A DNA stretch of 64,000 nucleotides, taken from the NCBI RefSeq assembly GCF_003148665.1, contig NZ_QGGQ01000002.1, positions 372,001 through 436,000 on the forward strand, read 5' to 3'. Of this stretch, positions 1-64,000 are shown piece after piece. The notes under the pieces are model-generated. The model made no database searches. It saw nothing but the letters and a program-made list of their open reading frames with translations, and was not told the origin of the DNA. A program made the translations under genes and the position numbers. The stretch comes from Maribacter polysiphoniae (GTDB lineage: Bacteria; Bacteroidota; Bacteroidia; Flavobacteriales; Flavobacteriaceae). Position 1 is the stretch's first letter; the number at the start of each line of letters is the position of its first letter.

Positions 1-502
1 AATAATTAAGAAAGGCTCTCCGAAAATCATCCTACAGAAAAGTATGATTTACCTCTCTTTATCAGTAAAGACCTTTGGCTCCAATAATCTTATTTTTTCT
101 CATTTAGAAAGTTCTATGAATGTTCGCAATACTGATTTTCATATGCGACACTTTTCTTAAAACTACCTCAAATATTCATGTTATTGTGAAAAGAGTCAGG
201 CATTGAATCAATGCCAATAATATCAATAGTATATTTGACCTATAGGGACATAGACCTAAGCTATATTCTTTCTTTGACGCCTTACAGATAGTTTTCAAAA
301 GACTATTCGATTCTTTAATACCTTACTCCAATTCCCAATACATAATTCAATCTTTTCATAATCATGTATTTTATTTGTGAAACCTGCTTGCAAAACAAGA
401 CAGATGTATTAGAACAAAAATTTTCATCACACCATAAAAAGAACCTCCAGCCCTCCAAAAAAAAATAGATTCAAGCTATTTTTTAAACAACTCGTATGAA
501 AG
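1..502. other. AT-rich intergenic region without a gene
   Basis: About 500 bp of AT-rich sequence lies beyond the end of the glycosidase operon. I see no open frame that reads like protein, no tRNA and no repeat shared with the rest of the window. The only structured element is a short AT-rich hairpin next to the GH47 stop codon, listed separately. Confidence 0.6.
461..483 (-). terminator. possible weak terminator of the N-glycan operon
   Basis: The arms AAAAATAG and CTATTTTT surround a 7-nt loop about 20 bp past the stop of the last operon gene. The stem is AT-rich, so it is only a weak candidate for an intrinsic terminator. Confidence 0.3.
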
Positions 503-1945
503 CTATTTCACCTGGTATCCCAATCTTTCCGGGGCCTGTTCGGCATCAAAATCCGATTTTTTGAAAGTGTGGGCCTCCGTATTGAACACATGGTCCTCAA
601 AAACAAAATCCCCCTGTGAAAAACCGATATAGAAATACTTCATGGTTTCGGCAAAGAAATACGTGGCCAAATAGTCCTTGGGCTCCTTGGTCCTAACATC
701 ATTGATCGAGTGAAAGGCAACCTCCCCTTTACAGTGCTTTTTTATATCCCTCCAATATTTTTGAAGCATATCCATGTATTCATCCTTTCCTGTTATTTCA
801 TGTAAATAGTAGGCAGATTCTATGATTTCCGGATTGATCTCAAAATTGGCATATTCAACGGTATCCTTTCCATAATGATATCTGGTCGGTAACATTTCGT
901 ATTTGTCCCAAAGCCAGTCCCACGTTGCCTCGGATTTTTCCGCAGCCTCCACATCACCGGATACCGCCTGTATTGCCGGCCAGAAGGCATCGTAAAGGGA
1001 AACGGACCTCTTTAGGTTTTCACCGGTATGCATATCCACAATCGTGTAAAAGGTTCTTCCTTTATATTCATCCAAAAGATAGGTGTTGATCTTATCCAGG
1101 CTATAGTCCCAAATTTCCTTGATCTCGGGATCTGGGAATATCATATAACTTTTGTACATATACTCATAATAGGCATCTACCCCAGCTTGCAAATGGTGCC
1201 ATTGGGTACCTTCCCATTCCCCGGTAACCACATTGATATTTTCCCCAGGCAATCCTATTTCCGACTTTCGTTCAAAAACGGCTTTTGTGGCCCCCTTTGC
1301 TGCTTGGTAATATTTTGGGTCTTTGGTGTAATAACTTAAAATTCCGAACTCAAACAAATAGGTCGCAGCCTGTGCCACATTGACGACATCGCCCTTACCC
1401 TCGCCGTGGTTACCCCCGGTTTTACCCGTCCTAAGATTTACGGAATGAAAAGGAATACCTGTGGGGGAATCAAAAGCCGGTAATATCCGATCCCCAAAAT
1501 CCCTTGCCTTTTCAAGAATCGCCTCATTCCGGGTATAATGATACATCGATAGGAGGCCTCCCAAAATCCTGATATTTACCTCAAAGACCTGAACATACTG
1601 ATCTTTATCAAAATCCATGGCCAGGGCATAGTCCTCAATTTCCTTGGCCTCTTTATCCAAGCCCATTACTTTTAAAGTACTATAGGCATCTATTGGCGAA
1701 ATACCCAAGGAATGTTCATACCAATCAAAGGACTTTTTAGAAAGTGGCAGCAATACATCATGACCCCATGCGTAGGTTCTATAATCATTCCACGAACGCA
1801 AGGTCTCGGCCTTGATCTCAGCTTGTAATGCCGTTATTGCCGAATCCTTTTCTTTCCCAGGAGTCCCAACTTTTGATGAGTTGACCTCTGATTTACATGA
1901 AACAAATGATAGGACCACAAGGGCCTTCAATACTATATTTTTCAT
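503..1945 (-). CDS. GH47 alpha-1,2-mannosidase, lipoprotein
   Basis: 480-aa enzyme predicted to hydrolyse alpha-1,2-mannosyl linkages of Man9-type N-glycans by inversion with Ca2+. GH47 hallmarks: AWGHD near residue 59, the run from VFEVNIRILGGLL to PTGIPFHSVNL, NPEIIESAYYL, and close to the C-terminus FNTEAH (about residue 455), whose Thr binds calcium in the family. The start was set at 1945 because MKNIVLKALVVLSFVSC is a good lipoprotein signal (Cys17). An upstream in-frame ATG at 1981 would add charged residues and overlap the previous gene. It is the last gene of the nine-gene operon, 10 bp after a GH92 gene. GH47 is mostly eukaryotic and is known from few bacteria, so acquisition by transfer is possible. 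Attachment to a membrane follows from the lipobox; which membrane is not shown. Confidence 0.9.
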   Translation of the reverse strand: MKNIVLKALVVLSFVSCKSEVNSSKVGTPGKEKDSAITALQAEIKAETLRSWNDYRTYAWGHDVLLPLSKKSFDWYEHSLGISPIDAYSTLKVMGLDKEAKEIEDYALAMDFDKDQYVQVFEVNIRILGGLLSMYHYTRNEAILEKARDFGDRILPAFDSPTGIPFHSVNLRTGKTGGNHGEGKGDVVNVAQAATYLFEFGILSYYTKDPKYYQAAKGATKAVFERKSEIGLPGENINVVTGEWEGTQWHHLQAGVDAYYEYMYKSYMIFPDPEIKEIWDYSLDKINTYLLDEYKGRTFYTIVDMHTGENLKRSVSLYDAFWPAIQAVSGDVEAAEKSEATWDWLWDKYEMLPTRYHYGKDTVEYANFEINPEIIESAYYLHEITGKDEYMDMLQKYWRDIKKHCKGEVAFHSINDVRTKEPKDYLATYFFAETMKYFYIGFSQGDFVFEDHVFNTEAHTFKKSDFDAEQAPERLGYQVK

Positions 1946-1955
1946 TCTTATTCTT

Positions 1956-4181
1956 TTAATCGATTTGGATTTTTGAAGCATTTACTAATTTTTTGTGGGA
2001 TATAAAATATTCTTTATGGGGTTTCCCATTGATAAGGATTTCACCGATAGGCTCCTTATTTTCGACCGTATTGGACAATATCACAAGCTTTCTCCCCTTA
2101 TAGTATTCATCATCCAAATGAATCGTTATTTTATCAAATTTAGGCTTGACCAAAGCATACATGGGTGCCGCGGGGTTCACAGGATATATTCCCATCATGG
2201 AAAAAACGGCCCAGGCCGACATGGTACCGGTATCGTCATTTCCAGGAATACCATCCGGACTGTTCTTAAAATGTTCGTCCAATAGATCCGATACCAATTT
2301 TTGGGCCCTATATTCTTTCCCCTTCACATAATTGAAAAGATAGGGATAGGCAATATCCGGTTCATTGGCCATATCAAACTGGCCCTTGTCGAATACATCC
2401 TGTAATCGTTGTGCAAAAGGTTTTGGTCCTCCCATTAATTTCATCAACCCTTTAATATCATGGGGAACCATAAAGGTATACTGCCATGCATTGCCCTCGA
2501 TAAAACCAAGGTTCTTTTCAAAATTGGCCCCCGACTCGGGATTATAGGGAGTTAACCAACTACCATCATCATTTCGGGGCCTAAGGAGGTTGAATTCCTT
2601 ATCGAACAATTTCCGATACGAAATGGCCCTTTTACCAAAACGCTTATAATCGCTTTGTTCCCCCATTTCCTTTGCCAATTGGGCTATGGCATAATCGGCA
2701 ATATTATACTCTTGGGTGGTGGACACCGATCCACTATTGGTGGTTTTTGTGGTGAGATATCCCTTCGTAATATAATCTTGAAGTCCGGGCCGTAACGGAT
2801 TGTCCTTTAATTGCCCAGCGCTTTTCAGCATGGCCTTATAGGCCTTTTCCACATCAAAATCACGGATTCCCTTTAAATACGTATCCGCAATAATAATTCC
2901 CGCTGGGTCACCGACCATGGTTGTCGTTTCGGTGGCATTTAATTCCCATTTGGGAAGCCAACCACTTTCATCATAGATCTGAAGCATACTCTTCACCATA
3001 TCCGATTGCTGTTTGGGATATACCAAACTCATCAATTGGTGTAAATTGCGATAGGTATCCCAAAGGGAAAATACCGTATACCGGGTACCTTTCGTTTTTA
3101 AGGTCTCCCGGGTTTTCATTTTGGGGTAGTCCCCATTGACATCGTTCAAGGTATTCGGATGTATCAAGGTATGGTACAAAGCGGTGTAAAATACAGTCTT
3201 ATCCTCTTCGCTCCCTCCTTCAACCTCGATCTTGGACAGGTATTGGTTCCATTCCTTTCGCGCATCAAGCAATATTCCATCAAAAGTCCTATCCAACGTT
3301 TCCTTTTCCAAATTCTCCCTGGCATTATCCAAACTAACGTATGAAATGCCGATTTTCATTTCCACTTGTGTCGGACTATCAAAATTGTAACGCATGTAGG
3401 CGCCAATGCTATCACCGACCACTTCCTTGGTAAAACCTTTCATCAGTCGGGTTTTACCATTATATCCCATCCATTCAGATTCGACTCCCTTATATGTTGT
3501 GGGCTTTTTCCAAACCCCAAATTCATCCGCAGCTTTGGAGAATCGCGCTACGAAATATACAGGGTAGGCTTCTTCCGGCTTATAATAGCAAAAGGAACCT
3601 ACGGAACGTACTCCCTCGATTTCCGTGGCAGATACCACTTTAACATTGGCACCTTCCTCATTGGTCAGCCCCAATCCCAAATTGAGTAGAATATTCGACT
3701 CCCCAGCAGGAAATGAATACTTACTGACCCCTACCCTCGTGGTTGCCGTGGCCTCCACCTTAATATTATATTTGTCCAAAACATTGGAATAATAGCCTAC
3801 CTGGCTAATCTCATTGGAATAGGTACTACCATACTCCAGGTGGTCGGTAATGATCTTACCCGTAGTCGGCATCGTCAAAATGACCCCTAATTCCGGGCAG
3901 CCCACCCCACTCAGATTCACATGGCTAAAACCCGTTAAAAAGGTGTTCTCGTGTACATAAGGGGTAGATAGCCATCGACTGTCTTTCTCCAAGGGAAGAT
4001 TTTGAGGCCCTGCCACATTGAAGGGAGATACATTTGCCATACCACGGACTGCAATTGGCCCTGGATTGGTGGTTCCGAAATTGGAGGTGCCGATAAAAGG
4101 GTTCACATAGTCGACAGGGGACTTTTGGGCCCACGAAATACTAAAAATCAACAAAAATACTACTGTTAGTTTATACTGCAT
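1956..4181 (-). CDS. GH92 exo-alpha-mannosidase (secreted, divergent HGNEP region)
   Basis: 741-aa Ca2+-dependent alpha-mannosidase with a type I signal peptide (cleavage expected near SWAQ), unlike the other three GH92 proteins here, which are lipoproteins. The N-terminal beta-sandwich opens with YVNPFIGT (about residue 25). The catalytic (alpha/alpha)6 part has EGNAWQY (about 562, general acid Glu in the family) and GNDDTGTMSAW (about 647, base Asp). The stretch that reads HGNEPSHH in alpha-1,2-type members is MANEPDIA here (about 604). The +1 subsite therefore differs and another linkage (alpha-1,3 or alpha-1,6) is plausible, though not proven. It lies between the PNGase F-like gene and the GH47 gene in the operon. 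Confidence 0.93.
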   Translation of the reverse strand: MQYKLTVVFLLIFSISWAQKSPVDYVNPFIGTSNFGTTNPGPIAVRGMANVSPFNVAGPQNLPLEKDSRWLSTPYVHENTFLTGFSHVNLSGVGCPELGVILTMPTTGKIITDHLEYGSTYSNEISQVGYYSNVLDKYNIKVEATATTRVGVSKYSFPAGESNILLNLGLGLTNEEGANVKVVSATEIEGVRSVGSFCYYKPEEAYPVYFVARFSKAADEFGVWKKPTTYKGVESEWMGYNGKTRLMKGFTKEVVGDSIGAYMRYNFDSPTQVEMKIGISYVSLDNARENLEKETLDRTFDGILLDARKEWNQYLSKIEVEGGSEEDKTVFYTALYHTLIHPNTLNDVNGDYPKMKTRETLKTKGTRYTVFSLWDTYRNLHQLMSLVYPKQQSDMVKSMLQIYDESGWLPKWELNATETTTMVGDPAGIIIADTYLKGIRDFDVEKAYKAMLKSAGQLKDNPLRPGLQDYITKGYLTTKTTNSGSVSTTQEYNIADYAIAQLAKEMGEQSDYKRFGKRAISYRKLFDKEFNLLRPRNDDGSWLTPYNPESGANFEKNLGFIEGNAWQYTFMVPHDIKGLMKLMGGPKPFAQRLQDVFDKGQFDMANEPDIAYPYLFNYVKGKEYRAQKLVSDLLDEHFKNSPDGIPGNDDTGTMSAWAVFSMMGIYPVNPAAPMYALVKPKFDKITIHLDDEYYKGRKLVILSNTVENKEPIGEILINGKPHKEYFISHKKLVNASKIQID

Positions 4182-4228
4182 GTTACCTGATTTTTAACCT
4201 CTTAAACCCTAAATGAATATATGTTAAG

Positions 4229-5557
4229 TTACTCTGTGTATGTGATATATGCTGAAACAAGCCAATGATTGAATTGGTCCTTTTTATTGGCGGTCCCAGG
4301 TATTTTAACCTGTAATCCGTGCAATCCCTTTTTAAGTTCCCCCAAGGGAATCCTATAGGGCATTACACTAGAACCGGGGCACCAATTTGACCTTGATAGG
4401 TCAGAAGAAGCCAAACGTTCTTCAATTTCCTTGAATTCCCGTTCAAAATTTTCATTGTAGGCATAAGCGGAATCTTTCTTCGTCCATACCCCGGAAGAAG
4501 GGTTAAACCTTCTGAATGAAGCACAATCATCCCGCCAGGGGATCTTGCTTAACACCAATTTTGAATCCAAAAACACTTCGTTTTTTAATTTAATGAATTC
4601 ATCGCCTCCACTATGACCTCCATGCCCTGTTGTTGTATAATACAAATCCACATTCCTCAATTCCTGTTTTGTCCTAAAATCCAAATCAAGGGTCGTGGCA
4701 GCAAAGAAATCCGGTATTTTTTGACCCTCAACATAGTACACCGTATTCAGTAAGGGCATAACTTTCAATTTAGGTCTTGGCCTTCCTGAATATTTTAATG
4801 ATACATCCACGGAATACCCTTCGGGGGTCCAGGTATCTATCCATATTCCAATATAGAACTCCCCGGTTACCACAGATTCCAGTTCGGAGATATCCTTCTC
4901 CCAAACTACTTCGTTTTCCCATTTGGGGATATAGACCGGTCTGTTATATTCGATTTTGGGATACTTTTTTTCATCACTATAATGTCCTACCCCAAACGGG
5001 GACATAAAACGCATTAATTCCAATGCGGGCACATAATCATCGGTTTTCAAAATCCCTCCATACCCCTTATCCACAATCGAATTTTCAGGAAACTTTTCCT
5101 TACCTAAGGATACATCGACAACATCTATGAGTTCTGGATTGGTAACTACAAAACAGGAGCCGGATTTATCCCACTTATCCCCATTGGACCTGAGCTTGAC
5201 CTCAACCGAAACATCAGTTCCCTTCTTATAAACAGGGACTTTTATTTTTCTATAAATTACGCGTCCATTTTGCAATCTTTTCACCGTAGTGGTATCCCCT
5301 GTTTCACCCCCAAAATTTACAGGCTGATTCTTAAAAACCCCAACACTGAATTCTTTAGGTTCCTGAAAAGGCGAATTATACTTTATAGGGTCAGTCCCTA
5401 ACCTACCACTATGTTGTCTTTCAACAAACCTTACACCATCAAGGTGTTCAGGGGTATTTAGACTAGCATAATCAACCGAGGGGTTTTGGGCCATGACCGA
5501 TGCACAAAGGAACCCAAAGATCAATACAAACAATATAAGTAGTACTCTGTTCTTCAT
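4229..5557 (-). CDS. PNGase F-like peptide-N-glycosidase (N-glycan amidase)
   Basis: 442-aa secreted protein (signal peptide ending near ASVMAQ). Aligned by eye to Elizabethkingia PNGase F, it has GDKWDKSG where the family has its catalytic Asp, RFMSPFGVG, IDTWTPEGYSVD, GGDEF (second acidic residue conserved) and SNWCPGSSV. PNGase F hydrolyses the GlcNAc-Asn amide and frees the whole N-glycan. One oddity is that the family's TETW motif (Glu118 in PNGase F) reads IDTW here, an E-to-D change. The protein is about 100 residues longer than PNGase F, mostly at the N-terminus. It sits among four GH92, one GH47 and one GH130 gene, which strongly supports an N-glycan role. Activity is inferred and not shown. 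Confidence 0.85.
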   Translation of the reverse strand: MKNRVLLILFVLIFGFLCASVMAQNPSVDYASLNTPEHLDGVRFVERQHSGRLGTDPIKYNSPFQEPKEFSVGVFKNQPVNFGGETGDTTTVKRLQNGRVIYRKIKVPVYKKGTDVSVEVKLRSNGDKWDKSGSCFVVTNPELIDVVDVSLGKEKFPENSIVDKGYGGILKTDDYVPALELMRFMSPFGVGHYSDEKKYPKIEYNRPVYIPKWENEVVWEKDISELESVVTGEFYIGIWIDTWTPEGYSVDVSLKYSGRPRPKLKVMPLLNTVYYVEGQKIPDFFAATTLDLDFRTKQELRNVDLYYTTTGHGGHSGGDEFIKLKNEVFLDSKLVLSKIPWRDDCASFRRFNPSSGVWTKKDSAYAYNENFEREFKEIEERLASSDLSRSNWCPGSSVMPYRIPLGELKKGLHGLQVKIPGTANKKDQFNHWLVSAYITYTE

Positions 5558-5608
5558 AAAGTTATACCTTACAATTTCTTAATAACCAAAGTCCATAAAA
5601 CCCGTATT

Positions 5609-7942
5609 CTATTTTGAATTACTCAAGGAATAAGGCAATGCTTCCTCTGAAATGGCCCAATTCCTATTGGGGGCACTTCCCATTTCAAAAGAGAGTGTAC
5701 CTCCCTTTTGAACGGTCTCGGTTCCAATCCAAGTGGTATTGAATTCGGATCCATTCAACGAGGCACTTTGGATATAGGGTCTTCCCTTTCCGTTTGCATC
5801 TGCATTGATCGTAAAGGTGTTCCCATTCTGTAAATGCAATTTAACCTCATTGAACAATGGACTTCCAATAACATATTGATTGGTTGCCGGTGCCACAGGA
5901 TAAAAGCCCATAGCACTGAATACATACCAAGCCGAGGTCTGTCCGTTATCCTCATCACCACAATACCCATCAGGGGCAGGGGTATATAATTTGGTTAATA
6001 CCTCCCGAACTTTTTCCTGGGTCTTCCAAGGTTGTTTGGCATAATCATATAAATAGATCATGTGTTGTATGGGTTGGTTACCATGGGCATAGTTCCCCAT
6101 GTTCATGATCTGCATTTCCCGTATTTCATGAATGGTAAACCCGTAATAGGAATCGTCAAAATGGGGTGGCATTTCGAAAACACTGTCCAACATTCCCACA
6201 AATTCATCATCGCCCCCCATTAAATCGATAAGACCTTGCACATCATGAAAAACCGACCACGTATAGTGCAGGCTATTGCCCTCGGTAAAAGCATCACCCC
6301 ATTTTAAGGGATTGAAAGGGGTCTGAAACTGCCCATCCTTATTCTTGCCCCGCATCAATTTTGTCGATGGGTCGAATAGGTTTTTATAATTCAATGACTT
6401 ATCGTAATACACTTGGGCCAGACTATCCTTACCCATCGATTGTGCCATTTGGGCAATCGTAAAATCGGCATAGGCATATTCTAGGGTACGTGCCGCATTT
6501 TCATTAATACCCACATCATAGGGCACATAACCTAGTTCATTATAATAATCGAGTCCTGCACGACCTACACTGTTGACCGGCCTACCCTCACTTTGGGTGG
6601 CATTTTTCAGTACGGCCTGCAATAGGGTTTCAGTATCAATACCTTTTACCCCGTTCAAATAGGCATCGGCGATAATAGGAGCGGAATTGGATCCGATCAT
6701 ACAATCGCGATGGCCTGGACTGGCCCATTCGGGCAACCATCCTGATTCTTTATACGTATTGGCCAAGCCGTCCATAATCTGCGCATTAATATCGGGATAC
6801 ATCATATTGAAAAATGGAAATACCGCCCTAAACGTATCCCAAAATCCGTTATCGGTGAACATATAACCATCTTCTACCTTACCGTTATACGGACTATAGT
6901 GTACCACTTTATTATTCGCATCGAATTCATAGAATTTTCTGGGGAACAGTAGTACCCTGTACAAACAGGAATAGAAGGTTTTCAACTCATCGGTATTTGA
7001 GGAAGTGACCTCGATCCTACCCAGTTCCTTTTCCCAGGCCGCAGTGGCCTTTTCCCTGGTCGCCTCAAAAGTATCCGTTCCGATTTCACGATTTAAGTTG
7101 AGTTGCGCCTGTTCAGGACTAATGAAGGAAGATGCCACTTTTACATGTACGGCCTGTCCTTTCTTGGTCTTGAATCCGATAATGGCACCTACGTGATCCC
7201 CTTCGGCATCCAACGAATCTTCATTTAATTTCCAATCATCGTTCCAAGTATGGCCCACTTCGAAATCGGTATCGAATTCAGCCACAAAATAATTATGGAA
7301 ATTCTCAGGAACACCACCACTGTTATTTCTACAATACCCGATGATCTTTCTTTCCTTCGGCAATATTTTCACCATAGAACCCTTATTGAAGGCATCCAAC
7401 ATTATAAAGGACTTTTCATTTTCAGGAAAAGTAAACTTAAAATGAGCGGCCCGTTCTGTTGGCGTCACCTCAGCGACGACATCATAATCGGCCAAATACA
7501 CACTGTAATAATCGGGTCGTACGGTTTCCGCCTTGTGTGAGAAATAAGATTCACGCTCGTCTTCCTTGTATTTTAAATCGCCCGTTACCGCCATTAGGGA
7601 AAATGCCGCATAATCATTGATCCATGGACTGGGCTGGTGGGTTTGTTTTATACCCCTGATTTTTTTGTCATGGTACTTGTAGGTCCACCCATCCCCCATC
7701 TTTGAGGTCATGGGGGTCCAAAAATTCATGCCCCAGGGGGTGGCAATGGCCGGATAGGTATTTCCGTTTGAAAGACTAAAATCCGAATCGGTCCCCATGA
7801 GCGGATTAACATAGCCCAATACCTCCGCCGTGCCGCTTTTTTCGTTTGCAGCTTCACTAGAAGCCCTTTCTTCACATGCAGCAAAAAGAAAAAGTGCTGC
7901 CATGCCCACAATACTTGTTTTCAGTTGTTTTCCGATTTCCAT
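5609..7942 (-). CDS. GH92 exo-alpha-mannosidase lipoprotein, HGNQP variant
   Basis: 777-aa GH92 enzyme with lipobox LFAAC near residue 22. It has YVNPLMGT at the start of the beta-sandwich, EGNSLHYTW (about 554) in place of the usual EGNAWQY, and GDEDNGQTSAW (about 662). The HGNEP motif reads HGNQP (Gln about 623). In characterised GH92 enzymes the His-Glu pair of this motif contacts the +1 sugar of alpha-1,2 substrates, so Gln together with the changed WQ-to-LH pair points to a different linkage or substrate. It starts 2 bp after the stop of the upstream GH92 gene, so the two are surely cotranscribed. Confidence 0.93.
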   Translation of the reverse strand: MEIGKQLKTSIVGMAALFLFAACEERASSEAANEKSGTAEVLGYVNPLMGTDSDFSLSNGNTYPAIATPWGMNFWTPMTSKMGDGWTYKYHDKKIRGIKQTHQPSPWINDYAAFSLMAVTGDLKYKEDERESYFSHKAETVRPDYYSVYLADYDVVAEVTPTERAAHFKFTFPENEKSFIMLDAFNKGSMVKILPKERKIIGYCRNNSGGVPENFHNYFVAEFDTDFEVGHTWNDDWKLNEDSLDAEGDHVGAIIGFKTKKGQAVHVKVASSFISPEQAQLNLNREIGTDTFEATREKATAAWEKELGRIEVTSSNTDELKTFYSCLYRVLLFPRKFYEFDANNKVVHYSPYNGKVEDGYMFTDNGFWDTFRAVFPFFNMMYPDINAQIMDGLANTYKESGWLPEWASPGHRDCMIGSNSAPIIADAYLNGVKGIDTETLLQAVLKNATQSEGRPVNSVGRAGLDYYNELGYVPYDVGINENAARTLEYAYADFTIAQMAQSMGKDSLAQVYYDKSLNYKNLFDPSTKLMRGKNKDGQFQTPFNPLKWGDAFTEGNSLHYTWSVFHDVQGLIDLMGGDDEFVGMLDSVFEMPPHFDDSYYGFTIHEIREMQIMNMGNYAHGNQPIQHMIYLYDYAKQPWKTQEKVREVLTKLYTPAPDGYCGDEDNGQTSAWYVFSAMGFYPVAPATNQYVIGSPLFNEVKLHLQNGNTFTINADANGKGRPYIQSASLNGSEFNTTWIGTETVQKGGTLSFEMGSAPNRNWAISEEALPYSLSNSK

Positions 7943-7944
7943 AA

Positions 7945-10194
7945 TTATCTGTATATTTTATTTACTTCCGGAGAATTCAATTTTTTTCCATCTGCTTTTT
8001 TTGGATCGTCGGTCATCACATAGACCAATTCCCCACCGGCAGTAACCTCTTTGTGTGTTATAAAATTCCTATCCAGCGTAACCCCATTTAAAGTTACGTA
8101 TTCCACGAATTTATTCGCTTTCGAATAATTCTTTTGTATGACCCTTAGGGTCTTCCCTTTCCCTACGGATACCTCAGCCTCCTTAAACAGGGGAATCCCC
8201 AAATCATAGACACCCTGTGCGGGATTCACGGGATAAAAGCCCAGTGCCCCGAAAATATACCAGGATGACATTTGCCCGCAATCCTCATTACCACAATGGC
8301 CATTGGGAGCGTTGGCGTATTGTTCTTCCAGGATTTGCCGCACCAAGGATTGGGTCTTCGATGGCTGATCCAAATAGTTGTATAAATAGGCTACATGGTG
8401 GCTTGGTTCATTACCATGGGCATACTGCCCTATCATCCCTGTACTGAAAATCGGTAATTTGTCCCCCGGCTGTGGCGCATAGGTGAACATGGAATCCAAC
8501 TTTTGATTAAAACGTTCCTGACCTCCTGTTTTCGCAATGAGTCCTTCAATATCCTGGGGTACGAACCAGTAATACTGCCAGGCATTGCTCTCACAGAAAT
8601 AGGGAGAGTATTCCTTAGGGACAAACGGGGTTATAAATTTACCCGATCCACTTTTTGGTTGCAGCCATGATGTTTTTTCGTTGTAGAGGTTCTTCCAGTT
8701 TTCAGACCTGCTCAAAAATTCCTTATAATCCTTTTCATAACCCAAATCCTTGGCGAACATGGCAATGCACCAATCGTCATAGGCATACTCCATCGTCTTG
8801 GAAACCGACCAGTTTTCATGGGCATCATCTACGGGGATAAATCCTTTTTCCCTATAAACATCGATTTGTCTCCCATTGACCATCGCACTTTCCTTACATG
8901 CCTTATATGCCAACTCCTTATCAAACGCAAATCCTTTAAAATAGGCATCGACAATAACAGGTACCGCATGGTAACCGATCATCATATTGGTCTCATTGCC
9001 TTGCATGGACCATACAGGCAAAATTCCGGTCTCTTTATAATGCGCCAACATAGACTGTACCATATCGGGCACTTTTTCTTGCTGGATAATGGTGAATAAT
9101 GGATGTGCCGCCCTAAAGGTATCCCAGAGGGAAAAGGTATCGTAACGATCAAAACCTTTCGCTACACCAATTGTATCATTGGCCCCTTTATATTTACCAT
9201 CCAGGTCGCTCAACAAAGTAGGTGCCAACATGGATTGATACATCATGGTATAGAATATCCTCTTTTTGTCCGTATCGCTGCTTTTTACCCGTATTTTCGA
9301 CAATTCCTTTTCCCATACTTTCCGGGCCTTTTCCTTATATCGTTCAAATCCAAACCCTTGGGTTTCTTCGGCTACCGCCGCATCCGCCCCTTCAAAACCC
9401 GCTGTTGAAAGTCCCGTTTTCATAATCAAGCACTCTCCTTTCAACATCGCATAATTCAGCTCTATTTTAGTATTGATACCTCGAACGGGGGCATCAACCA
9501 CTTGGCCATCATTATACACCACATAGCTTTTAAACGGTCTGGAAAAATGCATTGAAAAATAGAGTCGTTGGTCTTTGGCCCAGCCCGTAGACATTCTATA
9601 CCCCCTTATAAAGGTATCATTGACCACCTCCAAATAGGTGTCGGTCGGCTTATCCCAATTTAAGGCATAACCCAAGTCGATATGGATTTTTGTACTATCA
9701 TCCTGGGGAAAGGTATAACGATGAATACCTACCCGCCTGGTTGCGGTCATTTCCGCTTTAATATCTAAATCCAACAAATCGACCGAATAATACCCTGGAG
9801 ATGCCTTTTCCTTATCATGACTGAAGGTTGAATAGGGCCTATAACTATTCTCCTTGATTCTTTTATTTGACTTGCTGTTTGAGGGCATGACCAGGATATC
9901 ATAAAGATCTCCGGCCCCTGTTCCTGTCAAATGGGTATGCGAAAAACCACTGATTATGGTATCTGGATAGTAATAACCCGCAATCCTGTCCCAACCCGGG
10001 GTTCCGATATCCGGACTCAACTGCACCATACCATAGGGCATGGTCGCACCGGGATACGTATTTCCAGGTCCGTCAGTGCCTATAAACGGATTCACATATT
10101 GTGTGAGGTTTTCACCGTTCGTAGGTTCTTCCACCCCCTCTTTACAGGAAGAAAAAGCCAAAAGGAATATTGCAATGAAAAAATAGCGATTCAT
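7945..10194 (-). CDS. GH92 exo-alpha-1,2-type mannosidase lipoprotein
   Basis: 749-aa GH92 enzyme. The start was placed at 10194 (MNRYFFIAIFLLAFSSC, clear lipobox). A start at 10239 would put a basic stretch before the signal and overlap the preceding gene. Motifs in order: YVNPFIGTDGPGNTYPGA, SGFSHTHLTGTGAGDLYD, ESNAWQYYWFVPQD (family general-acid Glu), HGNEPSHH (about 590) and GNEDCGQMSSW (about 635). The intact HGNEPSHH is the pattern found in alpha-1,2-mannosidases of this family. Substrate trimming at the membrane surface is inferred from the lipoprotein signal and operon context. Confidence 0.93.
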   Translation of the reverse strand: MNRYFFIAIFLLAFSSCKEGVEEPTNGENLTQYVNPFIGTDGPGNTYPGATMPYGMVQLSPDIGTPGWDRIAGYYYPDTIISGFSHTHLTGTGAGDLYDILVMPSNSKSNKRIKENSYRPYSTFSHDKEKASPGYYSVDLLDLDIKAEMTATRRVGIHRYTFPQDDSTKIHIDLGYALNWDKPTDTYLEVVNDTFIRGYRMSTGWAKDQRLYFSMHFSRPFKSYVVYNDGQVVDAPVRGINTKIELNYAMLKGECLIMKTGLSTAGFEGADAAVAEETQGFGFERYKEKARKVWEKELSKIRVKSSDTDKKRIFYTMMYQSMLAPTLLSDLDGKYKGANDTIGVAKGFDRYDTFSLWDTFRAAHPLFTIIQQEKVPDMVQSMLAHYKETGILPVWSMQGNETNMMIGYHAVPVIVDAYFKGFAFDKELAYKACKESAMVNGRQIDVYREKGFIPVDDAHENWSVSKTMEYAYDDWCIAMFAKDLGYEKDYKEFLSRSENWKNLYNEKTSWLQPKSGSGKFITPFVPKEYSPYFCESNAWQYYWFVPQDIEGLIAKTGGQERFNQKLDSMFTYAPQPGDKLPIFSTGMIGQYAHGNEPSHHVAYLYNYLDQPSKTQSLVRQILEEQYANAPNGHCGNEDCGQMSSWYIFGALGFYPVNPAQGVYDLGIPLFKEAEVSVGKGKTLRVIQKNYSKANKFVEYVTLNGVTLDRNFITHKEVTAGGELVYVMTDDPKKADGKKLNSPEVNKIYR

Positions 10195-10231
10195 ATGTAC
10201 CGAAAAAAGGACCTTACTTCTACGCATAGAC

Positions 10232-11311
10232 TCAATCAATACTTAAAAATTTACCATCATCCTTGATCATCAAGGTCTTATTTGTGAATGGACTCTTTGT
10301 CCAAAGGACGAATCCATCTTTTTGATACTCCACAATCGGGGTTATCTTTTTCCCCAAGATTTTTTTAGATGCCGCAAAGACCTGACCATTCGCTTTCTTC
10401 CCAACAACCGCTTGTTTGTCCACATCAATCATATCCCTGTACAATTCATAGAGGTACCATTTTATATGTTCATCCTCGGGTATCGTAAAAGTATCCGTGG
10501 CACCTACCTCCTTATCGGAAAAATACACATAGCCCCATTTTTCAGGCTCATGCATATTTATGACCCACTGTGGGGACCATACCCAATTGTATTCTGGTAA
10601 ATAGTTCCCCTTTGTATCCTTCTTTCTTGCATATCGCCCATCATTTAGATCAAATTCCCAATTGACCCTCGAAAAACCGAAACGCCAAAATTCATTGACA
10701 GGAATATCATTATGGGAATTGGCCTCTTTTAAAACCTCCCATGGAATGGCAATCTCAACACTCCACCCCTTATCGATATCGTTGGGATTGTTCAAGGTAC
10801 CATCTACATGTACCGCTGTCATTATACCTTGAATATCCCAACTATCAAGTACCTTTCCTTGGTTTCGGTAAGGTTTTGTCAAAAACAAATCCCACACCGT
10901 ATTCAAGGCATTCATCTCAAATTCCATATAATTATGGGTATCCCCATCGGGATCGATGAAAATCTCGAAATCGTTGTTATAGAAAATGACCGTATCCCTT
11001 TGTTTCAATGTCCCCCAAACGTTGGGCTCTTCCAATTTCGCGAAGAAATACAGGTACTTTTCATCCCATACCATTTTCATCTGCGTCTTGTAGGCAGGCT
11101 CTTTCTTTCCCTCGATATCAATAAAGGTATCGCTCCAATCGGCTTTTTTCCATGAATCCTCCTGGTCCATACCATCAACCTGGATTCCATCGATGGCCTT
11201 AAAGGACACATACTTGCGTGGAGCCTCTTGGGCAACCAACCAAACAGACCCCATATACAATATAAAAAGTATAAGGCTAATGACTTTCTTCGTATCCAGA
11301 TACCGATTCAT
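10232..11311 (-). CDS. secreted CBM9-like carbohydrate-binding protein
   Basis: 359-aa protein with a signal peptide (cleavage near VWLVAQ) followed by a CBM9-like domain: DGxxxEDSWKKADWSDTF, YLYFFAKLEEPNVWGT, NNDFEIFIDPDGDTHNYMEFEMNALNTVWDLFL, and GWSVEIAIPWEVL. No catalytic domain is visible, so it probably binds sugar or assists the enzymes. The last ~100 residues are charged and not recognised. Similar stand-alone CBM9-like proteins are common in Bacteroidota polysaccharide loci. It lies 13 bp from the GH130 gene in the N-glycan operon. Confidence 0.85.
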   Translation of the reverse strand: MNRYLDTKKVISLILFILYMGSVWLVAQEAPRKYVSFKAIDGIQVDGMDQEDSWKKADWSDTFIDIEGKKEPAYKTQMKMVWDEKYLYFFAKLEEPNVWGTLKQRDTVIFYNNDFEIFIDPDGDTHNYMEFEMNALNTVWDLFLTKPYRNQGKVLDSWDIQGIMTAVHVDGTLNNPNDIDKGWSVEIAIPWEVLKEANSHNDIPVNEFWRFGFSRVNWEFDLNDGRYARKKDTKGNYLPEYNWVWSPQWVINMHEPEKWGYVYFSDKEVGATDTFTIPEDEHIKWYLYELYRDMIDVDKQAVVGKKANGQVFAASKKILGKKITPIVEYQKDGFVLWTKSPFTNKTLMIKDDGKFLSID

Positions 11312-11324
11312 AACTTACGATGTT

Positions 11325-12287
11325 TTATAGACTATTCTTCTTCGTGAATTCAAGGATTTCCGAAATACGACCAAAGGCCATTGCCGTTACCGTATCCGCT
11401 GCCCCGTAATAGAGGGCTACTTTATCTTCCTCGATGGAATGTAGGGCCGCACAGGGGAATACCACATTAGGTACATCGCCAACCTGCTCATACAATTCAG
11501 TGGGTGCCAAGAGGTAAGGTTGTGTCCTGTATTTTACCTTATCCGGTTCGTTTTTATCCAAGATTGCGGAACCTACCGAATAACGGAATCCATTACAGGT
11601 ATTGATTACCCCATGGTAGAAAATAAGCCACCCTTCGTCGGTTAGGATAGGAACAGTGCCCGCACCTATCTTACAACTCTGCCAGGCACTATCCTGAAAA
11701 GGTGTTACTTTCATAACACATCTATGCTCACCCCAATATTTCATATCCGGACTGAAACTCACATAAATATCACCGAAAGGTGTGTGCCCATTATCACTGG
11801 GACGGCTTAACATGGCGTACCGACCATTGATTTTTTCAGGAAACAACACCCCGTTTCTATTGAAGGGCAAAAAGGCATTCTCACATTGGAAGAATTCCTT
11901 GAAATCAAAAGTATAAGCAATACCGATCGTAGGTCCGTGATACCCATTGCACCATGTGATCCAATATCGGTCTTCAATAAATACCACCCTAGGATCGTAT
12001 TTGTAGTCCGATTCGATCATGGATGTATTACCGGCCTGCATCCGAATGGGTTCATGGTTGATTTCCCAATGGATGCCATCTTTACTGAAACCAGCAAAAA
12101 TATTCATTTGTACCGCTTTGTTATCACATCTAAAAACCCCTGCAAAGCCATCTTCAAAAGGCACAACGGCACTGTTGAAAATACTATTGGATGAGGGAAT
12201 ATCGTTCCTGTTTATAATGGGATTCTCACTATATCTCCAAAGAACGTCATTACTATTATCGGGTCTATCTTGCCAAGGAATCTTCAT
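11325..12287 (-). CDS. GH130 beta-mannoside phosphorylase (Man-beta-1,4-GlcNAc type likely)
   Basis: 320-aa five-bladed beta-propeller enzyme without a signal peptide, so cytosolic. GH130 signs: an N-terminal [10 protein letters not shown] stretch, [15 protein letters not shown] (about residue 100, with the catalytic Asp region), [21 protein letters not shown], and [22 protein letters not shown]. The family phosphorolyses beta-1,4-mannosides. Members from N-glycan loci such as BT1033 act on Man-beta-1,4-GlcNAc, giving mannose 1-phosphate and GlcNAc. Genes on both sides process N-glycans, so this is the natural last step after the alpha-mannoses are removed. Assignment to that subfamily is inference. 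Confidence 0.88.
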
Positions 12288-12319
12288 GCTATCTCTTTCT
12301 TTAATTTAAGTTATACGAA

Positions 12320-14197
12320 TTAATTTGGGATTTTTCTGATTTTGTCCAACCAAGTGTATTTCAGGATGACGGAGGTCACTATAAAAATACCCAATGCCGC
12401 CCAGGTTTTTGGATAATCCCTGACCATAAAGTATATGGGCAGAACAATCATACTTGATTGCCAAATGATACCCACGGCACAATTACCCATATCCTTCCAA
12501 AATTCATTGTTCTTACTTATCGTTCTACCTTCTTCGTTCAAGGCTTTTACAACAGGCTTCCAAAAGCCCCAAGGGTGCACGTTCATATAGAATTTCCCCA
12601 AGGTCTCCATGCCTGTTGCCGGAGTGAGGAACGTACCTAGGAATGACCCCAATAAAGATACTGCAAAAATGACGGGAAAGACATAGATAGCAGGTATCTG
12701 GGCCAAATCATGCAACCATGTACCCACTTCCAGATTGGCCTTATTCTGATCCAGTATAAACTGCAAGGTCGCTATAAACAACCCAGAGGCCATACCCCAG
12801 AAATATCCCCATCCGTTAAACCGCCACCAAATCCATTTTAAAAAATTCGCGGCCACATACCCCCCATAAAGGGCGCTGGTTATCCAAAGGGTGAGTGAAT
12901 TTATGGATTCCGCAAAGAAGCCCATAAAAACCCCTAGGGCTACCACGACGACCGAAGCGATATGACTTGCCCGGATATAATGTTTATCGGAGGCTACGGG
13001 TTTAAAATATTTTTTATAGATATCATTTACGATATAGGCCGGACCTGCATTGACAAAGGCCGAAAAGGTACTCATAAACGCCGCCAACAATCCAGCCAAC
13101 AAGAGTCCCTTAATACCTACAGGGACATGGAAATTAATGACCTTCGGAAGCAATACTTCCAACTCTGCCCCCTTCAATCCGGCATCGGCGGCCATCCCAG
13201 GACCCAAAACCACTAAAGCAATGACGACGATACCTGCAATTAGCAAATACCTAGGGATATATAATACCAAAGCCGTAAAACCACTCATGTAAGCCGCTTC
13301 CTTTACGGTCCTTGTCGAAAGGATCCGTTGCATATCAAAACCGGGGGTAGGCCCAGCAATACTGGCAAAAAATCCTTTAAAAAGCGACATACCGATAAAG
13401 GCACCGAACATCTTATAGCCTTCGGAATCGATCAAATTGTTGAAGGCATTGTATTTACTACTCCAATGACTCCCCAGTTCCCAATCAAAAAAGACATTCT
13501 TCCATTCCTCTGAAATAATGGCGTTGATCTGTAGATCGGTAAATTCATAAAAGGCATACCCTGCCACGAGAATACCGGCTATGACCATGATAACATATTG
13601 CAATACCTCGGTAGCCACTACCGAGAACATCCCCCCTTTTACGGTGTACAAGGTCGTTAAACCGATAATGATCAAGGCATACGATTGCTCCGAGAGGAGC
13701 AAAACGGTTTCCCCGACCTGCCATGTGAAATCCCAAGGTAAAATTACGGTCATGAACTTCCCTACCCCTTCAAAAAAATAGGCAATGAACCCAACGGCCG
13801 CTATCACGGCAAAAATCGCAACAATACTGTGGGCGGCCCTACCTGCACGGTCATCGCCAAAACGGGTCAGCATCCATTCCGAACCGGTCATGATATTGGA
13901 TCTTCGAATCCACACCGCTAGGAACATCATGATGAATATCTGGTTCCAAACGGGCCACAGCCACATGAACATAAAACTCTTTACCCCGTATAAAAAAAGG
14001 ATTCCTACCATCCAGGCGGTGCCCGAAACATCGAACATACCCGAACCATTACTCAATCCCAAATAATACCATTTTATTCCGTTACCACCGAGGAAATATG
14101 ATTTTAAACCCTTAGATGCCCTTTTCGACACCCAGATACCTACAGCTAGGGTAAGGGCGACATAAATAAGGATTATGGATATATCTATTATGTTCAT
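12320..14197 (-). CDS. SSS-family sodium:solute (sugar) symporter
   Basis: 625-aa inner-membrane protein with about 14 hydrophobic helices. The N-terminal IILIYVALTLAVGIWVSKRASKG, SYFLGGN and GLSNGSGMFDVSGTAWMVG are typical of the solute:sodium symporter family (LeuT fold). It starts 6 bp after the first operon gene (GH92) and is followed by GH130, so it probably imports mannose or a small core sugar released outside the inner membrane. It is the only transporter in the operon. The substrate cannot be read from the sequence. Confidence 0.9.
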   Translation of the reverse strand: MNIIDISIILIYVALTLAVGIWVSKRASKGLKSYFLGGNGIKWYYLGLSNGSGMFDVSGTAWMVGILFLYGVKSFMFMWLWPVWNQIFIMMFLAVWIRRSNIMTGSEWMLTRFGDDRAGRAAHSIVAIFAVIAAVGFIAYFFEGVGKFMTVILPWDFTWQVGETVLLLSEQSYALIIIGLTTLYTVKGGMFSVVATEVLQYVIMVIAGILVAGYAFYEFTDLQINAIISEEWKNVFFDWELGSHWSSKYNAFNNLIDSEGYKMFGAFIGMSLFKGFFASIAGPTPGFDMQRILSTRTVKEAAYMSGFTALVLYIPRYLLIAGIVVIALVVLGPGMAADAGLKGAELEVLLPKVINFHVPVGIKGLLLAGLLAAFMSTFSAFVNAGPAYIVNDIYKKYFKPVASDKHYIRASHIASVVVVALGVFMGFFAESINSLTLWITSALYGGYVAANFLKWIWWRFNGWGYFWGMASGLFIATLQFILDQNKANLEVGTWLHDLAQIPAIYVFPVIFAVSLLGSFLGTFLTPATGMETLGKFYMNVHPWGFWKPVVKALNEEGRTISKNNEFWKDMGNCAVGIIWQSSMIVLPIYFMVRDYPKTWAALGIFIVTSVILKYTWLDKIRKIPN

Positions 14198-14203
14198 TTG
14201 GAA

Positions 14204-16453
14204 TTATTTAGTATCGTTTTGTACACCCCATTTTTTATTCGGTGTGGGTCCCATTTCAATTTCTAGTGTGCCCCCTGCTATGATATCCCCATGCATGATG
14301 TAGGTCTTATCCAATAGCTCACCATTCAATGTTACCGATTGCACATAAATATTTTCTTTGGAAGTATTCGGAGCCGAAATCACGAACGTTTTCCCGTTGG
14401 GTAATTTCAATGTCGTTTTCTCAAAGATCGGACTACCAATCTCATACTCCCCTGAGGCCGGATTCATAGGATAGATTCCCATCGCACTCATAATATACCA
14501 TGCAGACATTTGTCCGCAATCCTCATTTCCACTCAACCCGTCAGGCTGTGTGCTATATTGTGTGTCCAATATTTTACGTGCCCAAAATTGGGTGCGCCAC
14601 GGGGCACCTGCCTTATTGAGCATATAGGCAATATGGTGACTCGGTTCATTCCCATGGGCATATTGACCTATAAGTCCAGAAATATCGGGCGACACATTAT
14701 GACCGCTCAAGTCGGAATCCTCAGTAAAAAGTTGCTCTACCATGAGGGTAAATGGTTCTTTACTTCCATGTAGTTCGATCAATCCGTCCACATCATGCAA
14801 TACATACCAACTATGTTGCCAAGCATTGCCCTCGGTATAATCCGTATCCTCGATATGATTCGATGACTTTGGATCAAAAGGTTCATGGAAATGCTTTCCG
14901 TCTTTTGATTTACCCCGTAAGAATCCTGATTTGACATCGAAAAAATTCTGATAGGCCTTAGAACGCTTATCAAAATAGGCGTAATCCTCTTCGTTACCCA
15001 ATTTCTTCGCAACCTGGGCCACACACCAATCATTGTAGGCATACTCAAGACTTATGGAAACGGATTGATCCATTACCTCAAAGGGAATATAACCGTATTT
15101 CTTATACGCCTTTAATCCCCTTTCATCACCCATCATGGTCTCTTTCATCGCGGTAAAGGCCTTTTGCACATCAAAAGCCGTATGACCTTTCATAATGGCT
15201 TCCGCAATAATGGAAACGGAATGGTATCCTGGCATGGTTCCGGTTTCATTACCGGATAATACCCATATCGGCAAAACCCCACTTTCATCATAATAGACCA
15301 ACATCGATTTGACCATATCGTCCAAACGGTTAGGATCTATAATACTGAGTAACGGTGTTTCCGCTCTATAGATATCCCATAACGATAATGACGAATACAT
15401 CTTAAAATCGGTTTTGGCAATGCTATCGTTCTGCATTCTGAACTCCCCGTTCAAGTCATTGAACATCGTGGGGGCCACTTGGGCATGGTAGAGTGCGGTA
15501 TAAAAAATCGTCTTTAAGCTATCTATTGGGGTCTCCACTGAAATATTCGACAAGAGGCCGCTCCAATCCGCACGTGTTTTTTCCCGTACTTCACCAAAGC
15601 TTGGGCTACCCTGTAGTCTCAGGTTCTCCTTGGCATTTTCGATACTAACCGATGATACCGCTATTTTTACCTCAACACTGTCGGTATTTTCGTTAAAGAA
15701 AAACTGACCGCCCGCCTTAACCCCATTGACTTCGGTAGCCGCATCACCTATAGGGGCATCGCCCATTAGCTGTTGACCAATGATCGGGCTTGAGGTTTCT
15801 ATGACAAAGAATACCTTTTGGTTCTTGGCCCATCCGGTACTGAAACGATGGCCAACGATACGTTGACCGCTTTCCAATTTCAATTGACTTTCCAAGGGCT
15901 TGTCCCAATTGACCGCATAACCCAAATCGATGACAAAGGAAGGCTTGTCCGCCGCATTGTAGGTATACTTATGGTAGGCCACATAATCATTGGCTGTTAG
16001 TTCCACATCAATATTGGGGTCTTTGAGGACCACCTTGTAATAACCTGGTGTGGCTTCTTCTTCATTATGCGAAAAACGTGACGTATACGGTAGTGAATCC
16101 CTTGACTTTCCAAAAAGGGCAAGGTCCTTTTCTTCATTTGTGGGCATTAAAAGCACATCGGCCAAATCCCCAATACCCGTACCACTCAAATGCAATTGGG
16201 CAAAACCGGAAATTATGGAATCGGAAATATGGTATCCTGAACACCAATCCCATCCTGTTGTGCCATTATCTGGACTAGGTTGCACACGGCCAAAAGGGGA
16301 AGTTGCCCCAGGGTAGGTATGTCCGTGCCCGCCTGTTCCAATGAATGGATCTACATAATCAACAACGTTCTTTGTTTGTACAGTTTTTTCATTTTTTGCA
16401 CAGGACGAAACTATTGTCATTAAAATTAAAGCTAAAACAACGTGTTTTTTCAT
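14204..16453 (-). CDS. GH92 exo-alpha-1,2-type mannosidase lipoprotein, first operon gene
   Basis: 749-aa GH92 enzyme with lipoprotein signal MKKHVVLALILMTIVSSC. Motifs: YVDPFIGTGGHGHTYPGA, SGFAQLHLSGTGIGDLAD, EGNAWQHSWYVLHD (general-acid Glu), HGNEPSHH and GNEDCGQMSAW. HGNEPSHH is intact, as in alpha-1,2-specific members. It is first in the nine-gene operon and reads away from the LytTR two-component system, with 161 bp between them. That gap must hold the operon promoter. I found no exact TAnnTTTG box there on the minus strand. Confidence 0.94.
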   Translation of the reverse strand: MKKHVVLALILMTIVSSCAKNEKTVQTKNVVDYVDPFIGTGGHGHTYPGATSPFGRVQPSPDNGTTGWDWCSGYHISDSIISGFAQLHLSGTGIGDLADVLLMPTNEEKDLALFGKSRDSLPYTSRFSHNEEEATPGYYKVVLKDPNIDVELTANDYVAYHKYTYNAADKPSFVIDLGYAVNWDKPLESQLKLESGQRIVGHRFSTGWAKNQKVFFVIETSSPIIGQQLMGDAPIGDAATEVNGVKAGGQFFFNENTDSVEVKIAVSSVSIENAKENLRLQGSPSFGEVREKTRADWSGLLSNISVETPIDSLKTIFYTALYHAQVAPTMFNDLNGEFRMQNDSIAKTDFKMYSSLSLWDIYRAETPLLSIIDPNRLDDMVKSMLVYYDESGVLPIWVLSGNETGTMPGYHSVSIIAEAIMKGHTAFDVQKAFTAMKETMMGDERGLKAYKKYGYIPFEVMDQSVSISLEYAYNDWCVAQVAKKLGNEEDYAYFDKRSKAYQNFFDVKSGFLRGKSKDGKHFHEPFDPKSSNHIEDTDYTEGNAWQHSWYVLHDVDGLIELHGSKEPFTLMVEQLFTEDSDLSGHNVSPDISGLIGQYAHGNEPSHHIAYMLNKAGAPWRTQFWARKILDTQYSTQPDGLSGNEDCGQMSAWYIMSAMGIYPMNPASGEYEIGSPIFEKTTLKLPNGKTFVISAPNTSKENIYVQSVTLNGELLDKTYIMHGDIIAGGTLEIEMGPTPNKKWGVQNDTK

Positions 16454-16557
16454 TGTATTGGTTGGTTTAAAAAATCTAAAAGTTCATTGGCCTTAGAGCC
16501 ATATTTAACAGGAGTAATCCAAAAATTAAGTATCTTACCCCACAAATCGCAAATCAT

Positions 16558-16592
16558 AAATGTTTGTACTTTTTACGATAATCCGAACATTT
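16558..16592. promoter_or_regulatory. inverted repeat in the divergent control region
   Basis: The arms AAATGTT (16558-16564) and AACATTT (16586-16592) are exact inverted copies 21 bp apart. They lie between the glycosidase operon and the LytTR two-component genes, close to the sensor kinase start. It is a candidate operator. The match is short, so chance is not excluded. Confidence 0.3.
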
Positions 16593-16614
16593 TTAGACCA
16601 ACAACGACACACCA

Positions 16615-17745
16615 ATGCCCAACGTCATTAAAAAGGAATTAAACCCAATGGAAGAACAGCCTTCTTTGAATGAAGGACTTTATAGGATTATCAAGAGAAA
16701 TGCATCCAAAGACTATGACATTTCCTATGTACATCATATCATATTTTGGTCTATCTACTTTATTTTCAATACCTTACGATGGAGCCATATTCACGACGAC
16801 TTATTGTATTCACTAAAAACCAACCTTATCGGGTTTCCGATACACATCGCGCTTTCCTATTTTAATGTGTATTACCTGATGCCCAAATACGTTTACAACA
16901 AAAAGTACTTTACCTACGCTTTGTTCGTATTGGGGTCATTATCGATCATGCTTTTGGTCAAATTCAACCTTACCTATTATTTTGTCAGTACCAATGTAAT
17001 GCCCGAGGCGACCGAGGTTGTGGATACCTTAACCTTGAACTATGCCATTACCACCATGCTCGGGGAGTTGTACGTGGTATCCTTTGTGACCGCGATAAAG
17101 ATCACCGCCGACTGGCTTCGGGAGACCAATAAATTGCACGATCTTGAAAAACGGCAATTGACCACGGAATTGAAATTTTTAAGATCACAGATTTCCCCCC
17201 ATTTCTTTTTCAATACATTGAACAATATCTATTCGCTGACTTTGGAAAAGTCGGACAAGGCACCTGAGGTCGTCCTAAAACTGTCCGAATTGATGCGCTA
17301 TCTTTTATATGCATCCAATAAACCCAAACAAGACCTAAAAAAAGAGATAGATTGCATCCAGAATTACATAGATTTGGAACGGATACGTTTTGATGATTCC
17401 TTGGTGGTGAACATGAATCTCTCCGGCAATCTGGAGAACAAGAAAATATCCCCCATGTTGCTTATAACATTCATTGAAAACTGTTTTAAACATGGAGCCA
17501 GTCAAAGTCTTGGGAAAATGTATATTGATGTCAATATCATGATCGAAGATGATGTTCTTTTATTTAAGGTATCGAACACCATCCCCAAGAAAAGAAAAAA
17601 AGGTAAACCATCCTCCAAAAATGGTGGTATTGGGCTATCGAACGTTAAAAAACGCCTAGAATTGGCCTATGCGAAGAACGAATATGACCTTCAGATTTAT
17701 GAGAAGGACAATGTATTTCATGTTGAACTAAAGATAAAGGTATAA
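16615..17745 (+). CDS. LytS/YehU-type sensor histidine kinase
   Basis: 376-aa membrane histidine kinase. Four hydrophobic helices occupy roughly residues 40-165, then comes the His_kinase motif LRSQISPHFFFNTLNNIYSL (phospho-accepting His in SPHFFFN, about residue 200) and a GHKL ATPase part with LLITFIENCFKHG and GGIGLSNVKKRL. There is no large extracellular sensor domain, so the signal is probably read within or through the membrane. An ATG at 16648 (MEEQPS) preceded by AAGGA is an alternative and perhaps better start. Its stop overlaps the response-regulator start by one base (TAATG). It is divergent from the N-glycan operon, which it may control. Confidence 0.9.
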   Translation: MPNVIKKELNPMEEQPSLNEGLYRIIKRNASKDYDISYVHHIIFWSIYFIFNTLRWSHIHDDLLYSLKTNLIGFPIHIALSYFNVYYLMPKYVYNKKYFTYALFVLGSLSIMLLVKFNLTYYFVSTNVMPEATEVVDTLTLNYAITTMLGELYVVSFVTAIKITADWLRETNKLHDLEKRQLTTELKFLRSQISPHFFFNTLNNIYSLTLEKSDKAPEVVLKLSELMRYLLYASNKPKQDLKKEIDCIQNYIDLERIRFDDSLVVNMNLSGNLENKKISPMLLITFIENCFKHGASQSLGKMYIDVNIMIEDDVLLFKVSNTIPKKRKKGKPSSKNGGIGLSNVKKRLELAYAKNEYDLQIYEKDNVFHVELKIKV

Positions 17746-18458
17746 TGGATTTAAAAGTGATTATTGTAGATGATGAACCATTGGCCATCAATGTAATAAA
17801 GAACTACATCGGACAAGTTAAGGAACTGGAACTTGTTGAGACGTTCTCCAATGCCGTGGATGCATCAACCTTTCTACAAAGCCATGAGGTCGATATCATT
17901 TTCTTGGATATCAATATGCCTATTTTAGATGGCCTCGAATTCTTAAAGACCTTACACGAAGCCCCGTTAATCGTCATTACGACCGCCCATGAGGAGTTCG
18001 CTTTGGAGAGTTTTGAATTGGAGGTCATCGATTATCTGGTAAAACCAATTCCATTTCCCAGGTTCTTAAAATCGGTCAATCGAATCCTAAAACTAAAACA
18101 GGCCCATGGCCCAACCGAACGAAACAACGCCAACGAACACCCCAGTATTTTTGTCAAGGTAGATAAAAAGAAATTGCAGAAAATCTATTTGGATGAAATA
18201 GTGGTCGTGGAAAGTTTAAAGGATTATATCCGCATCAAAACCACCACAGGAAAATATATAGTCCATAAAACCTTGAGTAGTTTTACCGAAGAACTGCCTG
18301 CCGACCAATTCATTCGCATCCACCGATCCTTTACCATCAGCATCGATAAGGTGCAGGTCGTGGAAGGCAACAGTCTCGAAATCGACAATACCCGTTATAC
18401 CATAGGACGAAGTTATTTAAATGACGTAAAAGCCAAAATACTGAACAATAGTATTTAA
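17745..18458 (+). CDS. LytR/AlgR-family response regulator (REC-LytTR)
   Basis: 237-aa partner of the upstream kinase. The receiver domain covers residues 1-120 with acidic pocket DDEP, phospho-acceptor Asp in IIFLDINMP (about 54), Thr in ITTAHEEFA and Lys in YLVKP. A LytTR DNA-binding domain covers about 130-235 (IFVKVDKKKLQKI, LKDYIRIKTT, FIRIHRSFTISI). LytTR proteins bind paired short direct repeats. The likely targets are its own promoter or the divergent glycosidase operon. PULs are more often controlled by hybrid two-component, SusR or ECF systems, so the pairing is notable. Confidence 0.92.
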   Translation: MDLKVIIVDDEPLAINVIKNYIGQVKELELVETFSNAVDASTFLQSHEVDIIFLDINMPILDGLEFLKTLHEAPLIVITTAHEEFALESFELEVIDYLVKPIPFPRFLKSVNRILKLKQAHGPTERNNANEHPSIFVKVDKKKLQKIYLDEIVVVESLKDYIRIKTTTGKYIVHKTLSSFTEELPADQFIRIHRSFTISIDKVQVVEGNSLEIDNTRYTIGRSYLNDVKAKILNNSI

Positions 18459-18528
18459 AGAAAAGCAATGCCTTTGTTAAGTATGACTTATGGTTTTTGC
18501 CCAAAGGCACTGTTTACATTCCCAATCT

Positions 18529-18972
18529 ATGAAAACTTCCGATACCCCCATTGTTGTTGAACAGGTATTCCATAACCCGGTGAAGGATATCTGGAAGGCC
18601 TGGACCAAGGTGGACCAAATGAAACAGTGGTTTTTTGACAATATCGATGCATTTAAACCGGAAGTTGGCTTTGAGACCCAGTTTGTGGTAGGGTCCGATC
18701 ATCGAAAATTCACCCATCTTTGGAAGATCACCGAAGCAACACCTTACCAAAGCATCACCTATAATTGGAAATATGCCGAATACCCTGGGGATTCATCCGT
18801 TACTTTTGAACTGGTCGACAAGAAGGAATTTGTCAACCTGCGGGTTTCAATGGGAATTACTGAAGACTTCCCCCAAAACGTCCCAGAGTTCACGAGGGAA
18901 AGCTGTATACAGGGGTGGGACTATTTTATAAGGAACAGCCTTAAGGGGTTTTTATCAACACAATCAAAATAA
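18529..18972 (+). CDS. SRPBCC/AHSA1-domain protein
   Basis: 147-aa cytosolic protein of the START/Bet v 1 fold (AHSA1-like). It begins with the usual VEQVFHNPVKDIWKAWTKVDQMKQWFF, and carries ITEATPYQSITYNW and SVTFELVDKKEFVNLRVSM, ending WDYFIRNSLKGFL. The start MKTSDTP at 18529 fits the family; an upstream in-frame ATG at 18490 adds a non-conserved stretch. Proteins of this group bind hydrophobic ligands. No ligand or pathway can be named. Confidence 0.85.
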   Translation: MKTSDTPIVVEQVFHNPVKDIWKAWTKVDQMKQWFFDNIDAFKPEVGFETQFVVGSDHRKFTHLWKITEATPYQSITYNWKYAEYPGDSSVTFELVDKKEFVNLRVSMGITEDFPQNVPEFTRESCIQGWDYFIRNSLKGFLSTQSK

Positions 18973-19058
18973 AGGTATATGAAGCGTACTACGATCCTCT
19001 TTCATTGTAACACATTCCCTTTGGAAGACCTTAAACCCATTACCTCAAACAATACACT

Positions 19059-19793
19059 ATGAAATGTCTGAATTGCGATCATACCATTGAAGAAAAATTC
19101 TGCCCGAAATGCGGACAAAAAACATCCACCCATAGATTTTCACTCCAATATATTTTTGACTATGGATTATTAAGTGGGATTTTCTCCATTAACAAAGGGC
19201 TTTTATTTACCATCAAAGAACTATTTACGCGTCCCGGACATGGTGTCAGGGCCTATATGGAAGGAAAACGGATTATTTATTTCAATGCCTTTAGCCTACT
19301 TTTATTATTGATCACCTTAGCCTATTTCATCGACGAATATTCCGGTTTAAGAATGGCCGATATTATGTCTGAAGACAGTAAGGATTTTGCCAATGACTTT
19401 GAGCAATTCACCAAAGCCTACCCGAGATTGATCTATTTTTTGAATATCCCCATCATGGCACTTGCCACCTTTCTGTGGTTTAGGAAAAGCACCTATAATT
19501 TTGCGGAAAACATTATTCTGAACACCTATAATTCGGCTGCCCAGGTTATTCTTTCAGTGCCTTTTATGCTGGTCACGCTATTTTATGATGACAAAGAGGT
19601 CCTGACCATCGTCTTTCAATTGTTCACCCTAATACCCATAGTGTATTCGATATGGATCTATTATCAATTTTTCTCCAAATCATCGTATAAAAAAACAAGC
19701 CTTTTTTTCAGAAGCCTTTTTTCGGTAGTTACCTTTATCTTGATCCAAAGTATCATAACCTGGGGGATAGTCTCCCTCCGAAGTAACATATAG
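19059..19793 (+). CDS. DUF3667 membrane protein with N-terminal zinc ribbon
   Basis: 244-aa protein. The N-terminus CLNCDHTIEEKFCPKCGQ is a CxxC...CxxC zinc ribbon. It is followed by a family-typical soluble helix (TRPGHGVRAYMEGKRIIYFNAFSLLLLL) and about five transmembrane segments. This is the DUF3667 pattern frequent in Bacteroidota. Function is unknown. It stands alone, with 86 bp upstream and 173 bp downstream before the next genes. Confidence 0.85.
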   Translation: MKCLNCDHTIEEKFCPKCGQKTSTHRFSLQYIFDYGLLSGIFSINKGLLFTIKELFTRPGHGVRAYMEGKRIIYFNAFSLLLLLITLAYFIDEYSGLRMADIMSEDSKDFANDFEQFTKAYPRLIYFLNIPIMALATFLWFRKSTYNFAENIILNTYNSAAQVILSVPFMLVTLFYDDKEVLTIVFQLFTLIPIVYSIWIYYQFFSKSSYKKTSLFFRSLFSVVTFILIQSIITWGIVSLRSNI

Positions 19794-19951
19794 CGGGGGA
19801 ACTATACTCCATTTTCCCTATGGAAACCCACCCATTTGCCTACTTTGAACTATTTCGGAAAGGTCAAGAAAGCAACAGGATGAACGGATATTCGAAGAAT
19901 GCCATTAGCCAACACTTCGGTTTTTAAGCACTATTGAAAGGATTTTAAGAC

Positions 19952-19959
19952 TAACTTTG
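19952..19959 (+). promoter_or_regulatory. candidate Bacteroidota -7 box (TAACTTTG)
   Basis: TAACTTTG matches TAnnTTTG. A TTG lies about 15 bp upstream. The box is just before the ATG at 19967, giving a near-leaderless transcript if it is used. Confidence 0.35.
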
Positions 19960-19966
19960 GCACACT

Positions 19967-20329
19967 ATGGAACAAACCCCTTCGGACACTGATCTTGACC
20001 TAAAACACAAAGATCATTATACACTTTATGTCTTGTTGAAGGACAAAACCGTATTTGAATCCGCATTACGGAAAAACGGAATCCTCTGGTACTCCGATTT
20101 TAACAACCAGGTTAGTATCGATGGGGGAATCAGATATTTTTTACCTGAAGTTGCCATGCATCAAATTGACCGAACCATCATTGAAAACGGAATCGTAGCG
20201 AGTAAGGAAACGCCATTGACCACGGAATACAAAGACCGGAAGAAAACAATGAAAATATACCTTACCGTCGCTGTGGCCGTATTGGTCCTTCTACTTCTTA
20301 TGGTACTCATTGAATATCTATCGCATTAA
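19967..20329 (+). CDS. hypothetical protein with C-terminal membrane anchor
   Basis: 120-aa protein. An acidic/basic soluble part of about 90 residues (DHYTLYVLLKDKTVFESALRKNGILWYSD) precedes one strong transmembrane helix (YLTVAVAVLVLLLLMVLIEYL, about 96-116) at the C-terminus. I do not recognise the family. Codon use resembles the neighbours, so it looks like a real gene. Confidence 0.65.
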   Translation: MEQTPSDTDLDLKHKDHYTLYVLLKDKTVFESALRKNGILWYSDFNNQVSIDGGIRYFLPEVAMHQIDRTIIENGIVASKETPLTTEYKDRKKTMKIYLTVAVAVLVLLLLMVLIEYLSH

Positions 20330-20448
20330 CCCCCTTCCACCAAAACACCCTAAAGAACAATTCCCACTTTATAGGTTACCGGCACTATCGATCATCGGGC
20401 AATTTCAAGAATTTGCGTTCCCTAGTTTGTTTACTACCCCTTTTTATA

Positions 20449-20537
20449 GGAAATTTGGCCACCAAAGAAGGTTTTAGCCAATTGTTTTTTGACATCGGCT
20501 ATTCGAATACAAATCCGTTTGCGCAACATTTATGGAC
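20449..20537 (+). pseudogene. possible remnant of an AraC-type HTH domain
   Basis: Just before the AraC gene, in another frame, the DNA reads ATKEGFSQLFFDIGYSNTNPFAQHLW. This resembles the last recognition helix of AraC proteins (IAFDxGYSNPxxFxxxFK). It lacks a start, and nothing upstream in that frame reads like the rest of the domain. It is short, so chance resemblance is possible. Confidence 0.3.
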
Positions 20538-21392
20538 AAAGAAATAATTTCCGAATTCGACTTTGAAAGCAAACAGTCCAATTTAGGCTTGGAGATAATC
20601 CCCTTAAAAAAGGTCATTGATTTCTCCAATCAGAATGGATATGATCCGCATCGCCTGAATTTTTATCAACTTATTGTTATCACAAAGGGCCGTGGAATCC
20701 ACGAAGTGGATTTTGAAACCATTGCCTATGCCGAGAACACGGTTATTCCGGTAGCCATGGGACAAGTACAGCGTTTTACAAACAACCCCCAGTTAAAAGG
20801 TTATGCGGTGCTCTTTACCCCCGATTTCCTGATCAAGGAAGAGCAGGACTATCATTACCTCTACGACTATACTATTTTCAATCACGCCATTAACCCCCAA
20901 AGCCATATCGCAAACAAGGAAGTACTGACGCTCTTGCAGGAAATGATTACCGAACAACAAAAGGGGCTGCTTTTTGACTCGGGTGAATACCAACGCAATC
21001 TGCTTAAAAATTTTCTGATCCAAATAGAACGCAACAAACGGGAACGGGTTGAAATTGTGTGTAACGACTCGCTCAACCTATACATGAGGTTTCGAAAAAC
21101 ACTGGAAGAAAACATCAACTACAAAATACGGGTTGCCGATATTTGCCAAAAGCTGAACGTAACCCCCAAACAAATAAACAAGGCCCTAAAATTATACACG
21201 AACACTACCGCAAAACAATATATCGAGGACCGGGTGATATTGGAGATCAAACGCCTATTGGTCTATTCCACGCTCACCATAAAAGAAATTGCCTATGAAA
21301 TTGGTTTTGACGACCCTACGAATTTTACTAAATACTTCAAGGCAAGGGTAAACACGCTACCCACCGATTACCAAAAACAGCATCCTTTATAA
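20532..21392 (+). CDS. AraC-family transcriptional regulator
   Basis: 286-aa regulator. The N-terminal part (about 1-170) is a cupin-like ligand-binding half (FYQLIVITKGRGIHEVDF). The C-terminal 100 residues are two HTH motifs: IRVADICQKLNVTPKQINKALK and LTIKEIAYEIGFDDPTNFTKYFKARV, then LPTDYQ. It is followed 93 bp later, same strand, by an NmrA-type reductase gene that has its own promoter-like box. In this arrangement the regulator commonly controls the reductase, but that is inference. Confidence 0.93.
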   Translation: MDKEIISEFDFESKQSNLGLEIIPLKKVIDFSNQNGYDPHRLNFYQLIVITKGRGIHEVDFETIAYAENTVIPVAMGQVQRFTNNPQLKGYAVLFTPDFLIKEEQDYHYLYDYTIFNHAINPQSHIANKEVLTLLQEMITEQQKGLLFDSGEYQRNLLKNFLIQIERNKRERVEIVCNDSLNLYMRFRKTLEENINYKIRVADICQKLNVTPKQINKALKLYTNTTAKQYIEDRVILEIKRLLVYSTLTIKEIAYEIGFDDPTNFTKYFKARVNTLPTDYQKQHPL

Positions 21393-21443
21393 ATTTACCA
21401 TAGGGCGGCAGTTTTTTACCTTTTCGCCCCCTTCCTCCCACTG

Positions 21444-21451
21444 TACTTTTG
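21444..21451 (+). promoter_or_regulatory. candidate -7 box (TACTTTTG) of the reductase gene
   Basis: TACTTTTG is an exact TAnnTTTG, 34 bp before the ATG at 21486. No good -33 element was seen. Confidence 0.45.
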
Positions 21452-21485
21452 TTCTGTAAAATTTAAACATTAAAAAATTACAGTT

Positions 21486-22343
21486 ATGAAAATTGCAATA
21501 ACAGGGGCTACGGGCCAATTAGGAAGCATTGTTGTAGAACAACTTAAAAATAGGGTATCTGCGGATCATATAGTAGCATTGGCCCGTAATACGGAAAAAG
21601 CATCGGCCCTAGGGGTTGAAGTCCGTGAGTTTGACTACAGTAAACCGGAAATCCTGACCGGGGCCCTTCAAGGGATCGATCGCCTACTCCTCATTTCGGG
21701 CAGTGAACTGGGGCGACGTGCAGTGCAGCATATCAATGTCATAAACGCAGCAAAGGAAGCCGGGGTTACATGGATCGTTTATACCAGTCTCTTACATTTG
21801 GAAACCTCAAGCCTCAACTTGGCAGGGGAACATTTAGCTACGGAAAAAGCACTGAAGGAATCGGGTATCGATTATACCCTTCTTCGGAACGGATGGTATT
21901 CCGAGAACTACACCGCATCAATTCCCGGAGCAATGGGCGGAGGTGCCTTTTTAGGTAGTGCCGGGGACGGAAAAATAGCATCGGCCCCACGTGCGGACTA
22001 TGCAGAGGCCGCAGCCATTGTAATTACCGATGAAGACAATAAAGGAAAAACCTTTGAACTGGCTGGGGACACCTATTATACCTTGTCGGATTTGGCAGGG
22101 ATAATTTCCGAGCAAAGCGGAAAAACCATTCCCTACAACAACATTCCGGAAGATGAGTATGCCAATATCCTTAAAAACATTGGCCTACCCGATGGTTTGG
22201 CCTTAGGTTTGGCCAGTTGGGACGTTAGCGCCTCAAAGGATGACCTATTTGATGATTCCCATGAATTATCCAAAATATTGGGGAGACCGACCACACCAAT
22301 CGTTGAATCCGTAAAAATGGCCTTGGACTTGGCATCGGTCTAA
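21486..22343 (+). CDS. NmrA-like NAD(P)-binding oxidoreductase (QorB type)
   Basis: 285-aa atypical short-chain reductase. The Rossmann signature ITGATGQLGSIVVEQL is at residues 4-19, and ALARNTEKASALGVEVREFDY is the cofactor-selecting region. LLLISGSELGRRAVQHINVINAAKEAGV matches the QorB/YtfG quinone reductase group, which uses NAD(P)H to reduce quinones or senses the NADP ratio. The C-terminal half (TYYTLSDLAGIISEQSG) is the usual small domain. It lies downstream of the AraC gene and is closed by a strong terminator. Confidence 0.9.
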   Translation: MKIAITGATGQLGSIVVEQLKNRVSADHIVALARNTEKASALGVEVREFDYSKPEILTGALQGIDRLLLISGSELGRRAVQHINVINAAKEAGVTWIVYTSLLHLETSSLNLAGEHLATEKALKESGIDYTLLRNGWYSENYTASIPGAMGGGAFLGSAGDGKIASAPRADYAEAAAIVITDEDNKGKTFELAGDTYYTLSDLAGIISEQSGKTIPYNNIPEDEYANILKNIGLPDGLALGLASWDVSASKDDLFDDSHELSKILGRPTTPIVESVKMALDLASV

Positions 22344-22364
22344 AATCCGATTTTATTAGCATAA

Positions 22365-22394
22365 AAGGGGCAGCCGAATTATCGACTGCCCCTT
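22365..22394 (+). terminator. intrinsic terminator after the reductase gene
   Basis: The arms AAGGGGCAG and CTGCCCCTT pair perfectly over a 12-nt loop and are followed by a short T-containing tail. The site is 21 bp past the stop at 22343. Confidence 0.7.
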
Positions 22395-22429
22395 CTTAAT
22401 TGCCCAAATCATATATCCCTAAAATGCTC

Positions 22430-22499
22430 CAATCATAGGTTTGGCCACTTTAGCCCTATTGTTTTTAGGGAACTTTGTCAAAACAAAATTCAAACACCC
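22430..22499. repeat. short dispersed repeat, copy 1
   Basis: It shares two blocks with 25448-25535 in the same orientation: CATAGGTTTGGCNAC and GAACTTTGNCAAAACNAAAT. The spacer differs in length. It sits just beyond the 3' end of the carbonic anhydrase gene. No coding role was established. Confidence 0.4.
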
Positions 22500-22512
22500 T
22501 ACGGGTATATTC

Positions 22513-23157
22513 TTAAACCACGGCCAGTTTATAGAACTCCTCCAATTGGGAGTTACACTCGAAATTAACGTCCAGATCTTTGACGATTCCCGTCCCAACA
22601 CCATAGACCCAACCATGAAGATAAAGGTCCTGCCCCCTATCCCATGCATTCTGTACAATCGAGGTTTTAGCCAAATTATACACCTGTTCCATGGTATTGT
22701 ACTCTACAAAACGGTCAAAAAGTTCGGATTTATCCTTTATTGTTCCCAAGGAAACCTGATGATGTCTATAAACATCCCGAATATGACGGATCCAATTATC
22801 TGCAAGTCCATAGGATTTATTTCCCAGCGCAGCTTTCACACCACCACATCCGTAATGCCCACAAACGATAATATGTTTGATCTTAAGCACATTAACAGCG
22901 TAGTCCAAAACACTAAGCATGTTCATATCGGAATGTACGACCATATTGGCAATGTTCCGATGTACAAATACCTCCCCGGGTTTTCCGCCTATAATCTCAT
23001 TGGCAGGCACACGACTGTCTGAACATCCAATCCAAAACAATGGCGGTTGCTGTCCCTTTTCCAATTTTTTAAAGAATTCCGGATCACTATCCAATTTCGA
23101 CAGTACCCATTCCTTATTATTTTCGATTAAACTTTTATAAAAATCTGATTTCATCAT
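22513..23157 (-). CDS. beta-class carbonic anhydrase
   Basis: 214-aa enzyme for CO2 hydration to bicarbonate. Zinc ligands and partners are all present: Cys45 and Asp47 in CSDSRVP, His101 and Cys104 in HYGCGG. HRNIANMV follows the first motif as in plant-type beta enzymes. There is no signal peptide, so it is cytosolic. It is 15 bp downstream of a SulP anion transporter gene on the same strand, so the pair probably works on bicarbonate uptake or use. Confidence 0.95.
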   Translation of the reverse strand: MMKSDFYKSLIENNKEWVLSKLDSDPEFFKKLEKGQQPPLFWIGCSDSRVPANEIIGGKPGEVFVHRNIANMVVHSDMNMLSVLDYAVNVLKIKHIIVCGHYGCGGVKAALGNKSYGLADNWIRHIRDVYRHHQVSLGTIKDKSELFDRFVEYNTMEQVYNLAKTSIVQNAWDRGQDLYLHGWVYGVGTGIVKDLDVNFECNSQLEEFYKLAVV

Positions 23158-23172
23158 GTTTTCTTTTTATTA

Positions 23173-24732
23173 TCAATGTTCCATTTGAAACACTTGATGC
23201 CCAAAATATTTCCTAAAACTTTCCGGATTGTCCAAGGTTTCCTTTTCCGCAATCATTTTAATGTTGATGTTGTTGTTTTTTGCCTTTATTGAAAATTCAT
23301 CCAAATACTCCAGGATATCATAGTCCAGCACCTTGGTCTTTCTAAAATCCAATTCCAAATAAGCCCCTTTTTTCAATGCATCCAACTCCTTAATGATTCG
23401 TCCTTTATTTATGAAGGTAACCTCCTCGGCAAAGTTGATATGAAAAAGATTCTTTTTCCCTTGGTACTCTTTAAGGAGCAAATGGTGCGAATTGTAATAC
23501 GACTTTAAAAGAACGGTGATCAGCCCTATGGTCAACCCTATCATAATACCTTTCAACAGATCGGTGGCCACAATCCCTACTACAGTCAGGATAAAAGGTA
23601 CAAATTGGGTCTTTCCCAATTTGTACATCTGAACAAAAGAATTGGGTTTGGCCAGTTTATAACCAATTACCAGAAGAACACTCGCCAAAACAGCTTGGGG
23701 TATCAAATTGAGCAACGTCGGTATCACAATAACACTAAGCAAAATTAGCAGTCCATGTAAGATGGAAGACAACTTGGTCATTGCCCCACTCATTACGTTG
23801 GCCGAGCTACGGACAACTACTTGCGTAATGGGTATACCCCCGATCAAACCGGAAACGGTGTTCCCAACTCCTTGCGCAATAAGTTCCCTATTCGTGGGTG
23901 TCTGCCGCTTATAAGGATCAAGTTTATCAGATGCCTCGACACTCAATAATGTTTCAAGGCTTGCTACGATAGCAATAGTAAAGGCCGTTATGTAAACTGT
24001 TTCATTGGTTAAGGCTGAAAAATCAGGTAATGTAAACTGCCCCATAAAAGAAGATACATCCTTGGGAACCGGTACATTCACCAATTGGCTTTCATGCAAA
24101 GCAAAAAAACCGGACGACCCTAAGGTCGCATAAATAATGATTCCTACGATTACAGCAATTAAGGGAGCGGGAACGAGTTTAAAAATCTTATTCTTTTTGG
24201 CCAGGATTCCATCCCAAGTCAATAATATCAACAAAGATATCACCGTAACCAATATGGCTCCAGGGGTAATATGATCGTGAAGGCCACTAAGGTCTATTCG
24301 GTCGGTGTTCACTTCCCCACTAAACCCAATTGCCAACGGAATCTGTTGTACAAAAATCATTATCCCTATGGCGCTCAACATTCCTTTGATGACTGCCGAA
24401 GGAAAATAATAACCGATTACCCCTGCTCTAAAAACGCCCAATAAAATTTGAATGATTCCTGCTAAAATCACGGAGGTAAGAAAGAGTTCATAACTTCCCA
24501 ATTCGGCTATTGCGTTAAAAACGATGACCACCAATCCGGCAGCGGGACCGCTCACCCCAATTGAGGAGCCGGAGAGGTAACCTACCAGGACCCCACCTAT
24601 TAATCCGGCAATAAGTCCGGCAAATGGCGGCGCACCACTCGCTAGTGCGACTCCTAAGCATAATGGTAATGCGACAAAGAAAACAACAAGACTTGCTGGC
24701 AAGTCCTTTTTCCAGTGTTTAAATAAATTCAT
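23173..24732 (-). CDS. SulP-family anion (bicarbonate/sulfate) transporter with STAS domain
   Basis: 519-aa inner-membrane transporter. The SulP core with 12-14 helices starts with DLPASLVVFFVALPLCLGVALASGAP. ISGVSGPAAGL-like (SIGVSGPAAGLVVIVFNA) and the ETLLSVEASDKL stretch are family signatures. A C-terminal STAS domain covers about 425-519 (VTFINKGRIIKELDALKKG, LELDFRKTKVLDYDILE). Cotranscription with a beta-carbonic anhydrase argues for bicarbonate as substrate, as in BicA-like systems, but sulfate cannot be excluded. Confidence 0.92.
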   Translation of the reverse strand: MNLFKHWKKDLPASLVVFFVALPLCLGVALASGAPPFAGLIAGLIGGVLVGYLSGSSIGVSGPAAGLVVIVFNAIAELGSYELFLTSVILAGIIQILLGVFRAGVIGYYFPSAVIKGMLSAIGIMIFVQQIPLAIGFSGEVNTDRIDLSGLHDHITPGAILVTVISLLILLTWDGILAKKNKIFKLVPAPLIAVIVGIIIYATLGSSGFFALHESQLVNVPVPKDVSSFMGQFTLPDFSALTNETVYITAFTIAIVASLETLLSVEASDKLDPYKRQTPTNRELIAQGVGNTVSGLIGGIPITQVVVRSSANVMSGAMTKLSSILHGLLILLSVIVIPTLLNLIPQAVLASVLLVIGYKLAKPNSFVQMYKLGKTQFVPFILTVVGIVATDLLKGIMIGLTIGLITVLLKSYYNSHHLLLKEYQGKKNLFHINFAEEVTFINKGRIIKELDALKKGAYLELDFRKTKVLDYDILEYLDEFSIKAKNNNINIKMIAEKETLDNPESFRKYFGHQVFQMEH

Positions 24733-24857
24733 GAAATTATAAGTTTAGAATATAAGGGTATACGGACCTTCCAAGATATTCAATAATCGGACGGCCCTAA
24801 ATAATTAGTGATGGTCAATTACCATAAACATCGTTGTTTTACGGTAAGCATAAATTG

Positions 24858-25169
24858 TTATCCTAAATATTCCGGAGGTGGTGTGGGTTGGGAGATTCCT
24901 ATTATTTGAAAGCCTAAATTCAAGTAGGTGGCTATCTTAAACCTTTTATCCATTGAAAAATCTTTAGTCAGGAGCATTTGATCAACAGGAAGATCAAAAT
25001 CCAAAACATTCCCATCAACATCGGATTCCGAGTCATCCTGACCATCCAGTTCCAATGCAAAGACTATGGCGGTATCAGCCGAATATTTAACCATTATCTC
25101 CTGAGCCAATCCCATTATAAAAATGAGGGCCAAAAATCTTGATTTGATATGCTTAAGGTTGATTATCAA
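24858..25169 (-). CDS. small hypothetical protein with N-terminal hydrophobic segment
   Basis: 103-aa protein with a possible signal peptide (FLALIFIMGLAQEI), an acidic middle part (ELDGQDDSESDVDGNVLDFDLP), and a proline-rich end QPTPPPEYLG. No family was recognised. It is monocistronic, upstream of and on the same strand as the SulP/carbonic anhydrase pair, with 125 bp between them. Confidence 0.6.
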   Translation of the reverse strand: MIINLKHIKSRFLALIFIMGLAQEIMVKYSADTAIVFALELDGQDDSESDVDGNVLDFDLPVDQMLLTKDFSMDKRFKIATYLNLGFQIIGISQPTPPPEYLG

Positions 25170-25413
25170 TTTTCTACAGAAATATGAGATTCTTTGAATA
25201 ATTCACAATAAAATTAGAATTATTCGAAACATATTTCACCAAAATACTGTTAAAGGGAATGTTAATTCAATAATTAACAAAATTGAACGTGTATAATGGG
25301 GTTACCCTAAAATTTTGAATCCATAAAGTCTGAATTCTACAATATTTATCAATAAAAGAAAAAGTGCTTTTAGCTTTTTTAGCTTCGGTCGAAATATTGA
25401 CCAACTTTCTTTT

Positions 25414-25542
25414 ATGGCCCGCTTTAGCAAGAGAAAACCAGCCACCATAGGTTTGGCTACAACAACCACAGATACAACTACAGGTGCTTTATCGATTTTA
25501 CAGAACTTTGCCAAAACTAAATTCCAAACAAACAAAGCCTAA
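25414..25542 (+). CDS. possible 42-aa peptide overlapping a dispersed repeat
   Basis: ATG-to-TAA frame encoding a basic, Thr-rich peptide (MARFSKRKPATIGLATTTTD at the start, ending NFAKTKFQTNKA). Most of it lies in the second copy of the short repeat also found at 22430. No ribosome-binding site was seen, and the reverse strand has a longer frame over the same bases. It may be noncoding. Confidence 0.2.
   Translation: MARFSKRKPATIGLATTTTDTTTGALSILQNFAKTKFQTNKA
25448..25535. repeat. short dispersed repeat, copy 2
   Basis: It matches 22430-22499 in two blocks, direct orientation, with about 21 of 24 bases alike in the second block. The two copies bracket the carbonic anhydrase, SulP and hypothetical genes. 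Confidence 0.4.
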
Positions 25543-25648
25543 AATTGCCCTTCCAAAAAAATCCTTTTTTATATCCATACAATTTTAGAAAGCGGTATAA
25601 TTATTGATAAAATTCCTACAAGATTTCAATGATAAAAAAAGGAGCTAT

Positions 25649-26212
25649 ATGAAAATAATTTTGCTGACCCTCACGCTTTGTGGACTTTCTTTAACCGCAA
25701 TAGCCCAAAACGCAAGTGTAGAACAATCTACTTACGGAATCCAAACTGGATTTCTGGGAATTTGGGGACATCAAGAGACAAAGTTATCCAATCTAGTGGC
25801 ACTGCGGACAGAACTTGGTTTCGATACAGGCATTTGGGGCGGTAGTTACTATGACAAAACCGGGTTTCTATTAACCCCGGTAATCACCTTAGAACCACGG
25901 TGGTATTACAATCTAAACAAAAGAATGGGAAAGTCCAGACGCATTGATGGGAACAGCGGAAATTTCGTTTCCCTGAAAACAAGTTACCATCCGGATTGGT
26001 TTGTCATTTCCAATACCGATAATATCAGTGTCATAAGTGATATCTCTATAATTCCAACTTGGGGTATACGAAGAAACATTGGCGATCACTTTACATATGA
26101 AGTTGGAATCGGAATCGGGTATAGGTATATTTTTGCCAAACAGGCCGGATATTTAGAAAACGAAGGCGAAACAACGGCAAATCTGCACATAAGGTTGGGA
26201 TACAGGTTTTAA
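25649..26212 (+). CDS. outer-membrane-type beta-barrel protein, hypothetical
   Basis: 187-aa protein with signal peptide MKIILLTLTLCGLSLTAIAQ. The rest alternates hydrophobic and polar residues with many aromatic/glycine turns and ends LHIRLGYRF, with a terminal Phe typical of outer-membrane barrels. The start at 25649 follows AAAAAAAGGAG at good distance; the in-frame ATG at 25604 adds 15 residues before the signal. The function is unknown. It is a single gene. Confidence 0.7.
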   Translation: MKIILLTLTLCGLSLTAIAQNASVEQSTYGIQTGFLGIWGHQETKLSNLVALRTELGFDTGIWGGSYYDKTGFLLTPVITLEPRWYYNLNKRMGKSRRIDGNSGNFVSLKTSYHPDWFVISNTDNISVISDISIIPTWGIRRNIGDHFTYEVGIGIGYRYIFAKQAGYLENEGETTANLHIRLGYRF

Positions 26213-26281
26213 CTTAAAACGGTCTACAACTTCAATTAAGGCCCTATCATTCATTCTGAATAATAAGTCCCACAAATTTGG

Positions 26282-26318
26282 TTACCTCCGAATATTATCA
26301 GAAATTTATGGGAGGTAA
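26282..26318. other. inverted repeat in an intergenic region
   Basis: The arms TTACCTCC (26282-26289) and GGAGGTAA (26311-26318) are exact inverted copies around a 21-nt AT-rich loop, about 70 bp after the barrel gene stop. There is no T-tract, so it may be an operator or a structured RNA end. Confidence 0.35.
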
Positions 26319-26435
26319 TGAGATGGTGTGCAATACCTATATCCCCAAATTAGGCGTATTGCATAAAACGGTTTAAATCTACGAAGAGGTTCGAATTACC
26401 AAATTCTTTTGAAACTGAAAATATATTATATATCC

Positions 26436-26615
26436 ATGGAAAATAAGAATCTACTTTTCCTATCCGTAGGACTTGGTATCTGTTCCGCGACCCTTTTGAT
26501 TGATCGATTCATCTTTACCATTCCCGATTGGGCGGCCATTACACTACTCTTATTGGCCTGTATAGCCTTGATTATCCATATTTTCACTTATAAAAGAAAC
26601 CACCATAGACATTGA
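26436..26615 (+). CDS. small two-helix membrane protein, hypothetical
   Basis: 59-aa protein starting MENKNLLFLSVGLGICS. Two transmembrane helices (about 5-25 and 30-50) are followed by a basic tail YKRNHHRH. No family was recognised. The start at 26436 is preferred; frames further upstream lack an ATG. Confidence 0.5.
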   Translation: MENKNLLFLSVGLGICSATLLIDRFIFTIPDWAAITLLLLACIALIIHIFTYKRNHHRH

Positions 26616-26835
26616 TGGTTTTGTACGGAATCGAAAATATTCCCCCCATCTTGAAATAGTATTTAACGGCCCTAACAATTACATTACTGTAGGGGACCGA
26701 CCTTAAAAATAAATTCCGGTCCGAATTTCGGCAAGTTCGTTGCAATCAACACCTCCATACGGTTCGAAAAACGTATCGAAAAATTTTTCGGCCTACTATC
26801 TTTTTAGTAGCGAATCAAGGCGTAAAACCAAACAA

Positions 26836-26862
26836 AAAGCCCCAAGAATGATCTTGGGGCTT
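26836..26862. terminator. bidirectional intrinsic terminator
   Basis: AAAGCCCCAAGA and TCTTGGGGCTTT form a perfect 12-bp stem with a 3-nt ATG-centred loop (ATGA region). It is 23 bp past the stop of the CBM48/HhH gene on the minus strand, with A/T flanks on both sides. Confidence 0.75.
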
Positions 26863-26885
26863 TGCGTTGTTTTCGACTCAGGGTA

Positions 26886-27515
26886 TTATTTTCCCCCGTC
26901 CAATTTATCCTGTAATTTTTTTAATTCCGCCCATTTTCCTTGATCGGCCAATTTAGCCTGTTTTGGCCACGAACCTGGTTTGTGCATGGTATAACGGGGT
27001 CCGGCTTCCTTTAAGATTCCTTCAAGCTTTGCAGCCGAGGTCGCACTTAACTTTTTAAAAGTACCGATACCCTTTTCCGTTAAAATGGAAGCTATCTTCG
27101 GACCTATCCCCTCTATTTTTTTCAGGTCATCCTTTTTGGCCTTCTTTACGGGTTTTTTCACGGTTTTCTTAACCGCTTTTTTTACGACCTTCTTTTTCTC
27201 TCCCACAGTGGTTAAATCGACCACCCCGTTGTCTATCCCTTCATAGGGCGAAGGCACATACGCATCCGCTGCGTGGTCATTGAACCACCCTTTGTCTTCA
27301 CTCAAATAACGATACTCATAGCGTTTACCGTTCTTTAGTTTTATACGCTTTACATAAGTATTCCCTTCTTTCTCCATTTGGCAAGAACTATCATTGGTCT
27401 GCCAATCGTTAAAGTCACCCAAAAGTAGAATGGGGGCCGTACTTGGAGCCTCATGCTCCGCAATCGTAAATGTTACCTCAGTTTGTGAGCCTTTTGTTTG
27501 TTTTGTTAATGCCAT
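26886..27515 (-). CDS. CBM48-like domain fused to Lys-rich linker and helix-hairpin-helix
   Basis: 209-aa cytosolic protein with three parts. Residues 10-103 look like a glycogen-binding/isoamylase N-terminal (CBM48) domain: APILLLGDFNDWQ, GNTYVKRIKLKNGKRYEYRYL, WFNDHAADAY. Residues about 108-133 are a KK/VKK-repeat linker, strongly basic. From about 134 there is a helix-hairpin-helix motif LKKIEGIGPKIASILTEKGI, as in DNA-binding or DUF4332-type proteins, followed by PRYTMHKPGSWPKQAKLA. The start MALTKQTKG at 27515 was chosen because the longer frame upstream is not conserved-looking. Why a sugar-binding fold is tied to a nucleic-acid motif is unclear. It may act at glycogen or at DNA. Confidence 0.8.
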   Translation of the reverse strand: MALTKQTKGSQTEVTFTIAEHEAPSTAPILLLGDFNDWQTNDSSCQMEKEGNTYVKRIKLKNGKRYEYRYLSEDKGWFNDHAADAYVPSPYEGIDNGVVDLTTVGEKKKVVKKAVKKTVKKPVKKAKKDDLKKIEGIGPKIASILTEKGIGTFKKLSATSAAKLEGILKEAGPRYTMHKPGSWPKQAKLADQGKWAELKKLQDKLDGGK

Positions 27516-27716
27516 CTTAATAGTGTTTAATAGTACTATAAAAGTACCATAGAAATTCCTCCTATTCAAAAGATTAACGTAACAAATTGCATATTTAATT
27601 TTATGGTGTTCCAATTCACGTTCCATTTGTGATGTAACACTAAAAAAAATTCGACTAAAATACCAGAGGGTCCCGCTTATCATCCTTATCGTACCCCCTA
27701 AAAACCAGGCATTGCC

Positions 27717-29654
27717 CTACTTCGCCATATAGGTATCCATCGCCATGATTCTTTCTTTCAATGCCTTGAACTTTTTGGTCTTCAATACCGGTAAGATCGA
27801 TTCCCGAATATCATACCCGTAGCTCGATTTACTGGTAAGAATGATCGGCGGACTCTGCACCCTTTTAAAAACATTTTTTTGAATGGTATCATAAAACCAT
27901 TCCAGATCCCTCAAAAACTCCTTCGGGTCGTCAATATGCCATCGCAACATCATGTCTAACCCAATACCCAGTTTTTCATGCAGGTTCCCCTCAACATACC
28001 AGGTCATGATATCCTCGATACTCTTTTTCCTAAAATTGGTTATCTCCTCCAATAATTTACAATGGTAACCGAATTTCATCGGATCTACCTGGTTGCTTTT
28101 CAATTCGGCCGTCGGTTGTATCTGCGCTTCCCCGAATCGCCATAAGGCATCGGGCAATAACAGTTCGGGTATGATTTCCTTTCCGAATACCTCATCGTTG
28201 ATATAGTGGCACATATCGGCAACTTCGGTTTTGGTCAGGTCCCCAATGGGCGTAATCGCACCACCCCAATCGCCGTACAGGGTGGCATACCCTAGGGCAA
28301 TCTCCACCTTATTGCCATTGTTCGTGAAAAAGTACCTGTATTTGGCGGACAGGTTGGAAAGTATGGAAGCCCCACGTATTTTCGCCTGTACGTTCTCCAG
28401 ATTGAATTCACTCAACGGTTTCCCGTCCAGCTGCAAAATATGGGTGTTGGACTTTACCATGTCCTCAATCGGAAGTACCAAGTATTCAATTCCCAAATTT
28501 TCGGCCAGTGCCTTTGCCGCCCCTTTGGTCTTATCACTATTGTATTGGGAGGGCATATTCACACCAACGACCTTTTCCTTCCCGAAGGCCAACACCAAGA
28601 GGGTCGCTACCAAGGAACTATCGATACCACCACTTAATCCAATGACAAAATGGGGGTCATCGCCCAGCATGTTACTCGAATTTTTCAATCCGTTGAAAAT
28701 GGCGAGGTATTTTTCCCTAATGGTATTACCCCTAGGCCTTTTTGTAGGTAAAAAGGAAGCCTTTTCATCAATGACCATTAAATCCTCTTCCCAACCCTTT
28801 TTGGATAAGATACAGGGATCCCCCTCTTCGTTGTAGACCGTGGAACCCCCGTCGAAGGTGATCACGTTCTTCCCGTTGTTCTGTACCCCGACACAGTTTA
28901 CATAATAGTACTTTACAAAGGATCCCGATTGTTCCCTTAAATACTTTACACGCCGGTCCCTCGCATTGTTCTTCATAAAGGTCCATGGCGATGCCGATAG
29001 GTTTACAATGCTCTCCGCCCCTGCCGCTATGAGTATTTTGGTGATGTTTATGGGTTCTCCGTCGGCCCTATAGTCATGGCACCAAAGGTCTTCGCACAAC
29101 TCCATTCCAATAGGGATTCTTTGGTCACCTTTCGAAATCAGGAATGGGGACAACAATGCACTCAGGTCTTTTCCATAATCAATGGCGACATCGTATAAGG
29201 AGAAAAAATAGCGCTCATCATCGAAAAACCGATAATTGGGCAACAAGGTCTTGGGTTGTACCCCTGTGGGTAGAATACCGTTCTCCTGAACACGCTCGGC
29301 ATAGGTGCCGTTTTGCATCACATATACGGCATTGTATTTTCTACTACGCCCATCCTTGTTGGGGTGATGGCCCTCGGTGGACCCATTCACATAAATATTG
29401 CCGTAGGCTATGGCGATGTCATTGCTGGCCGCCAGAAGCTCCTCGTTATAACTCATAAGCTCTTCGCAATAGGCATCCTCAAGGAATTTATCGCCCAATA
29501 AATAACCGCCCACACACATTTCGGGAAAGCAGATCAAATCAACGGATTGCTCCTTTGCTTCCTGGATCATGCGTAGCATGTTGTCTACATTCAATCGGGG
29601 TCTCCCGGGAACCACATCCATTTGTCCCAGGGCTATTGTAAGTGTATCGGTCAT
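27717..29654 (-). CDS. nadE: glutamine-dependent NAD+ synthetase
   Basis: 645-aa two-domain enzyme of the last step of NAD synthesis (deamido-NAD + glutamine + ATP). The N-terminal nitrilase-type amidase has Glu45 (FPEMCVGGY) and Cys187 (IGMELCEDLW) of the Glu-Lys-Cys triad. The C-terminal synthetase has the PP-loop GLSGGIDSSLVATLL (about 345). The length is normal for the two-domain form. The gene is monocistronic with an exact -7 box 36 bp upstream. Confidence 0.97.
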   Translation of the reverse strand: MTDTLTIALGQMDVVPGRPRLNVDNMLRMIQEAKEQSVDLICFPEMCVGGYLLGDKFLEDAYCEELMSYNEELLAASNDIAIAYGNIYVNGSTEGHHPNKDGRSRKYNAVYVMQNGTYAERVQENGILPTGVQPKTLLPNYRFFDDERYFFSLYDVAIDYGKDLSALLSPFLISKGDQRIPIGMELCEDLWCHDYRADGEPINITKILIAAGAESIVNLSASPWTFMKNNARDRRVKYLREQSGSFVKYYYVNCVGVQNNGKNVITFDGGSTVYNEEGDPCILSKKGWEEDLMVIDEKASFLPTKRPRGNTIREKYLAIFNGLKNSSNMLGDDPHFVIGLSGGIDSSLVATLLVLAFGKEKVVGVNMPSQYNSDKTKGAAKALAENLGIEYLVLPIEDMVKSNTHILQLDGKPLSEFNLENVQAKIRGASILSNLSAKYRYFFTNNGNKVEIALGYATLYGDWGGAITPIGDLTKTEVADMCHYINDEVFGKEIIPELLLPDALWRFGEAQIQPTAELKSNQVDPMKFGYHCKLLEEITNFRKKSIEDIMTWYVEGNLHEKLGIGLDMMLRWHIDDPKEFLRDLEWFYDTIQKNVFKRVQSPPIILTSKSSYGYDIRESILPVLKTKKFKALKERIMAMDTYMAK

Positions 29655-29689
29655 TCTTGTATTGGATTAATAAAATGTATTTCAGCTTA

Positions 29690-29697
29690 CAAAAGTA
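29690..29697 (-). promoter_or_regulatory. candidate -7 box (TACTTTTG) of nadE
   Basis: An exact TAnnTTTG on the minus strand, 36 bp before the nadE ATG. No clear -33 element was found at the usual distance. Confidence 0.45.
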
Positions 29698-29877
29698 AGG
29701 AATCGATACACATCGGAAAGCTATGGGCAAATACCCTACCCAATAAGCTATCGTTTTTTGCTTAGGTTTATCCACACTGAATTACCTAGCGTAATATTTT
29801 GTAGGAATCTTACAATAAAATACAATAAGGACAACGGTATTTATGTTAGTATATTCTAACCAATACTTTATACCCGT

Positions 29878-30807
29878 ATGACCGAAATATCAAACGCCAT
29901 TTCCGATTTAGCATATAAGAAATACGACAAGATCAGAATCGCACAGGAACTTTTAAAAAGGGGATATCCGACCAAGGAAATCAAGAGTGCTTTGGATAAA
30001 AGCAAAATAGGAAAAACGAACATCAATGCCATAATTGGAATCCTGTTGATAGTAGTCGGACTCTTGGCTAATTTGTATACCAAATCAACGTATTTCAACA
30101 ATCACTTTCGATTTGATTTTTTCTCACAGGCAGACTTTATGCTTTTTAATGAAAGAATATTGAAACCGACCATTACCCTATCCATGATTTTTTTGGGTAT
30201 TAATCTTATCCTGAATAGATCTAACGTCCATAAAATCGTCAAGGTCTTTTTGTTTATCCTCTTGGGGATATTCACCGTGACCATCACCGCTTACTATTCT
30301 TCCCTCGCCTTTGTCTTTAGTTTAATATCCTTGATGTTGGTATTTCTTGTTGAATTACCCAAAAGAACCAAAAATCCTGAAATAGCGATAATATTCCCTT
30401 ATTTAAACAAGGTATGGAAAGGCAGTGCAGGTTACATTTTTCTGCTATTGGGTACCGTTTTAGTGTATTCGGCAGACATACAGTTCAACTATGTGAGTAC
30501 AGGTGAAAGAACCTCAAAAGCCGTATTGGGAATCCTAGATTACATCTTGATTTATTCCACCCCGATTTTAGGGTTGGTAGGTCTGGCAACAAGTTTATTG
30601 GTGAGCATTGACTTTTCGAAATTCAAAATTGCGTTCTACGCTTTAGCCTCCATTTCAGCCATAGTCCTAATCGTCTGCCTATTCCATTCCGTCTTTCAGA
30701 ATTTGATCTATGGCTGTTCTATTCTGTTGATTACTTCCGCTTTTATGTATCTCAAAAACAAGAAATCAGGAATTAAAAAAAATACTGCGATTGAGCCTCA
30801 ACCTTAA
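29878..30807 (+). CDS. polytopic membrane protein, hypothetical
   Basis: 309-aa protein. A short cytosolic N-terminus (about 1-45, basic, with KRGYPTKEIKSALDKSK) precedes about eight transmembrane helices and a Lys-rich tail. I do not recognise the family. It is divergent from nadE with 223 bp between, and about 190 bp lie between it and the reductase gene downstream. Confidence 0.7.
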   Translation: MTEISNAISDLAYKKYDKIRIAQELLKRGYPTKEIKSALDKSKIGKTNINAIIGILLIVVGLLANLYTKSTYFNNHFRFDFFSQADFMLFNERILKPTITLSMIFLGINLILNRSNVHKIVKVFLFILLGIFTVTITAYYSSLAFVFSLISLMLVFLVELPKRTKNPEIAIIFPYLNKVWKGSAGYIFLLLGTVLVYSADIQFNYVSTGERTSKAVLGILDYILIYSTPILGLVGLATSLLVSIDFSKFKIAFYALASISAIVLIVCLFHSVFQNLIYGCSILLITSAFMYLKNKKSGIKKNTAIEPQP

Positions 30808-30928
30808 AACTATTATCACAATAATCCGTGTCACCTTTTAGGACACTACCCATTCATCCCGAAATATATCCGCCCTAACTTGTTTGCCTCTGATTATTGT
30901 CAGAAATTTACAATTCGAAGCATATGAC

Positions 30929-30951
30929 GGGTATCAGCATCAATGATACCC
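30929..30951. other. stem-loop upstream of the panE-like gene
   Basis: The arms GGGTATCA and TGATACCC (exact, 8 bp) surround a 7-nt loop 50 bp before the panE-like start. The T-tract is weak. It is either a terminator of the upstream gene or an operator. Confidence 0.4.
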
Positions 30952-31000
30952 CTTGCTTTATATACGAAAAAAATCTCAATACCACGAAAACAGTAACAGG

Positions 31001-31930
31001 ATGAAAATTGCAATAATCGGAACAGGAGGAGTAGGCGGATACTTTGGTGCTAAATTGGCCCAAGCAGGATTTGACGTAACCTTTTTGGCACGGGGGAAAC
31101 ATTTAAAAGCGATACAAGAAAACGGATTACACGTAAAAAGTATTCTTGGGGATTTCCATACCGATCATTTAACCGCAACCGACAGTATCCCTAAAATCGG
31201 AAAATCCGATTTGATCATCCTATGTGTTAAGGCATGGCAGATCAAGGAAATCAGTACGGATCTAAAGCGTATAATCCACGATGATAGTATGGTTTTACCC
31301 TTACAAAATGGAATCTTGGCCTCAGAGGAATTAAAAGAAGCGATTGACGAAAAACATATCCTTGGTGGTTTATGCCGAATAATCTCCAAAATAGAATCCC
31401 CCGGAACCATCAACCATTTTGGAGTAGATCCCATTATCGTATTTGGAGAGCTTATTGATACGGACGCCAAACGATCACAGGAATTAAAGGCCCTTTTTGC
31501 CAAGGCGGGTATACGTTCGGAAATATCCAATGATATTGCATCCGATCTATGGGGAAAATTCTTGGCAATTTGTGTCAGTGGCCTATTAGCCGTCACAAAA
31601 ACAACGTATGGCGAAATAATGGAGATTAAGGAGACAAGACAGATGATGTCCGATTTACTGACGGAAATCTATGTGTTATCCAAAAAAGTCGGGGTACACC
31701 TTAAGTCGGATATTGTGGACAAAACAATGGCTTTCATTGATTCCTTCCCGTATGAGACCACTTCATCATTAACCCGTGATGTTTGGCAAGGCCGCCCCTC
31801 TGAAATTGAATATCAAAATGGGACGGTCGTGAAATTCGGGGAAAGATATGGCGTTGATACCCCCATAAATAAATTTGTCTATAACTGCATTTTACCCATG
31901 GAAATCAAAGCCAGGAAACCAAAGTCATAA
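31001..31930 (+). CDS. panE: 2-dehydropantoate 2-reductase family protein
   Basis: 309-aa NADPH-dependent reductase of the ketopantoate reductase family (pantothenate pathway). The glycine-rich Rossmann motif IGTGGVGGYFGAKLAQAG is at residues 5-22, and CVKAWQ and LPLQNGI are typical of the group. The Lys/Glu helical C-terminal domain has VWQGRPSEIEYQNG, the family's substrate-binding signature. The start at 31001 follows ACAGG; the longer frame from 30953 adds a basic, non-family stretch. Related members act on other 2-keto acids, so the symbol is tentative. Confidence 0.88.
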   Translation: MKIAIIGTGGVGGYFGAKLAQAGFDVTFLARGKHLKAIQENGLHVKSILGDFHTDHLTATDSIPKIGKSDLIILCVKAWQIKEISTDLKRIIHDDSMVLPLQNGILASEELKEAIDEKHILGGLCRIISKIESPGTINHFGVDPIIVFGELIDTDAKRSQELKALFAKAGIRSEISNDIASDLWGKFLAICVSGLLAVTKTTYGEIMEIKETRQMMSDLLTEIYVLSKKVGVHLKSDIVDKTMAFIDSFPYETTSSLTRDVWQGRPSEIEYQNGTVVKFGERYGVDTPINKFVYNCILPMEIKARKPKS

Positions 31931-31994
31931 GTCGGGCCATCAACGGAAAACACCAAAAAAAGTGGGATTACCGTGCTCTTTCCTTATCCAAGGT

Positions 31995-32045
31995 AGGGCT
32001 ACCACAAAATCCATTAATTATGAAAACGACTATTTTTATTAGCCT
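31995..32045. repeat. 51-bp repeat spanning the LRR gene start, copy 1
   Basis: It is nearly identical (about 46 of 51 bases by eye) to 34162-34212. It covers the 5' untranslated region and first codons of the LRR gene, in the same orientation as copy 2. Confidence 0.7.
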
Positions 32046-32595
32046 CCTCCTGTTTTTCCATACCGTGCATTCCCAAAAGAAAACCCATGATGAATGGGAC
32101 ACCGAAATTGGCACCATAACCGTCTACTTTTCCTTGGAAGAGGCCTTAAAAAACCCTGAAAGTGTAAAGGGATTACAGTTGAGGGACCAAGGGTTGAACG
32201 AGCTTCCGAAAGAGATAGGCCAATTGGTGAATCTGGAGTATTTAAGGGTACACCACAATAATCTAAGGACCATCCCTACATTCATTATTTCCCTACCAAA
32301 ATTAAGGGTACTGGAAATCGGTGGAAATCATTTGGGCATACTCCCCGAGGATTTGGGTGCCATGACCCATCTGGAGTATCTTGGTCTTAAGGCCAACGGA
32401 CTCCTAACCCTCCCGGAATCGATAGGGAATCTGACCCATTTGAAAATACTAGACCTGGATTTCAATCCCCTGGAACACCTGCCTGAATCCATAAAGAACC
32501 TAACGCAGTTAGAGCGCCTGCACTCGACCGGAAACCATTTTACAAATGAGGAAATGGAAAGAAACAAGAAATTACTCCCCCACATTTTTGGTTGA
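32020..32595 (+). CDS. secreted leucine-rich-repeat protein
   Basis: 191-aa protein with signal peptide (MKTTIFISLLLFFHTVHS). It has about five LRRs of 23 residues between residues 48 and 175: LQLRDQGLNELPKEIGQL, LRVHHNNLRTIPTF, LEIGGNHLGILPEDLG, LGLKANGLLTLPESIG, LDLDFNPLEHLPESI. A solenoid for protein binding is expected. Its 5' end, including the first 10 codons, is duplicated 2.2 kb downstream. No partner is known. Confidence 0.85.
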   Translation: MKTTIFISLLLFFHTVHSQKKTHDEWDTEIGTITVYFSLEEALKNPESVKGLQLRDQGLNELPKEIGQLVNLEYLRVHHNNLRTIPTFIISLPKLRVLEIGGNHLGILPEDLGAMTHLEYLGLKANGLLTLPESIGNLTHLKILDLDFNPLEHLPESIKNLTQLERLHSTGNHFTNEEMERNKKLLPHIFG

Positions 32596-32806
32596 TACAC
32601 CTTACGGTAATAATCAAATGATCCATTGGCTAGACATTATCATTTTCCGACCCTAAAAATCGTAAATGGATGATTACTAAAATACCGAATGCCACAGCTT
32701 AAAAAACGTATGTCACTTACTGCTATCTGTACTTCGGCATGATCATTAGTTTGGTTAAAACTGAATATAGTGACTATATTTAGTGGTCATTTGTAATCAA
32801 TATTCA

Positions 32807-33373
32807 ATGAGTGAATCCATCGTTTCGTTTGTTCCCCAAGTACTGGAATATGAAAATCCGGCCGAAGTTGCCGCAAAACTATACCGGTATTTAAGTACCC
32901 ACAATGTAATCGGCACCGAACTGAAGAACCATCCGAACGCTCCATTTAAACGATATGCCCCTGGCCCGAATTACAGGGAGATCCTAAGCTGTGGGGATGA
33001 GTTCAACCAAGTGGAAGGAACAAACACCAACCATATCGACATTTTTTCAGAGCGAACCGTATTTCACGGGTACGGCAATGGTTTGGACGAAGTGCTTTGC
33101 CCAAAATGCCATCAAAATCTAATCGGCACCAATTGGGCCGAAACCATGGATCGGTGGGCAAAAGGGGGTAGCGGACAATTCAAGTGCGAAAATTGTGGCA
33201 ACATCGCCCCTATTTCAGCATATAGGTTCAGTTCCCAATCACAATTTAGATGGGCCTTTAGCAATGTCGGGATCAGTTTTTATAATTGGCCCCCGACATT
33301 CACCGAGGATTTTTTGACCCGGATAGCAGGGATTCTTGAAAGTCCTGTTGTTATTGTCCATGCCCACCTATAA
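32807..33373 (+). CDS. zinc-ribbon-containing hypothetical protein
   Basis: 188-aa cytosolic protein. A CPKC...CENC pair (about residues 101-104 and 126-129) forms a likely zinc ribbon in the middle. The N-terminal part has AAKLYRYLSTHNVIG, and the C-terminus ends in a hydrophobic strand VVIVHAHL. The start MSESIVS at 32807 is preferred over 32783. No family function is recognised. It is 71 bp upstream of another hypothetical gene on the same strand, possibly an operon. Confidence 0.65.
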   Translation: MSESIVSFVPQVLEYENPAEVAAKLYRYLSTHNVIGTELKNHPNAPFKRYAPGPNYREILSCGDEFNQVEGTNTNHIDIFSERTVFHGYGNGLDEVLCPKCHQNLIGTNWAETMDRWAKGGSGQFKCENCGNIAPISAYRFSSQSQFRWAFSNVGISFYNWPPTFTEDFLTRIAGILESPVVIVHAHL

Positions 33374-33443
33374 AGCGAACACCGCACAACAAACTTTTTT
33401 TAAATCTAGATGGTTCTTAACCAAAAACACATAAATATTCCGT

Positions 33444-34130
33444 ATGGGCATTGTTATCTTCAGTATGGTCGTATTGGCCCTTGTCGCTTTCTTTTTTTAT
33501 AAGATGAAAGGGTTGTTCGCTTCCGGCAAGAGTTTACCGAAAGAGAACGGACAGCCACAAAAAGGAATCCAATTGGCCAAAAAAGAAGATAAATTCATGC
33601 CACATCGTACAACGAAATTAATATTGGATACCCTAAAAAACGATTATGGCAAACTTTCCGATTTTTTAATACATGGGTGCCCTAACGAGCGATTGGATGA
33701 ATTGTTTTCCAATATTGAGGAAGTTAAATCCAAAGACATAAAACCAAATGACCAAGGTTTCCATTATTTGACTAAACTCATGGACCAACAGGTAAAACCG
33801 GAATACTTCCATTTTTTTAATTTGGATTGGAAGGCGGGCATAAAGGAGCTATATCAACACATTCAAAAAAGATTGGTTTTCAATGGCATCAAGGCAGAAT
33901 TGCCCAAGGTATCCGATTATCCGGAAAATGTTACCGTAAGCTATACCCATGTCCTTAAAGATTATAATTACGCTCTGAACAAGGTTGGTTTGGGTTTGTG
34001 GTTCGTGAGAAACCCCTCCGATACCTATATCCTTTTTATATACCGCCTGGATCAGGCCGACCAAACATTTTGGGCCTTAAGCCATGTAGGGCTTCATATA
34101 GATCCTTACAAACCTGAATGGGAAGCCTAA
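33444..34130 (+). CDS. membrane-anchored hypothetical protein
   Basis: 228-aa protein with one N-terminal transmembrane helix (about 3-20), then a Lys-rich linker and a soluble domain with regularly spaced aromatics (YFHFFNLDWKAGIKELYQHIQ, GLWFVRNPSDTYILFIYRLDQ, FWALSHVGLHID). The orientation is probably N-out or tail-in, not decidable here. No family was recognised. Confidence 0.6.
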   Translation: MGIVIFSMVVLALVAFFFYKMKGLFASGKSLPKENGQPQKGIQLAKKEDKFMPHRTTKLILDTLKNDYGKLSDFLIHGCPNERLDELFSNIEEVKSKDIKPNDQGFHYLTKLMDQQVKPEYFHFFNLDWKAGIKELYQHIQKRLVFNGIKAELPKVSDYPENVTVSYTHVLKDYNYALNKVGLGLWFVRNPSDTYILFIYRLDQADQTFWALSHVGLHIDPYKPEWEA

Positions 34131-34418
34131 GATAGGACAACGCACCCGAGACTACCCCATCAGGGCTATCACAAAATCCATCTATTATGAAAACGACTAT
34201 TTTCCTTAGCCTAGTCACAAACCCCAATTTCGGGGGACACGGATTTTCTTTTCGCTTAGTATTTGCTAAATTTGATGCTTAAAACACCCAACACCCCACA
34301 TACAAAGACGTTGGTCAACATGATGACCCGTTCAGAAATATAAAGACAAAAATTTGTCGAGGATAACGACACGTAGTGATAGCATTACGATGCCCCATGC
34401 CTATACGATAGAAACAAC
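34131..34418. other. intergenic gene debris between hypothetical gene and SDR
   Basis: This 288-bp stretch contains the truncated LRR 5' end and the block TAAATTTG (34267-34274, a TAnnTTTG match). I found no full gene in it. Confidence 0.5.
34162..34282 (+). pseudogene. duplicated 5' end of the LRR gene, truncated after 10 codons
   Basis: It repeats the region before and after the LRR gene start (31995-32045). From the ATG at 34187 the frame reads MKTTIFLSLV as in the intact gene, then departs into unrelated sequence and stops at 34282 after 31 codons. It has no LRR units. It looks like a leftover of a duplication or recombination. Confidence 0.55.
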
Positions 34419-35201
34419 ATGAAAAACAACATGAAAAACAATACGAAATTAACCGGAAAGAACGTTCTCATTACCGCTGGCGCCCAAGGAATTGGCGAAT
34501 CAATCACCAGACACTTTATCGATAGCGGTGCCAATGTGGCCATCCACTATTTTTCCAGTGCCGATACCGCGAACCAATTGACCGAATACGCAACTGGCAA
34601 AGGACAAAAAGCAGTCGCCATTGGTGGTGACTTAACCAAAGAGGCCGATGCGAATGCATTGGTCGTAAAAACCGTAGCGGCGTTTGGTGGATTGGACATC
34701 CTGATCAACAACGCAGGTTCCCTGGTGGCACGTAAAATGTTGAATGAAATGGAGGCCGGGTTCTGGCAGAAGGTCATGGACATCAACCTCACCTCCATGA
34801 TGTTCGTAACACGGGCGGCAGCGCCTTATCTAGCCAAAAATGACAACAGTAGCATTGTTAATCTGGCATCACTCGCTGGTCGTAAAGGCGGACACCCAGG
34901 GTCGCTGGCCTATTCCACTAGCAAGGGCGCCATCCTAACGTTCACACGGGCACTCGCTTCAGAATTAGGTCCCCAAGGTACAAGGGTCAATGCCGTTGCC
35001 CCAGGACTTATCCTAGGAACTTCGTTCCACAATACCCATACGACCAAGGAATCAGCAGCTGCAACAATAGCCGGCATTCCCATCCAAAGAGCAGGTAACG
35101 CGGATGACGTGGCCAGAGCGGTTGTATATCTCGCTTCCGAGTACGATGGCTTTATTACCGGTGCCACCCTGGACATTAATGGGGGTGTCTTCAATATGTA
35201 G
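34419..35201 (+). CDS. short-chain dehydrogenase/reductase
   Basis: 260-aa classical SDR. It has the TGxxxGIG-type cofactor motif (ITAGAQGIGESITRHFI), NNAG (LINNAG), and the catalytic Ser-Tyr-Lys: SLAGRKGGHPGSLAYSTSKGA. The C-terminal part GFITGATLDINGGVF is standard. It resembles 3-oxoacyl-ACP reductase-like or sugar/alcohol dehydrogenases; the substrate is unknown. Two in-frame ATGs 12 bp apart (34419 and 34431) lie in a tandem repeat ATGAAAAACAAC, so the start is ambiguous. Confidence 0.93.
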   Translation: MKNNMKNNTKLTGKNVLITAGAQGIGESITRHFIDSGANVAIHYFSSADTANQLTEYATGKGQKAVAIGGDLTKEADANALVVKTVAAFGGLDILINNAGSLVARKMLNEMEAGFWQKVMDINLTSMMFVTRAAAPYLAKNDNSSIVNLASLAGRKGGHPGSLAYSTSKGAILTFTRALASELGPQGTRVNAVAPGLILGTSFHNTHTTKESAAATIAGIPIQRAGNADDVARAVVYLASEYDGFITGATLDINGGVFNM

Positions 35202-35594
35202 TCCATCATTACATGGGTTGCCCCGTTTCGTGTCCGACCCCTACCGTACCATCGTGACACCCACACCAATCGGTAATCGGGTATTTGCGGGCGGGTCTGT
35301 TTTGGTATTAGAATACTACATTGGGTAAATGACAGCAACGGAATGCACAGATCTCCAGGAAAGCGGAATAGCCATTACAGGAATTGATATCCCCATAACA
35401 CAAATGCTTCCAGCCAGTTAAGGATTCTCCGCACCATAGGGAGGTCAAGGCAATGACATTCTTGAATCAATACGATACGTTCCACACGGAGCCCTATCCA
35501 ACGGAGTCCCTTAAACGAAAAGCAATAATCCATTTAAACCTTTTGGAATAAGGAGTGTCAGATTAGAAAAATACATCTGAATCAATCCCTAAAA
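35202..35594. other. intergenic region of about 390 bp
   Basis: No convincing gene. A 32-codon frame at 35453 (MTFLNQYDTFHTEPYPTESL at the start) faintly resembles the N-terminus of an aldehyde dehydrogenase, and may be debris. No repeat or terminator was found. Confidence 0.4.
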
Positions 35595-36830
35595 ATGAAG
35601 ATAAAAAGAGTATTGTTTGTTGCTGGATTTTTAAGCGTATTGGCATGTGATAAAAACGAAGCCCTTTCACAGGAAAAAGAAGTAGAAGAAACGAATTTAA
35701 GTTATCCCTATGCGATCGTCGATACCGGCGTGGAAACCTTCTACACCGATCTGGCGATAACCTCCGCCCTATCGGATGGCGATGCCTTTTATGGCCAAGA
35801 CGCCTATTACACCGGAAACACCCCATCATACACCGATAATGGGGACGGGACCATTACCGATAACGTTACCGGATTACTTTGGGAACAGGACATGGGGGAA
35901 AAACTCACCCTCGAGGAAGCCATTGCCAAAGCAGAGGCATCCACTTTGGGCGGATATACCGATTGGCGCGTACCAACGATCAAGGAACTGTATTCCCTGA
36001 TCCAATTTACCGGTCAGGTCATGGGGGAACAAGCGGTTGAAATGTTCATCGATACCGATTATTTTAATCAGCCCCTAGGGGATGTTGGTATCGGGGAACG
36101 TGAGATCGATGCACAGACTTGGTCATCGACCGAGTATGTAGGCCTTACCATGGATTCCGATGAAACCATTTTCGGTGTCAATTTTGTGGATGGGCGTATT
36201 AAGGGCTATCCAAAATACAAAAAGGCGACCGGAAGTGCCAATACCATGTATTTTAGAATGGTAAGGGGAAATACCGACTATGGCAATAATTCTTTTGTCA
36301 ATAATGGCGATGGCACCGTAAGTGATCATGCTACCGGATTAATGTGGCAAAAGGCCGATGATGGTGTAGCCCGGGATTGGGAGGAAGCTTTGGCCTATGC
36401 CGAAAATCTTGAATTGGGTACACATTCCGATTGGCGTTTGCCCAATGCCAAGGAACTTCAGAGTATCGTCGATTATACAAGATCGCCACAAACAACGAAT
36501 TCCCCCGCCATAGATCCTATTTTTGACACGACGGAGATCAATGACCCCGAAGGCAACCCAGGCCAATATCCATTCTTTTGGTCGGGTACAACACATTTAG
36601 ATGGGGCAAACCCGTATTCAAGTGCCGTTTATATTGCCTTTGGTGAGGGACAAGGGATGATGGACGGAACATTGATGGATGTTCACGGGGCAGGATGCCA
36701 ACGAAGTGATCCCAAAAGTGGGGATAGCAATGCCTATCCCGAGTTTTTTGGACCCCAGGGCGATGTTCGCTATGTGTATAATTACGTCAGATGCGTTCGC
36801 GATATAGAGACGGGTTCAGAGACCCATTAA
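35595..36830 (+). CDS. DUF1566 (Lcl C-terminal-like) lipoprotein
   Basis: 411-aa lipoprotein (lipobox LSVLAC, Cys18). Two related DUF1566 units occur, each opening with NGDGTITDNVTGLLWEQ (about 82) or NGDGTVSDHATGLMWQK (about 237) and containing DWRVPTIKEL or DWRLPNAKEL. The fold is C-type-lectin/formylglycine-enzyme-like and is used for binding, not catalysis, in most members. The ligand is unknown. A perfect GC-rich terminator follows 66 bp after the stop. Confidence 0.9.
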   Translation: MKIKRVLFVAGFLSVLACDKNEALSQEKEVEETNLSYPYAIVDTGVETFYTDLAITSALSDGDAFYGQDAYYTGNTPSYTDNGDGTITDNVTGLLWEQDMGEKLTLEEAIAKAEASTLGGYTDWRVPTIKELYSLIQFTGQVMGEQAVEMFIDTDYFNQPLGDVGIGEREIDAQTWSSTEYVGLTMDSDETIFGVNFVDGRIKGYPKYKKATGSANTMYFRMVRGNTDYGNNSFVNNGDGTVSDHATGLMWQKADDGVARDWEEALAYAENLELGTHSDWRLPNAKELQSIVDYTRSPQTTNSPAIDPIFDTTEINDPEGNPGQYPFFWSGTTHLDGANPYSSAVYIAFGEGQGMMDGTLMDVHGAGCQRSDPKSGDSNAYPEFFGPQGDVRYVYNYVRCVRDIETGSETH

Positions 36831-36896
36831 AACCATCTATTTATAGGAAGGGCAACCTATGTTCCCCAAGCCCTTACTTGATACGATTACACCATT

Positions 36897-36923
36897 AAAA
36901 ACCGCCTATTAGGGCGGTTTTTT
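36897..36923 (+). terminator. intrinsic terminator after the DUF1566 gene
   Basis: AAAACCGCC, a 5-6 nt loop and GGCGGTTTTTTG form a strong stem with a U-tail. Confidence 0.85.
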
Positions 36924-37229
36924 GTTTTATCAGCTACTTTTTGAACTAATAGATGATTCACCGGCAACTGCTAAAAAAAGGTTTTGCCATTACGGATATC
37001 TGTAAGGCTATGCAAAATATTGTTTCGATATTTAAATGAAAATTAAGTCAGATGAATATTGAGTTCCTTAAGAACATCATAAAAAAACAGGACTACCAGT
37101 TATCGGTTATTTTTTGGATTTATCTATTTGGGTTTGTTTAAAATATTTAATTGTAGGAAATTTATAGTGCTATTATTTTTATGAGGCATCAATTAATACT
37201 ATATCAACCAGTTAAATAATATTTTTAAA
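36924..37229. other. AT-rich left flank of the defence island
   Basis: From here base composition drops clearly. Two short frames (36953-37039, 28 aa; and one near 37051) look accidental. No terminal repeat matching the right edge (about 41900) was found. Confidence 0.4.
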
Positions 37230-37685
37230 ATGAAAAAAATTACATTTATTATTTTCTTCCTAATTACTTCATTCTCCTTTTCACAAAATTTAAATGCTTC
37301 TAAAGCACATTCTAAGACCACAGTTGAAGAATACAACTATATGACCAGAGGTTATAAAATTCAAATTTCATCTGGTCTTGACATGAAAAGTGGTTATTCT
37401 TTTGATAATTTAGGAACTATAATAAAAGGAAACTATAGTTTTAACTTTCAAATATTAAAACGCAATGAATTAAAAGAAATGGCAGGTATTCTAATAATAG
37501 CAAATTCTAAAGTTTCTGGCAAAACATACTATTTAGCCTTACCATTCAATAATGATATTCTATTATCCCATTTTGAAAGTGATATAAATAGATGGGATGA
37601 AAGTATGACGACAGCATTTGTTCAAGCTATGAGTGAATTGACCAGTAAGATGATTTTTAATTGTCAATTATTCACAGAAAACTAA
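37230..37685 (+). CDS. secreted hypothetical protein, AT-rich
   Basis: 151-aa protein with a signal peptide (MKKITFIIFFLITSFSFSQ). The mature part has two short hydrophobic stretches and no recognised domain. Codons are strongly A/T biased like the rest of the island. It is 78 bp upstream of the McrB-like gene on the same strand, so it could belong to the same mobile unit, but a secreted protein is not a usual part of restriction systems. Confidence 0.6.
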   Translation: MKKITFIIFFLITSFSFSQNLNASKAHSKTTVEEYNYMTRGYKIQISSGLDMKSGYSFDNLGTIIKGNYSFNFQILKRNELKEMAGILIIANSKVSGKTYYLALPFNNDILLSHFESDINRWDESMTTAFVQAMSELTSKMIFNCQLFTEN

Positions 37686-37763
37686 ATCATCATATTTAGT
37701 AAAGGCATCTAAATTCTTAATACTTCCTTAGGTGTATGAATTTAAATAACCTAAATAATTAGC

Positions 37764-39599
37764 ATGGCCATAAAAGCACTACAAGACATAATTAAAATAA
37801 ATAAAAAAATTAAAATTGGGCATGACAATGGTACCATTTCGTATCGCAATTATTCAGAGACAGTTAAGCCGAGTATTGAGGAGTTTAAAATAAAATATCA
37901 TAATACCCCTAATAAATATCTTAAAAATTACTTATCTCCCTTATTTGAAGGCCTAAATGAAGGTTATGAATTAAAAAATTACCAACATTACGGAAATAAC
38001 AATTTACATGAGTTTGTTTGGGCCTGCATCTATTACAAATACCCAAACATCAAATCACTTTATGCTTCAAGTTCCCCACAGCTATATATCCTAGTTCATT
38101 CAAATGGATTAAAGTTTGGTCTTGATTATGGTGCTCAAATCGAGAATAATTCTCCTCTTGTAGAAGGTGTTAAAAAAAACTCTGAAATTCAAGAATTGAT
38201 AATTAAATTAAATCAGTCAATTCCTGCCTATAAGCTAAGTCAAGGAGCAGATTATTTGGCAAATAAAACTGATTTAATATCTTTAAATTCAGCAGATCAA
38301 ATTAATGAAAACTGGAGTAACAATATTCACCTAATTAAACAATTTGATACTAACTCGATTCCTGATTCTATTGATTTAGAAATATCAAAAACCCTATCTG
38401 ACTTAAAATCTTTATTCATTAAAATATGTGAATTAAATCTACCCAAAGAGGAAGAAACCATAGAACATCAATCCTTCTTAAATATAAAACCATTCCGTTT
38501 AGAAAATTTTGTTGAACAAATTAACAATTCAGGACTTTTCTTCTCCAGATCATTACTATCCAGATTTGTCGCCTCATTAATCACCAAACCCTTTGTGATT
38601 CTTTCGGGCCTTTCCGGTTCAGGAAAAACAAAACTGGCACAAGCATTTGTGCAGTGGATCTGTCAGGATGAAAGCCAGTACCGGATTATTCCTGTGGGTG
38701 CTGACTGGACCAATCGTGAGGCACTATTGGGTTACCCAAATGCATTGAAACCAGAAGAATATGTAAAACCGGACAGCGGAGTGCTGGATTTAATCATTCA
38801 AGCCAACAATCAGCAAGAACTACCTCACTTTCTGATTCTGGATGAAATGAACCTTAGCCATGTGGAACGATATTTTGCCGATTTTCTGAGTGCAATGGAA
38901 TCGAAAGAAGAAATTCCCTTGTATGCTGAAGGTACAGTAGAGAATGGTGTTCCCGCAAAACTGAAAATTCCTTCCAATTTTTTCATCATTGGCACTGTCA
39001 ATATAGACGAAACCACCAACATGTTCAGCCCCAAAGTGTTAGACAGAGCAAATACGATTGAGTTTCGGGTTACACAGGACGAAATGAAAAACTTCCTGAG
39101 TAATATCAAAGAAATCAACATGGATGCCATAACTAGCAAAGGTGCAGGCATGGCAAAAAGTTTTATGGATATGGCTGGCAGTAAAGAATTTTCAACCACA
39201 GACATAGATACCATTAATACAGAACTTATTCATTTCTTTGGCGAACTGAAAAAAACCGGTGCGGAATTTGGCTATCGAAGTGCATCGGAGATTTTGAACT
39301 TGATACATCAACTGTCAATTATAGATAATACTCTAACAACCCATCAAAAGATTGATATTGCTATTATACAAAAGTTGTTACCCAAGCTTCATGGTTCACG
39401 CAGAAAGCTGTGTCCTGTTTTGGAAACACTCGGCTCATTTTGCATTTCGGATGACATCAAAATCATAAAGGATATCTTTGAAAAACCTGATTTTGACTTC
39501 AATTCCAGAAGTGTACTTTATCCGCTTTCACTTGAAAAAATTTCACGCATGTATCGGGGAGCAATTGATAATGGATTTGCAAGTTTTGCAGAAGCCTAG
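37764..39599 (+). CDS. McrB-like AAA+ GTPase/ATPase with DUF3578-type N-terminus
   Basis: 611-aa motor subunit of a McrBC-like type IV restriction system. Residues about 1-140 resemble the MrcB N-terminal (DUF3578) target-recognition domain (LHEFVWACIYYKYPNIKSLYAS). The AAA+ domain has Walker A GLSGSGKTKLAQA (about 281), Walker B LILDEMNLSHVERYFADFL (about 358), and sensor region FFIIGTVNIDETTNMFSPKVLDRANTIEF (about 410), all McrB hallmarks. Its stop is 3 bp before the next gene. The N-terminal half is much more AT-rich than the AAA part, suggesting an exchanged specificity domain. Confidence 0.9.
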   Translation: MAIKALQDIIKINKKIKIGHDNGTISYRNYSETVKPSIEEFKIKYHNTPNKYLKNYLSPLFEGLNEGYELKNYQHYGNNNLHEFVWACIYYKYPNIKSLYASSSPQLYILVHSNGLKFGLDYGAQIENNSPLVEGVKKNSEIQELIIKLNQSIPAYKLSQGADYLANKTDLISLNSADQINENWSNNIHLIKQFDTNSIPDSIDLEISKTLSDLKSLFIKICELNLPKEEETIEHQSFLNIKPFRLENFVEQINNSGLFFSRSLLSRFVASLITKPFVILSGLSGSGKTKLAQAFVQWICQDESQYRIIPVGADWTNREALLGYPNALKPEEYVKPDSGVLDLIIQANNQQELPHFLILDEMNLSHVERYFADFLSAMESKEEIPLYAEGTVENGVPAKLKIPSNFFIIGTVNIDETTNMFSPKVLDRANTIEFRVTQDEMKNFLSNIKEINMDAITSKGAGMAKSFMDMAGSKEFSTTDIDTINTELIHFFGELKKTGAEFGYRSASEILNLIHQLSIIDNTLTTHQKIDIAIIQKLLPKLHGSRRKLCPVLETLGSFCISDDIKIIKDIFEKPDFDFNSRSVLYPLSLEKISRMYRGAIDNGFASFAEA

Positions 39600-39602
39600 A
39601 AG

Positions 39603-41891
39603 ATGAAAACAGTTTCAAACATAGAAATCAATCTTGATTCCATTCAGAAAGGTCTGCGACTCTGGATAGATGCCCGCAGGTCAGATTCGTTGTTTGATGC
39701 AGCAGAAAATGCAAGTGTACATAATGAAGCTCGGTTTCAATTGGTTGAAGGCTGTTCGTATGATTTTCAGATCAGTGACCCAGGTTTTATTTTGGGTGAT
39801 GTTGGCCAAAACATCATTCAGGGACACAAACGGACTACAAATCTGGGAACAATTATGCCTAATATTTTTGTAGGCACACTCTCTATTCCATTACTGGAAA
39901 AAGAAACTTTACGAGAGTGCTGTAAGGTCGAATTAGAGGTACAATCCATAAAATCAGCCTATCGTGAGGATTACCGTGATATGCTCGAACTGATTACTGA
40001 AAAATGTACTGATTTGTTATTGCAAGCCAGCTCACCAGTTTCGCAGTATTTTGGAATAGATTACACCAAAGACAGCCAAACACTTTATCAGAAATTTTCT
40101 TTCATAAAATCCTTAATTGGCACTGAAGAGTTTGCCGAAGCGATTCACCGTATTGTTAAAGCACCAACAACGAAATGGGCAGAGGCTGAAGAAGAAAAAG
40201 ACATACGTAATGCCAGACGGTTTTCAAATTCCAATATCAAAGAAATTCTAAAGCGCGGTAATCGAACCAAAATACCCGAAAAGCATTATCTGAGAAGCTA
40301 CGGCCTTGAAACACTGCCTGAACGAATTTCTACTATCAGAAAAACCGATTCAGTTGATACGCCTGAAAACCGATTCATAAAACATGCACTTGAAAATTTT
40401 CTGAAATTCAGTACAGATATAAATAATAAGGCAAGAGAATTCGGCCATAAAAAAATGGAAAACGAATCAGAACTAATGATTCGTGAGTTGGAAAATCAAC
40501 TACATCATTCTTTTTTCAAGGATATTTCAAGACCTACAACTTTAAAGCTGAATAGCCCGGTATTGCAGCGAAAAGAAGGTTATCGGGAAGTATTGCGTGT
40601 TTGGCTCATGTTTGACCTTGCTGCAAAATTAATATGGACAGGTGGTAATGATATTTACAGCGGTGGTAAAAAAGACATTGCCACAATGTATGAATACTGG
40701 CTTTTCTTCAAACTGTTGGACTTATTTCAGTCCATTTTTGAAATTGACCCCAAAGACATTTCAGATTTAATTAAAGAAACTCCTGATGGTTTAAACCTTC
40801 AAATTAAACAGGGAAAGTTCACGGCTCTTCGTGGTGTTTATTATTCAAGAAACAGAAAAATAAATATAAGATTCAACTACAACCGTACATTCAGCGGAAA
40901 GAAAACATATCCCAATTCAGGCAGCTGGACAACAACATTAAGACCGGACTATACTCTTTCTCTCTGGCCCTACGGAATTTCAGAAGCCGAAGCGGAAAAA
41001 CAGGAACTGATTGTTCATGTTCACTTTGATGCCAAATATAAAATTGCAAATCTTACTGATTTTCTTGAACAAAACATAAAAAATGATCTGGACGAAGAAA
41101 AGGTGGAAAACAAGAAAGGCATATATAAAAATGCAGACCTTTTAAAAATGCATGCTTACAAGGATGCTATCAGAAGAACAGGCGGTGCTTATGTTTTATA
41201 TCCTGGAGACAGATCCATCAACCAGAAAGGGTTTCACGAAATTATTCCGGGTCTTGGAGCATTTCCTGTAAAACCATCCAAAACAAACAGCGGAATCGGA
41301 GAGCTGAAAGCGTTTATTCTGGAAATAATCGAACACTTCATAAATCGAGCTTCACAACGTGAGAAAATTGCTTACAGAACGTTTGACATCTATAAAAATC
41401 CGCCTGAATCTGATAATATAATTAAGGAACCATTACCGGAACCATACAACACCAACAGAGACTTAATCCCAGACAACACCTTTGTTTTATTAGGTTATTA
41501 CAACTCACATGAACAATACAATTGGATTCAACGAACCGGTCTTTACAATTTCAGAATGGGTTCAGGTGCCGGATCACTTATACTCGACAAAGAAACAGTA
41601 AGTTCAAGATATTTATTACTCCACACTTCGGGTGATACTAGCTCCGGTGACTTATGGAAGATTGTGAGCAAAGGGCCTAAAGTATATTCAAAGGACGACT
41701 TAATAAAAAAAGATTATCCAAACCCATCACAGAACAATTATCTCGTTATTCAAATAGAGCCTGTGACCGACACAGAATTTAAGAATGTAAGCTGGAATTT
41801 CAGAAAACTAGAAAACTATTCAACAGGCAGGGCATCGGCATTTCCGTTTACAACAAGTCTTACAGAACTGATGAAAAACAAAATCAGTTAA
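39603..41891 (+). CDS. DUF2357 protein with PD-(D/E)XK nuclease domain, McrC-like partner
   Basis: 762-aa protein coupled to the McrB-like gene (3-bp gap). The N-terminal two thirds match DUF2357 (with TPENRFIKHALENFLKF, about 255, and MYEYWLFFKLLDL, about 363). A PD-(D/E)XK-type nuclease core follows: TTLRPDYTLSLW (about 447) and VHFDAKYKI (about 475), giving Asp and DxK. The C-terminal ~130 residues are not recognised. Known McrBC-like systems pair an AAA+ McrB with such a DUF2357 nuclease against modified foreign DNA. The modification or trigger here is unknown. Confidence 0.88.
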   Translation: MKTVSNIEINLDSIQKGLRLWIDARRSDSLFDAAENASVHNEARFQLVEGCSYDFQISDPGFILGDVGQNIIQGHKRTTNLGTIMPNIFVGTLSIPLLEKETLRECCKVELEVQSIKSAYREDYRDMLELITEKCTDLLLQASSPVSQYFGIDYTKDSQTLYQKFSFIKSLIGTEEFAEAIHRIVKAPTTKWAEAEEEKDIRNARRFSNSNIKEILKRGNRTKIPEKHYLRSYGLETLPERISTIRKTDSVDTPENRFIKHALENFLKFSTDINNKAREFGHKKMENESELMIRELENQLHHSFFKDISRPTTLKLNSPVLQRKEGYREVLRVWLMFDLAAKLIWTGGNDIYSGGKKDIATMYEYWLFFKLLDLFQSIFEIDPKDISDLIKETPDGLNLQIKQGKFTALRGVYYSRNRKINIRFNYNRTFSGKKTYPNSGSWTTTLRPDYTLSLWPYGISEAEAEKQELIVHVHFDAKYKIANLTDFLEQNIKNDLDEEKVENKKGIYKNADLLKMHAYKDAIRRTGGAYVLYPGDRSINQKGFHEIIPGLGAFPVKPSKTNSGIGELKAFILEIIEHFINRASQREKIAYRTFDIYKNPPESDNIIKEPLPEPYNTNRDLIPDNTFVLLGYYNSHEQYNWIQRTGLYNFRMGSGAGSLILDKETVSSRYLLLHTSGDTSSGDLWKIVSKGPKVYSKDDLIKKDYPNPSQNNYLVIQIEPVTDTEFKNVSWNFRKLENYSTGRASAFPFTTSLTELMKNKIS

Positions 41892-41913
41892 TATGGTGAC
41901 CATCGCTAGCGCA

Positions 41914-41941
41914 AGAACCACCCTTATACCATCATGGTTCT
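41914..41941. other. inverted repeat after the nuclease gene
   Basis: AGAACCA (41914-41920) and TGGTTCT (41935-41941) pair over a 14-nt loop, 22 bp past the stop. There is no T-tract, so it is a weak terminator or an island edge. The remaining gap to 42171 shows no gene. Confidence 0.3.
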
Positions 41942-42171
41942 GATTAAAGCAGACTGTTTTTCTAAATAAACACCATTTAACCACAACTTATCCTTCCCTT
42001 TTTAATCACTAAATAATAGTACGCACACCATTCCCATTCACCAGCCATATGGTGCTACAACCGAAAATGAGTACCTTTATCGTATGATCTAACGGCATGG
42101 GAAGCACATGTTCTACAATGCCAAACACCATCTATTTAAATAGTTCACACTGATCAAAAACAGAGACGCTA

Positions 42172-42678
42172 TTGAGAAAAAGAAAAAAGGTTCTACTCGT
42201 TATACTGACCCTCCTGATCATCGGTTTTTTGATTCCACAGCAATTAAAAATGCCTGTTCAAGGGGCAACAACATCGGACTACAATCCAAAATCATTTTGG
42301 TTTTACCCTTGGGGGAAATCCGTTACCCACAAAGGGGTGGATATCTTTGCCGCAACTGGAACCGACATCAATGCTTCAACTATCGGTCTGGTTTTGTATG
42401 CTGGGGAAATACCCATGGGCGGAAAAATCGTTTTGGTCCTCGGCCCCAAATGGAGACTCCATTATTACGCACATTTGAATACCCTAAAAACGTCCTCATT
42501 GGCTTTCGTGAATAAAAAATCAACCCTAGGAACCGTCGGGACCAGTGGTAATGCTGCCGGGAAATCACCTCATTTACACTATTCCATTGTAACCATGGTT
42601 CCCTATGTCTGGAGAATGGATTCGGAAAAACAAGGTTGGAAAAAAATGTTTTATTTAAACCCCATAGCATATTTATAA
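42172..42678 (+). CDS. M23-family (LytM) peptidase, TTG start
   Basis: 168-aa zinc metallopeptidase likely acting on peptidoglycan cross-links or as a LytM-type factor. A signal/anchor RKRKKVLLVILTLLIIGFL follows a TTG start; the first internal ATG would remove it. The LytM motif is present: HKGVDIFA (about residue 49-56, zinc His and Asp), and HLHYSIV near 128 (HxH). There is a 2-bp gap before the cupin gene on the same strand, so the two are probably cotranscribed. Confidence 0.82.
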   Translation: MRKRKKVLLVILTLLIIGFLIPQQLKMPVQGATTSDYNPKSFWFYPWGKSVTHKGVDIFAATGTDINASTIGLVLYAGEIPMGGKIVLVLGPKWRLHYYAHLNTLKTSSLAFVNKKSTLGTVGTSGNAAGKSPHLHYSIVTMVPYVWRMDSEKQGWKKMFYLNPIAYL

Positions 42679-42680
42679 TT

Positions 42681-43160
42681 ATGACCCCATCAAAAAGAGA
42701 AGACGTATCCGAAAGTGAAAAAACGTATCTCAAAACCCTCATCGAAGAAAATATACACCTCAACACTATCCACTTTGGCAAAAAGCCCAGAGGGGCCATA
42801 CGCTACGATAAAAGACCCAAGATGTACGGGGGCGATGGCACCGTATACCTCCTACAAATGTTCGAGGAAAAAGAAGAGCTGGTCCATAACCGGATCGGGG
42901 CCTATATGATCCTACCGACTTCCAAGGATTCCGTTGGTTTCCATACCCATGGTTCCCGAAAAGAGCAAGAGCTGTATGTGATCATCTCCGGGAAAGGGCA
43001 ATACCTGGAAAAGGATAATTGGGAAAGCCCTGAAAAAACATACAACGTAGAACGAGGGAACATTACCAGTATGAGAGGCAGTGGGTTTCATGGCATCAAA
43101 AATATCGGGGATTCCCCCTTGATTATTTTTGTGATCACTACTTATGAAAGTAAGGTCTAG
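42681..43160 (+). CDS. cupin-domain protein
   Basis: 159-aa cytosolic protein. The cupin motifs are SVGFHTHGSRKEQELYVIISGKGQY (about residues 82-106, His, His, Glu metal ligands) and NITSMRGSGFHGIKNIGDSPLIIFVI near the end. The start at 42681 is 2 bp after the peptidase stop. Cupins bind metals and often sugars or small molecules. The role is not determinable here. Confidence 0.8.
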   Translation: MTPSKREDVSESEKTYLKTLIEENIHLNTIHFGKKPRGAIRYDKRPKMYGGDGTVYLLQMFEEKEELVHNRIGAYMILPTSKDSVGFHTHGSRKEQELYVIISGKGQYLEKDNWESPEKTYNVERGNITSMRGSGFHGIKNIGDSPLIIFVITTYESKV

Positions 43161-43240
43161 AATCAACCTTGCGAATGCAGTTCAAAGCCTTGAAATTAGA
43201 AAAAGAAAGGATAGGCCGAATAACTTTTTAAAGTCAGCCT

Positions 43241-43332
43241 GTCATTCCGAATGAGGTACGAAGCGAAATCGCACTAGAATATAAGTATGGGATTTCTCGT
43301 CGCTCGTTCCTCCCTCCGTCGAAATGACAAGG
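43241..43332. repeat. 92-bp imperfect palindrome, copy 1
   Basis: It opens with TGTCATTCCGAATGAGG and closes with GTCGAAATGACA, which is nearly its inverse complement, so one hairpin folds over about 90 nt. The middle contains ACTAGAATA and GGGATTTCTCGTCGCTCG. Confidence 0.85.
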
Positions 43333-43422
43333 TCTCTTGTGATATGGAGGCCTTCCTATTTCTCCTGTGGAAATCCCTTGATTTACTATGAAAATAGTAC
43401 GAATAACTTTTTAAAGTCAGCC

Positions 43423-43514
43423 TGTCATTCCGAATGAGGCACGAAGAGGAATCACACTAGAATAGGAGTATGGGATTTCTCGTCGCTCGTTCCTCACTCT
43501 GTCGAAATGACAAG
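43423..43514. repeat. 92-bp imperfect palindrome, copy 2
   Basis: Nearly identical to copy 1, 182 bp further on, with the same flanks (AATAACTTTTTAAAGTCAGCC before it). Confidence 0.85.
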
Positions 43515-43666
43515 GTCTTTTGTGATATGGACACCTTCCTAAAACCAACGTGGGAATACCTTGATCTGCTACGAAAATTAAAATAGGCCGGGAAACCCTT
43601 CGATTAGCTTTTAAAACCGAATAGGGCATTGATTCGCAACGGCTGACATTCTTTTTAAAGTCAGCC

Positions 43667-43758
43667 TGTCATTCCGAATGAGGTACGAAGAGGAATCACA
43701 CTAGAATATAAGTATGGGATTTCTCGTCGCTCGTTCCTCCATCCGTCGAAATGACAAG
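43667..43758. repeat. 92-bp imperfect palindrome, copy 3
   Basis: Same unit; the left flank is GGCTGACATTCTTTTTAAAG, similar to copies 5 and 6. Confidence 0.85.
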
Positions 43759-43810
43759 GGCTTATGTGATATGAACGCCTACCTAAACCCAACACGGAAA
43801 TACCTTGATC

Positions 43811-44032
43811 TACAACGAACTGTCTGAAACTTGAGATGGTATATTTCGGGGTCGGCCTCCTTCTGTAGTGCAGGCGATAGGGCCGTAAAGAATTATTGAA
43901 GCCTTGGAAATAATTTAGGCCCTAGCGGCGGTCACAAAATTCCTTCTATTTTGTGGGCACCTAATGAAGGAGTGCCTTTTCTTTTGTTTCGTTTTCTTTG
44001 GGCAAACAAAGAAAATGAAAAAATAAAGCATT
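43811..44032. repeat. 222-bp direct repeat, copy A
   Basis: It matches 47041-47262 in the same orientation with few differences by eye. It includes CAGGCGATAGGGCCGTAAAG and a stretch of T/A-rich inverted sequence near GTTTCGTTTTCTTTGGGC. No protein-like frame. Confidence 0.85.
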
Positions 44033-44339
44033 AAGGACATACCTGTTTCAGTTTAATCATTGCTTTAATTTCAGCTTCTTTTCTTTTTTGCATCGCCCAA
44101 AAAAGAAACAGGGCCGAAAAACTAAGGTATAATATACCTTGGTTTAGAGGAGCCAGCCGCAGCATGGCCACTTTGTTAAGATCCACATTGAGAAAAGCAA
44201 ATAAAAATCACTGCCACAGCGTCCAGGCCGCTTTCACTAACGTGAAATGCTCTATGGACGCCTTCCTATTTCCCATGTGGAAACCCCCTGATTTACTACG
44301 AAAATAAAAAATAGGCCGTAAAACTTTTTAAAGTCAGCC

Positions 44340-44431
44340 TGTCATTCCGAATGAGGTACGAAGCGAAATCACACTAGAAAATAGGTATGGGATTTCTCGT
44401 CGCTCGTTCCTCACTCTGTCGAAATGACAAG
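44340..44431. repeat. 92-bp imperfect palindrome, copy 4
   Basis: Same unit as copy 1, direct orientation. Confidence 0.85.
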
Positions 44432-44571
44432 GTCTTATGTGATATGGACGCCTTCCTAAAACCCATGTGGAGATACCTTGAAATGCTACGAAAATAAAAA
44501 TAGGCCGAATAACTTATCGAACCATATGGAAACATTGATTTACAAGGTTGACATTCTTTTTAACGTTGGTG

Positions 44572-44663
44572 TGTCATTCCGAATGAGGTACGAAGCGAAA
44601 TCACACTAGAATAGGAGTATGGGATTTCTCGTCGCTCGTTCCTCCCTCTGTCGAAATGACAAG
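44572..44663. repeat. 92-bp imperfect palindrome, copy 5
   Basis: Same unit; the last copy before the M61 peptidase gene. Confidence 0.85.
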
Positions 44664-44841
44664 GTCTTATGTGATATGGGCACCTTACCAAAACCAACGT
44701 GGGGATACCTTGACCTGCTACGAAAATAAAAATAGGCCGGGTCTTCGTTCCTATAACCTACATGTATTGATAATCTGTATTTATGAACCTCCAGCGTCAG
44801 TTTCATTGGACAAGCAAAGAAAATGGGAAGTATACAGATGA

Positions 44842-46647
44842 TTAGTTTTCTTCGGTTTTCAGCCATTCGTTTCTTCGCTGTAACTGCTTTTTAGAAACCT
44901 TGGCCCCTTCCTTTTCCGACAGGAAAAGACGGTAGTTAGGGTTGGACGCCAATACAACGTTGGTTTCCTTTTGCACTCCGTAACGGTTAAAAACGATCTT
45001 TAGGGTATCCCCTACTTGAAGTCCTTTGATATAGGCACTGAATTGCTGTCCGTCAGGAAAGCCCTGTCCATTGATAGCGGTAATCTCAACGCCCTTGTCC
45101 AATCCGGCCACATAGGCAGGCGTACCGATTTTGGGGTTGGAGCGTATTTCCCCATGACCATCCCCGTTCAATGCCACAGCGGCCCCAAAATAAGGTTCCT
45201 CCGCATCCTGTGCCAAGGTAACGCCCACAGCATTTAAAAGCGCCTTGTAGTCGGGCATGCCACTCTTATAGATATAGCTATCAAAAAATGTATCGGCAAA
45301 ATCGCGACCTGCATAGTCGGCCAACGCTTGCTGAAGGTTTTCCAAGGTATAGGGAATCTCCGATATACCATAGGTGTTCCAAACCTGTTTCATAAAATCG
45401 TCGAGGTTCAATTTTTCTTCCCGTAGCGATAGATCCAACGCAAGACCCAACACACTTCCGTAGGAATAGTAGGAGATAAACGTATTCTCCCGGTTTACGG
45501 GATCCACGGAGGTAGCCGCATCCACGAAGGGGGCTTGATAACTCATCCCGACCGGATTGAAGAATCGCCGTGCCGGGGAGTTCCAAACATAGTTAAAAGT
45601 TCCCGAAATGCCTTCGACATATTTTTCCGGTGAGATTATGCCCGCCCGACACAGATTGAGTTGGGTATAATAACTGGTAAAACCTTCGGCAAACCAAAGG
45701 GCTCCACTCATATTGGCTTTCTCAAAATCAAAAGGCTCCAACCCTTTCGGACGGATGCGCTCTACATTCCACGCATGGAAAAATTCATGGGATACCGTAC
45801 CGATATTCCGTTCCGCCCCACCGTTAGCCAAGGGGCGTGTACTCGTTAGGATGGTGGAGTTTCGATGCTCCATGCCATCGCCCGAGGCATTGGGGATATA
45901 ACAGGCCAAAAAGGTGTAGGTACCATAATCGAATTCAGGCAGTTCGCCATAGACCTCCCGCTCGGCAAGCACTACTTTCTTTACATTCTCGAAATAGGCA
46001 TCCAACTCCTCCTCCGTTCCGTTGTGGTGGAGTACAAAGCGTACCTTTTGTTTTTTTCCGTGGTCCTCCACCTCAAATTCCCGAACCGAAAAGTCACTTA
46101 GTTCGGTAGGGCTATCCATAAAATAATAGAGGTTTGGCGCCGAATAGGTGGTGCCGGAAACCAAGGGCAATTGTGTGGCTACCTTCCAGTTCAGATCCTT
46201 CCGCACCTTAAAATCCACCTCGATTTTCCGGTCTTTCAAGCTTGGGACGTACATAAAGGTCGCGGGGATGTTCAAATGGGCATGGGTTTCATCCACCTGT
46301 GAATAGGTTCCCCCACCTCGATTGGCAAACAGGGTATAATGAATGGTGATGGTGCCATCGTGACCTACCACCTGCCATTGGTATGGATCCGGGCGTAACA
46401 CTTGTAACCCCTTGCCCTTACTATCGGTCGCCTTAAAATCGTACACATTCTTGGCAAACTCATGCAGGGCATAGCGCCCCGGGGAAGAACGACTCATCCG
46501 AAAGGCCACCGTATCGTTTTTCAGCTCGGGGAATGTACCCTGTACTACGGCTTCGTGGTGTACGGCATTGTCAAAAGAGATTTCGTAATGGTTGGTTTGG
46601 GCACACAACATACTGCCAAATAGGAAAATGGGAAAGAGGAATTTCAT
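44842..46647 (-). CDS. M61-family peptidase with PDZ domain
   Basis: 601-aa secreted metallopeptidase (signal peptide ending near MLCAQ). The N-terminal half is the M61 beta domain. The gluzincin core SHEFFHAWN (about residue 289) with zinc Glu in LWFAEGFTSYY follows about 30 residues later. A PDZ-like domain lies near 500-575 (GAAVALNGDGHGEIRSNPKIGTPAYVAGLDKGVEITAINGQ). The family contains aminopeptidases releasing N-terminal Gly or Ala. It is flanked on both sides by repeats of the same families, so it sits between potential recombination sites. Confidence 0.92.
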   Translation of the reverse strand: MKFLFPIFLFGSMLCAQTNHYEISFDNAVHHEAVVQGTFPELKNDTVAFRMSRSSPGRYALHEFAKNVYDFKATDSKGKGLQVLRPDPYQWQVVGHDGTITIHYTLFANRGGGTYSQVDETHAHLNIPATFMYVPSLKDRKIEVDFKVRKDLNWKVATQLPLVSGTTYSAPNLYYFMDSPTELSDFSVREFEVEDHGKKQKVRFVLHHNGTEEELDAYFENVKKVVLAEREVYGELPEFDYGTYTFLACYIPNASGDGMEHRNSTILTSTRPLANGGAERNIGTVSHEFFHAWNVERIRPKGLEPFDFEKANMSGALWFAEGFTSYYTQLNLCRAGIISPEKYVEGISGTFNYVWNSPARRFFNPVGMSYQAPFVDAATSVDPVNRENTFISYYSYGSVLGLALDLSLREEKLNLDDFMKQVWNTYGISEIPYTLENLQQALADYAGRDFADTFFDSYIYKSGMPDYKALLNAVGVTLAQDAEEPYFGAAVALNGDGHGEIRSNPKIGTPAYVAGLDKGVEITAINGQGFPDGQQFSAYIKGLQVGDTLKIVFNRYGVQKETNVVLASNPNYRLFLSEKEGAKVSKKQLQRRNEWLKTEEN

Positions 46648-46829
46648 TACTATATTTTTAATAGGACGAATATACTATTTAAAACAGGCAACTGGAATAG
46701 GGTAAGGGTGCATTACCGACTATTATATGCACTACCTAAATTAAAATAGGCCAGGAAAACTTTTAGATAAACTTCCCAACCAAATGAAGACATTGATTTA
46801 CAAGGTTGACATTCTTTTTAAAATCGGTG

Positions 46830-46921
46830 TGTCATTCCGAATGAGGTACTAAGCGAAATCGCACTAGAATAGGAGTATGGGATTTCTCGTCGCTCGTTCC
46901 TCCCTCTGTCGAAATGACAAG
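46830..46921. repeat. 92-bp imperfect palindrome, copy 6
   Basis: Same unit in the same orientation, on the 5' side of the M61 gene; the left flank resembles copy 5 (AAGGTTGACATTCTTTTTAA). Confidence 0.85.
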
Positions 46922-47040
46922 AGCCTATTATTATGAACGCCTTCCATTTGCCTATGCGGAAATTCCTTGATTTGCTACCAAAATTAAAATAGGCCGGGAA
47001 ACTTATCGATAAACTTCCCAACCAAATGGAGACATTGATT

Positions 47041-47262
47041 TACAACGAACTGTCCGAAACTTGAAATGGTATATTTAGGGGTCGATCTCCTTCTGTAGTG
47101 CAGGCGATAGGGCCGTAAAGAATTATTGAAACCTTGGAAATAATTTAGGCCCTAACGGCGGTCACAAAATTCCTTCTATTTTGTGAGCACCTAACGAAGG
47201 AGTGTCGTTTCTTTTGTTTCGTTTTCTTTAGACAAGTAAAGAAAATGAAAAAAAAAGCATTT
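47041..47262. repeat. 222-bp direct repeat, copy B
   Basis: Direct copy of 43811-44032, 3.2 kb away. Together with copy A it brackets the M61 peptidase gene. Confidence 0.85.
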
Positions 47263-47517
47263 ATGAACCTCCTACGACAGTTTCATTGGACAAGTAAAGA
47301 AATTGAAGATTCACGAAAACCGATAAAAAACAATAACAACCACTTGAATAAAATGAAAGAACATTGAAAATAGATTCGAATTATGGTTCTTGTCTGGGAA
47401 GGTGCTTTTTCATACTAACGACAGATGGATTAATTTACTCATTGCTTTAATTTCAGCTTCTTTTCTTTTTTGCTTTGCCAAAAAAAATCAGGGCCGTAAA
47501 ACTTTTTAAAGTCAGCC

Positions 47518-47609
47518 TGTCATTCCGAATGAGGTACGAAGCGAAATCACACTAGAATAGGAGTATGGGATTTCTCGTCGCTCGTTCCTCCCTCTGTCGA
47601 AATGACAAG
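47518..47609. repeat. 92-bp imperfect palindrome, copy 7
   Basis: Same unit; its left flank GGGCCGTAAAACTTTTTAAAG matches that of copy 4. Confidence 0.85.
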
Positions 47610-47754
47610 GTCTTATGTGATTTGTATGGCTTACCAAAACCAACGTGGGAATACCTTGATCTGCGACGAAAATTAAAATAGGCCGTTAAGAGTAACATAA
47701 ATATCACTCTAAATCGTAAGTTCCTACCAAAAAAACCGAATAAATCCATTCGCC

Positions 47755-47762
47755 TATATTTG
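47755..47762 (+). promoter_or_regulatory. candidate -7 box (TATATTTG) of the YeeE/YedE pair
   Basis: An exact TAnnTTTG, 14 bp before the ATG at 47777, implying a very short leader. Confidence 0.45.
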
Positions 47763-47776
47763 CAAAAAACTTTGGA

Positions 47777-48343
47777 ATGGAAATAATTCTTAAACCTTGG
47801 CCGTGGTATGTCACCGGGCCATTGATCACTTTCGTTATGCTACTGCTGTTCTACTTCGGCAAATCGTTCGGTATGTCATCGAATCTTAGAACCTTATGTA
47901 GTATCGGCGGGGCCGGTAAATATGCCGATTTCTTTAAATTCGACTGGAAAGCCCAACGCTGGAACCTAGTGGTCGTCCTGGGAGCCATCTTAGGGGGATT
48001 TATTGCCGTGAATTTCCTATCCGACGGGTCTAACATTGCACTTTCGCCCGATACGATCAACGATTTGGAGACCATGGGGTTCCATAATGCAGGTGCGGCC
48101 ATATTGCCCCCGGAAATATATGACTGGGATGCGGTCTTGACCGTTAAGGGCATGTCCGTCCTAATTATTGCCGGCTTTTTGGTCGGCTTCGGTACACGCT
48201 ATGCCGGAGGTTGTACCTCAGGCCATGCCATTTCAGGATTGAGTAATCTGCAAAAACCTTCCTTAGTGGCCGTTATCGGCTTTTTTATCGGTGGTCTGAT
48301 CATGACACACTTTATCTTACCCCTAATATTTACGACATCATGA
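47777..48343 (+). CDS. YeeE/YedE-family sulfur transport protein, subunit 1
   Basis: 188-aa membrane protein with about five helices. The family signature with conserved Cys, [22 protein letters not shown], is near residue 140. YeeE/YedE proteins import thiosulfate or related sulfur compounds, and split forms exist as two small proteins. Its end overlaps the next gene by 4 bp (ATGA), so the two are translated together. The substrate was not read from sequence. Confidence 0.87.
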
Positions 48344-48753
48344 AATTATTGAAATATCTATTCGTCGGTATGGTTTTCGGAATCATATTGGTAAAGTCCG
48401 AAGCAGTCTCCTGGTATCGTATTTATGAAATGTTCAAATTCCAATCCTTTCACATGTACGGCATCATAGGATCGGCCGTAATCTTGGGGATCATCGGTGT
48501 AGCATTGATGAAACGCAGTGGACTCAAAAACATTGAGGGACATAAAATAAACATCAACCCCAAAGAAAGAGGGTTTACCCGTTATCTTCTCGGAGGTAGT
48601 ATTTTCGGATTGGGATGGGCCCTGGCTGGTGCATGTCCAGGACCCATGTACATTTTGGTGGGAGCAGGCGTCTTTAGCATGCTCATTGTAATCGCTGCGG
48701 CCCTCCTTGGTACCTTTGTTTATGGAGTGCTCAAGGATAAGTTACCGCATTAG
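48340..48753 (+). CDS. YeeE/YedE-family sulfur transport protein, subunit 2
   Basis: 137-aa membrane protein of the DUF6691/YeeE half-size group. Four helices; the Cys motif [16 protein letters not shown] is near residue 90. It is expected to work with the preceding subunit (4-bp overlap). The gene ends one base before the convergent cellobiose phosphorylase gene. Confidence 0.85.
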
Positions 48754-48754
48754 G

Positions 48755-51190
48755 TCACCCCATGATCACTTGTACCGAATGTTCTTTTCCGGCTTCCAAT
48801 ATGGGCACGATTTTCGAATCGATTTCCGACCCGTTCACCAAGATGCGTTTTACGCCCTTACTGATATGGTCGGGATTCTGTACTTCGATATTATACGTAG
48901 CCCCACGATATTCCCGCGTCATTTTGAATCCGTCCCATTTTGAAGGGATACAGGGATCAATGACCAATCCGTCATAATCGGTTTTTACACCGAGGATGTA
49001 TTGGGTGATCGCAAAAAAGTTCCACGAAGCGGTTCCCGATAACCAGGAGTTTTTGGCCTCCCCGGGTTTGGATGCTTCCTTACCGGCGATCATTTGGCAA
49101 TATACATACGGCTCCACACGGTGCAGTTCCGAAATATCCTCTAAGAAACTAGGGGCTATTTTGGTGTAGTATTCATAGGCTTGGTCTCCCCGGCCCAAAA
49201 CGGTTTCCCCAATCATGATCCATGGGTTGTTATGGCAAAAGATACCCCCGTTTTCCTTATAACCGGCAGGGTAGGTCGAAATCTCCCCATATTCAATATA
49301 GTATTTGGTGAAGGCGGGACTGTTCAAAACAATACCGTAGTCACAGTCCAAATGCTCTTTTACGGCATTCAACGACTTTTCTACCATCCCTTCTTCCTGT
49401 CCGATACCGGCCATGGTACACCATCCTTGGGATTCGATAAAGATCTTGCCTTCCTCGTTCTCGTTGGATCCTATTTTCTTACCGTAATAATCATAGGCCC
49501 GTAGGTACCAATCACCGTCCCAACCGTCTTTCTTAACGGCTTCGATCATGGCTTCCACATGGGTTTCGGCTTCTTGGGCCTCGGCATCCTTCCCTATGCG
49601 TTTGCACAGTTTTACATATTCCTTTCCGTAAACCACGAAAAGTCCGGCAATCATCAGCGATTCCGCCGTGCTTCCCTTTTTATTCCCTGTGGTCTGGAAA
49701 GATTCGTTGGGATCTTCGGAAAAACAATTCAGGTTTAAACAATCGTTCCAATCGGCACGCCCAATAAGCGGTAAGCCGTGAGGCCCCAAGTTGTTCACCA
49801 CATGGTAGAAAGAGGCTTTTAAGTGGTCGAAATGCGGTTTGGCGCGCGATGCATCATTATCAAAGGGCACCATTTCATCCAACAGGGAAAAATCCCCTGT
49901 TTCCTTAATATATTCGGTAGTGGATAAGATCAACCATAAGGGATCGTCGTTAAAATCACCCCCAATGGCCGAATTCCCTTTTTTGGTCAAGGGTTGGTAT
50001 TGGTGGTAGCACGAACCGTCCTCGAACTGGGTTGATGCGATATCAAAGATACGTTCCCTGGCCCTTTCTGGGATTTGGTGTACAAAGCCGATCAAATCCT
50101 GGTTGGAGTCCCTAAAGCCCATACCACGACCGATTCCCGATTCAAAGAAGGAAGCGGAGCGCGACATATTGAAGGTGACCATACATTGGTATTGGTTCCA
50201 GATATTCACCATACGATCCAAGCGATCATCCCCGGAATCTATATTGATCTTGCCCAGAAGTCGGTCCCAATAGGCGCGTAGTTCCCCATAGGCGGCATCG
50301 ATTTTTTCAACCGTATCGAATTTTGCCATCATATCCTTGGCAGGTTTCTTATTGATGACCCCCTTACTTTCCCATTTCTCTTCCGGAGCCACCTCAACAT
50401 AGCCCAACATAAAGATAAAATCGCGGGATTCGCCCGGTTGCAATTCCACCTCAATATAGTGCGATGCGATAGGCGACCAACCATGGGCCACGGTGTTCTT
50501 TGGAGTTCCGTCGTTAACGACATCGGGATTATCAAATCCGTTATACAACCCCAAAAACGATTCGCGATCGGTATCATACCCATCTATTGGGGCATTCACG
50601 TTATAAAAGGCATAGTGGTTACGTCGTTCCTTGAATTCGGTCTTGTGGTAAATGGTTGAATCCTGGATCTCTACTTCCCCAGTGGAAAAGTTACGTTGGA
50701 AGTTGGTCATATCATCCTCGGCATTCCACAGACACCATTCGATAAAAGAGAACAATTTCAGTTTTTTGGTTTCCGAAGAAGTGTTCTTTAAAGATACTTT
50801 TTGAAGCTCGCCCCAAAAGCCCAAGGGAATAAATTGAAGGATCTGTGCCGCTACCCCATTCTTGGAACTATTGAATTTGGTGTAGCTCATACCGTGACGG
50901 CACTCATAACTATCCAAAGGGGTTTTCATGGGTTTCCAGCCTGGCGACCAGGTGGTATCCCCATCCTTGATATAAAAGTACTTTCCCCCATCGTCAATAG
51001 GCACATTATTATATCTGTAACGGGTTAACCGTCTAAATTTGGCATCCTTATAAAAGGTATACCCACCTCCCGTATTCGAGGTTAGGGAAAAGAAATCCTC
51101 ATTACCCAGGTAATTGATCCATGGGTAAGGGGTCTGGGGGTTTGTAATTACATACTCCCTGTTCGTATCGTCAAAATGGCCGTATTTCAT
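48755..51190 (-). CDS. GH94 cellobiose phosphorylase
   Basis: 811-aa cytosolic enzyme, the family's usual length, converting cellobiose and phosphate to glucose 1-phosphate and glucose. There is no signal peptide. The N-terminus MKYGHFDD and [11 protein letters not shown] are typical. Catalytic-domain motifs are [13 protein letters not shown] (about 360), [11 protein letters not shown], and [10 protein letters not shown] (about 480), with the acid Asp. Adjacent and downstream of a GPH transporter gene, it forms a cellobiose/cellodextrin uptake and phosphorolysis unit. Other GH94 activities (e.g. laminaribiose) are less likely. Confidence 0.92.
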
Positions 51191-51209
51191 GTGTAAATGT
51201 TAGTGTTTG

Positions 51210-51318
51210 TTATTGTGATGTTTGAGTGTCTATTTCTTTAGAAGGAATACCCTCGGCTGCACCTAAATGGTGTTGCGTCAAAGGATTTTCTTGGATCAAG
51301 TCATTGTACTTTTGATTT
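51210..51318 (-). other. possible lost C-terminal extension of the GPH transporter
   Basis: Right after the transporter stop codon another frame stays open for about 37 codons and reads NDLIQENPLTQHHLGAAEGI before stopping at 51210. Removing one T in GAATAAAAATC would join it to the transporter. A frameshift, natural or sequencing-derived, is plausible. Confidence 0.45.
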
Positions 51319-52923
51319 TTATTCCTGAAGCCTTCGCTCTTTAAGTTCCAAGGTGATCTCATCCAATTTCTTTTGGGTCAAGGGATATAAGAACATCAAT
51401 CCCGCTGCCAGAACGGTGATCAATGCGGGTACCCAACTCATCAGCATGATAATCCCGGGGATGGCCCCTTGTATGGAATCGGCATCCTGTCCGCTGTAAT
51501 GAAATGCACCCAAGATCATTCCGATGATCGCCCCGGCAATACCTCCGCCGAATTTGGTTGCAAAGGAACCTGCCGAATAGATAAGTCCGGTAGCCCTACG
51601 GCCATTCTTAAACTCGGAATAATCGGCAGCATCGCCCAACATGGCAAAAAACAAGGTTGGGAAAATGGCAGCTGCGAATTCAGAGATAATACCAATGGTG
51701 AATATTGCCGTAATATCATCAGGACCGCAAAAGAACAATAGGGCATTGACCCCGCCTGAAAACAATAGCGCATAAATAAACAGGTTGCGTTTGCCCAGCC
51801 TATTGCCTAAAGGTGCCGTAGCCATGGCGCCCAATACCGAGGCGACCATAAGACCGATCAAGAAGGAGGCTCCCAAAAGCTGATCGTTCAGATAATGCGT
51901 AAAGTAAATAATGACAATCCCCTGTTTGATGGAATTGTAGACGTTGAACAATAGTCCGATAACCAATAACACCAACCACGGTTTGTTGGCAATAAGGTCC
52001 TTGAAATCCTGTTTAAGATTGTTCTTTTGTTCTTTCGGGGGTTGTATTCTTTCCTTGGTGGTATAGAAGGTCAGGAACATTAAGATCGCAAGAAAAACAG
52101 ACATCAGGTACATAGCATTGCTATACCCTTGTTTTTGGTCGATAATGGTAATCTTGTCCTTGGATAGGTTTGGCTCCCCATTAACGATAAACGCATAGTC
52201 CTGATTGGCCTGCATGGAAAAACTCTTGCCGTGGGTAGGCGTATTTTCCCCTGTGACCATTTGGCTATCATCCCAAGTGAACAAGGCAATCCCGTCTTCG
52301 GTCTTTATATTCACGTTCTCCACATCGGTATGTGTGGAAACAACCACTTTATAAGTATCGTCATCCAATTGATCAATGGCAATGGTTGGGTCTACATTAC
52401 CGTAATAGGCCACGAGGAACAACAAGGCACCCTGTACCAACATACCCCCACCAAAAGCACCGACCATACGATAAGACCCCAAACTGGTACGTTCTTTGTC
52501 GTCCCCCGTCATGACTGCCATCAACGCCCCATAAGGCACATTGTTGGCCGTATAGATCAACGTAAAAAAGATATAGGTAACATAGGCGTATACGATCTTT
52601 CCGGTCTCGCCCAAGTCTGGACTGGTGAACAAGAGGGATAGGATGGCGGCCAAGGGTATGGCGGTCCATAAGATCCAAGGACGGAATTTACCGTATTTCG
52701 ATGTTGTACGATCCCCGATGATGCCCATTAGCACATCGCTGATACCGTCGCTAAAACGGGCTACAAGCATCAATACCCCAACGGTAACTGGACTCAATCC
52801 GAATACATCGGTATAAAAAATGAACAAGAAAGTGGCTACTCCCCGCCAAGCAATATTCGCTGCACCATCCCCTAGGGCATACCCTATTTTTTCTTTAATG
52901 GAAATTTTTTCAAAAGTAGACAT
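51319..52923 (-). CDS. GPH/MFS-family sugar:cation symporter
   Basis: 534-aa transporter of the glycoside-pentoside-hexuronide family. The N-terminal KEKIGYALGDGAANIAWRGV, DRTTSKYGKFRPWIL, and PYGALMAVMTGDDKERTSLGSYRMVGA are family hallmarks. An insertion of about 110 polar residues (about 175-285: DPTIAIDQLDDDTYKVV..., GKSFSMQANQDYAFIVNG) splits the helices near the middle; it has beta-strand character and likely faces the periplasm. It precedes the GH94 gene, so cellobiose or other beta-glucosides are the expected substrate. A 3' frameshift may have shortened it. Confidence 0.9.
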   Translation of the reverse strand: MSTFEKISIKEKIGYALGDGAANIAWRGVATFLFIFYTDVFGLSPVTVGVLMLVARFSDGISDVLMGIIGDRTTSKYGKFRPWILWTAIPLAAILSLLFTSPDLGETGKIVYAYVTYIFFTLIYTANNVPYGALMAVMTGDDKERTSLGSYRMVGAFGGGMLVQGALLFLVAYYGNVDPTIAIDQLDDDTYKVVVSTHTDVENVNIKTEDGIALFTWDDSQMVTGENTPTHGKSFSMQANQDYAFIVNGEPNLSKDKITIIDQKQGYSNAMYLMSVFLAILMFLTFYTTKERIQPPKEQKNNLKQDFKDLIANKPWLVLLVIGLLFNVYNSIKQGIVIIYFTHYLNDQLLGASFLIGLMVASVLGAMATAPLGNRLGKRNLFIYALLFSGGVNALLFFCGPDDITAIFTIGIISEFAAAIFPTLFFAMLGDAADYSEFKNGRRATGLIYSAGSFATKFGGGIAGAIIGMILGAFHYSGQDADSIQGAIPGIIMLMSWVPALITVLAAGLMFLYPLTQKKLDEITLELKERRLQE

Positions 52924-52932
52924 GGATTTTCA

Positions 52933-52961
52933 GATTGATTATATGTTAAAAATAATCAATC
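52933..52961. promoter_or_regulatory. perfect 10-bp inverted repeat before the GPH transporter start
   Basis: GATTGATTAT (52933-52942) and ATAATCAATC (52952-52961) are exact inverses with a 9-nt spacer, 10 bp from the ATG. Candidate operator or translation-controlling hairpin. Confidence 0.55.
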
Positions 52962-52966
52962 CGTAA

Positions 52967-53002
52967 AGCGCCCACTAATGCAAATTAATCTATTAGTGCG
53001 CT
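52967..53002. promoter_or_regulatory. second, longer inverted repeat in the same leader
   Basis: AGCGCCCACTAAT and ATTAGTGCGCT are inverted copies with one extra base and a 12-nt spacer. It could be an operator for the cellobiose unit or the terminator of clpS. Confidence 0.5.
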
Positions 53003-53084
53003 AAAATCTAAGTGTTTATACTTTGGGAATACGGCATTATCCCTCTAAAAAATAAGGCTATAAAAAAACAAGACGTGGTTTAAA

Positions 53085-53360
53085 TCACACGATTTCAGCA
53101 CTTAAACCTGCTTGCAACAAACGGCTGCATCGTGGTTCCAAATCTTTGTATTCGCCTGTTTTCACAGTACATTTACCATTGTAGTGAACAATCAAGGAAC
53201 ATTGTTCGGCCTGTTCGGGCGTATGCTCACAAACATCGATAAGGGTATCGATAACATGATCGAACGTATTCACTTCATCATTAAAAAGTACAATTTCGTT
53301 TTGCTTTACTGTTTCTTCCTCTAGCAGTAATTCTTCCGAAATTTTTTCCTTAGTACCCAT
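53085..53360 (-). CDS. clpS: ATP-dependent Clp protease adaptor ClpS
   Basis: 91-aa adaptor that delivers N-end-rule substrates to ClpAP/ClpCP. The ClpS core VLFNDEVNTFDHVIDTLIDVCEHTPEQAEQCSLIVHYNGKCTVKTG spans about 23-67 with the ligand-binding Asn-Asp. It is the usual short Bacteroidota form. It follows prmA on the same strand (32 bp). Confidence 0.95.
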   Translation of the reverse strand: MGTKEKISEELLLEEETVKQNEIVLFNDEVNTFDHVIDTLIDVCEHTPEQAEQCSLIVHYNGKCTVKTGEYKDLEPRCSRLLQAGLSAEIV

Positions 53361-53392
53361 AATTCAATATTTTAAAATCGGAATAACCTTCC

Positions 53393-54229
53393 CTAAAATA
53401 CATATTTTACGGCAACCCAATTATTTTTTTCCTGATTTTTTTCAAACCGAAGGCCGAATTCATTGCATTTTTCTGTGATAAGAGGAATGTCCTCCTTATA
53501 AAAACCACTTAAGAACAACTGCCCGCCCTCAGTCAGGCATTTGGCATATTCGGGAATATCGGAAAGCAATATATTCCTGTTGATATTGGCGATGATCACA
53601 TCGTACTTTTGATCCTTCAACAAGGAAGCATCCCCTTCGTAAACCTTGATATGCTTACCATGGTTGCGCTCCACATTCTCCATGGCATTGAGGTAACACC
53701 AATTATCGATATCTATGGCATCAACCGACACTGCCCCCCTCATTTCGGCCAGTATGGCCAAAACCCCGGTACCACTACCCATATCAAGGACCGTTTTGCC
53801 CTTGAAATCATGGTCTAGGATAAATTGCAGCATCATATGCGTGGTCTCATGATGGCCCGTACCAAAACTCATCTTGGGTTCTATGACGATATCGTAGGTA
53901 ACGTTGGACTTTTCATGAAAAGGCGCCCGTACCTCACAGACCTCCCCTACCGTTATGGGTTTAAAGTTCTGTTCCCATGTGGCATTCCAGTTTTCCTGTT
54001 CTATTTCCTTCACTTCATAGGTGATGTGAAAATCAGGGTTTGATAAAATACCAACCTCGTTCAACATATCAGCCTGCCAATCCTCTTTTTGTGTATACGC
54101 CTGAATACCGGTTTCGTTCTCGACAAAACTCTCAAAGCCAATAGCGCCCAGTTCGGCGATCAAAATGTCCGAGGTGGGTTGCAAGGGGGTAATCCTAAAA
54201 TTGTATTCTATATATATGGTATTTGACAT
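53393..54229 (-). CDS. prmA: ribosomal protein L11 methyltransferase
   Basis: 278-aa SAM-dependent enzyme that trimethylates ribosomal protein L11. SAM motif I is VLDMGSGTGVLAILAEMRGA (about 150). FGTGHHETTHMML is the family's signature upstream. The N-terminal substrate-binding domain is typical. It is paired with clpS, and separated from the tpiA unit by a terminator. Confidence 0.96.
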   Translation of the reverse strand: MSNTIYIEYNFRITPLQPTSDILIAELGAIGFESFVENETGIQAYTQKEDWQADMLNEVGILSNPDFHITYEVKEIEQENWNATWEQNFKPITVGEVCEVRAPFHEKSNVTYDIVIEPKMSFGTGHHETTHMMLQFILDHDFKGKTVLDMGSGTGVLAILAEMRGAVSVDAIDIDNWCYLNAMENVERNHGKHIKVYEGDASLLKDQKYDVIIANINRNILLSDIPEYAKCLTEGGQLFLSGFYKEDIPLITEKCNEFGLRFEKNQEKNNWVAVKYVF

Positions 54230-54251
54230 GCGTAAGGGTTTCTAGGAAAAG

Positions 54252-54283
54252 AATGCCCCTTAAAGCAAATTTAAGGGGCATTT
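54252..54283 (-). terminator. intrinsic terminator of the tpiA operon
   Basis: AATGCCCCTTAAA and TTTAAGGGGCATT are perfect inverses around a 5-nt loop, 20 bp past the tpiA stop. Confidence 0.8.
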
Positions 54284-54302
54284 TCAATATATAACTTAAA
54301 AC

Positions 54303-55052
54303 TTAGATCGCTTTAACGATAGCAATGAAATCATCCGCAACCAATGCGGCACCACCAATAAGGCCTCCGTCTACATCGGGTTTAGAGAAAATCTCCTCTG
54401 CATTGGAAGGCTTAACACTACCTCCATAAAGAATGGATACGTTGTCGGCAATAGTCTGGTCAAAGGCAGTGGCGATGGTCTTACGTACAAAAGCATGCAT
54501 CTCCTGGGCTTGTTCTGGGGAAGCTGTTTCTCCCGTTCCAATGGCCCATACAGGTTCGTAAGCCAAAATGATACTGCTCCAAGCGCTGGCATCTAATCCG
54601 AAAAGTGCATTTTTCAATTGGCTTTCGACCACACTGAAATGGTTATCGGATTTACGATCGGCCAATTCCTCACCAAAGCAGAACATAACGGTCATGTTCT
54701 TGGCTAGGGCTGCCTTTACTTTTTTCTCAAGAATCTCATCGGTTTCACCAAAATAGGCCCTACGTTCGGAGTGACCTAAAATAACGGTATTGATACCTAT
54801 GTTCAATAACATATCGGCTGAAATCTCACCGGTGTAGGCTCCACTTTCTGCAAAATGCATGTTTTGGGCGATGACCTCTATGGTAGAATCTTCCAACTGG
54901 TTTACGGCACTAGCCAAATTTACAAAGGTTGGGGATACCATAACCGTTGCACTTGTATCTGGCAATTTAGCGGAAACCTCAGACAATAATGCCTCGGTTT
55001 CTTGCATGTTCTTATTCATTTTCCAGTTACCTGCTACTATTTTTTTCCTCAT
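54303..55052 (-). CDS. tpiA: triosephosphate isomerase
   Basis: 249-aa glycolytic enzyme interconverting DHAP and G3P. Motifs: GNWKMNKN (about 6, catalytic Lys), GHSERR (about 95, His), and AYEPVWAIGTG (about 166, Glu), then YGGSVKPSN and DGGLIGGA. It starts in a 4-bp overlap with the TlpA-like gene. It is the last gene of a four-gene operon (DUF1599, BT_3928, TlpA-like, tpiA). Confidence 0.97.
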   Translation of the reverse strand: MRKKIVAGNWKMNKNMQETEALLSEVSAKLPDTSATVMVSPTFVNLASAVNQLEDSTIEVIAQNMHFAESGAYTGEISADMLLNIGINTVILGHSERRAYFGETDEILEKKVKAALAKNMTVMFCFGEELADRKSDNHFSVVESQLKNALFGLDASAWSSIILAYEPVWAIGTGETASPEQAQEMHAFVRKTIATAFDQTIADNVSILYGGSVKPSNAEEIFSKPDVDGGLIGGAALVADDFIAIVKAI

Positions 55053-55555
55053 GATTTACTCTTTCTTAATTGTTTTACAATCTCTTTATCACTGGCCTTA
55101 ATGGCCTTATATAATTTAATATTCCCTTGTGCATCCAGAACCATATACCTAGGGATCCAATCCAAATCGATATCCTTGAAAAGATCTGACTTCCAACCCT
55201 TGCTGGCCCAAAAATGCGACCCGTTCGATATGCCAAATCGTTTGATCCCTTTTTTCCAACTTGCCGCATCCCTATCCAAGGAGATGTATACAAATGCTAT
55301 TTCGGGAAACTCCTCTTTCAATTTCTTTATCGTGGGCATACCCACGACACAATCCTTACACCAAGAGGCCCAAATATCCAAAAGTATGGTCTTGCCCTTA
55401 TGCGCCTTGATCAAGGAATCGAAGGTTACCTTATCACCGATTAAACTCACCAATGAATCATTCAAAGCGGCCTGGGAAAAGGTATGCTCCTGGGCACGTG
55501 TCAGTAGAACGGTTAAAAAGGTTATTAAAATAAGTGTTTTCCTAAGGTACTTCAT
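55049..55555 (-). CDS. TlpA-like thiol-disulfide reductase
   Basis: 168-aa thioredoxin-fold protein with signal peptide (LITFLTVLLTRAQ). The active site ASWCKDC (about residue 70) lies after a strand GKTILLDIW, and the C-terminal half shows cis-Pro region IPRYMVL. It is probably periplasmic, keeping cysteines reduced (cytochrome maturation type). It is in one operon with a DoxX/BT_3928 protein that also has a thioredoxin-like end. Confidence 0.85.
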   Translation of the reverse strand: MKYLRKTLILITFLTVLLTRAQEHTFSQAALNDSLVSLIGDKVTFDSLIKAHKGKTILLDIWASWCKDCVVGMPTIKKLKEEFPEIAFVYISLDRDAASWKKGIKRFGISNGSHFWASKGWKSDLFKDIDLDWIPRYMVLDAQGNIKLYKAIKASDKEIVKQLRKSKS

Positions 55556-55559
55556 AAAA

Positions 55560-56654
55560 TCAAAATCTTAAATCTTCCAAATCATTATAGTGAACCTTCT
55601 GTGTTATGGTTCCTTTTTCCAACGTCAATACCCCGGGATTGGAGCGTACTATGGTCTTTAAAGCTGTTTCATCGGTAAAATAAAAGGATGTGCCCAGGTT
55701 GTATTTCTTGACCCATTCGGCCGATTTTTCCGGACTTGAGGCCGACATCCCAATTACTTTATACCCTTTTTCCTTGGCCTTTACGATCGTCTCTGCCAAT
55801 TTTGGAAAGGCATCCCCATCACTTTTTGAAAGGTCATAGGAAACGATCATCATCAACTTTGGTTCCTCCAATAATGCAGGGGCAAAGTCCTCCCCATTTT
55901 GCTCAATGGTAAAGTCATGGATCGGTGGTTCATATCCTTTTACGATTTCAGTGGTCTCCACATCGATGAATTCCCCATCGACCGAAGGGTAATCCCCATG
56001 GGTGACAATCACTTTTTCCGTTCCATCCACATTGAACTTCCAAGCGTACTCGAATACGGCTTCTTGTGCATCTTCCGGCATGACCATTCCTTCCTTGATA
56101 TTATCCCCGATCTTATAGGGTCTAAAATCGATTACCGGAAGGTGGCGCAATACATGGTTGGCGAATAAGGCACAGGCCACTAAGGCCATTGCGGTTATAA
56201 CCCTTCTTGTACCCGAACCTAAAATAGGCTTTAAATGCTTTTTGCCGACGAGTAGGATGATAATGAACACCAACAATACCATATCCTTCGTAAAGGAGCC
56301 CCAGGGTGTCAAATTAACGGCATCACCAAAACAACCACAGTCGGTTACTTTATTGAAATAGGCCGAATAGAAGGTTAAAAATCCGAAGAATACGATCATC
56401 AGGAATAAACTCCATAAGGTGAACTTGAGCCTAAAGCCCAACAATAACATGACCCCTAGAAGAATTTCAAAAACAACCACAAAAAGTGCAAACCCTAGTG
56501 CGTATGGCGTTAAAAAGGTAAGATTAAGAACCGCCTCACTAAAATATTCCTCCAGCTTAAAGGTAAAACCAACCGGGTCGTTAAGTTTTACAAAACCACT
56601 GAATATGAATAAAAAGCCAACGAATATTCTACTAAAACCCACTAAGTATTTCAT
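55560..56654 (-). CDS. BT_3928 family DoxX-like membrane protein
   Basis: 364-aa protein. The N-terminal ~150 residues are a four-helix DoxX-type membrane domain (FSRIFVGFLFIFSGFVKLNDPVGFTFKLEEY, TDCGCFGDA). The rest is a soluble thioredoxin-like domain (PKLMMIVSYDLSKSDGDAFPKLAETIVKAKEKGYKVIGMSAS). The pair CGCFG near residue 104 may be a redox or metal site. The function is unknown. It overlaps the DUF1599 gene by 4 bp. Confidence 0.85.
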   Translation of the reverse strand: MKYLVGFSRIFVGFLFIFSGFVKLNDPVGFTFKLEEYFSEAVLNLTFLTPYALGFALFVVVFEILLGVMLLLGFRLKFTLWSLFLMIVFFGFLTFYSAYFNKVTDCGCFGDAVNLTPWGSFTKDMVLLVFIIILLVGKKHLKPILGSGTRRVITAMALVACALFANHVLRHLPVIDFRPYKIGDNIKEGMVMPEDAQEAVFEYAWKFNVDGTEKVIVTHGDYPSVDGEFIDVETTEIVKGYEPPIHDFTIEQNGEDFAPALLEEPKLMMIVSYDLSKSDGDAFPKLAETIVKAKEKGYKVIGMSASSPEKSAEWVKKYNLGTSFYFTDETALKTIVRSNPGVLTLEKGTITQKVHYNDLEDLRF

Positions 56655-57196
56655 TCGGAATCCTCTTTTAAATGAATCATTGCGAAAACGGCATAATTTA
56701 CCATGTCCTGATAATTGGCGTCGATACCCTCACTGACCAAGGTAGCGCCCTTATTGTCCTCTATTTGTTTTACACGTAACAACTTCTGCAAGATCAAATC
56801 GGTCAAGGAACTAACGCGCATATCACGCCAAGCCTCCCCGTAGTCATGGTTTTTATCCTCCATCAATGATTTGGTGACCTTGGCATGCTTGTCGAACAAG
56901 GCAACGGCTTCCTGCTCCGATAGATCGGGTTGGTCTACCACGCCTTTTTCAAGCTGTATCAGGGCCATGATCGAATAATTGATGATTCCGATAAATTCGG
57001 AACGTTCATCCTCATCCACCTTTTGAACCTCATTTTCCTGAAGTCCTCGAATCCGTTGTGCCTTAATGAAAATTTGATCGGTCAGGGAAGGTAATCTCAG
57101 AATACGCCATGCGCTGCCGTAGTCTTTCATCTTCTTCTGGAATAAATCCCTACATATTTTAATTACGGCGTCGTATTGTTCGGAAGTCTGCTGCAT
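56651..57196 (-). CDS. DUF1599 protein (two repeated units)
   Basis: 181-aa cytosolic protein made of two related units, each with the motif DYGSAWRILRLPSLTDQI (about 25) or DYGEAWRDMRVSSLTDLI (about 120). The family is Bacteroidota-typical and of unknown function, structurally of the nucleotide-pyrophosphohydrolase-like all-alpha type. It is first in the tpiA operon, divergent from folP. Confidence 0.85.
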   Translation of the reverse strand: MQQTSEQYDAVIKICRDLFQKKMKDYGSAWRILRLPSLTDQIFIKAQRIRGLQENEVQKVDEDERSEFIGIINYSIMALIQLEKGVVDQPDLSEQEAVALFDKHAKVTKSLMEDKNHDYGEAWRDMRVSSLTDLILQKLLRVKQIEDNKGATLVSEGIDANYQDMVNYAVFAMIHLKEDSE

Positions 57197-57257
57197 GTAA
57201 TATCACTAATTTGCGTAAATTTCGCCTAAAATATTTTAAACCTCAAAGTTCGTGTTT

Positions 57258-57265
57258 TATGTTTG
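57258..57265 (+). promoter_or_regulatory. candidate -7 box (TATGTTTG) of folP
   Basis: An exact TAnnTTTG 47 bp before the folP ATG, in the gap shared with the divergent DUF1599 gene. A second TACTTTTG at 57300 is too close to the ATG to be useful. Confidence 0.4.
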
Positions 57266-57311
57266 GTTTATCAAACTTTATAGGGGCAACTTTGAATCTT
57301 ACTTTTGTCGT

Positions 57312-58136
57312 ATGACCTTGAATTGCAATGGAAACCTTATTGATTTGTCCACCCCCAAAGTCATGGGCATACTCAATCTTACCCCGGATTCTTTTTATGA
57401 CGGGGGAAAATACCGTGAAGAAGGGCAAATCCTGACCCAAGTAGAGAAAATGCTTCTGGAGGGCGCCACCTTTATCGATGTAGGTGCCTATAGTTCCAGA
57501 CCGGGAGCGGCGGCGGTAAACACGGAAGAAGAACTTTCGAGGATCACCCCTATTGTTTCCAAGATCGTTAAAGCCTTCCCCGATATCATGCTGTCCGTTG
57601 ATACCTTTCGCAGTCAAGTGGCCGATGCCTGTTTGGATGAGGGGGCCGCTATCGTCAATGACATTGCCGCAGGCCTACAGGACCCCCATATGTTCAACGT
57701 GGTCGCCAAACATCAGGTACCTTATATTATGATGCATATGAAGGGTACCCCACAAAACATGCAAAAGCAAACCGATTATAAAAATTTGATCACCGAAATG
57801 TTATTTTATTTCTCTGAACGGATTGCCAAGGCAAGGGAACACCATATCAACGATATCATTATCGATCCCGGGTTTGGCTTTAGCAAGACCTTGGAACAGA
57901 ATTACGGCCTTCTGCAAAAAATGGATTTATTGCAAACCCTGAACCTCCCTATTTTAGTGGGCATAAGCAGGAAATCGATGATATACAAGGCATTGGACAA
58001 AACGCCCCAAGAAGCATTGAACGGCACTACGGCACTGCATATGGTGGCACTACGGAATGGGGCGCAGATCCTTAGGGTCCACGATGTGGAAGCCGCTATG
58101 GAATGTATACGATTGAATGAACTGCTAACTAAATAA
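57312..58136 (+). CDS. folP: dihydropteroate synthase
   Basis: 274-aa folate enzyme joining pABA and DHPPP. Family motifs: MGILNLTPDSFYDGG (about 18, pterin/Mg site), GATFIDVGAYSSRPGA (about 55) and DPGFGFSKTLEQN (about 185), plus ISRKSM. The start at 57312 was chosen since the frame upstream is not conserved-looking. The diadenylate cyclase gene follows with a short gap, a pairing seen widely in Bacteroidota. Confidence 0.95.
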   Translation: MTLNCNGNLIDLSTPKVMGILNLTPDSFYDGGKYREEGQILTQVEKMLLEGATFIDVGAYSSRPGAAAVNTEEELSRITPIVSKIVKAFPDIMLSVDTFRSQVADACLDEGAAIVNDIAAGLQDPHMFNVVAKHQVPYIMMHMKGTPQNMQKQTDYKNLITEMLFYFSERIAKAREHHINDIIIDPGFGFSKTLEQNYGLLQKMDLLQTLNLPILVGISRKSMIYKALDKTPQEALNGTTALHMVALRNGAQILRVHDVEAAMECIRLNELLTK

Positions 58137-58189
58137 GCGAAGCGTATTTTGTTCATCAAATTTTGTTAATTTTACAAAAACGGCTAGGA

Positions 58190-58975
58190 TTGGATTTTTT
58201 GAATTTTCTCGACTTTAAGATTACCGACATTATCGACATTATCTTAGTCGCCTTACTACTTTATTATATATACAAACTTGTTCGCGGGTCGGTTGCCATC
58301 AATATATTCATTGGCATCGTCATCATTTGGGGGTTCTGGAAACTTACCGAGTTGTTGGACATGAAAATGATAAGTAGTATGGTTGGCGGTTTTATGCAGG
58401 TAGGGCTGATTGCCCTAATTATCGTATTTCAACAGGAAATACGAAAATTCCTATTGATGATCGGCTCTACAAATTTTGCGAATAAACGAAATTTCATTCG
58501 CCGGTTCCGTTTCTTAAAACCCGATGACATAACGGCAAGTACCAATATCGACCCTATCCTGAAGGCCTGTGAGGCCATGGCACGGTCAAAGACCGGTGCC
58601 ATTATCGTTATCAAACGAAATAACTCCCTCGATTTTGTAAAATCCTCAGGGGATAAGATGTTTGCCGAGGTCAACCAACCCTTATTAAGTAGTATTTTCT
58701 TTAAAAACAGCCCCTTACATGATGGCGCTGTAGTTATCGAGGATAATTATATCGTAGCCACACGGGTGATTTTACCGGTTTCGAACGAACGTAGTATCCC
58801 TTTGCGCTTTGGGCTTCGACATAGGGCCGCGGTCGGCATTACGGAGCGAACCGATGCTTTGGCGCTTGTGGTCAGTGAGGAAACAGGAAATATTTCCTAC
58901 ATCAAAAATGGGGAATTTGTATTGTTCAACGATCTTCTGGAATTGGGCAATATGATAAAGGAAGATTTGGTTTAG
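58190..58975 (+). CDS. cdaA: diadenylate cyclase CdaA
   Basis: 261-aa c-di-AMP synthase. Three N-terminal membrane helices (FKITDIIDIILVALLLYYIYKLVRGS onwards) precede the DAC domain with SPLHDGAVVI (about 183) and GLRHRAAVGITERTDA (about 215), the nucleotide-binding signatures DGA and RHR. No ATG exists for the full-length protein; the TTG at 58190 gives MDFLNFLDFKIT, like relatives, and a TTG at 58163 is an alternative. It lies 53 bp after folP, and overlaps the convergent ABC gene by 4 bp. Confidence 0.92.
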   Translation: MDFLNFLDFKITDIIDIILVALLLYYIYKLVRGSVAINIFIGIVIIWGFWKLTELLDMKMISSMVGGFMQVGLIALIIVFQQEIRKFLLMIGSTNFANKRNFIRRFRFLKPDDITASTNIDPILKACEAMARSKTGAIIVIKRNNSLDFVKSSGDKMFAEVNQPLLSSIFFKNSPLHDGAVVIEDNYIVATRVILPVSNERSIPLRFGLRHRAAVGITERTDALALVVSEETGNISYIKNGEFVLFNDLLELGNMIKEDLV

Positions 58976-60741
58976 GCCGCTTCCTCTTCCATAAACTGGG
59001 ATTCATAAAGCTTATTATAGTACCCACCCTTTTTAAGCAACTCACTGTGTGTACCGGCCTCAACGATCTTACCCGCTTCCATGACCAAAATCCTATCGGC
59101 CTTTTTTATGGTGGCCAAGCGGTGGGCAATGATCACAGACGTTCTTCCCTCCGTTATTTTATCGGTAGCACGCTGTATCAACTGTTCGGAATAGGTATCT
59201 ACCGAAGAAGTGGCCTCGTCCAAAATAAGGATACTGGGATTACTGACATAGGCCCTGAGAAAGGCTATTAACTGACGTTGGCCACTGGATAACATGGAGC
59301 CACGTTCCTTTACGTTGAACCCATACCCGCCGGGAAGGCTTTCAATAAATTCATGGACCCCGATTTCCTTGGCTGCCGCCTCTACATCCTTAAGACCTAC
59401 ATCTTTGTTCTTGAGTGAAATATTATTGACAATGGTATCGGCAAAAAGAAAAACATCCTGCAATACCACGGCGATATGCGATCGTAAGGCAGCCAATTTA
59501 AAGTCCTTACTATCCACACCATCAATCAATATCTGTCCTGAATTGATCTCATAAAAACGATTCAGTAAATTTATGATCGTTGATTTACCGGCACCTGTCG
59601 CCCCAACAATGGCAATGGTTTCACCCGCCTTCGCCTCGAACGAAATACCATGAAGGACTTCCTCGTTTTTTAAATAACCAAAATGTACATCGTTAAACGT
59701 TATATCACCCCTGACCTTGGTATTGTCCCCATAGGTTCCGGAATCATCCATCTTACTTTCGGTGTCCAAAATGGAAAAAACCCTATTGGCCGCAACCATA
59801 CCCATCTGTAACGTATTGAACTTATCGGCAATTTGTCGCAAGGGCCTAAAAAGTATCTCGATACATAGGATATAGGCGAAAATAGTACCCGCCTCACTGC
59901 TGGAGATATTGGCGACATTCATGAGTCCCCCATACCAAACCACCAAACCAATGGCCAAAGAACTAACGATCTCGGCGATGGGAAAGAATATGGAGTTGTA
60001 CCATACCGTTTTCAACCATGCCTTTTTATGCTTTTCATTGATTTCCCTGAATTTATCACTTTCAATCTTTTCCCGGGTAAACAATTGTACGATTTTCATT
60101 CCCGCGATCCTTTCCTGTACAAAGGAATTTAGATTGGCCACTTGGGCCCTTACCTCTATAAAAGCAACCTTCATGGCCTTTTGAAACAATCGTGTTGCAT
60201 AGAGGATCACTGGCAGAAGGGAAAACACGATCAAGGCGAGTTTCCAGTTCATATAGATCATCAATGCGGCAGCGGCGAACATTTTCAACAAATCAGCAAC
60301 AATGACAAAAAAACCTTGACTGAAGATCTCCCCAATACGTTGCATATCGGCCACCGCCCGGGTTACCAAAACCCCTAGGGAAGAATTGTCAAAATACGTC
60401 ATCCTAAAATTCAGCATATGTTGAAACAGCCGAATACGGACATCCTTTATCACCGATTCCCCCAACCAATTCGCGTAATAATTAAAAAACAATTGGAAGG
60501 TGACCTGCGCCAAGAGCACAACCAACATCGCTATCACGAGAAAAAGCAATTTCTCCGGATTGGATTTCATGATGGCATCGTCGATAAGCATCCGTAACAA
60601 AAACGGGGTCATCACTGCAAAGGCCGAAAGTAGGATAGCAGAGACAGCTACACCATAAAAAGTTAGCTTATAGGGTTTCGTATACGTCATTAGACGCTTG
60701 AACAAACCGGTATCAAATGCTTTTCCTGTTTCTTTACTCAT
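58972..60741 (-). CDS. ABC transporter, half-size exporter (MsbA/lipid-type)
   Basis: 589-aa fused permease/ATPase. Six transmembrane helices occupy about 25-320, then the nucleotide-binding domain: Walker A GATGAGKST (about 380), signature LSSGQRQL and Walker B ILILDEATSSVD, H-loop AHRLATI. This is a homodimeric exporter of the multidrug/lipid type; substrate unknown. It overlaps truA by 8 bp, so both are translated from one message. Confidence 0.93.
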   Translation of the reverse strand: MSKETGKAFDTGLFKRLMTYTKPYKLTFYGVAVSAILLSAFAVMTPFLLRMLIDDAIMKSNPEKLLFLVIAMLVVLLAQVTFQLFFNYYANWLGESVIKDVRIRLFQHMLNFRMTYFDNSSLGVLVTRAVADMQRIGEIFSQGFFVIVADLLKMFAAAALMIYMNWKLALIVFSLLPVILYATRLFQKAMKVAFIEVRAQVANLNSFVQERIAGMKIVQLFTREKIESDKFREINEKHKKAWLKTVWYNSIFFPIAEIVSSLAIGLVVWYGGLMNVANISSSEAGTIFAYILCIEILFRPLRQIADKFNTLQMGMVAANRVFSILDTESKMDDSGTYGDNTKVRGDITFNDVHFGYLKNEEVLHGISFEAKAGETIAIVGATGAGKSTIINLLNRFYEINSGQILIDGVDSKDFKLAALRSHIAVVLQDVFLFADTIVNNISLKNKDVGLKDVEAAAKEIGVHEFIESLPGGYGFNVKERGSMLSSGQRQLIAFLRAYVSNPSILILDEATSSVDTYSEQLIQRATDKITEGRTSVIIAHRLATIKKADRILVMEAGKIVEAGTHSELLKKGGYYNKLYESQFMEEEAA

Positions 60742-61483
60742 ATTTTTGTAATGACTCTGGGTAGCTAATTTTGGTCAAATATAATCCTTTTGCAGGGACA
60801 GAAGGCCCAGCTAACGACCTGTCCTTGCTTTTCAATACGTTTCTCACATATTCCAAATCCGATTTCCCGATTCCGACTTCGATAAGGGTACCCACAACGG
60901 CCCTGACCATATTGCGAAGAAAGCGATCTGCCACAATCGTAAACACCAATTTATCGGCATCCACGGTCCATTCCGCCTTTTTAACATCGCAATTAAAGGT
61001 CCGTACATCGGTATTCGATTTTGAAAAACACTCAAAATCACGATGTTCCATCAGCAACCTTGCCGCTTCATTCATCGCCGGAACATCAAGACGATGCCTT
61101 AAATAGTGGGCACTGTCCAAATAAAACGGATTCTTTTCCTGTGTTATCCAATATTCATAAGTACGTTCAATGGCATCAAACCTGGCGTGGGCATCTTCCT
61201 TGACCGCACGTATTTCGGCAATGGCAATATCGTCGGGCAGCAAGGCATTCAACCGGTAAACCAATTCATCCACATCAAACTCCCCGTCAAAATCGAAATG
61301 GGCATACATTTGTTTGGCATGCACCCCCGCATCCGTTCTACCTGCACCGACCACGGATAGGCCTTGGCGCAACAATTTGGACAATCCATCTTCCAAAACC
61401 TCCTGTACCGTAATGGCGTTGGGTTGTATTTGCCAACCGTGGTACGACTTCCCGAAGTATGAAAAAACGATGAAATATCTCAA
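60734..61483 (-). CDS. truA: tRNA pseudouridine synthase A
   Basis: 249-aa enzyme making pseudouridine at positions 38-40 of tRNAs. The catalytic Asp is in GAGRTDAGVHAKQ (about 52), with YRLNALLPDDIAI and FLRNMVRAVVGTLIEVG as family signatures. It is transcribed together with the ABC exporter gene, and has an exact -7 box 26 bp before its ATG. Confidence 0.95.
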   Translation of the reverse strand: MRYFIVFSYFGKSYHGWQIQPNAITVQEVLEDGLSKLLRQGLSVVGAGRTDAGVHAKQMYAHFDFDGEFDVDELVYRLNALLPDDIAIAEIRAVKEDAHARFDAIERTYEYWITQEKNPFYLDSAHYLRHRLDVPAMNEAARLLMEHRDFECFSKSNTDVRTFNCDVKKAEWTVDADKLVFTIVADRFLRNMVRAVVGTLIEVGIGKSDLEYVRNVLKSKDRSLAGPSVPAKGLYLTKISYPESLQKYE

Positions 61484-61493
61484 GTGAAACGCC

Positions 61494-61501
61494 TATTTTT
61501 G
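61494..61501 (+). promoter_or_regulatory. candidate -7 box (TATTTTTG) of the phosphodiesterase gene
   Basis: An exact TAnnTTTG, about 73 bp upstream of the ATG at 61575, in a gap where a minus-strand box also lies. Confidence 0.4.
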
Positions 61502-61508
61502 TGGTGTT

Positions 61509-61516
61509 CAAAGATA
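61509..61516 (-). promoter_or_regulatory. candidate -7 box (TATCTTTG) of truA
   Basis: An exact TAnnTTTG on the minus strand, 26 bp before the truA ATG. The two divergent boxes are 7 bp apart. Confidence 0.45.
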
Positions 61517-61574
61517 CTTCGTTCCTTCTAAAAACAGAGGCTAAACCCATATTTTTAAGCTTAATTTAAGTTTT

Positions 61575-62069
61575 ATGACCAAAATACTTTTGCTGTCGGA
61601 CACCCATAACCATATTGATGATGCCATTTTAAAATATGTGAAGCAAGCCGATGAGGTTTGGCATGCCGGGGATATCGGCAGTTTAAAGGTCACCGACCGC
61701 ATAGAAGCCCTAAAGCCCTTGAGGGGTGTCCACGGAAATATAGACGACCATGTAATCCAGAAGGAATTCCCCTTGCACCAGCGATTCAAGTGTGAGGACG
61801 TTGATGTTTGGATAACCCATATCGGTGGCTACCCCCCCAAATACAACAGTAACGTTTACAAAGACATAAAGGCGAATCCTCCTAAATTGTTCATCAGTGG
61901 GCATTCCCACATCTTAAAGGTCATGTGGGACAAAAAATTGGACCTACTACATATGAATCCCGGGGCATGTGGAAAACACGGCTTTCATCAGGTGCGTACC
62001 ATGTTGCGTTTTGTGATCGACGGAAAGGACATCAAGGACCTGGAGATTATTGAATTGGGCAAACGGTAA
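61575..62069 (+). CDS. YfcE/MJ0936-type metallophosphoesterase
   Basis: 164-aa calcineurin-like phosphodiesterase with two-metal site: LLSDTHNHIDD (about 5), HAGDIGS (about 34), HGNIDDHV and ISGHSHILK (about 105), NPGACGKH. Family members act on cyclic or linear phosphodiesters in vitro. The physiological substrate is unknown. It is monocistronic. Confidence 0.9.
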   Translation: MTKILLLSDTHNHIDDAILKYVKQADEVWHAGDIGSLKVTDRIEALKPLRGVHGNIDDHVIQKEFPLHQRFKCEDVDVWITHIGGYPPKYNSNVYKDIKANPPKLFISGHSHILKVMWDKKLDLLHMNPGACGKHGFHQVRTMLRFVIDGKDIKDLEIIELGKR

Positions 62070-62160
62070 GATTACTTTATTTTTATGGTACAAATCAAGA
62101 GATACACCAAAAACACTTAAATAAAAAGGAAGCATAATGCTCCCATTAAAACCTTAAAGA

Positions 62161-63612
62161 ATGAAAAAAATACCTTTGTACTCCCTAATGCTTTTATTCC
62201 TTTTACTTACCACCCCGGGCCAGGCGGAAGTAAAATTGCCCGCCATTGTATCTTCCGATATGGTTTTACAGCGCAATACGACCGTAATACTGTGGGGATG
62301 GGCTGATGCCGGTAAAAAAATCACCATCAAGGCCTCATGGCTGAATACCCCCTTACAGATAACAACCGATAAATCGGGAAATTGGAAAACGGGGATACAG
62401 ACCACTAATGACAAAAAACCGCAAACGATAAACATAACTGGGGATGGTTCGAATATTTTACTGGAAAATATTCTTTTTGGGGAAGTCTGGCTTTGTTCAG
62501 GGCAATCAAACATGCAACAACCGCTGAACGGCTATACCGGGCAACCCGTTTTTGGGTCATTGGAAGCAATTTCCTCTTCTAAAAATCCGAATTTACGATT
62601 GTTTACCGTAGACCGAATCGGTTCAAAAACTCCCTTGAAAGATATCGAAAAATATACCGGATGGCAAGCCGCAAGTCCTGAAACCGTTAAGGATTTTAGC
62701 GCCATTGCCTATTTTTATGGCCAGCGGTTGCAAGAGATTTTAGACGTTCCCGTGGGTATGATCCATACCTCTTGGGGAGGAAGTAGTGTACAGGCATGGC
62801 TAAGTAAGGAAGCCATGGAGAACTATCAAAAGGTGGACCTTGATGGCGTTGACATCACAAAACGCACCAACCATATTCCTACGGCCCTATACAATTCGAT
62901 GATCCATCCGTTGATTCCATACACCATTAAAGGAGCGTTGTGGTATCAAGGCGAATCGAACCGCGAAGAACCGGAAAATTACAAAAAACTCTTTCCTGCC
63001 ATGGTAAAAGACTGGAGAACACGATGGGACCTTGGTGATTTCCCTTTTTATTATGTGCAAATTGCCCCATTCATATACGATGGCAATGAGGTTTTCTCCA
63101 CTGCCGGCAATTCCGCTTTTATTCGTGAGACTCAATTACAATGTTTAGATGTAATCCCTAATTCCGGTATGGCCGTCTCCATGGATATCGGTGACGACTA
63201 TTGCATTCATCCTCCAAAAAAGAAAGAAGTTGCCGACCGCTTGCTTTACATTGCCTTGAATAAGACGTACGGATTCAATACCCTGGACTATGCCGGCCCC
63301 ACCTTTGCTTCTTTTGAGTCACAGGAAGGTGGTCTCCTTTTAAAATTTGACAACGCCGATACAGGCCTTTTTGCCTATGAAGGTTTGCAAGGATTTGAGA
63401 TCGCAGGAAAGGACAAAGTCTTTTACCCTGCAAACGCAACCATCGTAGACCGTAAAAATGTATTGGTAAAGAGCGATAAAGTACTGAACCCTGCCGCCGT
63501 AAGGTATGCTTGGCGCAACTGGATCACGGGTACGCTCTACGACACCAATCTCCTACCCGCATCTTCATTTAGAACCGACGATTGGAACGATGCTACGAAA
63601 GCTACCGAATAG
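62161..63612 (+). CDS. sialate O-acetylesterase-like SGNH hydrolase
   Basis: 483-aa secreted esterase (signal peptide MKKIPLYSLMLLFLLLTTPGQA). It has the SGNH-type block EVWLCSGQSNMQQPL (about 112), TSWGGSSVQAW, ALWYQGESN (about 260) and the catalytic DxxH-like DDYCIHPPKKKEVADRL near 350. The family removes acetyl groups from sialic acids or plant polysaccharides such as xylan. No PUL partner is visible nearby on this side, so the substrate is open. Confidence 0.9.
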   Translation: MKKIPLYSLMLLFLLLTTPGQAEVKLPAIVSSDMVLQRNTTVILWGWADAGKKITIKASWLNTPLQITTDKSGNWKTGIQTTNDKKPQTINITGDGSNILLENILFGEVWLCSGQSNMQQPLNGYTGQPVFGSLEAISSSKNPNLRLFTVDRIGSKTPLKDIEKYTGWQAASPETVKDFSAIAYFYGQRLQEILDVPVGMIHTSWGGSSVQAWLSKEAMENYQKVDLDGVDITKRTNHIPTALYNSMIHPLIPYTIKGALWYQGESNREEPENYKKLFPAMVKDWRTRWDLGDFPFYYVQIAPFIYDGNEVFSTAGNSAFIRETQLQCLDVIPNSGMAVSMDIGDDYCIHPPKKKEVADRLLYIALNKTYGFNTLDYAGPTFASFESQEGGLLLKFDNADTGLFAYEGLQGFEIAGKDKVFYPANATIVDRKNVLVKSDKVLNPAAVRYAWRNWITGTLYDTNLLPASSFRTDDWNDATKATE

Positions 63613-63639
63613 GCACCTATCTACAATAAGAAACTTTTT

Positions 63640-63676
63640 AAAAAACAAAAAAAACCCTGATGCTTCCATCAGGGTT
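63640..63676 (-). terminator. intrinsic terminator of the DUF4293 gene
   Basis: AACCCTGATG and CATCAGGGTT form a perfect 10-bp stem around CTTC, with a run of A (T on the minus strand) just beyond. It lies 30 bp past the stop of the DUF4293 gene. Confidence 0.8.
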
Positions 63677-63705
63677 CACGCACTAATACTACTAAGATGT
63701 TAGGC

Positions 63706-64000
63706 TTAACGCAAACGATCAACAGATTTTACAAGATCCTCATCCTTCTTAATAGCCCTGTTGGCCAGGACCAAAAAAACGATAGAAAATACAGGAATCA
63801 ACATCCCAATACCCTTCTCAGAGACCAAGGTCTCTCCGGATAAGTTTAGCGATCGGTAAACGAAAAATCCTAGTAAAAAAAGATTCAATATCATGTTCAA
63901 CCTGTTCAACACAAATTGATTTTGTCGTTTTTTATACAAGAATACGGCAATCAATGCCAAGGCTCCCGACCCATAAAAGACGGTGGAAACCAAAATATCG
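63706..64000 (-). CDS. DUF4293 membrane protein, cut by the window edge
   Basis: The C-terminal part of a small polytopic membrane protein of the DUF4293 family: FYGSGALALIAVFLYKKRQNQFVLNRLNMILNL, two further helices, and end LVKSVDRLR. The reading frame stays open to position 64000, and the ATG at 63993 is in the middle of a family-conserved helix, so the real start is outside. The function is unknown. Confidence 0.75.
   Translation of the reverse strand, partial: DILVSTVFYGSGALALIAVFLYKKRQNQFVLNRLNMILNLFLLGFFVYRSLNLSGETLVSEKGIGMLIPVFSIVFLVLANRAIKKDEDLVKSVDRLR

Follow-up and report, generated by a model that had tools for sequence, protein, structure and literature searches.

How might a flavobacterial locus rich in alpha-mannosidases process N-glycans when it has no recognisable endo-beta-N-acetylglucosaminidase? 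The question is raised by positions 503-16453 of the window, the 64,000-nucleotide stretch of the Maribacter polysiphoniae genome analysed here (contig NZ_QGGQ01000002.1, 372,001 to 436,000), in which the initial annotation saw nine genes forming one dedicated N-glycan pathway. Judging from sequence comparison, we consider it probable that the locus is a PUL for oligomannose N-glycans that follows the pathway proposed below, carries the module here termed type B and has lost a GH18 endoglycosidase. All nine named open reading frames were located on the minus strand at this place, and a Pfam scan of the proteins confirmed the family named for each (Table 1). The gaps between them, initially given as 2 to about 52 bp, come to 2 to 51 bp when a later Met is taken as the start of GH47 and of GH92b, a choice that sets the gene ends at 1945 and 10194 and gives both proteins a lipoprotein-like N-terminal signal; if the longest open reading frames are used instead, these two genes overlap the preceding gene by 26 and 8 bp. 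The comparison of gene order that had been proposed as a check showed that relatives share much of it, and the block is therefore not a product of chance.

Table 1. Features of the locus within the window (positions count from the first letter of the window).
Feature	Position	Strand	Basis
Remnant of GH18 3' end (last 27 codons, in-frame stop)	266..346	-	tblastn and DNA match
GH47 alpha-1,2-mannosidase-like lipoprotein	503..1945 (longest ORF to 1981)	-	PF01532, E 8.3e-99, 332 bits
GH92d, divergent alpha-mannosidase-like	1956..4181	-	PF07971/PF17678
PNGase F-like amidase, group-1 type (Asp in IDTW)	4229..5557	-	PF09112, PF09113
GH92c, alpha-1,2-mannosidase of BT3990 type, lipoprotein-like (by eye)	5609..7942	-	best solved match 2wvx/2wzs
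GH92b, lipoprotein-like	7945..10194 (longest ORF to 10239, TTG)	-	closest alpha-mannosidase BT3130 (6f8z)
CBM9-like exported protein	10232..11311	-	PF06452, E 8.8e-9, residues 45-198
GH130 beta-1,4-mannoside phosphorylase-like	11325..12287	-	PF04041
SSF-family symporter	12320..14197	-	PF00474, E 2.6e-27
GH92a, lipoprotein-like (by eye)	14204..16453	-	alpha-mannosidase closest to 7zgm and BT3130 (6f8z)
Histidine kinase, divergent	16615..17745	+	PF06580; recurs beside locus in relatives
LytTR response regulator, kinase partner	17745..18458	+	PF00072, PF04397; recurs with kinase

A whole-domain match and its relation to characterised members place the first of the alpha-mannosidases in GH47: its best solved match is 4ayo (E 7.6e-55, aligned over residues 50-460), it matches its Maribacter aquimaris counterpart at 94%, and the stretches VFEVNIR, VDAYYEY and NPEI, which we take to hold catalytic residues, were all located. 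GH47 had been called rare in bacteria, and this was borne out by our surveys, in each of which the present genome was counted: a full-length GH47 occurs in 1 of 199 genomes sampled from the family, 3 of 395 from the class and 2 of 12 from the genus, where it is a sporadic addition to the locus. Matches of any kind were found in 8 of the 199 family genomes (including one fragment with a stop and six weak partial matches) and in 17 of the 395 class genomes. Among the four GH92 proteins, GH92c scores 1053 bits against BT3990 (2wvx/2wzs) and keeps the PSPWINDY and IHEI stretches of that enzyme, features that mark it as an alpha-1,2-mannosidase; the exact positions of its +1-site Trp, His and Glu are presumed. 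These three residues set the rule for alpha-1,2-mannosidases in GH92, according to the accessible part of a published study (PMC9522356). The +1-site His-Glu was absent from GH92a, GH92b and GH92d in the stretches compared. GH92d has an N-terminus that looks by eye like a type I signal peptide. Its closest solved structure is 7zgm (E 3.2e-118), with the alignment split into two stretches. GH92d lacks the YAHG stretch that is present in the other three, and its specificity is a prediction at the level of a guess.

The PNGase F-like protein, whose N-terminus likewise has, by eye, the look of a type I signal peptide, matches 3ks7 (E 4.7e-110) and PNGF-II (4r4x, E 2.1e-65). Group 1, the Bacteroides type, has Asp at the position of Glu118 of PNGase F and type II has Gly, as far as the available text of the source goes (PMC9522356). 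In the window protein, IDTW stands opposite IGNY in PNGF-II and IGNW in 7zgn; counting from chain position 351 with an assumed offset of 29 gives G380 for the aligned Gly. This alignment puts the protein in group 1. The GH130 has UhgbMP as its best solved match (4udg/4udk, E 4.5e-149) and no signal peptide by eye, so that its nearest characterised member and a cytoplasmic place point to a mannosyl-GlcNAc(2) phosphorylase. The initial label, BT1033-type, was reasonable, although in a comparison with solved structures, BT1033 not among them, UhgbMP ranks first. Since UhgbMP is entered as a mannosyl-chitobiose phosphorylase in the accessible part of PMC8950772, the GH130 suits a PNGase route. NCBIfam cut-offs were reached by neither GH130 (no equivalog) nor the SSF symporter. 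The gene for the CBM9-like protein recurrently lies beside GH130 in relatives; its AlphaFold model from three sequences (mean pLDDT 41) was set aside, and any role predicted for it would be a guess.

The reading of one dedicated N-glycan pathway is well supported by the families, by the nearest solved structures and by the genes at the same site in relatives, which are GH18, DUF4838 and GH29, with GH85 in one relative, as well as glycosylasparaginase-like and GH20-like genes judged by eye; the nine genes, however, are not the whole locus. It also takes in the two-component system and, just outside the window on the same strand, SusC (709 bp after GH47), SusD and a laminin-G/DUF4972 lipoprotein. 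The interpretation first given was largely right, but its view ended at the window edge. A SusC/SusD pair beside glycan-active enzymes, with a sensor-regulator, is the arrangement by which we regard the locus as a PUL. A Bacteroidota-type promoter, searched for in three spellings of the consensus, was found neither in the GH47-SusC gap nor in the GH92a/kinase gap.

In the pathway that we propose, the SusC/SusD pair and the lipoprotein would bind and import glycan or glycopeptide, and the PNGase F-like enzyme would detach the glycan whole from its asparagine. GH47 and GH92c would remove alpha-1,2-mannose, GH92a and GH92b would remove alpha-1,3-mannose, and the remaining alpha-1,6-linkage would perhaps fall to GH92d. 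Man-beta-1,4-GlcNAc-beta-1,4-GlcNAc would pass into the cytoplasm, presumably through the SSF symporter, and undergo phosphorolysis by GH130 to mannose-1-phosphate and chitobiose, which could be split by a GH20 encoded elsewhere in the genome; the window contains no GH20, in line with the hexosaminidase absence noted initially, and the three matches in the genome lie elsewhere, one of them weak (48 bits). The histidine kinase and LytTR regulator are probably the sensor of the locus.

As families, PNGase F and GH47 are N-glycan enzymes. This, the likeness of GH130 to UhgbMP and the GH18, DUF4838, GH29 and, in one case, GH85 genes added by relatives argue against other alpha-mannosides, such as fungal or diatom mannan, as the main target with the PNGase incidental. 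Nor did the Pfam scan find a GH76, GH125, GH38 or sulfatase domain among 19 proteins encoded in and around the locus. Although the accessible part of PMC6298971 interprets certain GH92-rich loci of North Sea flavobacteria as serving alpha-mannan, we rejected a mannan target as quite improbable.

In M. aquimaris, the closest relative, GH47 is followed by GH18, DUF4838, GH3, GH29 and another SusC/SusD pair, whereas the window genome has at that place its own SusC/SusD/lipoprotein set and a 27-residue GH18 remnant. Sequence comparison among relatives yields a recurrent core (kinase, regulator, SSF, GH130 and CBM9-like protein) and two forms of a release/uptake module that occupy one chromosomal site in the genus: type A, GH18-DUF4838(-GH3)-GH29-SusC/D, in which GH29 is not always present, and type B, the SusC/D/lipoprotein set carried here. 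Core genes match those of M. aquimaris at 87-98%, but SusC at only 37% and SusD at 29%, and the lipoprotein has no match in that genome; the corresponding values in another relative (G587) are 87, 89 and 86 for SusC, SusD and lipoprotein. The DNA match to M. aquimaris ends 44 bp after GH47. It reappears over 83 bp of the GH18 3' end, in the SusC 5' region and then past the lipoprotein gene, so that a single site is involved.

No endoglycosidase had been seen in the window, and no intact one was recognised there, but the GH18 remnant lies inside it. By tblastn, it matches the M. aquimaris GH18 over 27 aa at 63% identity (E 1.5e-4), and a collinear DNA match of 83 bp (77%, E 1.9e-11) links it to the 3' end of this gene. 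The score of the remnant is 83, whereas none of 300 shuffles exceeded 52. Searches for GH18, GH85 and DUF4838 gave no match anywhere in this genome, which is 99.96% complete, those for GH85 and DUF4838 being positive in 1 of 14 control genomes each. The usual endoglycosidase thus appears to have been deleted, leaving a scar, and the remnant indicates an ancestor with the GH18 of type A. That the match is due to chance, the ancestor never having had GH18 here and type B being original, is hardly credible: the remnant is only 27 residues long and a type B-like module occurs in another genus (G019, 56-71% identity), but none of the 300 shuffles reached its score, its place, its strand and the gene end that it matches are all as expected, and GH18 adjoins locus genes in G585 (M. 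aquimaris), G586, G032, G590, G591, G593 and G594. It is also unlikely that release in this N-glycan locus is carried out by an endoglycosidase of an unrecognised family, the loss of GH18 being without consequence. Our endoglycosidase search covered GH18, GH85 and DUF4838 only, and, according to the available part of PMC8950772, BT1033, a GH130, acts on the endoglycosidase product Man-GlcNAc; against this, the PNGase has been kept with 85-88% similarity in G585, G586 and G587, and no other endoglycosidase was found among the 19 scanned proteins.

Across the 12 genomes of the genus, PNGase occurs in six and GH18 in seven: both in three, PNGase only in three, GH18 only in four and neither in two. 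GH18 adjoins other genes of the locus in all four GH18-only genomes, but two PNGase-lacking genomes are fragmentary (G590 is 68% complete, with its GH18 on a piece 5 kb long), so that 'GH18 only' is unsure in two. Outside the genus, a strict link between GH18 absence and the type B SusC was not supported by G036 and G142, whose SusC proteins are only 35% and 30% identical to that of the window genome and in whose stretches read no GH18 was present. The sequence comparisons suggest that the N-glycan locus consists of a recurrent core and an exchangeable release/uptake module. We further propose, tentatively and with some doubt, that release chemistry (endoglycosidase, amidase or both) and outer-membrane transporter are swapped jointly as a module by recombination; relatives would cut different bonds in the same glycoproteins, and the type B SusC/SusD would import what PNGase acts on or yields (glycopeptide, or glycan whose chitobiose is intact), the type A pair taking up the products of an endoglycosidase.

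The high-mannose N-glycan locus of Bacteroides thetaiotaomicron is BT3983-BT3994. Both loci have SusC/SusD and several GH92 enzymes for oligomannose, GH92c being closest to BT3990, and the SusD encoded here is in the same superfamily as BT3984 (E 1.8e-27), which is not its best match. Unlike the B. thetaiotaomicron locus, the present one has PNGase, GH47, GH130 and SSF and appears to have lost GH18; it is not of the B. thetaiotaomicron type with a GH18 or GH85 endoglycosidase, of which only the remnant is left. UhgbMP, a GH130 of the same type as that of the window, was reportedly described together with a metagenomic N-glycan cluster by Ladeveze in 2013. B. thetaiotaomicron releases its glycans with GH18, for which the accessible part of PMC9522356 gives the cell surface as the place of action. 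The plant N-glycan pathway of Bacteroides massiliensis, as far as the available text describes it (Crouch 2022, PMC9522356), shares a PNGase and a GH92 with the present locus, but its PNGase is a group 2 enzyme (Gly) with a preference for core alpha-1,3-fucose, whereas ours has the group-1 Asp. We infer that 7zgm, the nearest solved relative of GH92a and deposited next to 7zgn, is the GH92 of that study. North Sea Flavobacteriia have loci rich in GH92 and GH130 for which mannose-rich N-glycoproteins were suggested as the target; their gene arrangement is little conserved, and PNGase, GH47 and an exchangeable module are not mentioned in the accessible part of the report (Kappelmann 2018, PMC6298971). 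None of the titles listed by searches of the open-access literature points to a description of the present locus or its module exchange.

Members of a single genus seem to carry this locus with an endoglycosidase alone, with a PNGase alone or with the two together, and thus offer a natural experiment, in which a bacterial GH47 has also been recruited into an N-glycan locus. Two questions can be put to the test in this setting: does the outer-membrane transporter suit the way in which the glycan is released, and can a single phosphorylase handle Man-GlcNAc as well as Man-GlcNAc2?

The nine-gene block proposed in the initial annotation held up when its reading frames and domain families were checked, and its close packing was borne out, with gaps of 2 to 51 bp given the likely starts. 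Transcription runs from 16453 through GH92a, an SSF symporter, GH130, a CBM9-like protein, GH92b, GH92c, a PNGase F-like protein and GH92d to GH47. By eye, the N-termini of GH92a, GH92b, GH92c and GH47 are lipoprotein-like, those of the PNGase F-like, GH92d and CBM9-like proteins resemble type I export signals, and GH130 has no signal peptide. Outside the window, 709 bp past GH47 and on the same strand, lies a SusC gene (1023 aa), followed by genes for SusD (512 aa) and for a 620-aa laminin-G/DUF4972 lipoprotein. On the opposite flank of the locus, across 161 bp, two divergent genes encode a sensor-regulator pair, histidine kinase and LytTR regulator; this pair adjoins the same genes in the related flavobacterial locus L073 and in genomes G032, G019, G142, G036, G121, G585, G586, G587, G588 and G594, and is absent from the stretches read of G013 and G133.

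In the closest relative, Maribacter aquimaris (taken here to be G585, of the same genus as our genome and with identical genes), this gene set continues in the same orientation with GH18, DUF4838 (which we take to be GH163), GH3, GH29, SusC and SusD. The core genes of our genome (G000) are 87-98% identical to those of M. aquimaris, with SusC at 37%, SusD at 29% and no match for the lipoprotein; against G587 the core reaches 75-97%, SusC 87%, SusD 89% and the lipoprotein 86%. Two module forms occupy one site. The first, in G585, G586 and G032, combines GH18 and DUF4838 with a SusC/D pair of the M. aquimaris kind (GH29 comes next in G585 and G586, and GH3 is present in G585 alone); the second, in our genome and G587, consists of SusC/D/lipoprotein and lacks GH18.

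The junction retains a scar. The DNA match to M. aquimaris spans 3.7 kb at 88% across GH92d and GH47, ends 44 bp past GH47, and restarts with 83 bp (77%) at the GH18 3' end, 528 bp (82%) in the SusC 5' region, 106 bp (72%) within SusC and, past the lipoprotein gene, 224 bp (79%). Translation of the 83-bp piece yields a 27-residue match (63% identity) to the C-terminal end of GH18, together with a stop codon in frame; the score of 83 for this match compares with a highest score of 52 in shuffles (0/300 reach 83), and the matching gap of G587 scored 32, below its own shuffles. Across our whole genome, models for GH18, GH85 and DUF4838 found no match; in 14 control genomes they matched in 6, 1 and 1, respectively, and the GH85 and DUF4838 models, weaker in these controls, do detect the genes of relatives. 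Three GH20 matches, one of them weak, and one Asparaginase_2 gene lie elsewhere in the genome, all outside the window. Parsimony and the remnant together argue that GH18 was the older state at this site and was probably lost from our genome.

PNGase occurs in 6 of the 12 genus genomes and GH18 in 7: both in G585, G586 and G032; PNGase only in G000, G587 and G588, the last with a different enzyme set around it; GH18 only in G590, G591, G593 and G594; neither in G589 (68% complete) and G592 (83% complete). In all four GH18-only genomes, GH18 adjoins other locus genes (GH92c or GH92d), with DUF4838 in three; the two longer pieces, G593 and G594, also hold GH130 and the CBM9-like gene. We are unsure of the PNGase absence in G590, which is 68% complete and represented by a 5-kb piece. 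Outside the genus, data run contrary to this pattern: the stretches read of G036 and G142 have no GH18, yet SusC there shares only 35% and 30% identity with ours, and G013 and G133 carry more distant GH18 (34-35%), although this search used a single query at E 1e-6, which distant GH18 could escape. The SSF gene of G586, to judge from its identity (table), looks to have been exchanged as well. GH92c is 95% identical to its G585 counterpart and 75% to those of G586 and G587, whose GH92b, PNGase and GH92d are 85-91% identical to ours; its edges are a possible further recombination boundary.

Features located in the window, in the same genome and in related genomes
Feature	Location	Observation
Window	G000:C2:372001-436000	genome 5.13 Mb, 99.96% complete
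Nine-gene locus	window 503-16453	minus strand
GH92c	window 5609-7942	
CBM9-like	window 10232-11311	adjoins GH130 in most locus versions read; in G133, two such genes, one each side of GH130
SSF	window 12320-14197	
SSF of G586	L131:7745-9616	52% identity to window SSF; neighbours GH92a 82%, GH130 91%
GH18 match	G594:C114:94037-95080	internal TAA; possible second, independent loss
Second alpha-mannoside cluster	L010:635-14399 (G000:C19)	four GH92, GH43-like, alkaline phosphatase-like gene, 733-aa protein without Pfam match
Third alpha-mannoside cluster	L011:6421-15957 (G000:C1)	two GH92 (one of 1085 aa with CBM-like domain), GH94/GDE_C-like protein, GntR regulator
Partial GH92	G000:C21:11530-12678	
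Partial GH92	G000:C3:484557-485705	same score and model range as preceding
GH47 of related flavobacterium	L073:10001-16943	at the locus' other end, between two MFS transporters, beyond kinase/regulator pair
Partial GH18, Cyclobacteriaceae	L076:20701-21366	67% to M. aquimaris GH18, ~9 kb from its GH47

The two partial GH92 matches may be a repeat of recent origin or one stretch assembled twice.

The rarity first ascribed to GH47 is reflected in its sporadic occurrence: 2/12 genomes in the genus, 1/199 (full-length) in a family sample and 3/395 in a class sample. Scanning genome contigs with a GH47 alignment pattern gave 56 loci, among which M. aquimaris is closest (94%). A tree of 53 rows (our protein and 52 loci; L088, L119, L120 and L124 lack a GH47 ORF of at least 380 aa) joins our protein and that of M. 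aquimaris with two further Flavobacteriaceae records, one of them Aquimarina (99/99 for this group), within a clade of 21 (100/100). Members of this clade come from Flavobacteriaceae, Cyclobacteriaceae, Fulvivirgaceae, Flammeovirgaceae and Saprospiraceae, plus one Alteromonadaceae record, a mixture that suggests transfer of GH47; five long branches were flagged, none in the clade, and 13 of 50 inner branches are drawn open. As lower bounds, since stretches often ended at contig ends, GH92 accompanies GH47 in 12/56 loci, PNGase in 2/56 (L071, L075) and GH130 in 2/56 (L071, L073). Two of the 56, both Carboxylicivirga, have a SusC/D/lipoprotein module similar to ours past GH47, with two genes between. 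L088 and L124 each contain two adjoining GH47 ORFs, perhaps split genes, and the relatives in L096 and L109 (Alteromonadaceae- and Beijerinckiaceae-titled records) reflect transfer or mis-binned contigs.

Among solved structures, GH47 is nearest to 4ayo (E 7.6e-55), GH92c to BT3990 (1053 bits), GH92a to 7zgm and then BT3130, GH92b to BT3130, and GH130 to UhgbMP (4udg/4udk, E 4.5e-149). GH92d matches 7zgm with 399 bits split over two stretches; it lacks the YAHG stretch and retains the Glu and second Asp, presumably the catalytic residues. For the CBM9-like protein, a single structure scored E 1 or better, with E 0.13. The PNGase F-like protein is nearest to 3ks7 and 4qhb (E about 1e-110), presumably the two group-1 structures that PMC9522356 names from B. 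fragilis and B. vulgatus, and has no significant match to PNGase F itself (1pnf, E 1.3). Judged by alignment, it carries the group-1 mark, an Asp (IDTW) at the position of the PNGF-II Gly (IGNY). The tested group-1 enzyme BF0811 is described in PMC9522356 as releasing high-mannose and complex glycans and not plant-type ones.

Earlier papers report, for Bacteroides, GH18-bearing N-glycan loci as well as pathways based on PNGase (PMC9522356), GH92-rich loci of marine flavobacteria proposed to target N-glycoproteins (PMC6298971) and N-glycan genes in bloom bacteria (PMC10877868); the open-access literature searched contains no description of the present GH47-bearing locus or of release-module/transporter exchange. 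The sequences show which genes are present, in what order and of which families, along with both module forms and the scar. We propose that the PNGase-like enzyme would release the glycan, GH47 and GH92 would trim alpha-mannose, and SSF would import the core trisaccharide, which GH130 would phosphorolyse to mannose-1-phosphate and chitobiose. For this chain to close with no endoglycosidase, GH130 would have to act on Man-GlcNAc2, which UhgbMP reportedly does. The kinase pair would sense, and the modules may have been moved by recombination.
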